Shown here piece after piece: positions 1-64,000 of a stretch of 64,000 bases of DNA. This DNA comes from Lunularia cruciata. Taxonomy: Eukaryota; Streptophyta; Marchantiopsida; Lunulariales; Lunulariaceae. Position numbers and translations under genes: made by a program. Position 1 is the first letter of the stretch. Every line of letters begins with the position of its first letter. The stretch covers positions 80,804,218-80,868,217 of the forward strand of contig OX419755.1 in NCBI GenBank assembly GCA_948567375.1, written 5' to 3'. The notes under the pieces were generated by a model. The model was not told the DNA's origin. It made no database searches and was given only the letters and a program-made list of their open reading frames with translations.

Positions 1-898
1 CAAATCAATGGATACATTGATGAACAAGGTATAAATTTCATGACGATACAATGATAATGTGAGACAGTTCGATTACGAGAGAACATGATTCGAATGAAGT
101 ATGTTAGCCTAAAGTTGGAATAGGAATGTGCGAGTCACTTACAAATTGTATGAATGCCTTATTTTAATGTCACACCACGCAATCACGTCCCTTACTAGGG
201 CTGGTTGGTTCTACTATACTCCCATATCCAATCTAGACCCAAGTGTCATGGTTCAGGTGATTTAGAATCTTCATTAAGAATGTTACACTTGGTGAGACCT
301 GGCCTTGTGCTTTTGGAAGTCCAAGCCTCAATCTCAATTCCATACACGTAGGTCGAGGATGATTCAAACCCGAAAGAGGGGCTTGCGAACTTAGATGTGG
401 CATTCATTCACAGGATCGAGACTTGGAGTTGGATTCTCACCTAAAATATGATATTATAGGGGATGTTTATCCTGAAGGAGAGATATTGTTGACGGTGTGC
501 AGAATAGGCTACAAGGACTTAAGTGCTCGCGTTCCCAAGCTTACGAACCTCTTCGTTTTCCACGCCAAGTGGGAATTATGGCAGCTGTACTGTACACCTA
601 GGTGTCGCTCATGCGAGGGACGGTGGTGACACATCACCGAGTTCCCAGCAGCAGTCGAGTACATTCTTGGGTTGGTCTGCTATTACATTTGCTCGTCAAT
701 TGCATCATCCTTACACTACAATTTCACTTAGAAAAGTGACATCCAGAGGCCAGACAGTCCAAGACTGAGATCGAGCAGCGAGTCTCAGGAAATCTTTTTG
801 TGTCTGATTGGAAGGAAAGAAAGAGAGGGAGTTTTGCTTGTTTCTGTCGAGGAAAGTTGTATCAACAGATTGGTTGGTAATCGAGTGAGCGTTTGAAA
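1..898. other. Upstream region of the host gene
   Basis: No convincing gene is seen here. Short open frames at 423-768 overlap in two frames and lack splice or homology support. The stretch from about 780 to 898 is probably 5' leader of the gene starting at 899. I see no clear TATA box at a convincing distance. It does not resemble the gypsy elements in the rest of the window. Confidence 0.4.
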
Positions 899-2270
899 AT
901 GAGGACGGCTGCCGGGGGGCTGGTGGTCAGCAGTCTGAGGACTCTGATTGCGGATGGGTCTCAGAACGCCCGGGCTCTTGCTTGTGTAAGTCTACTAGGC
1001 CTGCTCACTAGCTCCGTTGCCTGATGATAGTTTGTAAAATCTTAAACGGTTGAAATTATCTTCGCTGGTGTCCAGACGAAAATCTTAGGCGCCTAAGACT
1101 ATCCAGAGTGGTTACGGAAAGTCTTGATTGAGATCTCCTATAACAGGAATGGAGTGTTTGTGTAATCGGGAGATGAGTAGTGTAGATCCGTCGAGGAGGC
1201 TTCGGCAATATGTTAGAATAAACGTTTGCATAATGACAGTTGAGTAGAGTTGAGGAGAGAATTATTGACGGATCACACGTCTACCTATGTATAAACTTGG
1301 TAAGTAGAATGTGAAACAAGAGGGCTATCTGTAGTTCGACATCGGCGAGTTGATTCTCTATCTGGGCCAGGCGAATTTCTGATAATAGATAAAGGGGAAC
1401 TCGAAGCTAATGGCTTGCCCCTCGGTACAGCGGATTGACCAAACTAGCACCAACTGTACCTGTAGAAACCATGGTTTGAGCTCTTGTGCAAGAAGGGCTC
1501 ACCATAAAGCTAGAAAATGAGGGGAAGATGGGATCGAATCTGGGCAACCAAGTCCTTCGTCATTTCCATCATCTTGTAAATCTCCAAAACAGTCTAACAG
1601 CTCGTTGGGTTCTGTGGGTGGTTGTTCATTTTTACTCCCAGTGACCCTTTTAGTCACGTTTTCAGTCGGTGTTGAATTCGAGCAGGAAATATGCAGAGTA
1701 TGAGCCTCACGAATTACCGGCTACTTCTTTCCAAGAACAGGCAACTGAAACTACTAAGTTTACTCTACCTACTTCTGCACCTAGCGGGGTAATGTAATGA
1801 ATAAAACGACCAGATTGATCGTAGGAAGGGGTGGTTTCTAATCTTGTGAGGACGTGTTTTTTGTGCAGGTGCCAATGCGACAATATGCTGACGCAGGGAA
1901 GAGGTCTGAGGACAGTTCCACGTCCAACTGGGGGACAGGAGAGCCACCGATAGATGAGAAGCAAACACAGCGGGGAGTCTCTCGAGATCAGACATCGGGG
2001 ATGAATCAGAATACTGGAACTGCTGAGGTCGGTAGGCATAGTGAACCCACGTCGACATCAAACTTTGATACTGGAGAAACCAGCAATTCTCCTGCAGGAA
2101 CCTCCAGAGGGAAGGAAAGCAAGAAGTCCAGGACTGGACAGGAAATGTCGGATGAAGGACAGGTCCACACTCCCCATCTAGGCAGAATGAGAACCACACG
2201 AGATATGATACAAGATAAAGGGAAAGAAACTGAGGATAGATTGTCATCTAGTGGAAGCAAACCCACTTAA
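899..2270 (+). CDS. Two-exon gene, small hydrophilic LEA-like protein, probably mitochondrial
   Basis: Exon 1 is 899-985 and exon 2 is 1869-2270. The intron starts at a consensus GTAAGT and ends after a T-rich tract plus GTGCAG. Both borders are in phase 0, which gives 162 codons. The first 29 residues are rich in Ala, Leu, Arg and Ser with no acidic residue before Asp19 (MRTAAGGLVVSS then LIADG), followed across the junction by an Arg-Gln-Tyr-Ala motif, as in mitochondrial presequences. The rest is strongly hydrophilic (Ser, Thr, Gly, Glu, Lys) without a globular core, like small LEA proteins. Some plant LEA_3/SAG21-type genes also have a short presequence exon and one intron; that link is inference. 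It is the only spliced host-like gene in the window and lies outside all transposons. Function unproven; the coding call is better supported than the family name. Confidence 0.55.
986..1868 (+). other. Intron of the LEA-like gene
   Basis: The donor is GTAAGT at 986 and the acceptor is GTGCAG ending at 1868, after a run of T. Exon 2 remains open upstream of the acceptor only to 1854, which supports a splice junction rather than a continuous frame. The 883 bp hold no recognisable gene or transposon. Confidence 0.55.
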
Positions 2271-3230
2271 ACTTACAGTCGTTGCTGAGAGTATGGTGCT
2301 GAGGACACAGGCATGAAGATGGACTGTGATATACAGAGTACCCCCATCGAATTGGAATTGGATGTGATGCGCTTTCTGTGGCGGGTGACGGGTTTCATCA
2401 AACGATGGACTCTAAGGATTCAAGTTAATTATTGCTTTCTCCTTACTTTACAGATGCTTGTGTTGTGGCAGGTGTAGGCGTCAATTTCTGCGAAGTAGGC
2501 TTCATCAGCTAGTAGTAAGCTTCTGGATCCCTGGGTCTGGAGAATGAAGGGACCAGGACATGATCTTAGGATATCTCGTACACTTAGATGGAGCAACATT
2601 ATCGACAATATTCTACTTTGACCTCAACCGTTCCCTTCATGATCTGGAAGGACATAGGTCAATGAGGGGACGGTTTTCTTCAATGGTGAAGACAAGAATC
2701 AACGCGGAGACCTAACTGGCTGGAATGAGCTTCGCATACATAACATGTCTCACAGTGAACAGACTTGACAGAATCTTGTTTAGCACATATTTTTAAGGCG
2801 GAGATGTACATGTTTTGAAGGGACTCGTACAAGTTATCTTGAATCTCTGGCTACTGTGAATATGGTTGGTCATGAACTAATTTTTTGTAATGATTTCTGT
2901 AACCGTGCTAATTGATCTTGCGTGCCTTTGTGGTTCTTATCTCACGTTTCCTCTCAAGGAAGGAGAGGAGGCAAATTAAAACTTGCATGTTTGGTCTCTA
3001 CATGCAATTCAATCTGCACCATTGATCTCATAGGAAGGTTACGGAATGTTTTTGTTTAAAATTCATCAAAATATCGGTGAGCAAGACAGTATGTATGCCT
3101 TCTTGGGATCACTGAAACGGCTACATTTTCGAATTTCTGCGACACACACAAGTTCCCGTTTTCCACTTGTGTCCTGAATGGGAACCTGTTCCCGATGAAA
3201 CATTTTGGACACTACAGTACAGATAAATTA
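2271..3230 (+). other. 3' flank of the LEA-like gene
   Basis: No open frame of note. A pyrimidine-rich tract followed by an acceptor-like TTTACAG ends at 2453, so an intron in the 3' untranslated region or a further alternative exon is possible, but no donor stands out. Beyond about 2900 nothing is recognised. Confidence 0.3.
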
Positions 3231-3493
3231 TAATCTACTTGCAAAGTTCATGGTAAAGATACATGATAGTGGTAATAAGTTTCCGGGACTGTTCGCCCTT
3301 GAACTAAGTTGAAGGACTTGTGAAGAAGTTTCGATGAATATATCGCTTGGCTACAACGTGTACTTGCAAAGTTCATGACAGTGATAGTCATACACGATAG
3401 TGGTCAGACGTTTCCTGGTACTATTCGCCTTGAACTAAGTTTAAGGTCTTGAGAAGAAGTTGCACTCTATATCGCTGGGCTTCAATATTGTCT
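3231..3493. repeat. Tandem duplication, unit about 128 bp
   Basis: Two adjacent diverged copies, about 3231-3358 and 3359-3493, share the same ordered words: CTTGCAAAGTTCATG, then GATAGTGGT, then CGCCTTGAACTAAGTT, then GAAGAAGTT, then ATATCGCT. Non-coding; origin unknown. Confidence 0.7.
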
Positions 3494-3659
3494 ACTAGTT
3501 TATGTAATAAGGGAATTGGTCCTGCTCGCAACCTCTTTTAATTGTGACCCATGAGGCCATGTCCTCCATATTTTCTTTTCTTGAAGTCATCACGGTATGC
3601 TGTTGTCATTCAGAAGTTACTATGTTTATATAGGCGATAATAACAATAACTTTTGGAGA

Positions 3660-3935
3660 GCGGTAGTGCGATGTGGTGACCCAGGGGAGGAGGGTGTGAG
3701 CGTTATAGTTATCTTTGTCATGTCATGGTTGGCAATTGCACTGGTTAGATTGTGTGAAGGAAGGGTGTGAGTAATGTTTGTCACATCATACCTGACGATT
3801 TGCAATGTCCTTGTTAAGTTCTGGGTGGGGATGGCAATGCGGTGTTTGTAGGGGGTGAGAGTTGCATATGCGATATGTTCTAATCTAATGCGGTATGGAT
3901 GTAATAGTGAAAACTTCAAGGATATTAGTAACATT
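3660..3935. repeat. Weak imperfect repeat, unit about 70-90 bp
   Basis: Three degenerate blocks begin with GGGTGTGAG or GGGGTGAG and continue with GTTTGTCA- and GGCAATGC-like words. The similarity is low, so this may be chance or a very old tandem array. No gene is visible. Confidence 0.3.
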
Positions 3936-4193
3936 CTAAGAGGATCTTTATCAACACTATATATTTATCTAATGTAAATATATAAATAATTTATTTTAAG
4001 AAATAAAATAATATGATTATGATATGATTCAATTTATTCAATTTAATCATTTAATTTTTTAATAATAAAATAATAATATAAATTAATTTATTATAATATA
4101 TTCAATGATATAAAATCATATCATGCATAATAAAGATAACCTTAAAAAATTGTAAAATAATAATATAGTCTATTGCTATAGTATCGTTAATTA
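3936..4193. other. AT-rich spacer
   Basis: About 250 bp of mostly A and T (for example ATAAATAATTTATTTTAAG) that ends at the 3' end of element A. The five bases AATTA at 4189-4193 are the likely target-site duplicate of element A, matching AAGTA at 14367 in four of five positions. Confidence 0.55.
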
Positions 4194-4317
4194 AGTTATC
4201 GTGCATATATCCATCCCTACACAACGTACATACTACACAACGTACCTCGCTCTCAACGTCATACACAAAAGAAGCACAACTCACACATAAATCATAAATA
4301 GACTCTAAAGTGCTACA
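4194..4317 (-). repeat. Outer copy of repeat X at the 3' end of element A
   Basis: About 105-124 bp, minus strand, starting TGTAGCACTTTAGAG and running to the element end. It closely matches the inner copy at 4750-4856, so the 3' LTR core is flanked on both sides by X. The 5' LTR core of the same element has no X on either side. Confidence 0.75.
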
Positions 4318-4749
4318 ATAATCATATAGTTTACCACTCGAATCAATCAAACTCAGATCAATACTTGATCTGATATTCAACAACTTGCCATCAACAATGT
4401 ACTGATTACAATAAAGCCACACCCACTCTAGCTAAGAGATTCGAGGTGAGCATCACCTCAAATCTCTTAGCTAGCCAAGAACTCGAAAGCTTATCATCAG
4501 AGAAGTGAGCTCTCTAGAGCTGCACTCCCAGGGTATACCCTTGATTTTGACCTAGGTCTCCTCCCAACGGTCCCGTTGACGGTACACCCGACGGTGGAGA
4601 CGATGGGCCCCGCCATGAAGTCAATACCCTAAACCTAAAATCTGACCGGCGGAAAGTAGTCTATGAATAACTACCAAAATACCTCTAACTACTATCATTG
4701 GAACTCCATTGTCTGAGCATCTAGATGCAACACTACAAATGGCATGACA
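4318..4749 (-). repeat. 3' LTR core of element A
   Basis: Minus strand, starting TGTCATGCCATTTGTAG. It matches the 5' LTR core at 13915-14366 over its length and the B copies at 22791-23245 and 60256-60706. Shared blocks include GTGGGTGTGGCTT and CCTAGGTCAAAATCA on the minus strand. Divergence from its partner includes small indels, so the element is old. Confidence 0.85.
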
Positions 4750-4856
4750 GCTGTCGTGCGTATATACATCGCTACACAACATACATTGCTGTCAACATCA
4801 TACACAATAGAAGCACAAGTCACGCATAAATCATACATAGACTCTAAAGTGCCACA
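4750..4856 (-). repeat. Inner copy of repeat X of element A
   Basis: 107 bp, minus strand, from TGTGGCACTTTAGAG to GCACGACAGC, lying directly between a purine tract (GGGGGG, complement of 4861-4866) and the LTR core. A TG immediately downstream of a purine tract is where a 3' LTR should begin, so X plus core may be the complete LTR. Confidence 0.75.
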
Positions 4857-5024
4857 ATTGCCCCCCTAGCTAGCGGTTAGGTCACTCTAACTCCAGATAG
4901 CCATCTATTCTAAGTATATGGTATACCCTTTGATGGGCAAAGATCAAGAGGTCGGGTGCTATGGAGCCCCATCGTTAGTCGCCTATCTGAATCTATACCA
5001 TATAAAGAATGAACTAGCTATAGG

Positions 5025-5357
5025 TCAAGTACATCTAGAACATAACCACTATACTTGAGGAACCATCGTGAGAAGAGGAGTCATACATGCTATATGCCAT
5101 CCTCTCGAACAACTATCATACACTAACATAATAGCAACTCCACTAGAAGAGTCACATAACATACACCTCAAACCTGCACGTACAAGTGCCAAGCTTGGGT
5201 CCATAGTACCATCAATCTTTGGGAGGTGGCATGGTGCACAATTGCACACATGATCCTTCCAAATAACACCATCACGTCCTTCCAACAAAAGGACTCCAGA
5301 TGGAAAAACCTCACACACTCTCAAGATAGTGCGGCATGTAGAAACATCAAGTGTCAT
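5025..5357 (-). pseudogene. Element A Pol C-terminus with PHD-type zinc finger
   Basis: This is the last part of the A polyprotein, with stop at 5025-5027. After an integrase-tail-like stretch (ILRV, then VIWKDH), the translation from 5357 shows Cys65 and Cys68 (RCMLC), then Cys83, His88 (RGWH) and Cys91, then a Pro-Leu segment. One in-frame stop is followed by Trp-Leu-Cys-Ser-Arg-Cys-Thr and the terminal stop. Spacing and landmarks fit a C4HC3 PHD finger: RGWH, the Pro-Leu loop, and the final W-x-C-x-x-C. Position 80, the expected third ligand, is Tyr. The B copy still has Cys there but has lost the Cys after His. PHD fingers usually bind histone H3 tails; a targeting role is inference. No chromodomain is seen in this family. 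Confidence 0.82.
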
Positions 5358-6420
5358 CGGTGTTTTCTATTGTAGATATACATAGTCTCATGGATGAAAT
5401 CAACAAATCAAGGGTCTATAACCTCTTCCGCAAATGGTAGCATTGTGTAAAGTATCTCTATGCTGAGCAATCGCCAAGTTCTCAAAGGTCATTGGCATCA
5501 CTCTTTGAAAGATCTCTGCCCGCTGAAAACATGCACTCATCTACACATCTAGGTCATCCAAGTCCAAAACTACACTAGCATCTCGACAAATGGCGGCAGG
5601 TAAATCTGGATCTTGTCCATAGAGTAGGAAGTAAGGAGAGAAGGATGCTAAGGAGGCTTCCCGGCTGAACCGATAGCCCATGGCCAACCAAGGTAACTAA
5701 AGATCCCAATCTCCCAAGTAGCCTCTCTGCAAACCATACTTTTGCTATCCTCTTCACCGTCTGAACCACTCTCTCTGCTAAGCCATCTGCCTTAAGGTGA
5801 TCTCGGGAGGTAGTACGATGATCAATCAAAGCCTTGTCACACAAGACCTAAAACTCCCCCAAGAACTTTGTACCTTGATTAGTCAAAACCTTAGCATGTG
5901 CACCAAAATGACTAAGAACTCGATCCAGGAATGAGTAAGTTGTCCCTTCACTAGACTTGTCAAGAAGTGCCACTAATTCAATCCACTTTGAGAAGTGCTC
6001 TACCATCACCAAAACATATTGATGATGCCTCACAATCAGCGGTAAAGGTCTAGTGAAGTCCAAACTCCAATGATAACCCAATCCCATGATAGGTAATGGA
6101 TGTAACTGTGGCGTAGGAGCATTGAATGATGCTCTAACTCAGTCACAAACCACACATATGGCAACAAACTACTGTACCTCGGTCTGCATACCGCACCACC
6201 AATAATGACTCTAGAGTAAGCTATATGTACGCTTGACTCCAAAATGTCCTAGCTCCTCATGAGCATGACAAACTAACTGTGGTCTCTGAGATGGAAGTGG
6301 TACTACTTGTACTCTACCATCCTCCCATACACGCAAAAGGTGTCTACCCTCCAATCTAAACTGTCTGGCTTGCTAAAGGACACAATCTCTCTCCTTGGCC
6401 CCAATTGTGCCACCCACAAC
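5358..6420 (-). pseudogene. Element A integrase region, decayed
   Basis: Minus-strand frames show the zinc-binding and catalytic domains of a retroviral-type integrase. The region around 6150-6250 matches the HHCC part seen better in B. 5848-6087 carries the start of the core with HWSLDFTRPLPL (first Asp) and VEHFSKWIE. 5575-5844 carries a region ending the core (DGLAERVVQTVKR, catalytic Glu) followed by LFLLYGQ-like joining sequence. Integrase cuts and joins the element cDNA into chromosomal DNA. Several stops and frameshifts make it non-functional. It leads straight into the PHD segment. Confidence 0.8.
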
Positions 6421-7130
6421 ACCAGTGTGAAGATAGTCCATCACTAAGACATCATCATGAATGTCTCGCTGAACTGTACCAATATCTTCACTCTTTGGAT
6501 CTGTGACCTCAATAACTCCTCTTGTATGCGCTAAGAGATACCACCAAAGCCTCAGAAAATATACACAAAAGGCAGATACATGCCAACCCGGCACCATCTC
6601 TTCATCTATCTCACCATGCCAACGTACTCTGGTCTGATCCTGTTGGCTGGGACATGGGTTTATACTCAACCCATCCGCATCACGGTTCACCACTCCAGGT
6701 CTATAAAAAACCGTGAAATCATACTCCTATAAAATCAGAGCACATCGTGCAAGCTTCCCTGAAAGCTTGTCGGACTCTATCAATCACTTCAGCGGCAGAT
6801 GATCAATGATGAGAGTGAAGGGGTTACCAGATAGGTAACATCGGATATGTGCTATTGCCCAAACTGCTACCAAGCACTCTCCCTCATATGAACTATACTT
6901 TGCTTCCATTGAATTGATGGAGCGACCAGCATAAGCCACCACGAACTCCTTCCCCTCATCATCATGCTAGGTGAGCACCACTCCAAGCCCCAACATACTC
7001 CAATCAGTATGAACCTAAAATGGTCGTCCTCTGATCAGTCTCCTCAAAATAGGAGCAAATGTCAACCTCTCCTTGAGCTCTACAAAAGCTCTCTCTTGCT
7101 CATCTCCCCAACACCACTCGTGTAAGCTTG
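6421..7130 (-). pseudogene. Element A RNase H and connection region
   Basis: Minus strand between RT and integrase. The reading matches the RNase H part of B (57250-57600): a stretch with HTDWSMLGLG, then YSSYEGECLVAVWAV, then LITDHLPLK-like sequence. RNase H removes the RNA strand during cDNA synthesis. A frame at 6373-6693 covers the link to integrase, including MVNRDADGLS. Stops interrupt the frame. Confidence 0.7.
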
Positions 7131-8140
7131 GTTAGCTTTGTCAAGGCCTTGGCAATGGCACTAAATCCTCTAACATAGCGGTAATAGAAGTTCGCCAACC
7201 CAAGGAATGCTCGCACTCTACTCACATCCATAGGCCGAGGAATACGTGCAATAGCCTCCACCTTGGTTTGCTGAACACCAAGTCCTCTAGGGTAGATAGT
7301 GTGACCCAAATACTCAACCTGCTTGTGGAAGAACCTACACTTCCCAAGATGTAATTTGAGTCCATGAGATCTCAACCTCTCAAACACCTCCAACAACTGT
7401 CTCTCATGCTCCTCCACAGTAGTGCTATAGACCAAAATGTCATCAATATAGCATTGAGAAAAATCCAATCCAGCTAGGATCCTATCCATGACCCTCTGGA
7501 ACTCAGCAAGAGCGTTCTTTAACCCAAATGGTAAGAACCTCTACTGATATAACACATCCTTTCCGTGAGGATCAATAGCCCAAATGTTGTCTTGGACTTA
7601 TCCTCCTCCCTAATTGGCAAATGATGATATCCCACTCGAAGATCCAAAGTATTGAAGACCTTTGCATGCCCAATCGTATCAAAAATCTCCTCCGATGTAG
7701 GCATGGCATACCGATCAACCCTGGTTTGTTGGTTGATAGGACGGTAATCTCCACACATCCGCCTATCTATGTAGTTGCTATGCATATTCTTTTGGTTGGC
7801 ATCACTGTTGCTGATGCATACTCTCCATGTGAAATCTCTACCAAACCAACCTCAAAAAGGTCACTACTCCGGCTCTGAATCAATGTCCTTTTCATCTCAC
7901 TATACTGATAAGGACGTCAAAAAACTGGTGTATTGCTAGTTAGCACAATCCATATACCATGTCCTTTACAGAGCACCCAAATCCTTCATACTGAAGGCAA
8001 AACAACTCGTGTGGCTCCTCAAGAACCTCCAAACCCTCCGTCTTTCCTCTCCAGTAAGCTTGGGTCCAAGATCTGGCTCCCAAGTATCCTCTATAACTAT
8101 AGTCGGAGTGGAAGATGTATTGATTGGCTGCTACACTAGG
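7100..8140 (-). pseudogene. Element A reverse transcriptase
   Basis: The minus-strand RT finger-palm is clear. 7519-7785 reads MCGDYRPINQQT and then VFNTLDLRVGYHHLPI. 7100-7489 begins at the catalytic box CYIDDILVYS (YIDD at 7439-7450) and continues with GKCRFF, LGHTIYPRGL and VRAFLGLANFYYRYVRGF, which are standard Ty3/gypsy RT motifs. RT copies the element RNA to DNA. The N-terminal end matches the B frame 56155-56520. A few stops and one frame change separate the pieces, so it is dead as it stands. Confidence 0.88.
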
Positions 8141-8653
8141 CCCTTGGGAGCAATAGTGTCATGCTCCCGCCCACTACACGTCCCAACCTCTATGTGAAAA
8201 ACTCCCTCCACTATAGGTGCAAGCTCCACACGTCCTCTAGCTGCATCCATAGGGGACCAAGAGTGTAATCCAAGTAGCCCATGCTCACCTGGATAGACTC
8301 CAAGTAGACCACTCTCCCTAGTAGCTATTGGATGTGTCCCAAGAAAACCATGTCCACTTGGTCCATTGCTCCCTGTATGTGCCTGAATCGTCTCGATAGG
8401 CACAAGGTTCACAAGTGTCCAAGTGGTGATGCCTATCAAGCGCATCCTACGCTGCTCTGCCAAGCCAAGGCTCACAATCTAAGTCAAATAGTTCAGGTCC
8501 ATAGCCTGACCTAACACCTGATGCTTGGATGCCTCTGACATTGCTAGAACAGCGGTAACACCGGTGAGAAAACCCATCACCTGCTTTCTCATCAGCATTG
8601 GGCTCCACCAACTATTGTAATTGTGAGTCCCAAACAAGTCCAAGTCCTACCTC
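8131..8653 (-). pseudogene. Element A linker between methyltransferase and RT
   Basis: The 114-codon frame 8131-8475 (MSLGLAEQRRMRLIGITT at its start, Gly- and His-rich middle with GLLGVYPGEHGLLGLH) matches 55816-56142 of element B. No known domain is recognised. It lies between the methyltransferase motifs and RT, so it is a spacer or an extra domain of the polyprotein. Confidence 0.55.
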
Positions 8654-9532
8654 TCAAAAAGCATGAGAGCTTGGGAAACTCATGAGTGTGGGAAATGCAG
8701 CTCTAGGCTGCCCCACTAGGTTCACCATTGCTATAGGTGACCTATCAGCCAGTACCACTATCTGAGACTGACGCCCAACATCCAAGATGTCATCAACAAG
8801 GATGTGGTCAAGTCGTTGAATCCCATCATAAGCACGTTGTAAAACCTCTCTGGGTAAGAGGTTCATCTACCAAAGACAAAAATGATGATGATGAGCCCGT
8901 GATCCCACTTTGGCTGCATCTAAAAATACAGCAGGTCCCATCCAAGAATGGATCTAATGTGTACTCGCCACCACTCTGGTGCAAGAATCACCCATCAAAG
9001 GCACATTTTCCAAAAGGTAAGCGAGAGAAACAGACTGATTAAACTAGAGATGTCATAGTATCCGTAACATCTACCAAAACACACCAGAACAAGGATCTTG
9101 AAGACCCAAACCGCGGCCCACACGTGTATGTCCTTGACATGGCCATCCAAAAATCACCAAGTGAATAGGCCCATGTCTCTCTAGGTCATGCGCCCCCAGT
9201 AAGGAAATGTCTGCTGGTAGGACCTTCTGGTAACCTCTAACTGCTGACATCAATAATAACTCCGGATACCGATAGGCCAAGTGTGCCTCATGATGTAGAG
9301 AGACTTGCCTAGCAGTCTCATCTCTCTCTACATACAAGTACCTCTATACTTGTATACCTGCCTGTAACACCGTAGCTAGTCCAGTGCTAATCCCACCGAA
9401 CAACTCTAATAGACATATCCCCTCTATTGGATACTGCCAAGCAATGAGTGTGGTATCCAGAGGTGTCAAAGCGATTGCCTCTAGAGGCTCATCCTCACAC
9501 TCATCTCCTGATGGTACGAAGGCTCCACTCAA
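8654..9532 (-). pseudogene. Element A C5 cytosine DNA methyltransferase domain
   Basis: A single minus-strand frame of about 290 codons, broken by about six stop codons but no frameshift, carries the ordered motifs of a DNA (cytosine-5) methyltransferase. Motif I is LELFGGISTG (9380-9409, AdoMet binding). The acidic motif II is VERDE. DISLL follows as motif III. Motif IV is GWPCQGH, with the catalytic Cys codon at 9137-9139. Motif VI is YLLENVP (ENVP at 8999-9010, glutamate that protonates cytosine). A motif VIII-like GSRAHxxxx...W stretch follows, then MNLLPREVL. The S-x-AH-R...WWTN pattern, clearer in B, recalls the DNMT3/DRM class more than DNMT1. It sits between protease and RT in the polyprotein. 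At least one stop is CAG-to-TAG, since B retains CAG at the place of 9344-9346. Confidence 0.87.
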
Positions 9533-9730
9533 AGCTTATTGCACCAATTGATTTGCATGCTGTTGTAACCCCTCCTCTAAACTCCACAAAGGAACATCCA
9601 AGGTGGATGGAACAATCCCACTCGTACTCCAAATCTGAGTGATCTCCTCTAGTACTGGAGTATCTTTTGCATGGGCGTTCCCCTCCAACAAATCACCAAG
9701 CCAAGTAACTGCACCACTAAAAGCTAAAAC

Positions 9731-10329
9731 TTATGCTGCCATGGTCCCGAACTGTAACGAGCCAAGACTGCCACTACTGAAGCGTATTGGTAGGTGACAT
9801 ACCCGTCCCTCACTAGACTTCCAAGCAGGTCTATAGGAGGCTATCTCCTCACAATAGTCAATATTGAAACCCATGGTGTACAACATTGCTCCCCCAACTA
9901 GCACATTATATGACTTAGATATTGTCGCAATAGCCTGAGCTCTCACCACCAAGCTATCAATCGGATGACCAGGCTGAACTTGGACCACAAGCTCCCCACG
10001 ATGTACTATGTCAAACTACCACCTAGAGATGTCTAGATCTGAAATAGACACCTCTCCACATTGGTCTTTCGTAACTCCAGACCAACCATTGTTGCCTTCC
10101 CCAACATAAGGGGCTGTGCACCAGAGTCTAACAAGATTGTCTGTGGTGTATAGACCTTCCTTGAAGGTCCCACCAAGCGGAAAACCCCCCTCTGGTTATC
10201 CAATAGGACAACACCAGGTGTGAACCGCGCTCTCTCAAAGGCCGGTCTAGCTGGCAACTCCTCCAATCTAGCCGCTGTTGCCTGCCATAAACCACTGGTC
10301 GCTGAACAAATCCCATGCTCCTCAACCAA
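9731..10329 (-). pseudogene. Element A protease region
   Basis: The 10033-10329 frame contains the retropepsin signature ILLDSGAQPLML (catalytic Asp in D-S-G), preceded by GVVLLDNQRGVFRLVG and followed by a beta-rich stretch. The following frame 9731-9988 continues with YNVLVGGAMLY and MGFNIDYCEE, a conserved tail shared with B. The protease would cut the Gag-Pol precursor. It is split from upstream gag by the F solo LTR and separated from the methyltransferase by about 200 bp. Confidence 0.8.
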
Positions 10330-10337
10330 GTCAGCTC

Positions 10338-11028
10338 TGTAACACCCATTTGTGCATGTGTGTGGTATTGTGATATTTAGCTTGGTATTACAAGTACTTA
10401 AGAGATATTATTTATATAGAGATAAAGGATGGTTCTACATTAGTCATGGTTAGCTAAAGTTAGTCATAGCTAAGGTAGAGGGGACCTTACTTTAGAGGAA
10501 GTAGAAAAGATGAGCACCACTATTTTGGATTTTAGTGTGTTGACTTGGTATTATTCCTAGGTGTTTGGCTTTGAGGAAAGAGTTGAGAACTCTTGGGCCC
10601 GCAAGCCTTTTTGTTTTGGATTCTTCTTTAGTCCAAGGATAGCCCATGTGAAGGAATCCTTGACTTAGTGGTTGGGTCAAGATAAGACCACATGCTTAGG
10701 GGAATATGCCCATGTGAATGGATATTCCTTTCTACTTTTTGACTTTACTTGATTTTTAGTCTAATAACTTGAGTTACTATGGTAATTAGTAACTTTGGTA
10801 CGTAACTATTTCACAAGTATATAAACAAGGGGTGAGGAGGTACTCATCATCCTTTCATTTGCAACTATCTCTCTCTCATTGAGTTCTCTAGTGAGCAATG
10901 TCTTGAGTCTTGGAGTGTTAGCCTTGGAGGAGTATGATGGAGTTGGGGTTCCTTGCCTTCTTAGTCCATGGTGTGCTACCATAATAGCCATCAGAGGTTC
11001 ATCTTGAGTGAGAGACAGGCCGGCTCAC
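10338..11028 (+). mobile_element. Solo LTR of family F inserted in element A
   Basis: TGTAACACCCATTTGTGC to GGCCGGCTCAC, nearly identical to the LTRs of full element F (38456-44404). It is flanked by AGCTC at 10333-10337 and 11029-11033, a perfect 5-bp duplication. The corresponding place in B (near 49540) is an empty site where the frame runs through. Internal DNA has been lost by LTR-LTR recombination. A TATA box TATATAAAC lies at 10818-10826. Confidence 0.92.
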
Positions 11029-11033
11029 AGCTC

Positions 11034-13101
11034 CACTATCAACCACCTCTACCCTAGTAGTAGGAACCACATCATCCCTACTCTCACAAAGTGTGGCAGC
11101 CAACCAGAACATTGGGGCTAGGTCAACTCCCAATGTCAACATGTCACTAGCCAAAAAAGGACACCGCATAATCAGCTGAGCCGCCCCCAACATTATGCTA
11201 GACTTAGTTTGTGCAGTAGAAGGGGGCTGACTAGCAGGTAGTCCATCATGCACTCCATCACCACCTACCACACCTACATTAGGACATCTAGGAACCATGG
11301 ATGTCGTCTGCAATGCCTCAAATAGCATGAAAGACTTGAGAAGTCTGACATGTCTCCCAACCTCTCTTCTTTGTGGGTCCAACTCCATTGATGCTCCTCT
11401 AGGCTCTGGAGCACGTATTGCGCTCCTAGTCATTACTGCAAATGCATCCACCTGTGTTGCTCCACACATGAAATCCAAAGCATCTCTGTCACCAATATAT
11501 GAGGTGGAAGCCTCAACACCCAAATCTGATCTCCTCTAATTAATAGCCATACTAGCCAATCTCTACTCCAACTGCTCAATCCAAGTAGCCATAACTGTAT
11601 GAAAAGTAAGGGCAGGTACCGCATCCCTACTAGGTGTAGATCCTCTACCACCACCTCTACCACCTCATCCTCCATGAATTGGAGCTCCTCTACTACTTGC
11701 CATAACAGCCCTACCACTCCGTAACTCAGGGTGTAGGTCAAAACACCGATCACTAGTGTGACCAAATTTGTGGCAATGCTCACACTGCCTTTGTGTTGGT
11801 TGTGAAGCACCAAAGGTATCAGGTTCGCTGCCTTGAGTACACTCTCTCCTATGGTGAGGTCCACCACAAGTCCAACAAGCAACACTACCACTCACTGGCT
11901 ACTGTTGACCCGGAAATGAAGATAAGGATCTAACTATAATTGGCCCTCCACTTGCTCCATAGGATCTGGGCTGTCCACCCTGTCCTTGAAAACCAACTGA
12001 GCGTGGTGCACTCTACTGCACTCTAGAAGAAGTCATAGTTGTGGATGAGGTCTCCCTACCAAATCTAGATGTCACCATCCTCTCCTCCACCATGTTGAGC
12101 TCATTACGCTCAACCAAACCAAAGACCACTGCCAAAGTAGACAAAGTAGCTTGCAACAATGTAGCATCACAAACTCTACGTCGTAACTCCCTATCTAGTA
12201 TCCCATACCAAAATTGGATTGCTTGGGCCTCAGTAACTCCCTGAGTGAAACTGATCAGCCATCTCATGCGAGTGTATGCCTTGCCTAGGCTCTCTCCAGC
12301 CTTCCACTAGAACTCTTGCAAGCTCCTTAGCTTGTTAGTCCGCACTCCTTGGTAGTTCTGCCTCAAACACAGGAAGAACTCCACCATGGGGTTAAACCCC
12401 GGTACCACACCACCTCATGCAGTGGTACCTCTATTCGTGGTAACACTATCTCCAGCTAGTGCACCTCCACTAGCTCCACCAACACTACTCAAGCTAGAAC
12501 TCGTAAGGACAGCCGATCTACTCTTGGCCACCGAGCCTGAAGTGATAGAGATATAGTTTGGAGACCAATACTATCTCCATAACTCAATCTCTTCCAAATG
12601 AGCTCTCCTAAACTCATGATAGTCATCCATTGGCGGACCCTCCAAGTGCTGAAACAACCTCTTCCATGCCATGAAGGGTGTGAACAAAGTCGGGTTTTGC
12701 ATCTGCTGCAGATCACACCAACTATCAAACTCCTAGATGAAGTCATCTAACTCAATGGTACGCACTGTACCAAAGTAACGCCTAGGGCCTTTGGAGGCCC
12801 CATAAAGCTCATCCATGTCCTACAAAAACGGTGCAGACACACCAAGTGCACTCTCAACTAAATCAACTCTTGTGTCAAACTCCAACTCAAAGTCAATCTC
12901 CTCTCTCATTGGGACCTGAGATACAGGTTGATACCGAGTGCCACTCCGAGTAAACCCACTGTGTATTGTAGGGCTATCTCCTCTGGAATCCCTAAAGAAC
13001 TCCGTCGTGACAAAGTGACCACAGCCGCAACCAAAACCACCAAATGCAACCACAAGTTGCAACCGCAAGTACCCCACCAAGTGCCAATACCAACTAAGCA
13101 C
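11034..13101 (-). pseudogene. Element A Gag and Gag-protease junction
   Basis: Minus-strand frames in order: 12820-13101 (Gag N-terminus ending in VESALGVSAPFL), 12489-12746, 12013-12267 (capsid-like, QFWYGILDRELRRRV), 11665-11895 with two zinc knuckles, and 10999-11523 as the C-terminal part. The knuckles are C7-x2-C10...C19 (CWTCGGPHHRREC) and C38-x2-C41-x4-H46-x4-C51 (CEHCHKFGHTSDRC). These bind element RNA during packaging. The same order is seen in B at 24462-26153 plus 49131 onward. Frames are separated by stops and shifts. Confidence 0.8.
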
Positions 13102-13914
13102 CTCCCATTAATGTAACTTTAACCAAGACAACTACACTAGGAGAAAGGGCAACTTGTAACCTGCCATCACAACACACATTCTCACGGTCTGTAGGTCATC
13201 ACTTCCTACCTCACCGGAGAGAAACAAAGATAGTCTGACTAGTCATCACTCCAACCTCACTATCGAGAGCACACCAGAGCACCAATGCTCAAAATTCAGG
13301 GCACCTCACACAAACATGGTGCACAAACAAGAAGCAAAGAATGGAGGGGGTCCAATCACAAGAATGCTAAACAACAACCTTCCATCTCATAAATCAACAC
13401 AAGACTGACTCTGCCACCATTTGGCATTTGACATAATTGGAGTACCTATCTACTTCCTGAGCTACGAGGATCGGTTTCAAGTTCTTTTTGCCAAAATCTA
13501 ACGTAACTCCTTTGCAAAATATGATGTAAAATCTGATGTAAATCTGACATAAATCTGATGTAAATCCCTAAAAATGGTTGACTACTAAATCCTCAACTAA
13601 CTCTTCACTCGAGCCAAATTGGAAAAATTAGTTTTGTCCAATTTTCAATTCGTGAGAATCTGCTCCCAACTCCATCTTCAATTTCAGTTTCTGAGCTCAA
13701 CTCGGAACAAATTGGTCCTGAGCTCAAAATCATAGTTACCGCTTGAATATTGCTTCTTCCTTGGCTCCAAATTTTGCAAGCGCTTCCGCACACACACTCT
13801 CTTAGGGAAATCTCAACTTTGCAATCGAGACACCATGATCCACCAAGCTTGGAGATACCACCAACACTTGTAGTTCGTGCACCCAATTTCCCCCTGACTC
13901 ACTCCTCTGATGTA
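13102..13914 (-). other. Element A 5' untranslated region
   Basis: Between 5' LTR core and Gag. The part 13600-13886 (minus) matches B around 23260-23450 (AATTGGGTGCA, then TTGGTGGTATCTCCAAGCTT). No protein is credible. The primer binding site is not certain. The antisense 93-codon frame here is not conserved in B. Confidence 0.5.
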
Positions 13915-14366
13915 ATTAGATCATTTACCACTCGAATCAATCGAACTTAGATTAATACTTGATTTGATCCTCAACAACTTGCCAACAATAGGGCATTGAT
14001 TACAGTCAAGCCACACCCACTCTAGCTAAGAGACTCCAGGTAACGCTCTCCAAATTTCTGTCCACTCTAGCCAAGAACTCGAAGGCTCAACATTAGAGAA
14101 GTGAGCTCTCTGGAGCTGCACTCCCAGGGTATACCTCTGATTTTGACCTAGGTCTCCTCCCAATGGTCTTGCTGACGGTACACCCAACAGTGTGGACAGT
14201 GTGGACGGTGCAAGTGACGGTGGGCCTTGCCATGAAGTCAGTACCCTAAACCTGAAATCTGACCGTCGGAAAGTAGTCTATGAATAATTACCAAAATGCC
14301 TCTAACTACTATCACTAGAACTCCAGTGTCCGAGCATCTAGATGCGACACTACAAATAGCATGACA
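13915..14366 (-). repeat. 5' LTR core of element A
   Basis: Minus strand, starting at 14366 with TGTCATGCTATTTGTAG. It pairs with 4318-4749. Outside it at 14367-14371 is AAGTA, the likely target duplicate of AATTA at 4189-4193 (four of five). No X repeat is attached to this copy. Confidence 0.82.
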
Positions 14367-17300
14367 AAGTATTGAAATTTAATGATAAGAATGATGAATG
14401 ATAAGAAATAATATAATCTCCTAACACCATACCATCCCTTAAAGTTAATTCAATATTGGAGAGCAATGTAAAACAATGTGAACCTTAAAGTCTTTCCAAA
14501 TGTCATTGAGGAGAAACTCCTCCTTTCAGAATGTAAAATCAGTCACAAGTACCCCTAGAATACACTAGTAAGACGCAAATGGTAAGAATGTTTTCTGAAT
14601 GCATTTTTGGGTTTATTGCCTCGGCTACAAATGCCGAGTACAGTCCACAACCCCACGATAACAATCCTACATCGATCTATGGATCAATTTCAATTCACTT
14701 GCATCCCTTCGTCTATAAATCTATTTATCGATTAATTGCATTATTACAATTGGGTTAGGATAGGCATGCCATCCGCGGTCGCCTTTCACTTGGAGGATAT
14801 AGCTTATGAATACAACCATGAACTAAGAATCGTGAAGTATACTCGTCAATACTATCTCACTCCAATTCCAGTTGGAATAAAGCAATAAGCTACACCCGAG
14901 TATGTCGAGACTTTATATTTGGCTGCGCTGCTACATTTTACCTAGTGAATCTGAAACCAGCGAGAAGATTATTCTTCATATTTCAGATTTATCTTTCACA
15001 CCGACGATATATTTCAAATATGAAAAATTACCTTCTCACTAATCATGATTACACCCAAGAATTCTAATTTTTTTCATGGAATTCATGAATAGAATGACTC
15101 AATTAAAAGGTCTATTTTTTCCATAAAATTATGAAAAGAATGGCCCAATGAACAGTGAAGGGTTCTAGTTTCTCCAATCAAATTTATGGATAGAATGGTA
15201 TATGAGTGTTTGAAATTTTCACTAAAGAGTTTTACTTATCTCTACGTAACTTATGAACAGAATGACATAATGGAAAGTTCTATATTTTTTTTTAAATTTA
15301 TAAAAATAGGGGTATCAAAAGTAGTTCTGAGGAGTCTATGAGATAAATAACAAACTTCATAACTATTTTTAGTGACCTCTATAGTGGGATGAAGTGCTAA
15401 TAGTTGAACCCTCATTAAATGGTGTACGGATATTTGGTGCAAGTTGAATTTTTTTGAAAATCAAGCAAGATGTTATGGATGTTTGGGTGTGCCATATCAA
15501 AATAAGGTCAAAAGAGGTAACGTGGCTTAATGATAAGGTTGCCACATTTTTTTGGAGGGTGATTTGTGAAATTTTTTGCCCCAAAACATGCTGCACTCCC
15601 CGAGTATTCGAACTTGAATTCACCATTGATTGCATCGCAGACTCACAATCAAATTCAAAACCAAGACCTTTAGACTCACATTTGGATTTGCAACCAATAC
15701 AATCATCAGGAAAGTTTGGAGAATTGTTGAGGATGGCATCTTCCATGCTGAGCAAATAAAATTAGGACAAACAGTTCTGCATGATTACATACTATTTTGG
15801 CCAAATTTTGGATTATTGTGAAGAGCACAATCATTTTGCATAAATTCATGGTGGGAACTGAAAAAAGCCCATTTAGAAATCCATTGCTTTTAGTTTCATG
15901 GCCACATTTTTGGTTTGGGAGGGTCAAGGATTTCATACTTCTATGACAAGTGATAGATTGTACAAGAAATAGTTGAGGTATATGAAATCATACAAAGAAG
16001 CTTGGGAGTTGAAAAACAATTCTATTAGAGAAGGACTCACCAAAAAGGCATATGGCAAAGGGTGGAGAACTAAAGATGAAAATTGAATGGAATGTGCACA
16101 CATTTTGCTAGAATGGAAGCCATGTTTGGGAATAAAACCAACATTACACCACCTGCCATGGTAAGTTTGGGAGATTTAAATCCCAATTCATGCAAGGTTA
16201 GTTTGAGGAGTTTCTTGAATGCAAAGAAACCATCTTGACAAGCTCTCAATTCCCATCTCCTCCAGAGGTGGTGCTCCCCAACTTGTGCTCCTAGTTTGTC
16301 CCAAACACCCCATGGGGTGGAAAGTTTACCTAGTGTATACATGGAGAATGGAATCCAAGCTTGTACACCAAAGGAAGCACATTCTATTGCACTAGTCAAG
16401 GACTCACCTTTTGTTAACCACCTCCACTAGCTTCTATAGGAGATAGCTCAAAAAGTGATTTCTTTGACAAAAAAGAAAATTTGATCCAAAGAGGAGAAAA
16501 GGTAGAACATCCACAGATAAGGTATCCAAAATATCACGTAGTATGTCCTTGTCTTAAGATTTAACAAAAATCACCATGTTGAAGGTAGATATTATAGAAC
16601 CTAGAGAGAGGTTATGAGTAGCTGAACTAGACATCACTAACATGAGAAAAGTGGAGAAAAAATTGATGAAAATGGAAGTTGAGCATGTTAGATTAGAGAT
16701 AGAGAAGATGAAAGTCAAGATTGGGAAGACATTTGAGTGCTAATAAAAGGAAAGCTAGGGTAGATAGACACAAATTGAAGAGATGAGTCTAGAATCAAAG
16801 CACACTCATGAAATCAAAATGAGTCTCTTGCAAGGAGGAAAAATCTCTGGAGGAAATAAGTCAATAGTTCAAAGTACTAACTCAAGTTCATCAAGAAATC
16901 AAGCCTTTGACTATGTGTTATAGTCCCAAGCTAAAAAATCTTATTCCAAATTCATTTTCTAATGAAAATGAATATGATACTACCATTGAAGGCACTTCCA
17001 TGTAACTAGAGTACATTTATAATTAAAGATGTTGTTTGACTACTTTGTGATTTAATGTGTAATGATTGCTGATAAGTGTATTATGCTTAAGTATATGAGA
17101 TTTGAGACTTTTTTGTAAGTATTAGAGATTGCTAGAACAAGGACCCCTATCAAAAGTCCAAAGACCCACTTCAGAAAGACTTCTCATGCTCAAAGATAAA
17201 CAAAATAGCCGCCTAGAGATGCCCATTGGAGCCCAAAAGAGCATCATGCTCCCAACCAATCCCTAAAGTGGCAAGCATTGGCACTCATCGGTGCTTGCCG

Positions 17301-17555
17301 TTGCCCACTCATGAAAAGACACACATTAATGCTCATCAAAGAGTGGTAAGGTTTTGGATCGTGCCCAATGCCACCTAATAGTACGCAATGTTGTGCGTTG
17401 AAGACTATGTAAGTTCTTAGATGGCAATGCCCAATGATGCTAATTGGAGATAGAAGGCACACGCCATTACTTGTCATAAGCAGCCAGTGCTTGTAGGCAC
17501 CAATTGACGCCCAAGCATAAGTGAATACATTTCATGTTGTTTAATGGATTGAAAT

Positions 17556-17725
17556 TCACGTGATATGAGGTATGAGAGTGCAGCAAAGTGACAATGGAAA
17601 TAAATGTAGAATCAAAAATATGATACACATCACATCATATGAGGTATGAAAGTGAGGCAAAGTGAGAACAAGAATGGAAATAAATGTATAATCATAAATA
17701 TGATACATATGATGTGTATAAATGT
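17556..17725. repeat. Tandem duplication, unit about 80 bp
   Basis: Two adjacent copies share ATATGAGGTATGA, then GGCAAAGTGA or CAGCAAAGTGA, then ATGGAAATAAATGTA, then AAATATGATACA. The second copy has a short insertion (GAACAAGA). It lies in otherwise unrecognised sequence. Confidence 0.75.
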
Positions 17726-18754
17726 GAAGTTCCTAAGGCTAGTCACTATGTTGGAGGAGAAGGAAGTGAAGAAGATGAGGGAGATGCAACATGGAGTCTA
17801 CATGCAATTGCATCCTCAGTCTACGTTGGTATACATCATGTTGAATCCTTAATGGCCTCAATGACCACCAAAGGCGCCACTTGCTCTCATCCAAGGATCG
17901 GTCAGGCTACCACTAGCTAGAAGGTCATATGGATCACTACTATAAGAACTTAGTCTATCAAACGTCCATTCTTCTTCTGCCCAACTAATAACAGATTGAT
18001 CATCATGGACAAATCTATCCAAAGCTATAATCAAGGGATCAAATGACCAAGTGTATGATGATCTCTTTACCTTATAAGGACAGACGTAGGGAAGATGGAT
18101 TGCATCATATGGATGGTTCTTACAATAAGGGAGTGCATAATTATCCAAGATCAGAAGATCAAGAAGAGGTAAACCTAATAAAGTGAGATGCTCATAGGAT
18201 CTAGCTCTAGGTTTGTATGTAAGGGCACTAGCTATGCCTAATGGTCAAGCTCTCCCACACATTATAATAAGTGCTACCACAAAAGCCATAATGATGCCAA
18301 ACAAGTAACATCCATAACAATAATATTCTTCCACATGAATCTTAGGAAGAGAAAATGTGGAATATTCTCTCTTGAAAGACAAAGCCTCTATCTAAAAATT
18401 CAGATTGAGTTTCTTGAGTCACCACACAATGAGGTAAGGAATAGGAGGCAAAAATTTGGGTCTCTTGAGTCACAACACTATGAAGTAAGACATAGGCGGC
18501 ATTTGTCTTGATTTACATCTCCTCATGTGAGATCTGATTGTGGGGTTGGCAAGCAATCATGAAAAGTCTTGGGCCAAGATAAGCCACACAAGCCCTCACT
18601 TGAGCTAGACTACTCTCACTCTCCTCTACCTAAACATGTGCACTCTCGTACCTCTCCAAAGCAATGTGAACTCTTGCGCATGATTTTGTAATTGGACCTA
18701 TAACCCCCCAGTCATTGCAATAGCACCTAGAATATCCAAGTCAACTAACCTATG

Positions 18755-19080
18755 CTCTCTCTCTCTCTCCATTGCATAGCTAGTAAAGGTTACATGCATC
18801 TCTTTGAATGTAGCAAGAGTATCCTCTCACTCACAAAGGAGTCTTTCTCTCTCAAATAGGCCATCTTGCTCCTCTAAGCTCTCTAATCTACTCTCACACT
18901 CAAGCACTAATCTCTCCCGCTCCTCTACACTCTCCAATCTACTCTCATGCTCAAGCACTAACTCTCCCACTCCTCTATGCTGTCCAATCAACTCCCACAT
19001 TGAAGCACTAATCTCTCTCTTGCTCAACAATGAGTCTCTCTCTCTCCTCAACCACTCACACACAATCATCTCATACACAC
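18755..19080 (-). repeat. CT-rich tract encoding a repeated coiled-coil remnant on the minus strand
   Basis: It begins with a CT microsatellite near 18755-18773. The minus strand from 19078 to 18827 reads 83 codons with a repeated block (LVLECESRLESLEE and LVLEHESRLESVEE, then a weaker third), so the DNA has internal near-repeats of about 60 bp. It may be part of a lost coiled-coil gene. No family is recognised. Confidence 0.5.
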
Positions 19081-19918
19081 TCTATGTCAAAAAAAGAGAG
19101 GGGGAAGGGACTCTTGGATGTGAGGGGAGAAGTGCCCTCTCTAGGGATGGATAAGGGGAAGAAGAGGGAGAAGAAGCTCTCTCAAAGGATGAAGATGTAC
19201 AAGGAACTTTCTCAAGATGTTATCACTCCCTAACCTCACTACTAGTAAGGCATATCTCTCAACATAAATTGGTTGAACAATTGTTCCCAATAGGTGACAT
19301 ATAGTCATCTATCAAGTAAAACTCACTATCAATCAAGTAAATACACAAGTGCATAAATTAAGGCATGTTAAATTAACTCATTTATTAAATCCGATAGTGG
19401 TGCATACAACAAATAGTTATATGTTTCCCAACAAAGAAAACATACAAAATATGCCAAAACTCAATACAAAAAAACTATTTAATCAATCACTCACCATCCT
19501 CATCCTTTCTATCATCAAAACTCCTATCCTCATCCTCTTCGTCCTCTCTATTGCATATAATCTCCTCCTCTCTCTCACTCAAGTAGGACACTTCCTCCTC
19601 AAGAATGTAACCTCTCTCCACAAAGAGGTGAGGGAGTATCTGCCCAAGGAAGGTGACTTTGAACCTATGCCCATTAGGTCTCCTCAATTGGCTTTGTAAA
19701 CTCCCCACCTCCATAATGATAGCTCAAAATGCTAACTCTCCCCAATTGTAATCCTCCACACCAAATCTCCTCAACTTTATTTTGGTGTTAAGAACCAAAT
19801 GCCCATGTGCAATCTTGGGCCAAATCATTGGTACCACAAGCGCACCCATCATCTAGAAGAAATCCCTAAATACAAGATACACACATTGCCTTGCCAAATA
19901 CCTCTTTGCAACCCTATT

Positions 19919-20335
19919 TGTAACAATATGGAGTTTAGCGACGTAGTTAGTAAGGCTAACAAAGTAGAGAATAAGCCAAATTACCCCAGAATATTCTAGA
20001 AGCATCTAGGAAGCTTCTTAGAGAGCTTATTGACAAGTTTAACTTGCACCTTAAGCAGGTAGCTTCTAGAAGGAAGCTTCTAGAAGCTTCTAACTTACAT
20101 GCCAAGTAGGCGACTTTTAGAAGGAAGCCTCTTGAGAAGCTTCCTGGTTAACTTGGCTTGCACTATATGAAAGTGGCTCAAGGAAGCTTTTTGAGAAGCT
20201 TCTCAAGGGCCTTGTATGCTATCTATAAATACCAAAGCCAAAGCTCATGCTAGACATTTGGAGTTTTCCCTCATTCAAGTGTCTCAATGTGAGCTTCCAT
20301 TCTCCTATTTCTCTCCTTGGTCTCAGTCTTTTACT
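19919..20335 (+). repeat. 5' LTR of element D1
   Basis: 417 bp, starting TGTAACAATATGGAGTTTAG. It matches 33086-33506 and 63140-63563 throughout, including the clustered AAGCTTCTAGAAGCTTC words and the CTATAAATA box. It ends immediately before the primer site. Confidence 0.9.
19988..20231 (+). promoter_or_regulatory. Heat-shock-element array and TATA box in D1 5' LTR
   Basis: AGAAtaTTCtaGAAgc at 19988-20003 and GAAgcTTCtaGAAgcTTC at 20073-20090 are perfect alternating nGAAn/nTTCn arrays, the binding pattern of heat shock factors. Further partial arrays follow to about 20200. A TATA box CTATAAATA lies at 20223-20231. The same layout is kept in the other D LTRs. Confidence 0.7.
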
Positions 20336-20336
20336 T

Positions 20337-20348
20337 TGGTATCAGAGC
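20337..20348 (+). other. Primer binding site of D1
   Basis: TGGTATCAGAGC, complementary to the 3' end of plant initiator methionine tRNA, one base after the LTR end. Confidence 0.92.
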
Positions 20349-20599
20349 AAGAATGGGATGGATGGAATTTATTATGGACCACCAAATCTACTTTTGCCAA
20401 ACCATTGGGATTTCCATGTCCAAGTACTACCCAAGCATCGGTTCACACAATTCATCATCTCGCGTGTTGGGTAAGATTTTCTACATATGATCACCTTGTC
20501 TGAGGAACCTTGATACTTTTGGTTATAACTTATGGAGAACGGTGGACGTGGTGCATCTATGTGTTAATAAATTAGATAATTGGGAGTAGTTGGATAGAG

Positions 20600-21550
20600 T
20601 AGTAACCATGGTAGCAATACCAAATGTTATCATTGCTATGCAACAAAAAATCAAGCACTTTACTCTATTGTTGGATGAATAAGCCCAGCAATAACAAGAA
20701 CATATAGAGAGAGCACTAGTTCAAGATGGAGAAGATCAAATCCGATTTCCAAAACCCAAGGTGTTTGAAGGTAAGAATATTTTGTGCATAGTGAAGAATT
20801 TTTTGTTTGACTACAAACATTACTTTGAAGCTACCAATCTTCAAGCTGAATGAAAACACATTCTCTTGGCTTCTAGCCAATTGGATGGTGTGGCAAAACT
20901 TTGGTGGTGATTCCAAGTGGAACGAGTTGAATGATAGATTGTTGCACCAATCTTACATGAACAAAATTCAAGGATGCAATACTTGGTCGATTTTCAAACT
21001 ATAAATGTCACCCAAGCTGCACAAGATAAATTGACGGAGTTGGAGTAGATTGGCTCTATAAGGAACTACATCATGCAATTTCAGAACATCATCATGCAAT
21101 TTCTAGATATACAAGAAGGTAAAGTTCTGGATTGATTTGTGAGGGGCTTAAAGTCACAAACCAAATTGGAAGTGACCATGCAAGGACCACAAAATGTGGA
21201 AGAAGCCATGCAATTGGTTGAGCGCTTTGATTCCTTGGTTGCAACAACTTGGTCTTGACCTTGATCTACACAAAGTCTACCAATACACTACACACGGGTG
21301 GAAGAACCGGCACTATTGGAGATTAGTGCTATCCATTAGAGACCACTTGGTACAATGGATAGAGAAAGATTGCAACAAAATGGTGGTTGTTTTTATTGTC
21401 GATAGGTTGGACATCGCATTGTTGAATGTCCACTTAAGAATGTGCAACCTCAATAAGTTGCCCAGATGGAGTTTGTGGAGCAGAATGATCAAGGAAATGA
21501 GGAATCCCAATAGGAGATTTGGAGTTGCCTATTGGGAGCTTGATTAATTC
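20600..21550 (+). pseudogene. Element D1 Gag, decayed
   Basis: A broken plus-strand reading begins near 20610 (AIPNVIIAMQQ) and continues through IRFPKPKVFEGKN and ASSQLDGVAKLWW, typical of chromovirus Gag capsid. It ends with one zinc knuckle CFYCR*VGHRIVEC at about 21388-21436, where * is a stop. D2 (33770-34690) carries the same protein with a better knuckle. Gag coats the RNA in the virus-like particle. Many stops. Confidence 0.78.
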
Positions 21551-21599
21551 CAATGGGATTGAAAGCTCAACTTATGCAAGTTTGCTTCACTTGCAAGAT

Positions 21600-21945
21600 A
21601 TGATATCTAATCAAGATTGTAGGATAATGGTTGATTTTGGAAGTTCATAGAATTGTATGTCTATGTAAGTAGCAAAAGAATTGGGTATTCCTATCAAGCT
21701 AGCTGGAAGTAGATTGATGATGGCGGATGGTAGAAAAGATTTTGCATTCCGTACCTTATATCTTGTTACTTTCAAGATTGGGAAGCAGTATTTGGGATGT
21801 ATGAGGTTTGTAGTAGCACCTCTACACTATGATGTCATTCTAGGACTACTTTGGCTTGAACATCATAAGGTTCAATTTGATTGGAACCGACAACAAATTC
21901 AAGTACAACACCAAGGTAGGAATTTCTGATTAGGTTGTCTGGCAC
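21600..21945 (+). pseudogene. Element D1 protease region
   Basis: Reading around 21625 gives a V-D-F-G-S motif in place of D-S/T-G, followed by VAKELGIPIKL, LMMADGRK and LGLLWLEHHKVQFDW. This is the retropepsin layout of chromoviruses. The frame 21681-21929 covers most of it. D2 has the equivalent VDFGS at 34810-34850. Confidence 0.75.
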
Positions 21946-21956
21946 CTTTGAGTAAG

Positions 21957-22160
21957 ATACCTAAAAATAGTCAATCCCAAGATGGGAAGTTTATCAAGAA
22001 GGTAGCAACAGAGCAAACCTTGAAGGGAGATGAGTCCCAAGATGGGAAGTTTGTTAGGAAAGCAGCCATGGACCAAGCTTTGAAGAAAGATGAGTCCTTA
22101 GATGGGAAGTTTGTTAGTGAAGCAGCCATAGAGCAAGCTTTGGAAGAAGATAAGTCTATT
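21957..22160 (+). repeat. Three coding repeats in the D1 protease-RT linker
   Basis: Three tandem units of about 22 codons (66 bp), each beginning SQDGKF or SLDGKF and ending with EQTLKGDE, DQALKKDE or EQALEEDK. The same three-unit array is present in D2 at 35155-35345. The repeat therefore predates their split and is part of the polyprotein. Function unknown. Confidence 0.85.
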
Positions 22161-22194
22161 TTTGTAATGTGGATCAAGCCGATTGCACAAGGAC

Positions 22195-22790
22195 AATCTG
22201 AGGAGAGCCTCATCAAGCAATGGTTGATCAGATAGTTCAAGAGTTTGTAGACATGTTTCTAGATGATTTGCCAAAGGGATTACCCTCCAATCGTGGTATG
22301 CCCTTCAAGATTGAGTTATTGCTAAGGAGTACTCCAATGAGTAGACCAATCTATCGGCTCTCACCGAAGGAGTTGGAGGAGTTGCAAACAATACTTATGG
22401 AGTTGTTAGAGAAGGACTTCATACAACATAGTACCTCTCCTTAGGGAACACCGGTACTATTTGTTCCAAAGGAGGATGGAGTACTTTGTTTCTGTATTGA
22501 TTACTGTGACTAAGTAAGCAAACAATGAAGAATGCATATCCCTTGCCTCGGATTTATGACTTGCTTGATCAATTGAGTGGAGCACAATACTTTGCCAAGT
22601 TGGATCTTTGTAGTGGCTATTGGTGAAGCCTCATTGATAGGGAGGATGCGCAAAAGATTTCCTTTTGCACAAGGTATGGGCATTTCAAATAGAGAGTTCT
22701 ACCTTTTGGGCTCACTAATGCTACATCAGTCTTCATGGATCAAATGCATTGGGTGTTGGATGGCCTATTGGATTGGTACGTGGTGGTGTT
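22195..22790 (+). pseudogene. Element D1 reverse transcriptase, first part
   Basis: 22220-22444 reads [36 protein letters not shown] and [11 protein letters not shown], the N-terminal RT of chromoviruses. It is followed by broken PVLFVPKEDG and CIDYCD. The frame is cut at 22790 by element B. The target duplicate GTGTT at 22786-22790 pairs with ATGTT at 60810-60814. The catalytic Asp-Asp lies in the far part, at 60815 onward. Confidence 0.85.
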
Positions 22791-23245
22791 TGTCACACCA
22801 TTTGTAATGTCACATCTAGATTGCTTGGACACTAGAGTTGCAATGATAGTAGTTAGAGGTATTTCAGTAGTTTCCCATAGATTACTTTCTGACAGTCAGA
22901 TTTCATGTTTGGGGTACTAACTTCATAGTAGGGCCCATTGTCACTTTGCACCGTTCGCACCATCAAGTGTGCCATCAGCAGGACTATTAGGGTTCTAGAC
23001 CTAGCTCAAGTCCAAGGGTATACTTTCAAAGTGTAGCTCCAAAGAGCTCACTTCTTTGATGTTGAGCCTTCGAGTTCTTGGCTATGGTGGACAGAGGCTT
23101 GCGAGCGTCAGTTGGATTCTCCTAGCTAGAGTGGGTGTGGTTTGACTGTAATCAGTGCCCAGTTGATGGCAGTTTATAGAGTGATAGATCAAGTATTGAT
23201 CTGATTTGAGTTGATTTAAGAGTTGTAAACAATTTGATTACATCA
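22791..23245 (+). repeat. 5' LTR core of element B
   Basis: Begins TGTCACACCATTTGTAATG and ends near TTTGATTA. It aligns along its length with 60256-60706 and with both A cores. No copy of X lies before or after it. Shared landmarks: CTGACAGTCAGATTTCATG and CTAGAGTGGGTGTGG. Confidence 0.85.
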
Positions 23246-24461
23246 AAGAAGTGAAGTTAGGGGGAAATTGGGTGCAAAAATTGTGAGTGTTGGTGGTATC
23301 TCCAAGCTTGGTGGATTGTTGGTAGCTCAATCAAAGTTTAGTTTTTCCTTGGTGTGTAGAAGCTCGTTGTCTGATGCAGATTTGGTAGTAGGGCCAACGG
23401 TGTGTGCAAGCGCTGGCCAATTTTTAAGCAAAGAAGAAGCAAATTTTGAGTAATGGTTGTGATTTTGAGCTCAAAAGGTGAAGATAAGACCAATTTGTTG
23501 CAAGTTGGGCTCAGAAAGTAAAATTGAAGGTGGAGTTGGGAACCTATCCTTGTGAATTTGTGATTTGGAGAAACCCATTTTTCAAATTTGGCTCAAGTGA
23601 AGAGTTAGCGAAAGATTTGGCAATCAGCCAACTTTAGGGTTTATGCCCAATTTTTGCTGGAGTTTATGTCAGATTTTCGCTAGATTTGGAGGAGTTTTGC
23701 TAGTTGGCTAGATTTAGAGGAGTTTTGCAGGTTTGGGGGAGTTTTTCCAAATTTGGAAAGGCCTCATTGGGGCATTTAGAGGCTTTGAGGCATAGGGCTA
23801 TGGGCTATGAGAGGCTACAAAGTCCTAGAAGAGCAAGAAGGGCCAACAAGCCATCTTATTGGCGTGAGGCTAGCTAGTTTAGAGTAAATCTTGGTCATTG
23901 TTTGGCAAAATCTGCCCATCCTACTAGATTGTGTGCAATAGGGTTTGGCCCCTAGATCTCTTATTCTTAGACTTGTGCCCTAGCCAACTGGTCCACCCTT
24001 ACTTGTTGTTCTAATGATTGTGCCATTGTTATCTATACATTTGTAGCTTTGGCTAGGAGAGGCAATTTGATCCCATTCTGGATGATCCCAGTAGCGTAGG
24101 ATGTAATAACAAACTTCTCTTATGTCAAATGCCAAATGGAAGTAGAGTTAGTCTCGTGTTGCTTTATGAGATGGAAGGTTTTTGTTCAGATTTCTTGTGA
24201 TTGGACCTCCTCTATTCTCTGCTTCCGGTTTGTGCACCATGTTTGTGTGAGGTGCTCTAAATCTAGAGCATTGATGCTCTTGTGTGCTCTCAATAGTGAG
24301 GTTAGAGTGATGACTAGTTAGACTACCTTTGTTTCTTTCCGTTGAGGCAGGAAGTGATGACCTATAGATCGTGAGAGTGCGTGTTGTGATGATAGGTTAC
24401 AGGGCACCTTTACTCCTAGTGTAGTTATCTCAATTAGAGTTATATTAGTGGGAGGTGTTCC
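23246..24461 (+). other. Element B 5' untranslated region
   Basis: Matches the A leader at 13102-13914 in its first part (AATTGGGTGCA, GGTGGTATCTCCAAGCTTGG) and again near 24200-24450 (GATGCTCTTGTGTGCTCTC). No supported protein. Frames such as 23268-23453 are not conserved in A. Confidence 0.5.
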
Positions 24462-26153
24462 ATGGGTATTGGCACTTGGTGGTGCTCAATTGGTGTTGGC
24501 ACTTGGTGGAGTACTTTTGGTTGTGGTTTGCAGTTGCATTTGGTGGTTCTAGTTTGCGGTTGCAATTGTGGTTATTTTGTCACAACGGAGTTCTTTGTGG
24601 ATTCTAAGGAAGTTAGCCCTATAGTATGTAATGGGTTTACTTGGAGTGGCGCTAAGTACCAGCCTATATCTCAAGTCTCAGTGAGGGAGGAGATTGACTC
24701 TAAGTTGGAGTTTGATACAAGAGCTGATTCAGTTGAGAGTGCACTTGGCATGTCCGCACCATTATTGTAGAACATAGACGAGATTTATGGGGCCTCCAAA
24801 AGCCCTAGGCGTTACTTTGATAAAGTGCATACTATTGAGTTGGATGACTTCATCTAGGAGTTTGATAGTTGGTGTGATTTGCAGTAGATGCAGAACCCAA
24901 CTTTGTTTACACTCTTCATGGCATGGAAGGGGTTGTTTCAACATTTGGAGGGTCCACCGATGGATGACTACCATGAGTTCAAGAGAGCTCATTTGGAGGA
25001 GATTGAGTTATGGAGATAGTATTGGTCTCCAAACTATATCTCCATTGCTTCTGGCTTGGTTGCCAAGAGTAGATTGGTTGTACCCACAAGTTCTAGCTCT
25101 AGTAGTGTTGGTGGAGCTAGTGGAGGTGCATTAGTTGGAGATAGTGCTACCACGAGTGGAGGTACCGCTACATGAGGTGGTGTGGTATCGGGGTTTAACC
25201 CCATGGTGGAGGTCTTCTAATGTTTGAGGCAGAACTACCAAGGGAGTACGGATTGACAAGCTGAGAAGCTTGAAGGAGTTCCAACGGAAGGCTAAAAAGA
25301 GCCTATGCAAGGCATACACTTGCATGAGGCGGTTGATCAATTTCACTCAGGGAGTTATTGAGGCCCAAGCAGTCCAGTTTTGGTATGGGATACTAGATAT
25401 GGAGTTACAACGTAGAGTTTGTGATGTTATGTTGTTATAGGCTACTTTGCACACTTTGGCAATGGTCTTTAGTTTGGTTGAGCGTATTGAGCTCAACATG
25501 GTGGAGGAGAGGATAATGGCATTTGGATTTGATAGGGAGCCCTCATCCACAATTGTTACTTCTTCTAGAGTACAGAGTGCACCACGCCCAATTGGTTTTT
25601 GAGGACAAGGTGGATAGCCTAGATCCTACGGAGCGAGTGGAGGACCTAGTGGAGCTAGATCCTTACCTTCTTTTTTAGGTCAGCAGTAGCCAGTGAGTGG
25701 TAGTATTGCTTGTTGGACTTGTGGTGGACTTCACCATAGGAGAGAGTGTACTCAAGGCAACGGACTTGATACCTCTGGTGCATTGCAGCCAGTACAAAGG
25801 CAATGTGAGTATTGCCACAGATTTGGTCACACTAGTGATCGATGCTTTGACCTACACCTAGAGTTATGGAGTGGTAGGGTTATTATGGAAAGTAGTAGAG
25901 GAGCTTCAGTTCATGGAGGACAAGGTGGTAGAGGTAGTGGTAGAGGATCTACATCTAGTAGAGGTGCAGTACTTGCCCTTACTTCTGATATAGCTATGGC
26001 TACTTGGATTGAGTAGTTGGAGTAGACATTGGCTAGTATGGCCATTGCTTAGAGGAGATCAGATTTGGGTGTTGAGGCTTCCACCTCATATGCGGGTGAT
26101 AGAGATGCTTTGGACTTCATGTGCAAAGCATCACAAGTGGATGCATTTGCAGC
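24462..26153 (+). pseudogene. Element B Gag, cut by element C
   Basis: 24462-24770 matches the A Gag N-terminus (SVREEIDSKLEFDTRADS, then VESALGMSAP). 24787-25134 and the next frames continue the capsid region. 25693-26016 carries two zinc knuckles, CWTCGGLHHRREC and CEYCHRFGHTSDRC, with all ligands kept, followed by a Gly-Arg-rich tail (GGQGGRGSGRGS-like). The frame stops at 26153 where C is inserted (target GCAGC, with ATAGC after C) and resumes at 49131. Confidence 0.82.
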
Positions 26154-26759
26154 TATGGTACCCACATTTTTTGGTTTTGGATAGTTTCAAGGAAATTAAG
26201 AAGAAGTATGTTAGTAAAGCCTAAGGAGGGCTAATTGGGAAAGAAATAAGAAGAAGCATGTGTTTGGGGCCAAACCCAAAGTTGACCTTGGATCAAGACC
26301 AAAGGACTCAGGATGGACAAAAGAGGAAGACAAAGAAGAGGACTTTGTATCGAGCAAGGTAGTCTAATCCAAAGAACCTATAATAGACTTCTTTGCAATT
26401 GGAAAATCAAGAAAGTACACGGGAAGAAAGTAATGGCCTCAAGATCAAGAAGTTTTTGATAGTGACACAAAACAACCCCACAAAAATCAGTGATTGGAGT
26501 GGAGAAACAATTGAAGAATGACCAATTAGCACAGGACTATGATATCAAGAGTTTTGTGAGGAAGCAACACAATGTCCAGAAGCTACCCTGTCCCTATTCA
26601 GAGTCAACCCAAAGTATTGCAAATTGCAAATCCGCATGAAGACGAGTGGGCTAGGATCTCAAGAACAATCTTCCACAAGAAGAGGGTGAGAAAACACACA
26701 AAGGCCCTAAAAGTGAGTAAGTAGAGTGCAGTGAGGGGACTTACAATCATAGATTAGAA

Positions 26760-27794
26760 GTAGTAGTGCGGATCAAAGTCTTGGCAAGACTTTGTATCAT
26801 GTTTCTAGCCTGGAATTGGAACTTCAATTTTCCAGGTTTCATGGTAGAAATTGCAATGAGCAATTGCAAGGATGGGCTGAAGGACAAGGAGAAGAGAGGA
26901 AATCTGGCTCAATGGACTTAGTTGGATTGGAGACTAGTCTTGGAGAGGAAGGAGGTACCACCTTCTATCGGAAGTGTGATACTTTAGAAGAGACTACCAA
27001 GGTGAGAAACTCATTCAGTCAACTTCACACCAAAAATGGGTATAAGGTGGATAGTTATAGAGATCCCAAGAGGAGAGGGATTGTAAGCGCAATGATGGAA
27101 ATGATCAAGCCAAAGCAAACCACCTATGTTACGATGTAATAGGCGGTGTTCTTTCACCAAATGTTTGCAATAGAGGCAGTAGATTGGGTGAAATGTCTAC
27201 ATCAACAAGTGAGGCAGATGATTTTCAAGTTTGAGAATGGATATGCCACCACATTATTTCATGCCCTTTGCAGCTCATGTTTATTTTGGGCTGAGCTAGC
27301 TGACTTTGGAAGAAAGAAACCAAATGCGCTCACGCTTTCATTCGGATCTGCAGAAGGAGGTGGATGCAGATGAACAATATTATATGGAGAGGGTGCAAGA
27401 CGGAGATGAGTACTAAAAGAAAAATGGGAAGGATAGAATTGTAGCAATTGACATCTCAAGGGCTAGGAAGAGAACTAAGTTTGAAAGTTGCCTTGCAGAA
27501 GTTCAACCATAGAAGGTGTAGAAGCTTAACCCAATGGCAATGATGGTGAAAATGAAGGAGTCAATGCCAAAATCCAAAGAAGAGTCCGAAGGGAAAACCA
27601 GATCAAAGGGAGAAGTGTTGGGAGAAGAAGAAGAGTTCACTCTATGAAGTGAAGAATCGAGTAGTGGTAGTGAAGGCAAGGCGAAGGTTCAGCAAACCCG
27701 AAGGCAGATGATGGATATAGGGAATTCAAGCCCAAAAGTCTCTATGATTGAACAAGGAGGTGAGAAGAAGAAGGAAGAAGAAGTCTTGGCACGA
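26760..27794 (+). pseudogene. LTR-internal gene in element C 5' LTR, N-terminal part
   Basis: Plus-strand reading from about 26765 (VVRIKVLARLC, then LAWNWNFNFPGFM) through 26792-27139 and 27146-27373 matches the open 409-codon frame of the solo LTR at 51980-53209. Common landmarks are KNGYKVDSYRDPKRRGIVSA here against KNGYKVESYKDLVKRGIVSA there, then FFHQMFA and VDWVKCLHQQVRQMI. It continues to 27794, where a solo LTR cuts the frame in an acidic Lys/Glu-rich part. Function unknown. It lies wholly inside an LTR, so a full element would carry two copies. Confidence 0.75.
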
Positions 27795-29665
27795 TGTGGT
27801 ACCCATATTTTTCATTTTGGATGAGTTTTGAAGAAGAAGTGCCTTGCTGAAACCAAATTGAAACCAAATGGAGAAGAAATGAATGGAAACTTGTGTTTTG
27901 ATCAGGCCTGAGGTAGTTGACTTTGTGTTGGAGGAAGAAGGACTCAGATTGGGTCAAACCCAAAGAAGCTTACTTTGTGTCAGAGGAGGAAAAAACTCAG
28001 ATCAAGCGCCGAAGGAGGGTAGATCCGAAGGAGGAAGAGAAGTTGCAGGTTAGGATTCTTGCGGAGGCCATATCTCAATAACCACAAGTCCAAATCATGC
28101 GTGCTATATCTTGTTTGAAACGTCTTGTTTAGGGCTTTCCATTTCCACCAGAATCATAGATTTTGAAGGTCTGTAGCAAAAGTTACAAGCATTTGAAGTT
28201 TTGAGAGTAGGTTTGTGTCTTGAGGTTAGTGTCTTCGGGTCTACAAGACTTCGGACTTTGGGTCATGAGACTTTGCCTCAAGACAAAGATTATTAAACCC
28301 GAGGTAGCTAGACCTTGGAGTGCAATGAAAGTGACTTTAGGAATCTTGCGGGAGGCATTAGAGGAAGTTAGAGTAAGGAAAGAAGATATTTAGGATATCC
28401 TTGACTTCAATTTTAGTTCTGATTGAAAATAAGATAGAATTAGAGAAGAAATAGCAATAGTGAATAAACCCCAAGTGTTGGATCAGATAGTAAGTGTCTT
28501 TGGGTCAGTTACATGAGTGATTAGGAGAAAGTGTGTTGCAAATTGAAAATGTAGATAGTGTACCCATGCTTTCAATTACAATTTTTGATGAGGATATAGT
28601 AGAATTAGCAAAAGAATTGATAATAGTTAGACCCAAAGTAAGAGAGATAGGAAGGTAGGTGTCTTCGGATTTGACATTTGACACTTTAGAGAAGAGTGGT
28701 CGGGAGATAGAGATTTAAAAGGATTACTTGTGATAGGAATTGTAGATCAGAGTGGAGAATTAGTAGAATTGGTAGAGGAATTAGAAGTTGTGAAACCCGA
28801 GGACAAAGTAATAGTGAGTGAAGTTACTTTGGGATTGGAATCCAAGGAAGAAGTAGACATTGGATCGGAGTAGAAATAGATTTGAGATTTGAAGAGATAG
28901 ATATGAAGAGGTGCATTGTCATTTTGGATCTGCAAGTTTGTAGAGTTGTTAGGAAACGGTATTTTTGTTAGAACTATTGATTGCTTCACTATTTAAGAGT
29001 TGCATTCGCAGTCATATGTTGTTTAGTGCTCATTATTTATGAGAATAGATAAAGCAAAGTATTGTGAAGCAGTGCTCATCGCTTGAGCTTGATTCCAAGT
29101 ATCAGCTTTGCAATTGTGTTTGTGAGTGTGTGGAGAAATTTGAAGTGCAAGTCAATGTGCTTGTTGGATGTTGGATTCCACAGCCTTGATCTTCATTCTA
29201 TGTGTTTGATCCTGAGTGAAGTGCAATTGAAGCAATGCCTTGACAAATCTGAGAGGAATTGTAGTGTTGGTAGTATTTTTCATTTGTGGGTGTAGCGTAG
29301 TGTTGATGTGAAGCAATTTTGATCAAGGAAGTTGTGCCTTCAGTGGAGAGGTGGAACACAATTTTGAGATGAAGTTGTTTTGTAGTGAAGTGCCATTTTT
29401 GGGAGAGCTTGAATCATCACAATCAAGATTGTTTGGAAAGATTTGATGGAGTTGTGATTAAAGAGTGTGAATTTGTGACAAGACTGCAAATCAATGCTTG
29501 TTACTCTCTTCTAGGTGTGGTTTCTACCTCAGAGATTAAAGAAGAACTCAAGAAGAACAAAATTGTTACTTTGCTTTGTATTTGGACATTTTTGACTTGT
29601 ATCTCTACGGGAACAAACTTTACTTACCCGATTACTACAAAAGTGATATTTGCCGGGTTGTCACA
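27795..29665 (+). mobile_element. Solo LTR inside the 5' LTR of element C
   Basis: TGTGGTACCCATATTTTTC to GGGTTGTCACA, 1871 bp. It is flanked by CACGA (27790-27794) and CATGA (29666-29670), a 5-bp duplicate with one C-to-T change. When it is ignored, the LTR gene resumes in a related Lys/Glu-rich reading after 29670. Its last 600 bp are very close to the end of the 50200-53937 solo LTR (for example CTCTACGGGAACAAACTTTA), so both belong to one LTR family. It is shortened in the gene part. Confidence 0.85.
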
Positions 29666-29670
29666 CATGA

Positions 29671-30130
29671 CCACAAACTGCCAGAGGAAAGAACAATGTG
29701 CAAGCAACCAAGGTGGGGCCCAATAAAGTTGTCACGGAAGAGGAGGAGAGCTTAGATAGGAAAACCTTAAGAGTACAAAGATCACGACTTTGGAGTAAGG
29801 TGCAAGAAGGAGTGTTGCGTGAAGAGGAAGACAAAGGCCGAGCTGATGACAAGAAATGTGACGGAGTGGAGTATCTATCAAAAGTCGTGTGTCCGTTGTT
29901 GGCATTCCTATAGCAGAAGAAAGTAGAGATGGTGAGTGCCAATCTCGTTGTGCATGATGAGTTGGCAGTAGTAAAGAAGTGGAGTGCGGAAACCTTGTTG
30001 TTAAGAAGTAAGCTAACAAGAGTAGAGATGGAAGCCAAAGAACTTTGGGTTGAGGAGATTCTTTGGAGTAAGCACTCTGAAGTAATGAGGGAGGATTTAG
30101 TAAGTGTCACAAGGAGGCAAAGGAGATGAC
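29671..30130 (+). pseudogene. LTR-internal gene in element C 5' LTR, C-terminal part
   Basis: Frames 29698-29913 and 29929-30129 continue the LTR gene after the solo LTR. GVEYLSKVVCPLLAFL matches GVEYLQEVVCPLL at residues 376-388 of the solo-LTR frame. A helical, charged stretch follows (LRSKLTRVEMEAKELWVEEI), probably coiled coil. This match on both sides of 27795-29665 is the main evidence for the nesting. Confidence 0.75.
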
Positions 30131-30419
30131 AATATTAGTTGCAATGGTAAAGGGAGAAAGTGTTGATGCATGAGTAGAGTTAATACACTCAAAGGGAAAG
30201 TATAGTGATAATGGAGCAAGAGTTGGAAAGTTTCAAGAAGAAGGCCATTGAGAAAGATCAAGTCTGGCAAAGGGAGTAAGCCGTATGTGGTAGAGAAGAA
30301 GATCGGTTGTATAGATTGGTGACAGTTGCTTTGTATTTGACCCATTCTGAATAGTATCTCTATGGGAACAAAATTTACTTACCTAATTACCACAAAAGTA
30401 ATATTTGGTTGTCACATGA

Positions 30420-30440
30420 TTTTTGGTGCCACTACCGGGG
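30420..30440 (+). other. Primer binding site of element C
   Basis: TTTTTGGTGCCACTACCGGGG, right after the 5' LTR end. It resembles the TGGCGCCGTTGCCGGGG primer sites of plant Tat/Athila-type elements with a few substitutions. Confidence 0.75.
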
Positions 30441-30599
30441 ATACAAATCTTGGAAGTGGAAGAATACAAAGCCAATTTTGAAATTGGGTGTCAAAGCAAT
30501 ATGAATGTCTGCATTGAGAGAATAACAAGAAGAGAGAGTTCAAAGACGAACATTGCATCATGAAGAAGAAGAACACCTAAAGATCTAACCCACTTTAGA

Positions 30600-32760
30600 C
30601 AAAACCAAACATGAGGCGTTGGACTTTCAACTTCTTCACGAAGTGCAAGAAGCCTTGCAAGAACTCAATCAAAAGAAACTTGAAGGCAGTTGGCAAGGAA
30701 ATTTCTCATCTCCCTCTGCCAAGAAGAAGAAAGACTCAAGTGAGCAGACACATTCATTACGATCTAGTACACCAACTTCCCCTAGAGCTATAAAGGAAGT
30801 CAAATTTATCAAGAAATTTGTTCAAGAAAGGACATCACAAACACAAACAAAAGAAGAGTGTCAACACCTTCTATGCATGATTCCTCAATTGTCTTAAAGG
30901 AATTTTTAAGAACACTTCAAAGGAGTTGAGCCTTTTTCTTCTACTTAGGCTGAAGTCAACACAATCAAAGAAGAAGTAATTGTCAAAGAAGACCCGACGT
31001 TGAACTTGACTAATTGGAATCCTTGGGCTATCAATACGATGTCCATACCAGCCAGTTCCTCGGCTCCCTCAAGTTCAACTTTATCACAGCCGATTCCACC
31101 AAGCCAAACAATGACTTTGTTACCAATCACCCGACGTGTATCAAAAGTATAAGGGGATAGAACAAGACAAAGACCTTGATGAATTCATCAAAGAATTTGA
31201 AGTCATTTCCCTTGCCAATAAGGAACATGACTTGACGGAACACTTGAGAATTTTCCAAGTTTGCTCTAAAAGAAGGCTTGGAGTTGGTATACTCATGTAA
31301 TCCAGAAGGGGTTTGTACCGGCGGATTGGGTAGACTTGAGAAACAATTTCTTGGAATGCTTCCGGGAAGTTGATTATGGCACAAGTGTCTTTGCAGCACT
31401 CAACAATTTGGACATAGGCAAGAAGGAGAAGTTGAGAGACTACTCTGAGAGGTTCATGGCACTCTTGAACCGAGTCCCAAAGCAATTGGGTGTGGTGGGT
31501 TACTCCAATGCCCAAGCTATTACCTGGTTCCTAGGAAGACTTTCCCTAGAGATTTGGATCATTACCAGGGAGAGGAATGTAACTTCCCTAGATAAGGTAC
31601 TCAAGCACATCACCCGCTATGAGGCAGCTCACTCTCACTCTGCCAATAATCAAAGAATTGGGAGAAGAAAGGCAAGAAGCCCAAAAGAAGAGCTTCTTGT
31701 AGTACATCCACTTCTTCGGAGGAATCCTCCACATCTTCAAGTTCTTCTTCAGAATCTGAAGAAGAATCAAAGCCAAGAAGAATACAAAGACATGGAGGCA
31801 AGAAACCATTGACACCTCCAGCAAAGAGTGTACATAAGGTACACAATAATCTAGATGCTCTTATCAAAGAGTTTTGGATTTTAAGATTGAGATGATTGGG
31901 GCAAAGGACCAAAGAAAGCCTCCATCATTCGGCATATCCAATGTATGGTGCACCGCATGTGGCAAGTCAGGCCATGCAAACATGGAATGCAATACTTGTA
32001 ATGCATTTCCGGTGCATCAGATTGATTGGGTTCCGAGATGGAACCAAGAAGAGGTAGAGGAGGTGGTGTACTAAACCCAAGAGGTACCACCTCAGGCAAG
32101 CACATTGTACCAAGGTCTGAGGTACGGACCAAGGGAGTATAACCTCAATGCTCCTCCACAAAGACCACCGATGAACAACCAAAACCAACCTCAAAATGTT
32201 GCACCCAAAGCATATTACAATTGTGGCTCAATGGGACATTGGTCTCCAAATTGTCCGGAGCCAAGATGGCAAATTAGGTATGTTCCCTTGTGTGGGAATT
32301 TTAAAGGATTGGGTCATATGGGCAACCAATGCCCTCATCCACCAAACATGAAGGCGCCTGTAAAATATGTACAGATCCTAGTAGAGCATGTTGCACTCCA
32401 GGCAAAGGAGGATACTTCTATAAATTATATAACACTTGAGGAGGAAAGGCCTCAAGAAGGGAGCCCGGCCTCTGAAGGTAAATGGCTAGACCTCAAAATT
32501 TTCATGGTTGAGACATGCCAATAAGAAGAAGCATGATCCCGAGGAACTAAGTACGACCTCTTTGTCCTCATGAAAGGCAAAGAGATTGCGCCCAAAGTCA
32601 ATCCTTTCTGCCAAGGGGAAAAGATTCTCACAAAAGCTAAAGCAAAACCCTTGCAGAAAGAACTCAAGGAAGCAGTCCTCAAGACTCAAGAGATAAATTG
32701 GAGGAGGAGACAAAGACAAAGCTTCCAATTTTTCTGGCAGAAATCAGATCCAAAGTAAAG
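30600..32760 (+). pseudogene. Element C Gag
   Basis: The capsid-like part at 31336-31812 reads NNFLECFREVDYG, KKEKLRDYSERFMALLNRVP and AITWFLGRLSLEIW, typical of the plant retrotransposon Gag domain. Three zinc-knuckle sites follow. CTACGKSGHANMEC at 31949-31990 is intact. The second (YYNCGSMGHWSPNC, near 32215-32254) has Tyr for the first Cys, and the third (CGNFKGLGHMGNQC, near 32291-32332) has Phe for the second. The linker is Pro/Gln-rich. Several stops. Cut downstream by D2 at 33086. Confidence 0.8.
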
Positions 32761-33085
32761 AATCTGATCCAAGCCAAGGTGGTTTAACCTAAGGAACCTT
32801 GGGTCCAAACCACCAGTACACCCATCACCATCATGAAGCGCCTTGAAGTCAAATTTGAATAGGGTGATACCTTGAACCCCGAAGACCAAGGTGAAGAAGG
32901 TGGAATTGGGAGGACTACATCAATACAATATTGTAGCAGATTTGGCATCCACAAGTGCGAACATCACATTTAAGCAACTATGGGAAGATAATAAGTTGTA
33001 CAAGAAGCAGCTGAATTCTACCCTCAAGAAAGTAAGAGTGATGTCTAAAAAAGATTTGCACGCCATTTATCGTATTGAACAAGAG

Positions 33086-33506
33086 TGTAACAATATGGAG
33101 TTTAGCGACATAGTTAGTAAGGCTAACAAAGTAGATAATAAGCCAAATTAGCCTAGAATATTCTAGAAGCATCTAAGAAGCTTCTTAGGAAGCTTCCTAG
33201 TTAACTTGCACCCCAAGCAGGTAGTTTCTAGAAGGAAGCTTCTAGAAGCTTCTAACTAGCTTAGCTTGCATGCCAAGTAAGTGGCTTCTAGAAGGAAGCT
33301 TCTTGAGAAGCTTTCTAGTTAACTTTGCTTGCACTCTAAGAAAGCGGCTCAAGGAAGCTTCTTGAGAAACTTCTTAAGGGCTTTGTATGCTACCTATAAA
33401 TACCAAAGCCAAAGCTCATGTTGGGCATTCGGAGTTTTCCTTCATTCAAGCGTCCCAATGTGAGCTTCCATTCTCCTATTTCTCTCCTTGGTCTTGGTCT
33501 TTTACA
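33086..33506 (+). repeat. 5' LTR of element D2
   Basis: 421 bp, TGTAACAATATGGAG to TCTTTTACA. It aligns with both D1 LTRs. TATA box CTATAAATA at 33394-33402. Confidence 0.9.
33155..33402 (+). promoter_or_regulatory. Heat-shock-element array and TATA box in D2 5' LTR
   Basis: AGAAtaTTCtaGAAgc at 33155-33170 and GAAgcTTCtaGAAgcTTC at 33235-33252 are kept without change from D1. Partial arrays follow at 33290-33375 (AAGCTTCTTGAGAAGC words). The TATA box is at 33394-33402. Confidence 0.7.
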
Positions 33507-33507
33507 T

Positions 33508-33519
33508 TGGTATCAAAGC
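33508..33519 (+). other. Primer binding site of D2
   Basis: TGGTATCAAAGC, the tRNA-iMet site with one G-to-A change compared with D1. Confidence 0.88.
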
Positions 33520-33769
33520 AAGAATGAGATGAGTGGAATTTATGGACCACCAAATCTACTTCTGCCAAACCATTGGGATTTTCATATCCAGATATTACCC
33601 AAGCATTGTTTCACACAATTCATCACCTCGCGCTTTGGACAAGATTTTCTGCATATGATCACCATGTTTGAGGAACCCTTGATACTACCGTTTGTAACTT
33701 ATGGAGAACGGTGGCGTGTTGTATCTATGTGTTAATCAAGTAGATAAATTGAGAGTAATGGAATAGAGT

Positions 33770-34690
33770 AGTAGCTATGGCAGAAATACCGGACACTATC
33801 CTTGCAATGCAACAACAAATCGAGCATCTTACTCGATTGTTGGATGAAGGAGACCAACAATGACGAGAACATATAAAGAGAGTGCCAATTTGAGATGGAG
33901 AAGATTGCATTCGATTTCCAAAACCCAAGGTGTTTGAAGGCAAGAATCTTCCGAGCATGGTGGAGAATTTTGTGTTTGACTACAAATGTTACTTTGAAGC
34001 CACCAATCTTTTAGATGAGTGGAAACAAATTCTCTTGGCTTCTAGCCAATTGGATGGTGTGGCAAAACTTTAGTGGCAATTCCAAGTAGAGTGAGCTTCA
34101 CTAAATGACATATTGTTGCACTGATTTTGACATGGGCAAAATTCAAGGATGCAATACTTAGTCAATTTCAAACTATAAATGCCACCCGAGCCGCACGAGA
34201 TAAATTGGTGGAGTTGAAGTAGATTGGCTCAGTAAGGAGCTACATCACACAATTTTAGAACATCATCATGCAAATTCTAGATATCCAAGAAGGTGAAGTT
34301 TTGGATCAATTTGTGCCAAGATTGAAGTCACAAACCAAATTGGAGGTGACCATGTGGGAGCCACAAAATGTAGAAGAAGCCATGCAATTGGCTGAGCATT
34401 TTGATTCCTTGGTTGTGACAAATTGGTCTTGAACTCAACCTATACAAAGCTTACAAGTACACTACAAACGAGTGGAGGAACCGGTACCAGTGGAGATTGA
34501 TGCTATCCAACGGAGACCACTTGGTACAGTAGATAGAGAAAGATTGTGACAAAATGGAAGTTGCTTTTATTGTCACCAAGTTGGACATTGCATTGCTAAA
34601 TGTCCACTTAGAAATGGGAAACCTTGACAAGTTGCCCAGAAGGAGTTTGTGGAATAGAATGATCAAGGAAACAAAGAATCCCAAGAGGAG
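33770..34690 (+). pseudogene. Element D2 Gag
   Basis: Same protein as in D1: IRFPKPKVFEGKN near 33905, ASSQLDGVAKL near 34040, and a zinc knuckle CFYCHQVGHCIAKC at about 34564-34605 with all four ligands present. Broken by stops and frameshifts, so no long frame survives. Confidence 0.76.
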
Positions 34691-34726
34691 ATTTTGAGCC
34701 GCCTTCTAGGAGCTTGATTAGTTCCA

Positions 34727-35410
34727 ATGGGATTGAAGGCTCGACCTATGCAAGTTTGCTTCACTTGCAAGGTACAATATCTAATTGGGGTTGTAGGATT
34801 TTGGTTGATTTTGGTTGATTTTGGAAGTTTGGACAATTGCATGTCTATGCAAGTAGCAAAGGAATTGGGTATTTCTATCAAGCTAGTGATTGAAAGTAGA
34901 TTGATGATGGCGGATGGTAGACAAGGTTCTGCATTCCGTACCTCACATCCTGTTACCTTCAAGATTGGGAAGGAGTATTTGGAGTGTATGAGGTTTGTAG
35001 TGGTACCTCTACACTATGATATCATTATGGTCTACCTTGGCTTGAACGTCATAAGGTTCAATTGGATTGGACCCAACAACAAATTCAAGTACAACACTAA
35101 GGTAGGAATTTCCAACTAGGTTGTCTGGCATTTCTAAGTAAGACACCTAAGAATAGTCAATCCCAAGACGGGACGTTTTTCGAGAAGGTAGCCATAGAGC
35201 AAACCTTGAAGGGAGATGAGTCCCAAGATGGGAAGTTTGCCAAGAAGGCAACCATGGAGAAAGCTTGGAAGAGAGATGAGTCTCTGGAAGGAAAGTTGGT
35301 TAGTAAAGTAGTCATAGAGCAAGCTTTGGAGGAAGATAAGTTTGTATTTGCGGTGTAGATCAAGCTAATTGCAAAAGAACAATCTAAGGAGAGCCAAGAG
35401 CCTCATCAAG
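34727..35410 (+). pseudogene. Element D2 protease and linker repeats
   Basis: Frame 34727-35119 contains VDFGS (altered D-S/T-G site), VAKELGISIKL, LMMADGRQ and YLECMRFVVVPLHYD. The linker at 35155-35345 has the three 66-bp coding repeats shared with D1 (SQDGTF, SQDGKF and SLEGKL units), one frame step from the protease. Confidence 0.78.
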
Positions 35411-36100
35411 CAATGGTTCATTGGATAGTTCAAGAGTTTGTGGATGCATTTCCGGATGATTTTCCAAAGAGATTACTCTCCAATCAAGATATGCCCTTCA
35501 AGATTGAGTTATTGCCAAGGAGTACTCTAGTGAGTAGACCAATCTATTTGCTCTCACCAAAGGAGTTGGAGGAGTTGCAAACAATACTTACAGAGTTGTT
35601 GGAGAAGGACTTCATACAACATAGTACCTCTCCTTGGGGAGCACCGGTGCTATTTGTTCCAAAGAAGGATGGAGGACTTTGTTTTTGTATTGATTATCGT
35701 GGGCTTAATAAGCAAACCATGAAGAATGCATATCCCTTGCTTTAGATCAATGACTTGCTTGATCAACTAAGTGGAGCATGCTAATTTTCCAAGTTGGACC
35801 TTTGTAGTGGCTATTGGCAAATTCCTATTGATAAAGAGGATGTGCAAAAGACTACCTTTAGCACAAGGTATGGGCATTTCAAGTGGAGAGTTCTACGTTT
35901 TGGACTCACTAATGCTCCAATGGTCTTCATGGATCAAATGTATCGGGTGTTGGATGGACTATTAGATTGGTCCATGGTGTTGTTCTTGGATGATATCTTA
36001 ATCTATAGTAAGACATAGGCAGAACACGTGAATCATGTGCGAGAAATCCTAAGATGACTATGACAATGGAAATTTTACTGCAAGAAATCAAAGTGTGCTT
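35411..36100 (+). pseudogene. Element D2 reverse transcriptase
   Basis: 35413-35745 reads [43 protein letters not shown] and [16 protein letters not shown]. 35794-36018 continues DLCSGYWQIPI, TRYGHFKWRVLRFGLTNAP and the catalytic VLFLDDILIYSKT. The two parts are separated by a stop and a frame change near 35745. The catalytic Asp pair at 35983-35994 is kept, and this is the best-preserved D-family RT here. Confidence 0.88.
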
Positions 36101-36800
36101 TTTGGTGTTACCTTCTTGGGTCATAAGATCTCATCAGAGGGGATCAAGATGGAATAAGAGAAAATCAAGGCCATTACTGATTGGCCTACCCTGAAGGATA
36201 CTATAGAAGTGCGTGCATTCAATGGATTTGCCAGTTTTTACCAATGGTTCATCCACTATTATGCTCATGTGGCTGCACCATTGACTGATCTCTTTGAAAA
36301 GAACTCGAGCTTCTAGTGGAACACCAAGCATGAAGAAGCATTCCAAAATTTAAAGCATATGGTGTCTTCAAGACCCATTCTTCAACCATATGATCCTTGA
36401 CTACCTTGTGTGGTTGATTTTGATGCTTCTAACTTTGCAATTGGAGTTGTGTTGCAACAAGAATTCCTTGATGGACTACATCCCATTGTCTTTGTGTCTT
36501 GCTGACTAAATACAGCTGAAAGAAATTACTCTACTCAAGATCAGGAACAACTTCCAATGGTATATGCCACCAAGGTATGGAGGCATTATCTCTTGGGGAA
36601 ACAAGTGATCATGCAAATTGGTCACAAGCCATTGTTGCAGACCTTACACTTGGAACACATGAAGAGTCGACATCATTGATGGAAGAGTAACTCCAATTGT
36701 TTGACATCAAACTTGAGTACAAACCAGGTTTGTTCCATGTCATCCGTGATGCTCTATCATGACGACCTGATTAAAGTCCCTACCTCTCATCACGGCGGAA
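36101..36800 (+). pseudogene. Element D2 RNase H
   Basis: After the RT thumb (FLGHKISSEGIKME near 36115, then FNGFASFYQWFIHYY), the reading gives CVVDFDASNFAIGVVLQQ (first RNase H Asp) near 36412 and later RHYLLGKQVIMQ. Several stops. Confidence 0.75.
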
Positions 36801-36803
36801 GTT

Positions 36804-37690
36804 ATGACGGTGTCAATTGACCCCAAGGTCCATAACAAGTTTTGGTCAGCTCTACAACAAAATCCCTTCTTCCAAATTGTACATGGTCATTTGATAGCAA
36901 GCGACAAAGAGTACAACATCTTCTCCTTCAAGGAAGGCCTTCTATTTTATGCGGACCGGATCTATGTTCTAGCCAAAGGTGATCTCCGACTTGTGTGCCT
37001 TCAAGAAGCCCATGATCTACCAATAGTTGGTCACATGGAGGTGGACAAGACCTTGGGTACCCTCCAACACCAATGGTGGTGGCCCAACATGACACAAGAT
37101 GTTCAAGAGTTTGTTCAATTGGGTGAGAGTTGTCAATGCAACAAGGCCAGTAACTAGAAGCCAAGTGGACTCCTTCAACCACTTCCTATTCCAACTACTT
37201 GTTGGAAACATGTGAGCTTAGATCTCATCACCTCCTTGCCCAAGACACAACAAGGTCACACAACAATTGTGGTGTTTGTGGATAAGCTTAGTAAGCAAAT
37301 CCATTTGGCACCAATGGTTGATACTATAGATGCTCCAACCTTGGTGCAACTCTACTTCGATAATGTATTCAAGCATCATGGGATGCCATGTGTACTCATC
37401 TCCGACCATGATCCTTGCTTCACTAAAAAGTTTTGGCAAGCACTCTTTCATATACTTGGCACCAAACTTGCTTTGTCCATAGCCTATCATCCTCAAATTG
37501 ATAGACAAATTAAACATGCAAGTCGCACCTTGGAAGATATACTTTGTGCCTTCATCAACATTCACCATACCAATTGGGATGAATGTCTTGCAACTGCGGA
37601 GTTTGCATACAACAATTCTAAATAGGCAAGCCATGGATTCTCTCCTTTCTTTCTCAATTTTGGCCAAGATCCGCTTGTCCTAGATTCTCT
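36804..37690 (+). pseudogene. Element D2 integrase with substituted catalytic residue
   Basis: 36804-37157 holds the HHCC zinc domain (LQEAHDLPIVGHM...ESCQCN). 37212-37625 holds the core: HVSLDLITSLPKT (first Asp), VLISDHDPCF (second Asp), then DRQIKHASRTLED. In D1 the same place reads DGQSEHANCTLED, so the third catalytic residue, Glu, is Lys in D2. This copy could not catalyse integration even if expressed. A stop follows AEFAYNNSK, at the same place as in D1. Confidence 0.85.
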
Positions 37691-38120
37691 TCTTACTCCT
37701 CCCCTGTCTTAGGTCCCTCATACTTCAACCTTCTTGACAACCATATCCAAATCTCTCTAACAAGCCAAATCTCACCTCCTTGTTGCTCAAAATTGTCAAA
37801 ATCTATATGCAGACCACCATCATCGTGATCTCACCTTTGAAGTTGGTGCTAAAGTTATGCTATCCTCTAGTAATCTACCCTTCCCACTTGATACCCAAGT
37901 TTGTAAACTTGCCTATAAATACTTAGGTCTATAGAACAAGGTCTATAGAACATTGTAAACTTCCCTATAAATACCTAAATATAAACACCTTCATAAACTA
38001 CCTATAAATACCAAAGCCAAAGCTCATGCTAGGCATTCAGAGTTTTCCTTCATTCAAGCGTCCTAATGTGAGTTTCCATTCTCCTATTTCTCTCCTTGGT
38101 CTTGGTCTTGGTCTTTTACA
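37691..38120 (+). repeat. Element D2 truncated 3' end and LTR remnant
   Basis: The integrase C-terminal tail fades by about 37900. Instead of chromodomain and a complete LTR there is a rearranged stretch with CTATAAATA three times (about 37914, 37967 and 38004), followed by an LTR end from about 38000 (CAAAGCCAAAGCTCATGC) to TTTTACA at 38120. About 0.3 kb of the 3' LTR including the heat-shock array is missing. Confidence 0.72.
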
Positions 38121-38455
38121 AAGACAATCTAGGATCTCTTGAAGTTGAAGCAAAGATTGTAAGGTGCATGATCACATCAATACTCATTGATTTGGGTTCC
38201 GGTGTGAATGTCATGACCAAAGATACTGCAAATTGGCTAGGGTATCATACATTTGAGCCAACACCCCAAGTTTTGAAATTTGTAGACCAAACTTGGAGAC
38301 GGCCATTAGGTATGCTATCAAACATTACCACAATCATTGGAGGAGTGCACTTTAAGTTGAATTACATTTTGTTGCAACCAGTGACCAAAATTGGTTACCC
38401 ATTATTGATCATAAGGCCTTGGTTGTACAATGCACAAGTTGTGGTGGATTTGTAC
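38121..38455 (+). pseudogene. Element C protease
   Basis: The frame crossing 38121-38455 reads AKIVRCMITSILIDLGSGVNVM (Asp-Leu-Gly in place of Asp-Ser-Gly), then TPQVLKFVDQTWRRPLG, IIGGVHFKLNYILLQ and PLLIIRPWLYNAQ. This is the retropepsin pattern of Tat/Athila-like elements, with the IGRPWL block altered by one residue. It is enclosed by D2 on the left and F on the right. The upstream part of the 131-codon frame belongs to the D2 LTR. Confidence 0.8.
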
Positions 38456-39145
38456 TATAACACCCATTTGTGCATGTGTGTGGTATTGTGATATTTAGCT
38501 TGGTATTACAAGTACTTAAGAGATATTATTTATAGAGATAAAGGATGGTTCTATATTAGTCATGGTTAGCTAAAGTTAGTCATAGCTAAGATAGAGGGGA
38601 CTTTACTTTAGAGGAAGTAGAAAAGATGAGCACCACTATTTTGGATTTTAGTGTGTTGACTTGGTGTTATTCCTAGGTGTTTGGCTTTGAGGAAAGAGTT
38701 GAGAACTCTTGGGCCCGCAAGCCTTTTTGTTTTGGATTCTTCTTTAGTCCAAGGATAGCCCATGTGAAGGAATCCTTGACTTAGTGGTTGGGTCAAGATA
38801 AGACCACATGCTTAGGGGAATATGCCCATGTGAATGGATATTCCTTTCTACTTTTTGACTTTACTTGACTTTTAGTCTAGTTACTTGAGTTACTATGGTA
38901 ATTAGTAACTTTGGTACGTAACTATTTCACAAGTATATAAACAAGGGGTGAGGAGGTACTCATCATCCTTTCATTTGCAACTATCTCTCTCTCATTGAGT
39001 TCTCTAGTGAGCAATGTCTTGAGTCTTGGAGTGTTAGCCTTGGAGGAGTATGATAGAGTTCGGGTTCCTTGCCTTCTTAGTCCATGGTGCGCTACCATAA
39101 TAGCCATCAGAGGTTCATCCTGAGTGAGAGATAGGCCGGCTCACA
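38456..39145 (+). repeat. 5' LTR of element F
   Basis: TATAACACCCATTTGTGC (first G changed to A) to GGCCGGCTCACA. TATA box TATATAAAC at 38934-38942, which puts the likely RNA start about 510 bp into the LTR. Confidence 0.93.
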
Positions 39146-39170
39146 TTTTTGGTTCCGTCACCGAGACCTC
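39146..39170 (+). other. Primer binding site of element F
   Basis: TTTTTGGTTCCGTCACCGAG follows the LTR directly. It resembles the TGGCGCCGTCGCCGGGG class, with substitutions. The matching tRNA is not certain. Confidence 0.6.
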
Positions 39171-39183
39171 TCTAGAAGGCAAG

Positions 39184-40449
39184 ATAATGTTCCGTGTTCA
39201 ATTCTACATTAGGCAGAAGGAGGCTATGAGAGCTCACTTGGACAGAACATTAGGAGAGAAGAAGGCTGAACTTATGTTAGAGAACCAAGATCCATTTGTA
39301 TACCCTGTAGTTCATTATGATGTCTTTGAGGTGATTTTTTACATCTTGTACACATGAGAGGAATTGGAGAGATTGTGTGAGGTGGATTTGGTGGTGAAGA
39401 AGGTTGTGCATCCTCCTCAAGGCTACAAGTATGGTGGAACTTCTGATACTTTGGTGAAAAGGGTTGCACCACAAGTAGTAGTTGCTCCAATTCTTGCACC
39501 TCCACCAAAGGATCCACTTCAAACCATCACAAAACAACTTGTGGATCTCAAGATCAATGTGGTGCAACTATGGGAGAAGAGAGAGGTGGATGAGAATGTA
39601 TGGAGAGGGCCCAGGAGTTATGGAAATTATCCATATAGAGGAGTTCAAACAACCAACAATTTCAATGATAGAAATTGTTTTGGTTGTGGAGAAAGAGGCC
39701 ATATCCAAAGGAATTGCCCAAATTCCACTTACCATGGAGGAAGGGGTCATGAGGGAGCCAATAGAGGGAAAGAGGGAGGTAGTGAAACCCAAGTGGCTCC
39801 TAATCCAAACAAAGGTAAGGGGATAGCATCCATAGATGTGGTGGAGAGCAAGTATGAGAAGGGAGAGTGCTCAAACTCCAAGAGTCTTAATTTGGAGCTT
39901 TTTGCACAAGAGAAGAAGAGAGCTTGTTTTGCAGAGGATGTTCACTCTTCTCAAGGATTTACTTCAAGCAAGGATACTCCTATGTCTACTAGGAGCACTC
40001 GCACCTCAACACCATCAACAACAAAGACTCCAAGGAAGAAGTTGGGGATGGAGGACTTCTTGATCTCAAAGCAACAATGGAACTACAATGTGTTGGAGGA
40101 TGTTGGTAGTCATAAGGCTAACATCACAATGGGCCAATTAATTGCTTTGAACCCTACCTTGAGAAAGGAACTTAGAGGTGGTTTGAGTTCTACAAGGAGC
40201 AAGAGGAAGAAGAAGGCAAAAGTTCTAGTATCAATGGGGGTGGTGGATGCCAAGCCAGCACCATGGGAGGCTTGTGAATATGCCTCCAAGATTGATGTGA
40301 GAGTGAATGATCACAACATCAAGGATGCATTGGTTGATGGAGGATCAGCAGTAAATGCCATGTCCAAAAGGTTGATGAAGAAGTTGGGTATGATACCCTC
40401 AAGACCTTCAACATTTGTGGTGAGCATGGCAAACAAGCAACAAGTTTGA
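39184..40449 (+). CDS. Element F Gag-protease, one stop
   Basis: From ATG near 39187 (MFRVQFYIRQKEAMRAH) the frame meets a stop near 39358 and continues as 361 codons, 39364-40449. It has Pro-rich spacer (VAPILAPPPKDP), a zinc knuckle CFGCGERGHIQRNC, a Ser/Thr-rich tail with SMSTRSTRTSTPST-like sequence, and the start of protease with ALVDGGSAVNAMS. There Asp-Gly-Gly replaces Asp-Ser-Gly. The usual capsid domain upstream of the knuckle is mostly absent, so Gag is much shorter than normal. Such a copy might depend on Gag supplied by relatives; that is inference. Confidence 0.8.
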
Positions 40450-40502
40450 CCAGTAGGGGTGATGGATAAAGTGGAGTTTCAGTTAAAAGAGTTCAAAATC
40501 TC

Positions 40503-41588
40503 ATGACTTTCCAAGTCTTGAAGGATTCAAGCTATGACTTACTTCTTGGGAGGCCATGGTTGAGAGCAGCACGCACAACTGATCGATGGCACAAAGGGTA
40601 CTTGAGGATTGGGCCATCAAACCATAAAGTCACAATTCCTATGACTAACACCACCAACACTTCACATTCAGATACACCATCTTCTGATTATTGGGAATCA
40701 GATTCTGAAGAAGGAGCTTCAGGTGTGGACACAAGCATGGAAGAGGAGACTTCCACAAAGGAGGATGAATTTGAATCTGATTCAGATGTGTATCATTTGT
40801 GTGCTATGAATTTTGCACCTAAGCCAGAGGTTTTGAAGGACCCAGACAAATCACCATTAACACTTGAGGAGGTAGAGAGAAGGTTAGCTACCCTCAAGTA
40901 TGGTCCAAATGTTACCAAGGAAGAGAAGGTGAGATTTGAGGAGATTTTCCGCAAGTTCATCCATGTGTTTGCTTTCAATTACAAGGATTTGAAGGAAGTC
41001 ACCTTGGAGGAGCAAAAGATAGAAGTGGAGTCACATGCAAGACCAATCCGCCAAAAGCAACGTTGCATTAGCCCACCAATATCTTTGGTTGTGAAGGAGG
41101 AGATTGATAAGCTCAAGGAGGCTGGATTTATCTTTGAGGTAGAGAATTCAGAATGGGTGTCTCCAATTGTCATTGTGAAGAAAAAGAATGGCAAGCTTTG
41201 GGTATGTGTGGATTACAAGAAGCTCAATGTTGTTACCAAGAAGGACTACTACCCATTGCCATTCATTGATGAGATCTTGGAGGAGGTTGTAGGTCATGAG
41301 AGGTACAGTTTTGGAGATGGTTATAGTGGATATAACCAAATCAAGATTGCACCAGAGTATCAACAACTCACCACATTCACCACACCTTGGGGAACTTATG
41401 CTTTCAAGGTCATTCCTTTTGGGCTTTGCAATGCTCCAGCCACATTCCAACGGTTCATGAACAAGGTATTTGAACCTTTCATTGGGAAATTTGTGAGAGA
41501 CTTCATTGATGACTTTTGTGTCTATGGAAGCAAGGAGGAGCACTTTGAGCACCTAATCAAAGTCTTTGCAAGATGCAATCAACGCTAA
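40503..41588 (+). CDS. Element F protease end and reverse transcriptase
   Basis: 361 codons. The start holds the end of protease (SSYDLLLGRPWLRAA). An acidic linker follows (ESDSEEGASGVD). RT motifs then run in order: VSPIVIVKKKNGKLWVCVDY, LNVVTKKDYYPLPFIDEIL, FGDGYSGYNQI, TFTTPWGTYAFKVIPFGLCN, APATFQRFMN and the catalytic FIDDFCVYG at 41502-41528. RT copies element RNA to cDNA. Compared with common sequences the Asp-Asp pair is intact. It ends at a stop, 41586-41588, inside the RT thumb, which resumes in the next frame. Confidence 0.92.
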   Translation: MTFQVLKDSSYDLLLGRPWLRAARTTDRWHKGYLRIGPSNHKVTIPMTNTTNTSHSDTPSSDYWESDSEEGASGVDTSMEEETSTKEDEFESDSDVYHLCAMNFAPKPEVLKDPDKSPLTLEEVERRLATLKYGPNVTKEEKVRFEEIFRKFIHVFAFNYKDLKEVTLEEQKIEVESHARPIRQKQRCISPPISLVVKEEIDKLKEAGFIFEVENSEWVSPIVIVKKKNGKLWVCVDYKKLNVVTKKDYYPLPFIDEILEEVVGHERYSFGDGYSGYNQIKIAPEYQQLTTFTTPWGTYAFKVIPFGLCNAPATFQRFMNKVFEPFIGKFVRDFIDDFCVYGSKEEHFEHLIKVFARCNQR

Positions 41589-42371
41589 GATGAGGCAAAT
41601 GCATCACTCAACCCAGAGAAGTGCATTTTTGGATGTGAAGAAAGTCTACTTTTGGGGCACATCATCTCCAAGGATGGAATAGAAGTTGATCTTGAGAAGG
41701 TGAGGAAAATCTCAGACCTTCTATTCCCTTCAAGCTTGACAAAGTTACGCCAATTCTTGGGGATGGTTGGATACTATAGGAGGTTCATCTTCTCATTTTC
41801 CAACAAGGCTTATGCATTGACCATCTACATGAAGAAGGGTGTAGATTACATGGTGATTTTGGAAGACAAGGAAGCTCTCAAAGCTTTTGAGGAGCTCAAG
41901 CAATCCCTTGTTGTAGCTCCAATTCTTGCTAAACCTGATTGGAGTAAGCCTTTCATCCTCTACACTGATGCTTCTAATGTAGCTATAAGATGCACTCTTA
42001 GTCAATTAGACCAAGATGGGCATGATCATCCAATAGCTTATGCTAGTAGGCAAATGGTTTCAGCAAAGAAGAACTACTCTGTCATGGAGAGAGAAGGGTT
42101 GGCAGTGATCTTTGGTCTCAAGAAGTTTAGACACTACTTGATTGGAGGGAAAGCCACCATTGTCACGGATCACAAGGCTTTGAAGTACATCTTCAACAAG
42201 CCTAATGTTGAAGGGAAACTAGCAAGATGGATGATACTCTTGTTTGAGTATGCTACACCATTGAGGATAGGCCAGGAAAGAAACATGCAAATGTTGATTT
42301 GTTATCTAGAGCCTATGATCATGATGGAGATGAGCCAGTGGATGATTCCTTCCTGGATGAGGAGCTCATGA
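41589..42371 (+). CDS. Element F RT thumb and RNase H
   Basis: After the stop, the same protein resumes with SLNPEKCIFGCEESLLLGH and frame 41652-42371: MGHIISKDGIEVD, LRQFLGMVGYYRRFI, then RNase H with PFILYTDASNVAI (first Asp), YAVIERE-like NYSVMEREGLAVIF (Glu), LIGGKATIVTDHKALKY (Asp) and a degraded end. A frameshift close to 42270-42300 moves the reading to the integrase frame, which overlaps it by about 70 bp. Confidence 0.88.
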   Translation, partial: DEANASLNPEKCIFGCEESLLLGHIISKDGIEVDLEKVRKISDLLFPSSLTKLRQFLGMVGYYRRFIFSFSNKAYALTIYMKKGVDYMVILEDKEALKAFEELKQSLVVAPILAKPDWSKPFILYTDASNVAIRCTLSQLDQDGHDHPIAYASRQMVSAKKNYSVMEREGLAVIFGLKKFRHYLIGGKATIVTDHKALKYIFNKPNVEGKLARWMILLFEYATPLRIGQERNMQMLICYLEPMIMMEMSQWMIPSWMRSS

Positions 42372-43339
42372 CAATCTCAGTCACTCAAGAGGTTCCAATG
42401 GAGTACAAGGAGATTGTGGATTTTGTGACAAGAGGTAACTATCCAGAAGGGATGCATGCTAGGGAGAGGAAGGCTCTTGCAGCAAGATCTAGACCTTACA
42501 CAATGGTGGAGGATATTCTTTTTCACCAAGGAGCAGATGGTCTACTTCGAAGAGCAGTGGGTAAGGAAGAGTCTATCCTAATCATAAAGGAGTTTCATGA
42601 AGGTTTAGTATATGGAGGACACTTTGCAGGAAAGGTGATTGCTTTCAAGATTCTAGATGCAGGTTACCATTGGAGAGGGATTTTCAAGGATTGTCTTGAT
42701 TATTGCAAAACTTGTCATGTTTGTCAAGCTTTTGCTAGAAAGTCTACATCCACTCCACAACTTAGATCAATTCCATTGCTAGGACCTTTTGAGAAGTGGG
42801 GAATTGATTTTGTAGGTCCTCTCAATAGAACCCCAAGGAACAATCGGTACATTGTGGTAGTTACTAATTACCTTACCAAGTGGGTTGAGGCTAGACCATT
42901 GAGGGACAAGAATGAAGATGAAGTGGGTAGATTTCTTTATGAATGCATTATCACTAGGTTTGGATGCCCTTTGGAGTTAGTTTTTGATAGAGGAGGAGAG
43001 TTTATAGGAAGCATTACTACAGCCATGCTACGACATTTCTCTATCACACATAGAGTAACTACATCCTATAAGCCAAATTCCAATGGCTTGGCAGAGAGAA
43101 CCAATCAGACCTTGTGCATGATGTTGGCCAAAGATGCAGAAATGGAGGGGGCTAAATATCATTGGGACAAGAGGATTCATGCAGTTTTGTGGGAGTATAG
43201 GACAACCATGAAGACTTCCACTGGATTTTCTCCATTTCAATTGGTGTATGGTATTGAGTCTACCTTACCTATTCACTTTGATCTTCCTACCTTCCAAAGC
43301 ATTCATAGGAGATTGAAGAAAGCACAAGGAGGTGATTAG
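42299..43339 (+). CDS. Element F integrase
   Basis: 346 codons, intact within the frame. Zinc domain: IKEFHEGLVYGGHFAG then CKTCHVCQAFA (HHCC). Core: KWGIDFVGPLNRT (first Asp), LELVFDRGGEFIG (second Asp) and NSNGLAERTNQTL (Glu), all three catalytic residues present. Then HAVLWEYRTTMKTSTGFSPFQLVYG. The C-terminal tail follows after a stop at 43337-43339 in the frame 43460-43666. It inserts the cDNA. This is the best integrase in the window. Confidence 0.93.
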   Translation: MLSRAYDHDGDEPVDDSFLDEELMTISVTQEVPMEYKEIVDFVTRGNYPEGMHARERKALAARSRPYTMVEDILFHQGADGLLRRAVGKEESILIIKEFHEGLVYGGHFAGKVIAFKILDAGYHWRGIFKDCLDYCKTCHVCQAFARKSTSTPQLRSIPLLGPFEKWGIDFVGPLNRTPRNNRYIVVVTNYLTKWVEARPLRDKNEDEVGRFLYECIITRFGCPLELVFDRGGEFIGSITTAMLRHFSITHRVTTSYKPNSNGLAERTNQTLCMMLAKDAEMEGAKYHWDKRIHAVLWEYRTTMKTSTGFSPFQLVYGIESTLPIHFDLPTFQSIHRRLKKAQGGD

Positions 43340-43714
43340 AAGTCAAGGAAGGATCAACTCATGGAGTTGGAAGAGGCAAGAGCAGTTGCTATGGTTTGAG
43401 TGGAGCAAGCCTAAAGGAAAAAAAAGGAGAGCTATGACAAGAGGCAAGGCAAGAAGAAGGTGGAGCCTTTCAAAGAAGGTAATTGGGTAATGTTGTTTGA
43501 TTCTATTCGATTCAAGAGAGTGCAAAAGAAGTTTTTGCCTAAGTACTTTGGACCTTTCATAGTAGAGAAGGTGTGGGGCAATTACACCTATGATCTCAAG
43601 GAGTTAGGAGGAAGACACTTTGATAGGATTAACCATGATAAGTTGAAGATGTACCAGAGAAGGTAGAGAGGCCTTCACTTTGAAGACAAAGTGAAAACTT
43701 AGTCCGGGGGTAAA
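43340..43714 (+). CDS. Element F integrase C-terminal tail
   Basis: After the stop the protein continues with a Lys-rich stretch and, at 43460-43666, VQKKFLPKYFGPFIVEKVWGNYTYDLKELGGR then INHDKLKMYQRR. This is the usual GPF/Y module at the end of gypsy integrases. No chromodomain and no PHD finger follow. The purine tract and 3' LTR start 50 bp downstream. Confidence 0.82.
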
Positions 43715-44404
43715 TGTAACACCCATTTGTGCATGTGTGTGGCATTGTGATATTTAGCTTGGTATTACAAGTACTTAAGAGATATTATTTATAGAGATAA
43801 AGGATGGTTCTATATTAGTCATGGTTAGCTAAAGTTAGTCATAGCTAAGATAGAGGGGACTTTACTTTAGAGGAAGTAGAAAAGATGAGCACCACTATTT
43901 TGGATTTTAGTGTGTTGACTTGGTATTATTCCTAGGTGTTTGGCTTTGAGGAAAGAGTTGAGAACTCTTGGGCCCGCAAGCCTTTTTGTTTTGGATTCTT
44001 CTTTAGTCCAAGGATAGCCCATGTGAAGGAATCCTTGACTTAGTGGTTGGGTCAAGATAAGACCACATGCTTAGGGGAATATGCCCATGTGAATGGATAT
44101 TCCTTTCTACTTTTTGACTTTACTTGACTTTTAGTCTAGTTACTTGAGTTACTATGGTAATTAGTAACTTTGGTACGTAACTATTTCACAAGTATATAAA
44201 CAAGGGGTGAGGAGGTACTCATCATCCTTTCATTTGCAACTATCTCTCTCTCATTGAGTTCTCTAGTGAGCAATGTCTTGAGTCTTGGAGTGTTAGCCTT
44301 GGAGGAGTATGATAGAGTTTGGGTTCCTTGCCTTCTTAGTCCATGGTGCGCTACCATAATAGCCATCAGAGGTTCATCCTAAGTGAGAGACAGGCCGGCT
44401 CACA
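43715..44404 (+). repeat. 3' LTR of element F
   Basis: TGTAACACCCATTTGTGC to GGCCGGCTCACA, 690 bp. TATA box TATATAAAC at 44193-44201. Differs from the 5' LTR at about seven bases, mostly transitions. Confidence 0.93.
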
Positions 44405-44960
44405 TTACCAACAAAAGTTGCAGTTTAAGGACATTTTGTCCAAAGATCAGAAGTTGGTGATGGTGAGTCAGATGAAGGTTCCCAACCTTGGGAAAACAAT
44501 GTCGTCTGAAGATGAAGATGAATCCAAAGATTCATCATCTTCATCTTCATCTTCAAGAGACTTCAAAGACGAGGTCCAAGTCAACTACTTGGAATGCTAT
44601 GAGGTAGAGGTCAAAGACAAAGACCCATATGACATCACCTCGGGTGAACATGACTTGGAGGAAGTGGGTTTGACTACAATTTGACTCAAATTAAGCCAAT
44701 TAAGCCATGTTGAAGGAGTCATCAACCTCAATGATTGTCAAGATGTTGTCTTGACCAAAGGAAAAATTTGAAAATTTCTAAGACAGTCACTTCAAATGAG
44801 TTAGCAAGATACACTCCCTATTTATAGAATTCCAAGATGTATTTCATGGTCTATTTATCAAATGCTAGGTATTCCACAAGAATTTGGAGAACACCGGATT
44901 GATTTGGTTGAAGGTGCAATTTTGGTTTGGCAAAGATAATATTGCCTGAACCCAAAGTAC
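44405..44960 (+). pseudogene. Element C protease-RT linker
   Basis: Continuation of C after F. It reads QKLQFKDILSKDQKLVMV, an acidic patch and a poly-serine run encoded by a TCATCT microsatellite (about 44535-44565), then LECYEVEVKDKDPYD. No known domain. Stops follow before the RT frame. Confidence 0.6.
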
Positions 44961-45830
44961 TTACTCTTGGTCATAGAAAAAATTGGTAAGTACTTAGGGG
45001 CCAGAATAATTTTTCCTATCTTGAGCAATGAGTGGGTTTCCCCCATAGTTATTGTTCCAAAGAAGAAGATTGGGAAGATTCAAGTGTGCCAAGATTTTTG
45101 CAAGTTGAATGCAATCACAACGAAGGGTCATCATCCCTTGCCTTTTACTGATACAATTTTGGACCAAGTAGCTGGTCCTCCTTGTTACAGTTTTCTCCAT
45201 GGATTTTCAGGGTATAATCAAGTATCCATTCGAGAAGAGGACAAGGATAAAACTACATTCACTACCGATTGGAGCACTTTTGCTTACAATCAAATGCCCT
45301 TTGGGTTATGTAATGCTCTTGCTACTCTCCAGTGGATGATGAATGCAATCTTCAAGGGTTTTCTATGCAAATTTTTGGAGGTCTTCATTGATGATTTTTG
45401 TGTGTTTGGGCAAAGAGAAGTACATTTAAAGTACCTTTGCCAAACTTTTGAAAGGTGTCATTTTGCCAGTTTGTCATTACACCCAGAGAAATGCTTCTTC
45501 ACAATGAACGAGGGAATTCTTTTGGGGCATCATGTGTCAAAACAAGGTATTGAAGTCAATGTTGAGAAGGTAAAAGTTATCTCAGCTTTGGAATCCCCAA
45601 AAAAGATCCAGGAGCTAAGATCCTTCTTAGGACATGTCGGATACTACAAACGTTTTGTTTCAAACTATGCAATGCTTCCGGCACTCCTTACAAAGCTTCT
45701 GAAGAAGTCCAAACACTACTTGTGGAAAGTAGAACAAGAGGAAGTTTTCCAAGTATTGAAGAAGAAACTGGTTGAAGCACCAGTTATGAGGGCCCCAAAT
45801 TGGGATGCCCCTTTTCATGTGTATGTGGAC
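44961..45830 (+). pseudogene. Element C reverse transcriptase
   Basis: The 308-codon frame 44967-45893 is open. It shows ILSNEWVSPIVIVPKKKIG, VCQDFCKLNAITTKGHHPLPF, YSFLHGFSGYNQVSIREEDK, TTFTTDWSTFAYNQMPFGLC, NALATLQWMMNAI and catalytic FIDDFCVFGQ (FIDD at 45384-45395). The thumb follows: LHPEKCFFTMNEG, ILLGHHVSKQGIE and LRSFLGHVGYYKRFV. The early N-terminus is broken. The FIDDF box and this layout fit the Tat/Athila side of plant Ty3/gypsy. RNase H starts at the end of the frame. Confidence 0.9.
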
Positions 45831-46200
45831 ACTTTGTCCACATGGCAATCGGAGTCATCTTGTTTCAGAAGTACAAGAAGAAAGACTATCTGATTTATTA
45901 TGCAAGCCAACAATTATCAGTTTCAGAAGAAAACTATTTGACAACTAAAAGAGGAGCACTCGGAATGGTTTATGCCTACAAGAAGTTTTGCCACTACTTG
46001 TTGTGATACGAGTTTGTCTTCTATGTTGACCATTATGCATTGCAACATTTGGTCAAGAAGGCAGATTTGTCAAGGTGAATTGCAAGATGGATCTTGTTGT
46101 TACAAGAATTCACATACACTGTACAAGTAGGGAAGGAAGCTTTGTATTTGAATGCGGACTTCCTATCTAGGTTAGAAACTCAAGACCAAGACTTGGAAGT
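45790..46200 (+). pseudogene. Element C RNase H
   Basis: NWDAPFHVYVDT (first Asp) at the end of the RT frame, then 45800-46006 in another frame with DYLIYYASQQLSVSEENYLTTKR and MVYAYKKFCHYLL, then VDHYALQHLVKKADLS. One frameshift near 45840 and one stop near 46003. Confidence 0.8.
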
Positions 46201-47464
46201 CGATGATCAGTTTCCTCATGAAGAGCTATGTCATTTAATGGTTGTGCAAAGCACAAGGTATACGGCTGAATATCACTATCTGCATACTTGTCATTGTCTT
46301 GAGGGGCTGGACCCGAAGCAAAGGGCAGTCTTCCTCAAGAAGATTGGACCGTACCAATTAAAACAAAATATTTTATTTAAGATAGGCAAAGACAAAGTAC
46401 TTCAGAGATGTTTGGAGGCTTACAAATTTGGAGGAGTCATTGAGTCCTTACACTCTAAAGCATCAAGAGGACACTATGCCTTGAGAATACTGTGAAGAAA
46501 ATCCTTTCAATAGGGTATTGGTGGCCTACAATGTATAAAGATACGCATGCCTATATTCAAAGTTGTTATGCCTATCAAAGAACAGGAAAACGGACGTCTA
46601 CTTCCCATTGGCCTTTGAGACCAATTTTGCCATTGGCTCCATTTGAGAAATGGGGTGTTGATTTGTAGGTCCAATTCAACCAGTGACCCAAGTCACAAGG
46701 AAGAGATACATCTTGGTATGCATTGATTATGCTACCAAGATGGTAGAAGCAAAAGCAACATGGAGAGATGATGCGGAAACAATTGCTGAACTTTTCTTCT
46801 GAAACATCATTTCCCATTACGGGTGTCCTCTAGAATTGGTCAGTGATTGGGGAACTCATTTTCTGAACTCCATGGTGGAAGCATTAACTAAATACTTCCA
46901 GATTACACATCAGAAGATGACTCCCTATAACCCAAAATCAAATGGACTAACAAAAAAGGCCAACGGATTGTTGTGTAAAATTTTGAATGAGGTGACGGTC
47001 AATTATACCTATGATTGGGACACAAAGTTACCTTCAGCTTTGTGGGCATACAGAACAATTAAAATAATACAACCAAAATAACGCGCTACTTCTTGACATA
47101 CAGATTGCATCCTATACTACCAATTGAATTTGAAGTACCGTCATATCGGATTTTTTGTGCAGAACAATTGTCGGAGGAAGAAAGCTAGGATCTTCAGATC
47201 CAACAACTGATGTAATTAGAAGAGAAAATGGACAATGCAATGCAAACCACAAAGGAAGTGCAAGAACAAGAGAGCAGGCATGATGGGCAAATCAAGCCTA
47301 TGGTTGTTCATGAAGGCGATTTGGTATTGTTATATAACAATCACCAAATATTTTTTCTAGGCAAACTACATTTGTGGTGGCTGGCACCATATGATATTAT
47401 TCACATATATGCTAATGGCTCTATTCAACTGGCAGACTTGGAAGGCAATCCCTTTGCCACTTGA
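46201..47464 (+). pseudogene. Element C integrase
   Basis: 46094-46495 covers the RNase H end and the zinc domain (HSKASRGHYAL). The core is broken: readings near 46650, 46836-47081 (VSDWGTHFLNSMVEALTKYF, MTPYNPKSNGLTKKANG) show the second Asp and the region of the catalytic Glu, where Lys now stands. 47228-47464 holds the C-terminal GPF-like tail (VHEGDLVLLYNN, GKLHLWWLAPYDI). Several stops. Confidence 0.8.
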
Positions 47465-47568
47465 GTAAATGGGTGGAGAGTTAGAAAATATAGGACCACG
47501 GACCCAACTTTGTATAAAGAACCGGTTGTCGGTGTTTGCACGGATGTTGACATTTGAGGGAAGGGGTA

Positions 47569-49125
47569 TGTGGTACCCACATTTTTGGTTTTGGATAGTT
47601 TCAAGGAAATTTTGAAGAAGAAGTACGTTAGAAAACCTAAGGAGGGCTAAAGAAATAAGAAGAAGCGTGTGTTTGGGGCCAAACCTGAAGTCGACCTTGG
47701 GTCAAGACCAAAGGACCCGGGATGGACAAAAGAGGAAGACAAAGAAGAGGACTTTGTATTGAGCAAGGTAGTCTAATCCAAAGAACCTGTAACAAACTTC
47801 TTTGCAGTTGGCAAATCAAGAAAGTACATGGGAAGAAATTAATGACCTTGGGATCAAGAAGTTCTTGATAGTGATAGGAAACAACCCCACAGAAATTGGT
47901 GATTAGAGCGGAGAAACAACTAAAGAATGACCAATCAGCGCAGGACTATAAAATTGAGAGTTTTGGAAGGAAGTAGTGCAATGTCCAGATGCTACCCTAT
48001 CCCTATTTAGAGTCGACCCAAAGTAATGCAAATTGCAAATCCACAAGAAGACAAATGGGTTAGGATCTCAAGAACAATCTTCCACAAGACGAGGGTGAGA
48101 CACAATGGCCCCAAAAGTGAGTAAGTAGAGTATGGTAAGGGGACTTGCAATTTGTAGATTAAAAGTAGTAGTGCGGATCAAAGTCTTGGCAAGACTTTGT
48201 ATCACATTCCTGGCCTGGAATTGGAACTTCAATTTTCTAGGTTTCATGGTAGAAATTACAGCAAGCAATTGCAAGGATGGGCCAAAGCACAAGGAGAAGA
48301 GAGGAAATCCGGCTTCATGGACTGAATTGGATTGGAGAATAGTCTTGGGGAGAGAAGCAAGAGAGGAAGGAGGTACCACCTTCTATCAAGAGTATGATGC
48401 TTCAGAAGAGACTGCCGAGGTAAGAAACTCATTCGATCAACCTCACACCAAGAATAGGTATAAGGTAGATAGTTATAGAGACCCCAAGAGGAGAAGGATT
48501 GTAAGTGCAATGATGGCAATGTTTAAGCAAGAGCAAACCACCTATATTACAATGCAACAGGCGGTGTTCTTTCACTAAATGTTTGCAAGAGAGGCAATAG
48601 ATAAGGTGAAATGTCTGCATTAGCAAGTGGGGTAGATGATTTTGAGTTGGAGAATGGATATGCCACTGCATTATTTTGTGCCCTTCACAACTCATTTTTA
48701 TTTTGGGCTAAGCTTGCTGACTTTGGAAGAAAGAAACCAAATGCGCTTGCACTTGGGTTGAGGAGATTCTTTGGAGTAAGCACTCTATAGTAATGAGGGA
48801 TGATTTAGTAAAGTGTCACAAGGAGGCAAAGGAGATGACAACATTAGTTGTAGTGCTAAAGGGAGAAATTGTTGATGCACAAGTAGAGATAACACTCAAA
48901 GGCAAGTATAGCGGTAATGGAGCAAGATTTGGAAAGTCTCAAAAAGAAGGCCATTGAGAAAGATCAAGCCTGGCAGAGGGAGTTAGCCAAGCATGGTAGA
49001 GAAGAAGATTGGTTGCACGGATTGTGACAGTTGCTTCATATTTGACCAATTCTAAATTGTATCTTTGTGAGAACAAACTTTACTTACCAGATTACCACAA
49101 AAGTGATATTTCTCGGGTTGTCACA
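47569..49125 (+). repeat. 3' LTR of element C, internally deleted
   Basis: 1557 bp, TGTGGTACCCACATTTTTGG to GGGTTGTCACA, preceded by GAGGGAAGGGGTA. It matches the 5' LTR at both ends. Near 48745 it jumps from the place of 27340 to that of 30040 in the 5' copy, so about 0.8 kb of the LTR gene is gone. 48132-48578 is an open 148-codon piece of that gene (LAWNWNFNFLGFM, SYRDPKRRRIVSAM). Confidence 0.83.
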
Positions 49126-49130
49126 ATAGC

Positions 49131-50199
49131 AGTGACTAGGAGTGAAATACCTGCTCCTAAGCCTAGAGGAACCTTAGTGACATTGGACCCACAGAGAGGA
49201 GAGGTTGGGAGATAGGCTAAACTTCCCTAGTCTTTTATGCTATCTAAGGCATTACAGACGACATCCATGGCTCCTAGACGTCCCAATGCAAGTGTGGTAG
49301 GTGGTAATGGGGTGCATGATGGACTACCTACTAGTCAGCCACCTGCTACTACATAGACTAAGTTGAGCATGATGTTGGGGGTGGCTCAACTGATTATGCG
49401 GTGCCCTTTGTTTTCAGCCAGTGACATGTTTACATTGGGAGTTGACCCAGCCCCAGTGTTCCGGTTGGCTGCCACTCTTTGTGAGAGTAGGGTTGATGTG
49501 GTTCCTACTACTAGAGTAGAGGTGGTTGATAGTGGAGGTGACTTGGTTGAAGAGCATGGGATCCATTCAGCGACTAGTGGTTTATGGCAGGTAGCAACGG
49601 CTAGACTAGAGGAGTTGCTAGCTAGACCAGCCTTTGTAAGAGCACTATTCACACATGGTGTTGTCCTATTGGATAACCAGAGGGGGATTTTCCATTTGGT
49701 AAGACCCTTAGGAAAGTTCTATACACCACAGAGAGTCTTGTTAGACTTTGGTGCACATCCTCTTATGTTGAGGAAGGCTACAGTAGTCGGTCTAGAGTTA
49801 TGGAAGACCGATGTGAGAGGTGTCCATTTCAAATTCAGACATCTCTAGGTGGTGGTTTGACATAGTACATCACACATGGAGAGCTTGTTGTTCAATGTAG
49901 CTTGGTCATCTGATTGATAGCTTGGTGTTGAGAGCTTAGGCTATTGCAACAATAGTTGAGTCATATGATGTGCTAGTTGGGGAAGCAATGTTGCATCCCA
50001 TGGGTTTCAATATTGACTATTGGGAGTAGATAGCCTCCTATAGACCAGGTTGGCAGTCTAGTGAGGGACGAGTATGTTGCCTACCAGTATGCTTTAGTAG
50101 TGCTAGTCTTGGCTCACTATAGTCCGAGACCATGGCATCATCAGTTTTAGCTTTTAGTGGTGCAATTACTTGGCCTGGTGAGTTATTGGAGAGGAATGC
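49131..50199 (+). pseudogene. Element B Gag end and protease
   Basis: Resumes the B reading after C: VTRSEIPAPKPRGTLV, then the frame 49363-49848 with QLIMRCPLFSASDMFTLG, RLAATLCESRVDVVPT, GVVLLDNQRGIFHLV and VLLDFGAHPLML. The last is the retropepsin site with Asp-Phe-Gly in place of the Asp-Ser-Gly of A. At 49530-49560 the reading runs straight through the place where A has an F solo LTR. The reading stops at 50199, where the next solo LTR begins. Confidence 0.82.
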
Positions 50200-50992
50200 T
50201 GTGACAACCCGGCAAATATCACTTTTGCGGTAATTGGGTAAGTAAAGTTTGTTCCCGTAGAGATACAAGTCAGAAATGTCCAAATACAAAGTCAAAGTAA
50301 CAATTTCAGTTCTCTTGGTTGCATCTTTAATCTCTCAGGTAGAAACCACACCCAGAAGAGAGTAACAAGCACTGATTTGCAGTCTTGTCACAAATTCACA
50401 CTCCTTAATCACAACTCCTTCAATTCTTTCCAAACAATCTTGATTGTGATGATTCAGGTTCTCCTAAAAACGGCACTTCACTGCAAAATGACTTTGCCTC
50501 AGAATTGTGTTCCACCCTTCCACTGAAGGCACAACTTCCTTGATCAAAATCGCTTCACATCAACCTCGCACTGCACTCACAAATGCAGAATACTACCAAC
50601 ACTACAATTCCTCTCAGATCTATCAAGGCATTGCTTTGATTGCACTTCACTCAAGATCAAACACACAAAATGAAGATCAAGGCTGTGTAATCCAACATCC
50701 CACAAACACACTGACTTGCACTTTGAATTTCTCCAAACACTCACAAACACAATTGCAAAGTTGATACTTGGAATCAAGCTCAAGCAACGAGCACTGCTTC
50801 ACAGCACTTTGCTTTATCTATTCTCAGAAATTATGAGCACTGAACAACATTTCTCTGCGAATGCCACTCTTAAGTAGTGAACAACTCAAAAGTTCTAACA
50901 ACTATACCGTTCTACAACAACTTTTCTAACCTGCAGATCCAAAATGACAATGCACCTCTTCATATCTACCTCTTCATATCTCAAAACTGTTA

Positions 50993-51514
50993 CTAATCCA
51001 ATCCGATGTCTACTTCGTCATCGGCTTTCAAACCCGAACCCGAAGTAAATTTACTTCCTACTACTCTGTCCTCGGGTTTCATATCTTCTACTTCTTCTAC
51101 CAGATCCAGCAATTCTCTCTCTTGATCTGAAATTGCACTAGTGGGTAACCCTTCTAAACCTTCATCTCTTGACCCACTCTTTTCCAATGTCTCCAATGGT
51201 AACTCCAAAGACATCTGCACTCCTATGTTATCTACTTTGGGTTTTGCTCTAACATTTTTCCGAAGTTTATCTATCTTTAATTTCACTAAGTCTAATCTAA
51301 TCGCAATATTATCTTCTACCTCTAAGATCTTCCTATCTACACGAGCCCTGAAACTTATCAGCAGCACATTCAAATCTGTATCTTTTGCATGTCTTTGCCT
51401 CGTCTCTTGCACCAACAATTTCAACTTGTGCAGCCTCATTTCTTCAATTTGAACACTGGCCTCTGTATTCAACATCACGTTCATCCTGAGGACAATCTCC
51501 GTCAATGGCTCCAA
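50993..51514 (-). CDS. LTR-internal gene, C-terminal coiled-coil part
   Basis: 173 codons on the LTR sense strand, downstream of the 409-codon frame. It is rich in Leu, Glu, Lys and Arg in heptad-like order (IEEMRLHKLKLLVQETRQR, then IRLDLVKLKIDKLRKNV) and ends in an acidic tail (ELLDLVEEVEDMKPED). It was probably one protein with the 409-codon frame, from which it is separated by about 470 bp containing several stops and shifts but still coiled-coil-like. No known family is recognised. The C 5' LTR and the 27795-29665 solo LTR hold related non-open sequence. Confidence 0.6.
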   Translation of the reverse strand: MEPLTEIVLRMNVMLNTEASVQIEEMRLHKLKLLVQETRQRHAKDTDLNVLLISFRARVDRKILEVEDNIAIRLDLVKLKIDKLRKNVRAKPKVDNIGVQMSLELPLETLEKSGSRDEGLEGLPTSAISDQERELLDLVEEVEDMKPEDRVVGSKFTSGSGLKADDEVDIGLD

Positions 51515-51979
51515 TCCTCCCTATACATTGCCAACTCTGCTTCAAACTCGGCTTTCACTATTTCCTTCTCTTTCTCCTTCTGCAGATCTTCTCCTCCTGA
51601 TTACTAAGTAACTCTCGTAATCTTTCTTCTTCCATGTATTGTGTTGCTAACTCTCTTTGCCAGAGCTGCTTCTTTTCTTCTACACTCTCCATCACCCTAT
51701 CGAGCTCTTGATCCTTTGTTGCTACTCTTGCCATAGCATGGATAAGTTCTACTTTTGAATCAGCAAACTACTGCTTCAAGATCTCATATTTTGCTACTTG
51801 CCTTTCCCTTGCTATGTCACTCTTCTTAACAAGTTCTTCTTGATATCTCACTTCTCTCTTCAAGTCTTCAATTACCTGAGTCTTCCCTACTGCCTCCGCT
51901 TGCAGTACTTCACTTTCCTCCTCACCTCAGGTTATGATTTCTTCAACTCCAAGTTCTCTTCTTCTAATCGTGCTAAGAC

Positions 51980-53209
51980 CTACAGCACAGTCTTCACCTC
52001 CGGACACTTTGATTGCATCTCCTTCTTCCGGTGTTCTAACTTCACCAACAGAGGACACACAACCTCTTGTAGGTACTCTACTCCATTGCTCGCTACTACC
52101 TCCTCTTGCGTAGCAACTTCCCTTTGTACTTTGTGTTCATCCGATACTTGCCTTCTTCTCTGCAGTCTTCGTATCGGAACGGACACCTCGCTTCCTGAGC
52201 TTTCGTTTATTTCTTTGTTTACTTTACTCGGACCTGCATCACATTTTGCCTTGCGTCTCAAGCAAACTCCTCTCTGAATTGCGACCTTCTCTTTGGCCTT
52301 GGGTATCTCCCCCTCCAACTTTGTGTTGTCCTCGGCCTTGGTCTCCACCTGCACTTCTTCTTCTACCTTGGCAGCAACTGGCACCAATGTCATTTCTCCT
52401 CCTTCATCGCTGTCGCTACTTGTATCTCCACTCTGTAGCGTTAGCTTGGGCTCCTCCTCGTGTTCCAAGTCTTTGGACTTGCACTCGGCTTCACCTTCCG
52501 AGTCTTCATCTCCTGACTTGATCACCACCATGCCTCGCCTCGGGTTTCCTCTTCTTGTCTTCCGAGATTTTGTCTTGTCTTTGGCTTCGCCTTGCCAAAT
52601 TCTCTTCTTTGATTTTGGAGTACTCACTTTGATCTCCACATTCTTCCCCGTCTTCTTGTAGTACTCAACGGTGCTTTGGATTTGTAATATGTACTGCTGC
52701 TCCTCTACATCGACCTCCCTTCTTAAATTGGGATGGAAATGTGACACCATCCGAGTTCGCTCCGCCGAGTTCAACAAATTCAACCCAAAGTAGAAATGGG
52801 CTGCAAATGGCACGATGTAATCTAGAGGCAATTTATCCCGCAGATTCCACACCATTTGTTGCATTCTCCCATGGAAACACCTTGCCCAATTGATTGGTTC
52901 TCCTGCAAAAAATTTGTGAAAGAACACCGCTTGGTGTTTCATCACAAAGGTTGTTCTCTCCGGCTTCAGGATCACCATCAAAGCACTCACAATTCCCCTC
53001 TTGACAAGATCTTTGTAACTCTCCACTTTGTATCCATTCTTTGTCCGCTTTGACGAGAATGCATCCCTCACTTCTTGGGTTTCCTCGGCTATCTCTCTCT
53101 TCCCCAAGAATGTGGCACCTTGCTTTGTGCATGCTTCCTTCCCGAGTACTAATTTCCAATCCAATAATTTGTCCAGCGAGCCGGTCTTCCCCTTCTTCTT
53201 TGGGTCCAT
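51980..53209 (-). CDS. LTR-internal gene, open 409-codon frame
   Basis: The longest open frame in the window. Residues 1-190 look like a compact helical domain (LDWKLVLGKEA, KNGYKVESYKDLVKRGIVSA, QAVFFHKFFAGEPINWARCF, DYIVPFAAHFYFGLNLLNSA). Residues 196-226 are very basic (SKKRIWQ, KTKSRKTRRGNPRRG), like a nuclear localisation signal. 230-310 are acidic and repetitive. 316-352 are basic again with RRLQRRRQ. 376-388 is GVEYLQEVVCPLL, also present in the C LTR. Upstream similarity to C (WNWN block) lies in a different frame, so the ancestral start is further up and a frameshift precedes Met1. Not gag, pol or env as I know them. Role unknown. Confidence 0.7.
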   Translation of the reverse strand: MDPKKKGKTGSLDKLLDWKLVLGKEACTKQGATFLGKREIAEETQEVRDAFSSKRTKNGYKVESYKDLVKRGIVSALMVILKPERTTFVMKHQAVFFHKFFAGEPINWARCFHGRMQQMVWNLRDKLPLDYIVPFAAHFYFGLNLLNSAERTRMVSHFHPNLRREVDVEEQQYILQIQSTVEYYKKTGKNVEIKVSTPKSKKRIWQGEAKDKTKSRKTRRGNPRRGMVVIKSGDEDSEGEAECKSKDLEHEEEPKLTLQSGDTSSDSDEGGEMTLVPVAAKVEEEVQVETKAEDNTKLEGEIPKAKEKVAIQRGVCLRRKAKCDAGPSKVNKEINESSGSEVSVPIRRLQRRRQVSDEHKVQREVATQEEVVASNGVEYLQEVVCPLLVKLEHRKKEMQSKCPEVKTVL

Positions 53210-53291
53210 GAAGGCACTTGCTCTCGATGATCTTTGTCATGAAACTTGGAAAACTAACATTCCAGTTCCATGCCAAGAATGTAATCCGAAG

Positions 53292-53522
53292 TCAGCTCAA
53301 GACTTTGATTCTTACGATTACATCTAACCTCCGAATCGCATGATTCCTCATGGTGAATTTGGAGTTCTTCTTTCCTCCTCCCATCTCTCTTGCTTTCTCA
53401 CTGTCTCTTGGTTTCACTCTTGCAACATTTCCCTTACACACTAGCGCGTCTTCCACTCTATTTCCCTTCCCATGATCACCTGTAGGACAACTTCTCAACG
53501 GCGAAGGAAAATTTCTTGACAT
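53292..53522 (-). CDS. LTR-internal gene, first open frame
   Basis: 76 codons starting about 20 bp after a TATA box on the LTR sense strand. Basic (MSRNFPSPLRSCPTGDHG; later RRLDVIVRIKVLS). VIVRIKVLS matches VVVRIKVLA just upstream of the gene body in both LTRs of C, so it is the N-terminal part of the same LTR gene. It ends at a TGA where C has a sense codon, and a frameshift lies before the 409-codon frame. Confidence 0.6.
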   Translation of the reverse strand: MSRNFPSPLRSCPTGDHGKGNRVEDALVCKGNVARVKPRDSEKAREMGGGKKNSKFTMRNHAIRRLDVIVRIKVLS

Positions 53523-53540
53523 TGCTTCGTCGCAAGCTCA

Positions 53541-53552
53541 ATTTTTATAGAG
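53541..53552 (-). promoter_or_regulatory. TATA box of the solo LTR
   Basis: CTCTATAAAAAT on the minus strand, about 390 bp into the LTR and just ahead of the first ATG of the LTR gene. It suggests that the LTR promoter drives the LTR gene directly. Confidence 0.55.
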
Positions 53553-53942
53553 TTGCACTTTCTTTGTCTCTCTTCAATTTGAGTTTCTACCGAGAAATCA
53601 CACCTCCTGCATGCACCTATCACTGTCAATTGTACTTCGCACGTATAGGCCACCAGTTTTGAACTGTCCCTTCTTGAATTTCTCGCCCCAACGAAAGGTT
53701 GTTAGACAGACTTCGCCTTAGGTTGAGCTCCCCCCAATACAAAGACTCCTTACTTCAGGTTGTATGTTGACAGGGCATTTCTGAGTACTTCGCCTTATGA
53801 CCCAAAGTCACTTTACTTTGGGTTTCATCCTGAAGACTCTTTTCTTTGCCTTCTTCGGCCATACAGACGCAATCTGACTTTTCTATACACTTCTTCTTCT
53901 CTATTTTGAACAAAACAAAAAAAATTTGGGCACCACAAATGC

Positions 53943-55141
53943 ACATGCAAAAGATACTCCAGTACCAGAGGTAATCACTTGCATTTGGAGTATGAATGGG
54001 ATTGTTCCATCCCCCTTGGATGTTCCATTGTGGAGTTTAAAGGACGCATTACAACAACATGCAGATTGATTGGTGTAGTTGGCTTAGAGTGGAGCCTTTG
54101 TACCACTAGGAGATGAGTGTGAGGATGAGCCTCCGGAGTCAATTACCTTGACAACTTTGGATACCACACTCATTGCTTGGTAGTATCTAATAGAGGGAAT
54201 ATGTCTATTGGAGTTGTTCGATGGGATTAGCACCGGACTAGCTATGATCTTATAGGCGGGTATACAAGTACAGAGGTACTTGTATGTGGAGAGAGATGAG
54301 ATTGCTAGGCAAGTCTCTCTACATCATGTGGCATACTTGGCCTATTGGTATCCAGAGTTATTACCAATGTCAGCAGTCAAGGATTACCGGAAGGCCCTAC
54401 CAACAAACATTTCCTTACTAAAGGCGCATGATCTGAAGTGATATGGGCCTATTCATTTGGTGATTTGGGATGGCCATGTTAGGGACATACACATGTTGGC
54501 TGAGGTTTGGGTCTTCAAGATCCTCATTCTGGTGTGTTTTGGGAGATGTTATGGATACTATGACATCTCCAAGTTCATCAATCTGTTTCTCTAGCTTACC
54601 TTTTGGAGAACCTTCCTTTGATGGGTGATTCTCGCACCAAAGTGGTGGCATCAGGTCCATTCTTGTATGGGACTTGTTGTATTGTTGGATGCAGCCAGAG
54701 TGGGATCATATGCTCATCGTCTTTGTCTTTGGTGGACAAACATCTTACCCAAAGAGGTTTTAAAGCGTGCATATTATAGGATTTAGCGACTAGACGACAT
54801 CCTTGTTGATGACATCTTGGATGTAGGACGTCAGTCTCAGACGGTAGTAGTGGCTGATAGGTCACCTATGGCAATGGTGGACCTAGTTGGACAGCCTAGA
54901 GCTACTTTTCCCACACTTACAAGTTTCCCAAGCTCTCATGCTTTTTGAGAGGGAAGACCTAGACTTGTTTGGGACTCACAGTTATAGCAATTGATGGAAC
55001 CCAATGTTGATGAGAGAGAGTGGGTGATGGGTTTTTGCATTGGTATTACCACTATTCTAGCCATATCAAAGGCATCTAGGCATTAGGTGTTAGGTCAGGC
55101 TATGGACCTTAACTATTTGACCTAGATTGTGAGCCTTGGTT
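53943..55141 (+). pseudogene. Element B C5 cytosine DNA methyltransferase domain
   Basis: Second copy of the methyltransferase. After the solo LTR the reading ITLTTLDTTLIAWXYLIEG leads to motif I LELFDGISTG (54208-54237), YLYVERDEIARQVSLHH (motif II), NISLLKAHD (III), GWPC followed by TAG (54471-54482; A has CAG for Gln), YLLENLP (VI; ENLP at 54606-54617), and motif VIII GSYAHRLCLWWTN (54703-54741), then EVLKRAYY and DDILVDDILDVGRQSQ. Two or more small deletions shift the frame. Motif VIII is clearer than in A and looks like the S-x-x-HR-x-R-[YL]-[FW]-W-x-N pattern of DNMT3/DRM. Position after protease and before RT is the same as in A. Confidence 0.85.
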
Positions 55142-55815
55142 TGTAACACCCATATGTGCATGTGTGTGGTATTGTGATATTTAGCTTGGTATTACAAGTA
55201 CTTAAGAGATATTATTGGTTCTATATTAGTCATGGTTAGCTAAAGTTAGTCGTAGCTAGGATAGAGGGGACCTTACTTTAGAGGAAGTAGAAAAGATGAG
55301 CACCACTATTTTGGATTTTAGTGTGTTGACTTGGTATTATTCCTAGGTGTTTGGCTTTGAGGAAAGAGTTGAGAACTCTTGGGTCCACAAGCCTTTTTGT
55401 TTTGGATTCTTCTTTAGTCCAAGGATAGCCCATGTGAAGGAATCCTTGACTTAGTGGTTGGGTCAAGATAGGACCACATGCTTAGGGGAATATGCCCATG
55501 TGAATGGATATTCCTTTCTACTTTTTGACTTTACTTGACTTTAAGTCTAGTAACTTGAGTTACTACGCTAATTAGTAACTTTGGTACGTAACTATTTCAC
55601 AAGTATATAAACAAGGAGTGAGGAGGTACTCATCATCCTTTCATTTGCAACTATCTCTCTCTCATTGAGTTCTCTAGTGAGCAATGTCTTGTATCTTGGA
55701 GTGTTAGCCTTGGAGGAGTATGATGGAGTTTGGGTTCCTTGCCTTCTTAGTCCATGGTGCGCTACTATAGTAGCCATCAGAGGTTCATCCTGAGTGAGAG
55801 ACAGGCCGGCTCACA
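55142..55815 (+). mobile_element. Solo LTR of family F inserted in element B
   Basis: TGTAACACCCATATGTGC to GGCCGGCTCACA, 674 bp, close to the F LTRs but with a short deletion near 55217 and several substitutions. TATA box TATATAAAC at 55604-55612. Compared with A (uninterrupted at 8460-8480) a few target bases are missing, so no clean duplicate is left. Confidence 0.9.
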
Positions 55816-56154
55816 GAGCAGCATAGGATGCACTTGATAGGCATCACTACTCAGACACTTGTGAGCCATGTGCCTATGAAGACAATTCAGGCACATGCTA
55901 GGGGTGATGGACCAAGTGGACATGGTATTCTTGGAACACAGTTAGTAGCTACTAGGAAGAGTGGTCTACTTGGAATCCATCCAGGTGAGCATGGGCTACT
56001 TGGATTACACCCTTGGTCCACTTGGGATGCAACTAGAGGACGTGTGGAGCTTGCAGCCAGAGTGGAAGGAGTTTCTCACACGGAGGTTGGAAACTCTAGT
56101 GGTTGGGAGCATGACACTACTGCTCCTAAGGGCCCAATGTAGCATTCAGTCAGT
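55816..56154 (+). pseudogene. Element B methyltransferase-RT linker
   Basis: The 104-codon frame 55828-56142 matches A 8131-8475: HLIGITTQTLVSHVPMKTIQ, then SGLLGIHPGEHGLLGLHPWS and ARGRVELAARVEGVSHTEV. Conserved in both copies, so part of the polyprotein, but no domain is recognised. Confidence 0.6.
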
Positions 56155-57250
56155 ATGTCTTCCACTCTTGTGATAGTTACAGAGGATACTTGGGAGCTAG
56201 ATCTTGGATCCAAGCTTACAAGAGAGGAAAGATGGAGAGTTTTGAGGTTCTTGAGGAGCTACACAAGTTGTTTTGCCTTCAATATAAAGGATTTGGGTGC
56301 TCTAAAAAGACTTGGTATATGGATTGAGCTGACTAGCAATACACTAGTTTTCCGATGTCCTTATCATTATAGTGACATGGAGAGGACATTGATTCAAAGT
56401 TGGAGTAGAGATCTTTTTGAGGCTGATTTGGTGGAGACTTCACATGGAGAGTATGCATCAATGACAGTGATGCTAGCCAAGAAGGATATACATAGCAACT
56501 ACACAAATAGGCAGATGTGAAGAGATTACCGTCCTATCAACCGACAGACTAGGGCTGATCGGTATGCCATGCTTACACCGGAGGAGATTTTTGATGTGAT
56601 TGGGCATGCAAAGGTCTTCAATACTTTGGATCTTTGAGTAGGAAATCATCAGTTGCCTATTAGGGAGGAGGATGAGTCCAAGACATCATTTTGGGCTATC
56701 AATCCTCATGGCAAGGATGTGTTATATCAATGGAGGTTCTTACCATTTGGGTTAAGGAATGCTCCGGTTGAGCTCTAGAGGGTCATGGATACGATCCTAG
56801 CTAGATTGGATTTTGCTTGGTGCTATATTGATGACATTTTACCTATAGCACTACTGTGGAGGAGCATGAGAGATAGTTGTTGGAGGTGTTTGAGAGGTTG
56901 AGATCTCAAGGATTCAAATTACATCTTGGGAATTGTAGGTTCTTCCATGAGCAGATTGAGTATTTTGGTCACACTATCTACCCTAGAGGAATTGGCATTC
57001 ACCAAACCAAGGTGGAGGCTATTACATGTATTCCTCGGCCTACGGATGTGAGCAAAGTGCAAGCATTCCTTGGGTTGACAAACTTCTATCACCGCTATGT
57101 TAGAGGATTTAGTGCCATTGCCAAGGCCTTGACAAATCTGACCAAGCTTACACAAGAGTGGTGTTGGGGAGATGAGCAGGAGAGAGCTTTTGTAGAGCTC
57201 AAGGAGAGGTTGACATCTGCTCCTATTTTGAGGAGACCAATCAAAGGATG
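56155..57250 (+). pseudogene. Element B reverse transcriptase
   Basis: 56155-56520 is the N-terminal RT (FLRSYTSCFAFNIKDLG, VMLAKKDIHSNYTNRQM). Then DYRPINRQTRADRYAM, VFNTLDL, GKDVLYQWRFLPFGLRNAP and YIDD at 56824-56835 in broken frames. 56877-57251 is the thumb (LHLGNCRFFHEQIEYFGHTI, VQAFLGLTNFYHRYVRGF). It matches A at 7100-8140. Confidence 0.87.
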
Positions 57251-57640
57251 ACCATTTTAGGTTCATACTGATTGGAGTATGTTGGGCCTTGGAGAGGTGC
57301 TCACCCAACATCATGATGAGGGGAAGGAGTTTATGGTAGTGTATGCTAGTTGTTCCAAAAATTCAGCGGAGGTGAAGTATAGTTCATGTGAGGGACAATG
57401 TTTGGTAGCAATTTGGGCGGTAGCAAATTTCTAGTGTTACCTATTTGGTAATCCTTTCACTCTCATCACTGATCATCAGCTATTGAAGTGGTTGATGGAG
57501 TCCTACAAGCTTTCAAGGAAGCTTGCATGATGGGCTCTGATTTTATAGGAGTATGATTTCACGGTTGTTCACAAACTTGGAGTGGTGAACCGTGATGCAA
57601 ATAGGCTGAGTAGAAACCCATGTCTCAGCCAGCATGATCA
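57251..57640 (+). pseudogene. Element B RNase H
   Basis: HTDWSMLGLGEVL (first Asp) near 57262, then EVKYSSCEGQCLVAIWAVA (Glu) near 57370, then LITDHQLLKWLMES (Asp) near 57465 and VNRDANRLSRNPC. A few stops only. Confidence 0.78.
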
Positions 57641-58581
57641 AACCGGAGCACTTTGGCATGGTGAGACACATGAGGAGATGGTGCCAAGTTGGCATGCATC
57701 TGCCTTTCTTTGTATATTTCTGAGACTTTGGTGGTATCTCTCTCAACGCATATAGGAGGACTTTTTGAGGTCATAGATCCAAAGAGTGAAGATATTGGTA
57801 CAATTCAATGAGACATTCATGATGATGTCTTAGTGATGGACTATCTTTGTATTGGTGTTGTGGGTGGCACATTTGGGGCCAAGGAGAGAGACCGCATTCT
57901 TCAACAAGCCAGATGGTTCAGATTGGAGAGTAGACATCTTTTGCAGGAGGATGGTAGAGTGAGAGTAGTACCACTTCTATCTCAGAGACTACAGTTGGTC
58001 CGTCATGCTCATGAGGAGCTAGGACATTTTGGATTAAAGCGTACATATAGCTTACTCTAGAGTCATTATTGGAGGTACAGCATTTTGCTACCAGATGTGT
58101 GGTTTGTGACCAAGTTAGAGCATTGAATGATGCTCCTACGCCACAATTACACCCATTACCTATCATGAGATTGGGTTACCATTGGAGTTTGGACTTTGCT
58201 GGACCTTTACCGTTGATTGTGAGACATCATCAATATGTTTTGATGATGGTGGAGCACTTCTCCAAGTAGATTGAGTTGGTAGCACTTCATGACAAGTCTA
58301 GTGAAGGGACAGCTTACTTGTTCCTGGATCAAGTTTTTAGTCATTTTGGTGCACCAGTTGAGGTTTTGACTGATCTGGGTATAGAGTTCTTAGGGGAGTT
58401 TCAAGTTTTGTATGACAAGGCTTTGATTGATCATAGTACTACATCTTGAGATCACCCTAAGGCAGATTTCTTAGCTGAGAGAGTGGTTCAAACGGTGAAG
58501 AGAGGATTGTAGAAGTATGGTTTGCAGAGAGGCCACTTGGGAGATTGGGATCTCCAGTTACCTTGGTTGGCCATGGGCTAT
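57641..58581 (+). pseudogene. Element B integrase, main part
   Basis: 57833-58060 ends in the zinc domain VRHAHEELGHFGLKRTYSLL (His pair). The Cys pair is at CVVCDQ in frame 58069-58269, which continues into the core: LGYHWSLDFAGPLPL (first Asp) and YVLMMVEHFSK. Then PVEVLTDLGIEFLGEF (second Asp) and FLAERVVQTVKR (Glu). It is cut after LPWLAMGY at 58581 by a solo LTR. Confidence 0.85.
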
Positions 58582-59323
58582 TGTAATACCAAGAGCTAGC
58601 CATATGATCTAGATGTGAAATTTGGTTTGGTAACATCTAGAATGATGTTATACATGATGGTTGAAATAGATCAGATAGAAGTATCACCAAAAGAGTACTT
58701 CTACTAATAGGGCAGAAACCGAAATAGACTTGAGAACCTTAGAACCAATAGCTAGACATATGATTTAAAGGTGAGAATTGGTTTGGTAACATCTGGAAGG
58801 ATGTTACACATGATGGACTAAACAGATCAGAAAGAGGTATCATCAAAAGGGGACTTCTACTAATAGAGTAGGAACCAAAATATGCCTAAAATCTTTGAAG
58901 GCAATTTCGGAGGCCTAAACGGATGAATTAGGCCTCAAAAATGTGCAGATTCCCCCCCCCCCCTAAAAGAGGAATGGCTGGCCTTCCCTCCTCTGCTTTG
59001 TCTCGTCAAGACCTTTCCAACGGTACTTTACTCATGTGATTCTGAGATTCCTATAGGAAGATTCCTTAAAAGATTCCCTCTGGTCAAAGCTTGTTTGACC
59101 AACCAGATAGGACCTAGACCGGACATGTCACCCATCCAAGTAAGTAATCCAAGGGTGGAGCTTGCTGACATGTCACCTATCTGTGTCCCTAATCCTATGG
59201 TGGAGCTTCCTTGGCGGAGATCCTCTTTGTCTATATAATAAAGAGAAGGTGCTCCCTTGGGGCATCAATTGTTTGAGTGTGCAATCTGTGTTTTCTCTCT
59301 TCTCTTATCCTCAGAGTATTACA
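58582..59323 (+). mobile_element. Solo LTR of family G inserted in element B
   Basis: 742 bp with perfect 8-bp inverted termini TGTAATAC and GTATTACA. Exact duplicate GCTAT at 58577-58581 and 59324-59328. A has the empty site GGGCTATCGGTTC. It contains an internal tandem duplication (about 58597-58745 and 58753-58900), a run of 12 C at 58952-58963, and a TATA box TCTATATAATAAAG near 59230. Another copy starts at 63790. Confidence 0.92.
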
Positions 59324-59640
59324 GCTATCGGTTCAGCCAGCAAGCCTCCTTAGCATCCTTCTCTCCTTACTTTCTACTTTATGGACAAGATCTAGATTTA
59401 CCAACAACCATTTGTCAAGATGCTATTATAGTTTTGGACTTGGATGATCTAGATATATGGATGAGCGCATGTTCTCAGCAGGCAGAGATCTTTCAGAGAG
59501 TGATGCCGATGGCCTTTGAGAACTTGGCAATCGCTCAACATAGAGATACCTTATGTTATGCTACCATTCAAGGAGGAGGTTATAGACCCTCAATCCTTCA
59601 ATTTCATCCAAGAGATTATGTATATCTATAGCAAATAACA
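59324..59640 (+). pseudogene. Element B integrase, tail part
   Basis: Resumes at YRFSQQASLASFSPYFLLYGQ, then VVLDLDDLDIWMSACSQQ-like sequence and FENLAIAQHRDTLCYATI, then LQFHPRDYVYL. It matches A at 5370-5700. It joins the integrase core to the PHD module. Confidence 0.82.
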
Positions 59641-59995
59641 CCAACAACACTTGATGTTTTGACAAACCGCACTATCTTGAGAGTGCATGAGGTTTTGCTA
59701 TCTAGAGTCCTTGTGTTGGAAGGACGTAATGGTGTTGTTTGGAAGGATGTGCACAATTTTGCACCATGTCACCTCCCAAACATTGATGGTACTATAGACC
59801 CAAGCTTGGCACTTGTACGTGCAGGCTTGAGGTGTATGTTATGTGGTTCGTTTGGTGGAGTTGCTACTATGTTAGTATGTGATAGCTGTTTGAGAGGATG
59901 GCATATGGCATATGGCATATATGACTCCTCCCCTCACGGTGATTCCTTAGGGACAATGGTCATGTCCTAGATGTACTTGACCTATAGCTAGTTCA
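59641..59995 (+). pseudogene. Element B Pol C-terminus with PHD-type zinc finger
   Basis: Frame 59659-59970: TILRVHEVLLSRVLVLEG, VVWKD, APCHLPNIDGTIDPSLALV, then RCMLC (Cys59, Cys62), MLVCDSCLRGWH (Cys74, Cys77, His82). A small duplication (CATATGG twice) then shifts the frame. In the next frame lie ACTCCTCCCC for the Pro-Pro-Leu loop and, at 59956-59973, Trp-Ser-Cys-Pro-Arg-Cys followed by Thr and stop. All eight C4HC3 ligands are thus accounted for between A and B, with different ligands lost in each. The CDSCLRGWH block is the hallmark of a PHD finger. It ends the element polyprotein. Confidence 0.85.
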
Positions 59996-60148
59996 TTCTT
60001 TATATGGTGTAAATTGCAAACAGGCGACTAACAATGGGGCTCCATAGCACCCGGCCTTCTTATCTTTGCCCATCATAAGGTATACCATGTACTTGGAGTA
60101 GATGGCTATCAAGAGTTAGAGGGACCTAACCACTAGCTAGGAGGCAAG

Positions 60149-60255
60149 TGTGGCACTTTAGAATCTATGTATGATTTATGTGTGAGTTGTGCTTCTATAG
60201 TAAATGATGTTGACAGCGATGTATGTTGTGTAGCGATGTATATATGCACGATAGC
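60149..60255 (+). repeat. Inner copy of repeat X of element B
   Basis: 107 bp, TGTGGCACTTTAGAATC to GCACGATAGC, preceded by the purine tract GGAGGCAAG and directly followed by the LTR core. Same length as in A. Confidence 0.78.
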
Positions 60256-60706
60256 TATCATGCCATTTGTAGTGTCGTATCTAGATTGCTCGGACTCAAG
60301 AGTTGTAGTGATAGTAGTTAGAGGTATTTTAGCAATTTCCCATAGATTGCTTTCTGACAGTCAGATTTCATGTTTGGGGTATTGACTTCATGGTGGGGCC
60401 CACCATCACTTTGCACCATTTGCACCATCAAGTGTGCCATCAGCAGGAGTGTTAGGGTTCTAGACCTAGCTCAAGTCTAGGGGAATACTTTCAAAGTGTA
60501 GCTCCAAAGAGCTCACTTCTCTAATGTTGAGCCTTTGAGTTCATGGCTATGGTAGACAAAGGCCGGCAAGCGTCACTTGGATTCTCTTAGCTAGAGTGGG
60601 TGTGGCTTGATTGTAATCAATGCCCAATTTTTGGTAGTTTATAGAGTGACAGATCAAGTACCGATCTGAGTTGAGTTGATTTGAGAGTTGTAAACAATTT
60701 GATTAT
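60256..60706 (+). repeat. 3' LTR core of element B
   Basis: Starts TATCATGCCATTTGTAG (G lost to A) and ends TTTGATTAT. Pairs with 22791-23245 with many substitutions. Confidence 0.85.
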
Positions 60707-60809
60707 TGTGGTACTTTAAAGTCTATGTATGACTATGTGTGAGTTGTGCTTTTATAGTATATGATGTTGAGAGTGATGTATGTTGTGTAACAATGTATAC
60801 ACACACAAC
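60707..60809 (+). repeat. Outer copy of repeat X of element B
   Basis: 103 bp, TGTGGTACTTTAAAGTC to ACACACAAC. D1 coding sequence resumes immediately after (ATGTT target copy, then CTTGGACGATATC), which proves that this outer X belongs to the inserted unit and not to the target. Confidence 0.8.
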
Positions 60810-60814
60810 ATGTT

Positions 60815-61608
60815 CTTGGACGATATCTTAATCTATAGCAAGATAGAGGCAAAACACGTGAATCATGTGCAAGAAGTCCTAAGACGACTATGATAATGGA
60901 AATTTTACTGCAAGAAGTCAAAGTGTGCCTTTTGGTAGAAGGAGGTTACCTTCTTGGGTCACAAGATCTCATCAGAGGAGATTAAGATAGAAGAGGAGAA
61001 AATCTAGGCCATTACTGATTGTCTTACTCCAAAGGATGCTACAAAAGTACGGCCATTTAATGGATTGGCCAATTTTTACAAACGGTTCATCTACTATTAT
61101 GCTCATGTGGCTGCACCATTGATTGACCTCTTGGGGAAGAATTTTAGCTTCCAGTGGACCACCAAGCATGAAGAAGCATTCCAAAATTTGAAACATATGG
61201 TGTCTTCAAGACCCATTCTCAACCATTTGATCCTCAACTCCCTTGTGTGGTTGATTTTGATGCTTCAAACTTTGCAATTGGAGCCATGTTGCAACACAAA
61301 TTCCTAGATGGACTACATCCCATTGGCTTTGTGTCTTGCCGACTAAATTCAGCTGAAAGAAATTAATTTGCTTGAGGTCAAGAACAACTTGCAATGGTAT
61401 ATGCCACCAAGATATGGATGCATTATCTCTTGGAGAACAAGTGATCATGCAAATTGATTACAAACCATTGTTGCAGATCTTACACTTTGAACACATGAAG
61501 AGTTGATATCATCAATGGGATGAGCAACTCCAATTGTTTGACATCAAACTTGAATACAAACCAGGTCAGTTCTATGTCATCCTTGATGCTTTATCATGAT
61601 GACTTGAT
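60815..61608 (+). pseudogene. Element D1 RT end and RNase H
   Basis: After B, the D1 RT resumes at its catalytic region (LDDILIYSK), followed by FLGHKISSEEIK and 61065-61307 with LANFYKRFIYYYAHVAAPL and NFSFQWTTKHEEAF. Then FDASNFAIGAMLQ (RNase H) and VDYKPLLQ-like sequence. It matches D2 at 35983-36790. Confidence 0.8.
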
Positions 61609-62525
61609 TTGAAGTCTCTTGTTCTCATCACGGTGGCAATTACGATGGTGTCAATTGACTCCGAGGTCCATAACAAGTTTTGGTCAATTCTACAACAAGA
61701 TCCCTTCTTCCAAATGGTACATGGTTGTATGATAGCATGCGACAAGGAGTACAACACATTCTCCCTCAAGGAAGGCCTTCTATTCCATGAGGACCGGATC
61801 TATGTTCTAGCCAAAGGTGATCTCTGACTTGTGCACCTTCAAGAAGCCCATGATTTACCAACAGTTGGTCACATGGGTGTGGACAAGACCTTGGATACCC
61901 TCCAACACCAATGGTGGTGGCCCAACATGGCACAAGATGTTTGGGAGTTTTTCTAATCTTGTGAGAGTTGTCAACGCAACCTGAAGCTGAGTGGACTCCT
62001 TCAACCACTCTCCATTCTAGCTACTCATTGGGAACATGTGAGCTTAGATCTCATCACCTACTTGCCCGAGACAAATCAAGGTCACACAACAATTGTGGTG
62101 TTTGTGGTAAGCTTAGTAAGCAAATCCATTTGGCACCAATGGTTGATACTATGGATGCTCCAACCTTGCGGCAACTCTACTTTGACAATGTATTCAAGCA
62201 TCATGGGATGTTGCGTGTACTCATCTCCGACCGTGATCCTCACTTCATAGGAAAGTTTTGGCAAGCACTCTTCCAAATACTTGGCACCAAGCTTGCTTTG
62301 TCCATAGCCTATCATCTTCAAACTGATGGACAAAGTGAACATGCAAATTGCACCTTGGAAGATATGCTTTGTGCTTTTGTCAACATTCACCATACCAATT
62401 GGGATAAATGTCTTGCAGCTACGGAGTTTGCATACAACAATTCTAAATAGGCAAGCACCAGATTCTTTCCTTTCTTTCTTAATTTTGGACAAGACCCACT
62501 TGTTCTAGATTCCCTTCTTGCTCCT
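61609..62525 (+). pseudogene. Element D1 integrase
   Basis: 61609-61827 (SEVHNKFWSILQQDPFF, RIYVLAKGDL), then the HHCC domain (LQEAHDLPTVGHM...CESCQRN). Core: HVSLDLITYLPET, then VLISDRDPHFIGKFW and DGQSEHANCTLED with the catalytic Glu kept. A one-base change near 62108 shifts the frame. AEFAYNNSK is followed by a stop, as in D2. Confidence 0.85.
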
Positions 62526-63139
62526 CCTCTGTCTCATGTCCCTCATACTTCCACCTTCCTGACCACCATCTCCCAATCCCTCCAACAAGCCAAATCTCAT
62601 TTCCTTGTTGCTAAAAATTAGCTAAAACAATATGCGGATCACCATCGCCGCAATCTTAGCTTTCAAGTTGGTGATAAGGTCATGTTCTCATCCAATAACC
62701 TCCCTCTTCCACTTGATGATACCCAAGTTTGTAAACTTGCCCCTAATTAGATAGGACCCTTTGATATCACCAAAATTGTCTCTCTTGTTGCTTATCGACT
62801 TGCCTTGCCTTGTCATATGTGCATCCATCTTATCTTTCATATTTCCAAGTTGAAACCCTTTTTTCCTAACCCCTTTTCTTTTTCCTCTTGAGTCCAACCT
62901 CCCCCTCCTCCTGTCCCTATCAATAATCATGAGGAGTACAAAGTTGATTGTATCCTTGCACGTCATCACATTTAACGAGGCCGTCAACAACATACAAAGT
63001 ACAAGTCCTTTGGAAAGAGTATCCACTTCATGATGCCACATGGGAACCTCTTTCTCATCTCCAGAATGCACAATTGGCCATCCAAGAGTTTGAAGCTTCA
63101 CTAGCAACGAGGACGTCATCAACTAGCAATGGAAGAATA
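62526..63139 (+). pseudogene. Element D1 integrase tail and chromodomain
   Basis: The tail reads AKSHFLVAKN, then YADHHR and FQVGDKVMFSS near 62660. The chromodomain lies at about 62940-63120: YKVDCILARHHI, a stop and a one-frame step, then YKVQVLWKEYPLHDATWEP and LAIQEFEA. The YKV...LWKEYP..DATWEP...I.EFE pattern is the classic chromodomain seen at the end of chromovirus integrases, where it guides insertion to marked chromatin. It is deleted in D2. Confidence 0.85.
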
Positions 63140-63563
63140 TGTAACAATATGGAGTTTAGCGACAAAGTTAGTAGGGCTAACAAAGTAGAAGATAAGATAA
63201 ATTAATCTAGAATATTCTAGAAGTATCTAGGAAGCTTCTTGGGAAGCTTCCCGGCTAGCTTAGCTTACACCCAAGTAGGTAACTTTTAGAAAAAAGCTTC
63301 TAGAAGCTTCCAACTAGCTTAGCTTGCATGCCAAGTAAGTGACTTCTAGAAGGAAGCTTCTTGAGAAGCTTCCCAGTTAACTTGGCTTGCACCCCAAGAA
63401 AGTGGCTCAAGGAAGCTTCTTGAGAAGCTTCTCAAGGGCCTTGTATGCTCCCTATAAATACAAGAGCCAAAGCTCATGCTAGGCATTTGTAGTTTTCCCT
63501 CATTCAAGTATCCCAATATGAGATTCTATTCTCCTATTTCTCTCCTAGTTTTGATCTTTTACA
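63140..63563 (+). repeat. 3' LTR of element D1
   Basis: 424 bp, TGTAACAATATGGAG to ATCTTTTACA. Pairs with 19919-20335. Confidence 0.9.
63209..63460 (+). promoter_or_regulatory. Heat-shock-element array and TATA box in D1 3' LTR
   Basis: AGAAtaTTCtaGAAgt at 63209-63224, TTCtaGAAgcTTC at 63298-63310 (the first GAA is now AAA), further GAAGCTTCTTGAGAAGCTTC words at 63350-63440, and CTATAAATA at 63452-63460. Confidence 0.68.
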
Positions 63564-63789
63564 ATAGGAGTCCAAATGAGTGTGACAAGTGTTAATTCTC
63601 AACCACTGAGACACATGGAAGTCCATCATTTGGTTTCTAGCCACAAACTGGATACTATTTGTAATTGTTGCTCAATTTGAGGTTGTTGACTCAACATAGT
63701 AGAACTCAATGGAGTGGCCCTTTATTGGTTCATTTTTTAACTATAAATGACAAATATATAAAGAGAAGAAGTACATTAACTTGGGTTCA
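63564..63789. other. Spacer right of element D1
   Basis: No gene or known repeat recognised. It is the original right flank of D1. Confidence 0.4.
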
Positions 63790-64000
63790 TATAATACCAT
63801 TAGCTCAAAAAATTATCTAGAGGTGTAAATTGGCTTGGTAATATCCTTAGGGATGTTATATATAATGGTCTAAGTAGATTAGATAGTAGAGTCATCAAAA
63901 GCGTGCTTCCACTAATATGGCAGAGAGTGAAACACCTTGAAAACTTTAGAGCCAGTATCAAAGGCCTAAATAAATGAATTAGGCCTTGAAAATAGATTTC
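63790..64000 (+). mobile_element. Start of a second family G LTR, cut by the window end
   Basis: TATAATACCATTAGCT then GTAAATTGGCTTGGTAATATC, GGATGTTATATATAATGG and GGCCTAAATAAATGAATTAGGCCT. It follows the order of the family G solo LTR at 58582-59323 but without the internal duplication. Whether it is a solo LTR or a full element cannot be seen. Confidence 0.8.

Follow-up and report, generated by a model that had tools for sequence, protein, structure and literature searches.

The 64,000-nucleotide stretch of Lunularia cruciata DNA analysed here (the window; contig OX419755.1, positions 80,804,218 to 80,868,217) contains, inside a Ty3/gypsy element referred to as element A (Table 1), the decayed remains of a DNMT3-like C5 cytosine methyltransferase (MTase). 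The first-pass annotation had reported the MTase blocks LELFGGISTG, VERDE, PCQG and ENVP and a motif VIII-like block in this segment, and all of them were present at the positions given, in a single minus-strand frame (9589-8600). The limits of the domain had to be redrawn. It starts at approximately 9457 and not at 9532, and the end proposed at 8654 is a mere stop codon, past which the same frame runs on to LVEPNADEK, with a frameshift near 8587. Beyond the frameshift, a different frame carries motif IX/X-like sequence (MGFLTGVTAV...QVLGQAMDLNYLT) down to approximately 8430. When aligned to copy L013 of the same family, the window core showed 9 in-frame stops and 8 gapped bases. A significant match to the C5 MTase family had been predicted for this segment; with stops written as X, the window copy reached 17.9 bits against PF00145 (E 0.0023), below the cut-off of 22, and the prediction held for the MTase domain of the open ORF1 of copy L009 (31.2 bits, E 1.9e-7). 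Because the window copy is decayed, it is insufficient as proof by itself, and it is the open copies of the same genome that settle the identity. The 879-base segment gave no match to phages by blastn.

Where element A ends in CACGATA, other copies end in CACGACA. The second decayed copy in the window is split by an insertion at 50200-53938, which carries a 409-aa minus-strand ORF (51980-53209). The MTase-bearing family has a third copy in the window (22789-26160, plus strand), but this one is partial, with a terminal repeat and gag only. The window also holds a young MTase-less Ty3/gypsy element at 38455-44404, the 690-bp LTRs of which are 99.3% identical, and each of the two decayed MTase-bearing copies has a solo LTR of this young element's family inserted in it.

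Table 1. Features of the MTase-bearing copies in the window, with strand and the basis or details of each call
Feature	Position	Strand	Basis or detail
Element A, decayed Ty3/gypsy with MTase, layout B-gag-PR-MTase-RT-RH-IN-PHD-A-B-A	4197..14366	-	starts TGTC, ends CACGATA, repeats
4-bp target duplication ACTT, element A	14367-14370 and 4193-4196		flanks of element
5' terminal repeat B, element A	13922..14366	-	blastn 76% to B of L011
gag and zinc-knuckle part of ORF1 (residues 11-695), element A	11029..13089	-	tblastn with L009 ORF1
Solo LTR of MTase-less gypsy family inside element A, duplication GAGC	10338..11029	.	same repeat as 38455-39145, 43715-44404
Protease part of ORF1, element A; LLDSGAQP at ~10134	10000..10335	-	
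DNMT3-like C5 MTase, motifs I to X, 9 in-frame stops, frameshift near 8587	8430..9457	-	span from open copies
TAG stop between ORF1 and ORF2, context TAG CAG CCA, element A	8131..8133	-	
ORF2, element A: RT, RNase H, integrase, C-terminal PHD finger (~5031-5165)	5028..8130	-	tblastn 80-94% to L013 ORF2
Internal repeat A directly after polypurine tract, element A	4750..4857	-	
Internal repeat B, element A; A-B junction GACAGCTGTC	4336..4749	-	
3' terminal repeat A, partly rearranged, element A	4197..4318	-	
Second decayed copy as traced; 5' end not found	~49120-60810		
MTase of second decayed copy, same family	54028..55002	+	tblastn 61%; 11 in-frame stops
Solo LTR of the MTase-less family in second decayed copy	55142-55816		

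Anatomy of the family in the Lunularia cruciata genome

The L. cruciata genome (566 Mb, 74 contigs) was searched with PF00145. Of 2,161 candidates 123 were scored, and 123 matches above the cut-off were found among the candidates scored; some were host MTase genes, and many had long open frames of up to 1,428 aa. Copies L009 and L013 served as the main references for element anatomy. In L009, ORF1 is a single frame of 1,428 aa that contains gag, zinc knuckles (recognised by eye), a protease with LLDSGAQP at residue 762, and the MTase from residue 989. The gag region remained below the Pfam cut-off (13.8 bits), and the protease was seen as the LLDSGAQP motif with no Pfam match; the relatives P0014 and P0041 have protease domains. 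ORF2 of L013 (1,037 aa) matched RVT_1, RNase H, Integrase_H2C2, rve and PHD in Pfam. The order is that of Ty3/gypsy elements, gag-PR-RT-RH-IN, with a DDE integrase. ORF2 ends in a PHD finger where a chromovirus has its chromodomain, and no chromodomain occurred in the 11 Pfam rows of L013 ORF2. The proposal that the MTase between protease and RT belongs to the gypsy element itself was borne out by L009 and L010, in which gag, protease and MTase share one open frame of 1,428 aa, and by relatives in other species, Klebsormidium included, which carry the MTase in the same place.

ORF1 and ORF2 lie in the same frame and are separated by a single TAG. In L009, ORF2 is open from approximately residue 72 only, and ORF1 of L013 and ORF2 of L010 are each broken by a frame change; since each reference copy has one ORF broken, no single copy is claimed to be fully intact. 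Recent copies in the same genome keep ORF1 or ORF2 intact, and of the 29 distinct copies, 11 have an MTase core with neither stops nor gaps. The TAG followed ORF1 in 28 of the 28 distinct copies covering the site, including both window copies (L036, which equals L010, was left out, and L047 stops short of the site), and its context fitted CARYYA in 25 of the 28. A CARYYA context after a stop codon favours readthrough, as in plant viruses. The MTase was followed by the TAG and ORF2 at a constant distance in 28 of the 29 distinct copies; as all copies were found through their MTase, these counts apply to the MTase-bearing members of the family.

Affinities and probable capture of the methyltransferase

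Motifs I, IV (PCQ), VI (ENV), VIII, IX and X of C5 MTases were present in order in L009 and L013, the IX- and X-like blocks being EPNADERERAMGF and QVLGQAMD. Among 118 homologue domains, simple patterns detected motif I in 88, IV in 85, VI in 107, VIII in 76, IX in 90 and X in 94; some of the domains missed are decayed or gapped models, and others have variants such as WECQ. A profile built from five homologous MTases matched DNMT3A best among PDB chains (E 2e-23, 86 bits), compared to 43 bits for 4onj (a tobacco DRM), 38.5 for DRM2 and 37.7 for HhaI. A DNMT1/CMT type was rejected, no chain of such a name being found among the 58 PDB sequences matched at E<=1. The structure of homologue P0046 was predicted from 26 sequences (mean pLDDT 86.8), and the best 50 of the 1,254 Foldseek matches to this model were all entries of DNMT3 complexes; within these 50, the TM-score by target length was approximately 0.8 for DNMT3 catalytic-domain chains. 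Identity to DNMT3A in the fold alignment was roughly 22%. Among solved structures, in libraries that hold no phage MTases, the enzyme is nearest to DNMT3 in sequence and in predicted fold. The similarity in sequence to DNMT3 is not exclusive, since phage MTases match L013 at 30-34% identity over approximately half of the domain.

Relatives were found in Marchantia polymorpha (57-71% identity, coverage varying), Sphagnum fallax (47%) and Klebsormidium nitens (KFL_013780020, KFL_009030040), and the best 120 of 421 matches added Calypogeia fissa, Riccia sorocarpa, Marchantia paleacea, Sphagnum troendelagicum, S. tenellum and Closterium. Of the element relatives that bear a name, the nearest were bryophyte ones. 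No seed plant, fern or hornwort name occurred among the matches listed, many rows of which are nameless, and this is no proof of absence. The Sphagnum element MTases (P0018, P0056, P0081) were 47-73% identical to those of L009 and L013, depending on method and coverage. They sit among the liverwort rows with weak support, which could reflect strong constraint or horizontal transfer between bryophytes.

A tree of the MTases, suggested by the first-pass annotation with a different sampling, was built with human DNMT3A, host DNMT3, host DRM, Klebsormidium elements and phage MTases, and the element MTases did group apart. In this tree of 55 rows, a 100/99 branch separated 45 element-type MTases from seven phage MTases, DNMT3A, host DNMT3 and host DRM. 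The element MTases are set apart from cellular DNMT3 by a long branch, in a tree that has only three cellular DNMT3/DRM rows, all partial, and homologues found with element queries. The element group joins MTases of Klebsormidium, Closterium, mosses, liverworts and metagenomes, with K. nitens P0199 and P0206 falling with the window family; several of the metagenome rows are fragments with no RT on the same protein, and P0065 is named as bacterial. In the RT tree (45 rows), the 17 metagenome elements in which the MTase comes after RT formed one group (100/99), and 43 MTase-bearing RTs were split from the two MTase-less window gypsy RTs, the only such controls (100/100). The main groups were the same as in the MTase tree, and their order was unsettled. 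According to Pfam, Klebsormidium P0206 and Closterium P0189 have the MTase ahead of RT; in P0021, P0029 and P0037 it sits between RNase H and integrase. Because its position differs among relatives, a single capture would imply that the MTase has been relocated one or more times in the history of the lineage. After its PHD finger, metagenome P0029 also shows by eye a second methyltransferase-like stretch (VDPWAGTGT ... TSPWF) outside its Pfam matches, perhaps of adenine/N4 type.

The trees suggest that the Klebsormidium case is a branch of an old streptophyte lineage and not an isolated capture. Independent captures of DNMT3-like enzymes by Klebsormidium and bryophyte elements, or a phage-like source in place of a host DNMT3, appear unlikely. 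Non-element MTases are few in the tree, the homologues were fetched with element MTases, and the identity of phage MTases to L013 is no less than that to DNMT3A in the fold alignment. However, 45 of 45 element-type MTases fall beyond the 100/99 branch, the module order is the same in Klebsormidium, and the RT tree returns the same main groups; a phage source in particular is unlikely because the seven phage MTases, from five phages, fall with DNMT3/DRM and outside the element group. A tblastn search of 50,697 phage records gave 447 matches at E<=0.01, with identities below 60% throughout and coverage of the domain short of 80% in every case, and of 43 stretches with a pattern in IMG/VR, one encoded a relative, at 27% identity. 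Although the host genome has DNMT3-like and DRM-like genes, the separate insertion of a host gene into a single element copy, which the first-pass annotation had named as the alternative, is virtually impossible and was rejected, as the position of the MTase is common to elements of other species, Klebsormidium among them, the distance to the TAG and ORF2 is constant (the presence of the MTase being given by selection), ORF1 is a single open frame in L009 and L010, and in all nine copies whose two ends could be read, the target duplications flank the complete element.

Permuted ends and a proposed route of insertion

The elements do not have plain LTRs but a terminal layout of B-coding-A-B-A, with B of approximately 455 bp and A of 106-108 bp. 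Eleven copies were looked at, and the 4-bp target duplications were perfect in all nine in which both ends were readable: CATA (L011), ACTT (L030), AACC (L032), TCTT (L033), TTTA (L034), ACTC (L035), GAGG (L029 with L013), TAGC (L036) and ACTT (element A). The 5' B was not found in L031 or in the second window copy. Divergence between the two B repeats (K2P) was 0.154 in the window copy compared to values of 0.007-0.027 across the seven further copies for which it was determined; the window copy is therefore an old one. The 23-base A-B junction had 533 exact copies genome-wide, and the reversed control had 0. A polypurine tract, AGGGGGGCGA with small variants, immediately preceded the internal A in 11 of 11 copies. 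The sequence GATTA closes B ahead of the leader, and at the 3' boundary of B and A all 11 copies read GATTA-TTGT(G/A)G. Past GATTA, the sequence lacks the TGG of the usual tRNA primer site; the ATCAGAG found there presumably resembles the stretch that pairs with initiator tRNA.

The polypurine tract, the end of B and the palindromic A-B junction fit an LTR of the structure A-GC-B and, we infer, a circular cDNA opened inside the LTR by integrase. Reverse transcription would yield an ordinary LTR cDNA, the ends of which would join blunt into a circle (join GATTA-TTGTGG). The DDE integrase would then cut the palindrome CACGACA-GC-TGTCACG in one LTR, leaving GC out of the inserted ends, and the opened circle would insert as B-coding-A-B-A. 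Such a cut inside one LTR of a two-LTR circle would make every insertion a circular permutation with split repeats. It is a tentative proposal, to which we give somewhat less than even weight, that the two-LTR circle is the regular integration precursor of this lineage and that this circle may be a substrate of the Gag-linked DNMT3-like enzyme. In the permuted ends, nature provides a test case for the use of circular cDNA by a DDE integrase.

A DIRS/PAT-type origin of the split repeats, in which a tyrosine recombinase would act in trans and the integrase would be unused, is highly improbable; to our knowledge, tyrosine recombinases leave no target duplication. The repeat order is the same, and KnitGypsy-Dnmt3 is described as DIRS-like (PMC5890265), but the DDE integrase is open and the 4-bp duplications occur in nine of nine copies. 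No tyrosine recombinase was present among the Pfam matches of L009 ORF1 and L013 ORF2.

At the 3' end of copy L016 (C2:62725501-62735500), the polypurine tract is followed immediately by just one A and then by flanking sequence, which would fit the product of a one-LTR circle. Beyond an inserted MTase-less gypsy element, no 5' part of L016 was found in the stretches examined.

Selection, proposed role and known systems

Private changes in the MTase were neutral-looking, with N/S of 102/52, near the expected 2.0, and changes common to at least three copies were less so, with proportionally fewer replacements at 26/27 (Fisher p 0.033; 26 copies) and two shared stops. Private and shared N/S were 105/44 and 6/11 in gag-PR (p 0.006; 10 copies), 76/39 and 9/17 in RT (p 0.004; 19 copies), and 70/26 and 3/7 in integrase-PHD (p 0.0096; 11 copies), respectively. 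A rough omega from the shared changes was 0.48 for the MTase compared to 0.25 for gag, 0.28 for RT and 0.20 for integrase, on unequal copy numbers (26, 10, 19 and 11). This weaker constraint on the MTase was not reproduced with equal copies (11, or 10 for gag-PR; shared meaning two or more): in the same 11 copies, private and shared N/S were 58/23 and 13/19 for the MTase and 50/27 and 10/11 for RT. Recurrent C-to-T changes can imitate shared ones in these counts; when CG and CHG sites were removed, the MTase gave 15/10 private and 2/10 shared in the same 11 copies.

Across 11 copies (L009-L018 and L022), the transitions counted per site and copy amounted to 0.044 at CG, 0.033 at CHG, 0.0055 at CHH and 0.0025 at A/T. 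These copies have an excess of C-to-T changes at CG and CHG, with little at CHH. To judge by these counts, the CG/CHG decay of inserted copies looks like host methylation. The CpG observed/expected ratio was 0.46-0.51 in four MTase-bearing copies compared to 0.109 in one young MTase-less window element. Depletion of CpG as a mark of lasting self-methylation was not seen in these four copies, and chronic CG self-methylation is unsupported because the lineage has no extra CpG loss.

Plants silence transposons by cytosine methylation, and the charophyte, liverwort and moss elements all carry a DNMT3-like enzyme, the kind that plants use against transposons. The most likely role, which we hold to be evenly balanced between right and wrong, is that the MTase is carried along with Gag and acts by methylating newly made cDNA. 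ORF1 (gag-PR-MTase) would be the main product, to which occasional readthrough of the TAG would add RT-RNase H-integrase-PHD. The MTase would be packed with Gag into the particle in which cDNA forms, and would methylate the new DNA before insertion, while the PHD finger may steer the integrase to certain chromatin. The CpG content lends no backing to this role, since the MTase-bearing copies are not CpG-poor. In yeast, a Klebsormidium relative gave no methylation, in a test that de Mendoza et al. call inconclusive (PMC5890265).

It is doubtful that the MTase and the PHD finger would instead work at the insertion site, silencing the new copy and limiting damage to the host. The PHD finger does lie on the integrase side and inserted copies show CG/CHG decay, but the MTase and the PHD finger are on different ORFs, linked only through possible readthrough, and the decay fits host enzymes. 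An action on RNA, either element RNA or primer tRNA, would be compatible with the sequence and was raised by de Mendoza et al. for LINE elements (PMC5890265); it is quite improbable for an enzyme nearest to DNMT3A/3B in sequence and fold, with 86 bits, when the RNA enzyme DNMT2 reaches 24. As a joint explanation, a decayed Ty3/gypsy copy whose Gag-side MTase acted on new cDNA, with a circle opened inside the LTR, commands about as much belief as doubt from us. The Marchantia relatives make the role of a retroelement DNMT testable in a model plant.

The kind of element is already known. As stated in the first-pass annotation, MTases captured by retrotransposons had been reported in algae: KnitGypsy-Dnmt3 of Klebsormidium nitens was described by de Mendoza et al. 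in 2018 with gypsy domains, DIRS-like repeats, conserved catalytic residues and purifying selection (PMC5890265). The main text of that paper contains neither 'Marchantia' nor 'moss', and PMC12344493 cites the 2018 cases. A 2019 paper gave transposon-encoded DNA methylases as absent from land plants, a statement at odds with the relatives in Marchantia and Sphagnum. The published L. cruciata assembly, of 580 Mb, was enlarged through Ty3/gypsy bursts, and 'methyltransferase' occurs 0 times in the main text of its description (PMC9985172). No report of MTase-bearing elements in land plants was recognised in the open-licence literature searched.

SymbioDIRS-Dnmt3 and SymbioLINE-Dnmt of Symbiodinium are also retroelements with a C5 MTase; they are DIRS and LINE elements, with a tyrosine recombinase or an endonuclease where the present family has a DDE integrase (PMC5890265). 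A Ty3/gypsy element of orchids likewise combines a land-plant gypsy with a nucleic-acid-modifying domain, but its m6A demethylase is of the 2-ODD type, in an additional ORF, and has an RNA target (PMC9289625). DIRS/PAT elements have the repeat order A-coding-B-A-B, the same as here with the letters swapped, and differ from the L. cruciata family in that the latter has a DDE integrase (rve), a PHD finger and target duplications. KnitGypsy-Dnmt3 shares with the present family a DNMT3-like MTase in a Ty3/gypsy polyprotein before RT (P0206) and, as compared by description from the legend of Fig. 4c, a DIRS-like repeat order (PMC5890265). The L. cruciata family differs in that it belongs to a land plant, is present with 533 exact junction copies, carries the MTase in the Gag-side ORF before the TAG, and ends ORF2 with a PHD finger, which is absent from the partial model of P0206; moreover, its 4-bp duplications were read here and an explanation of its ends is offered.
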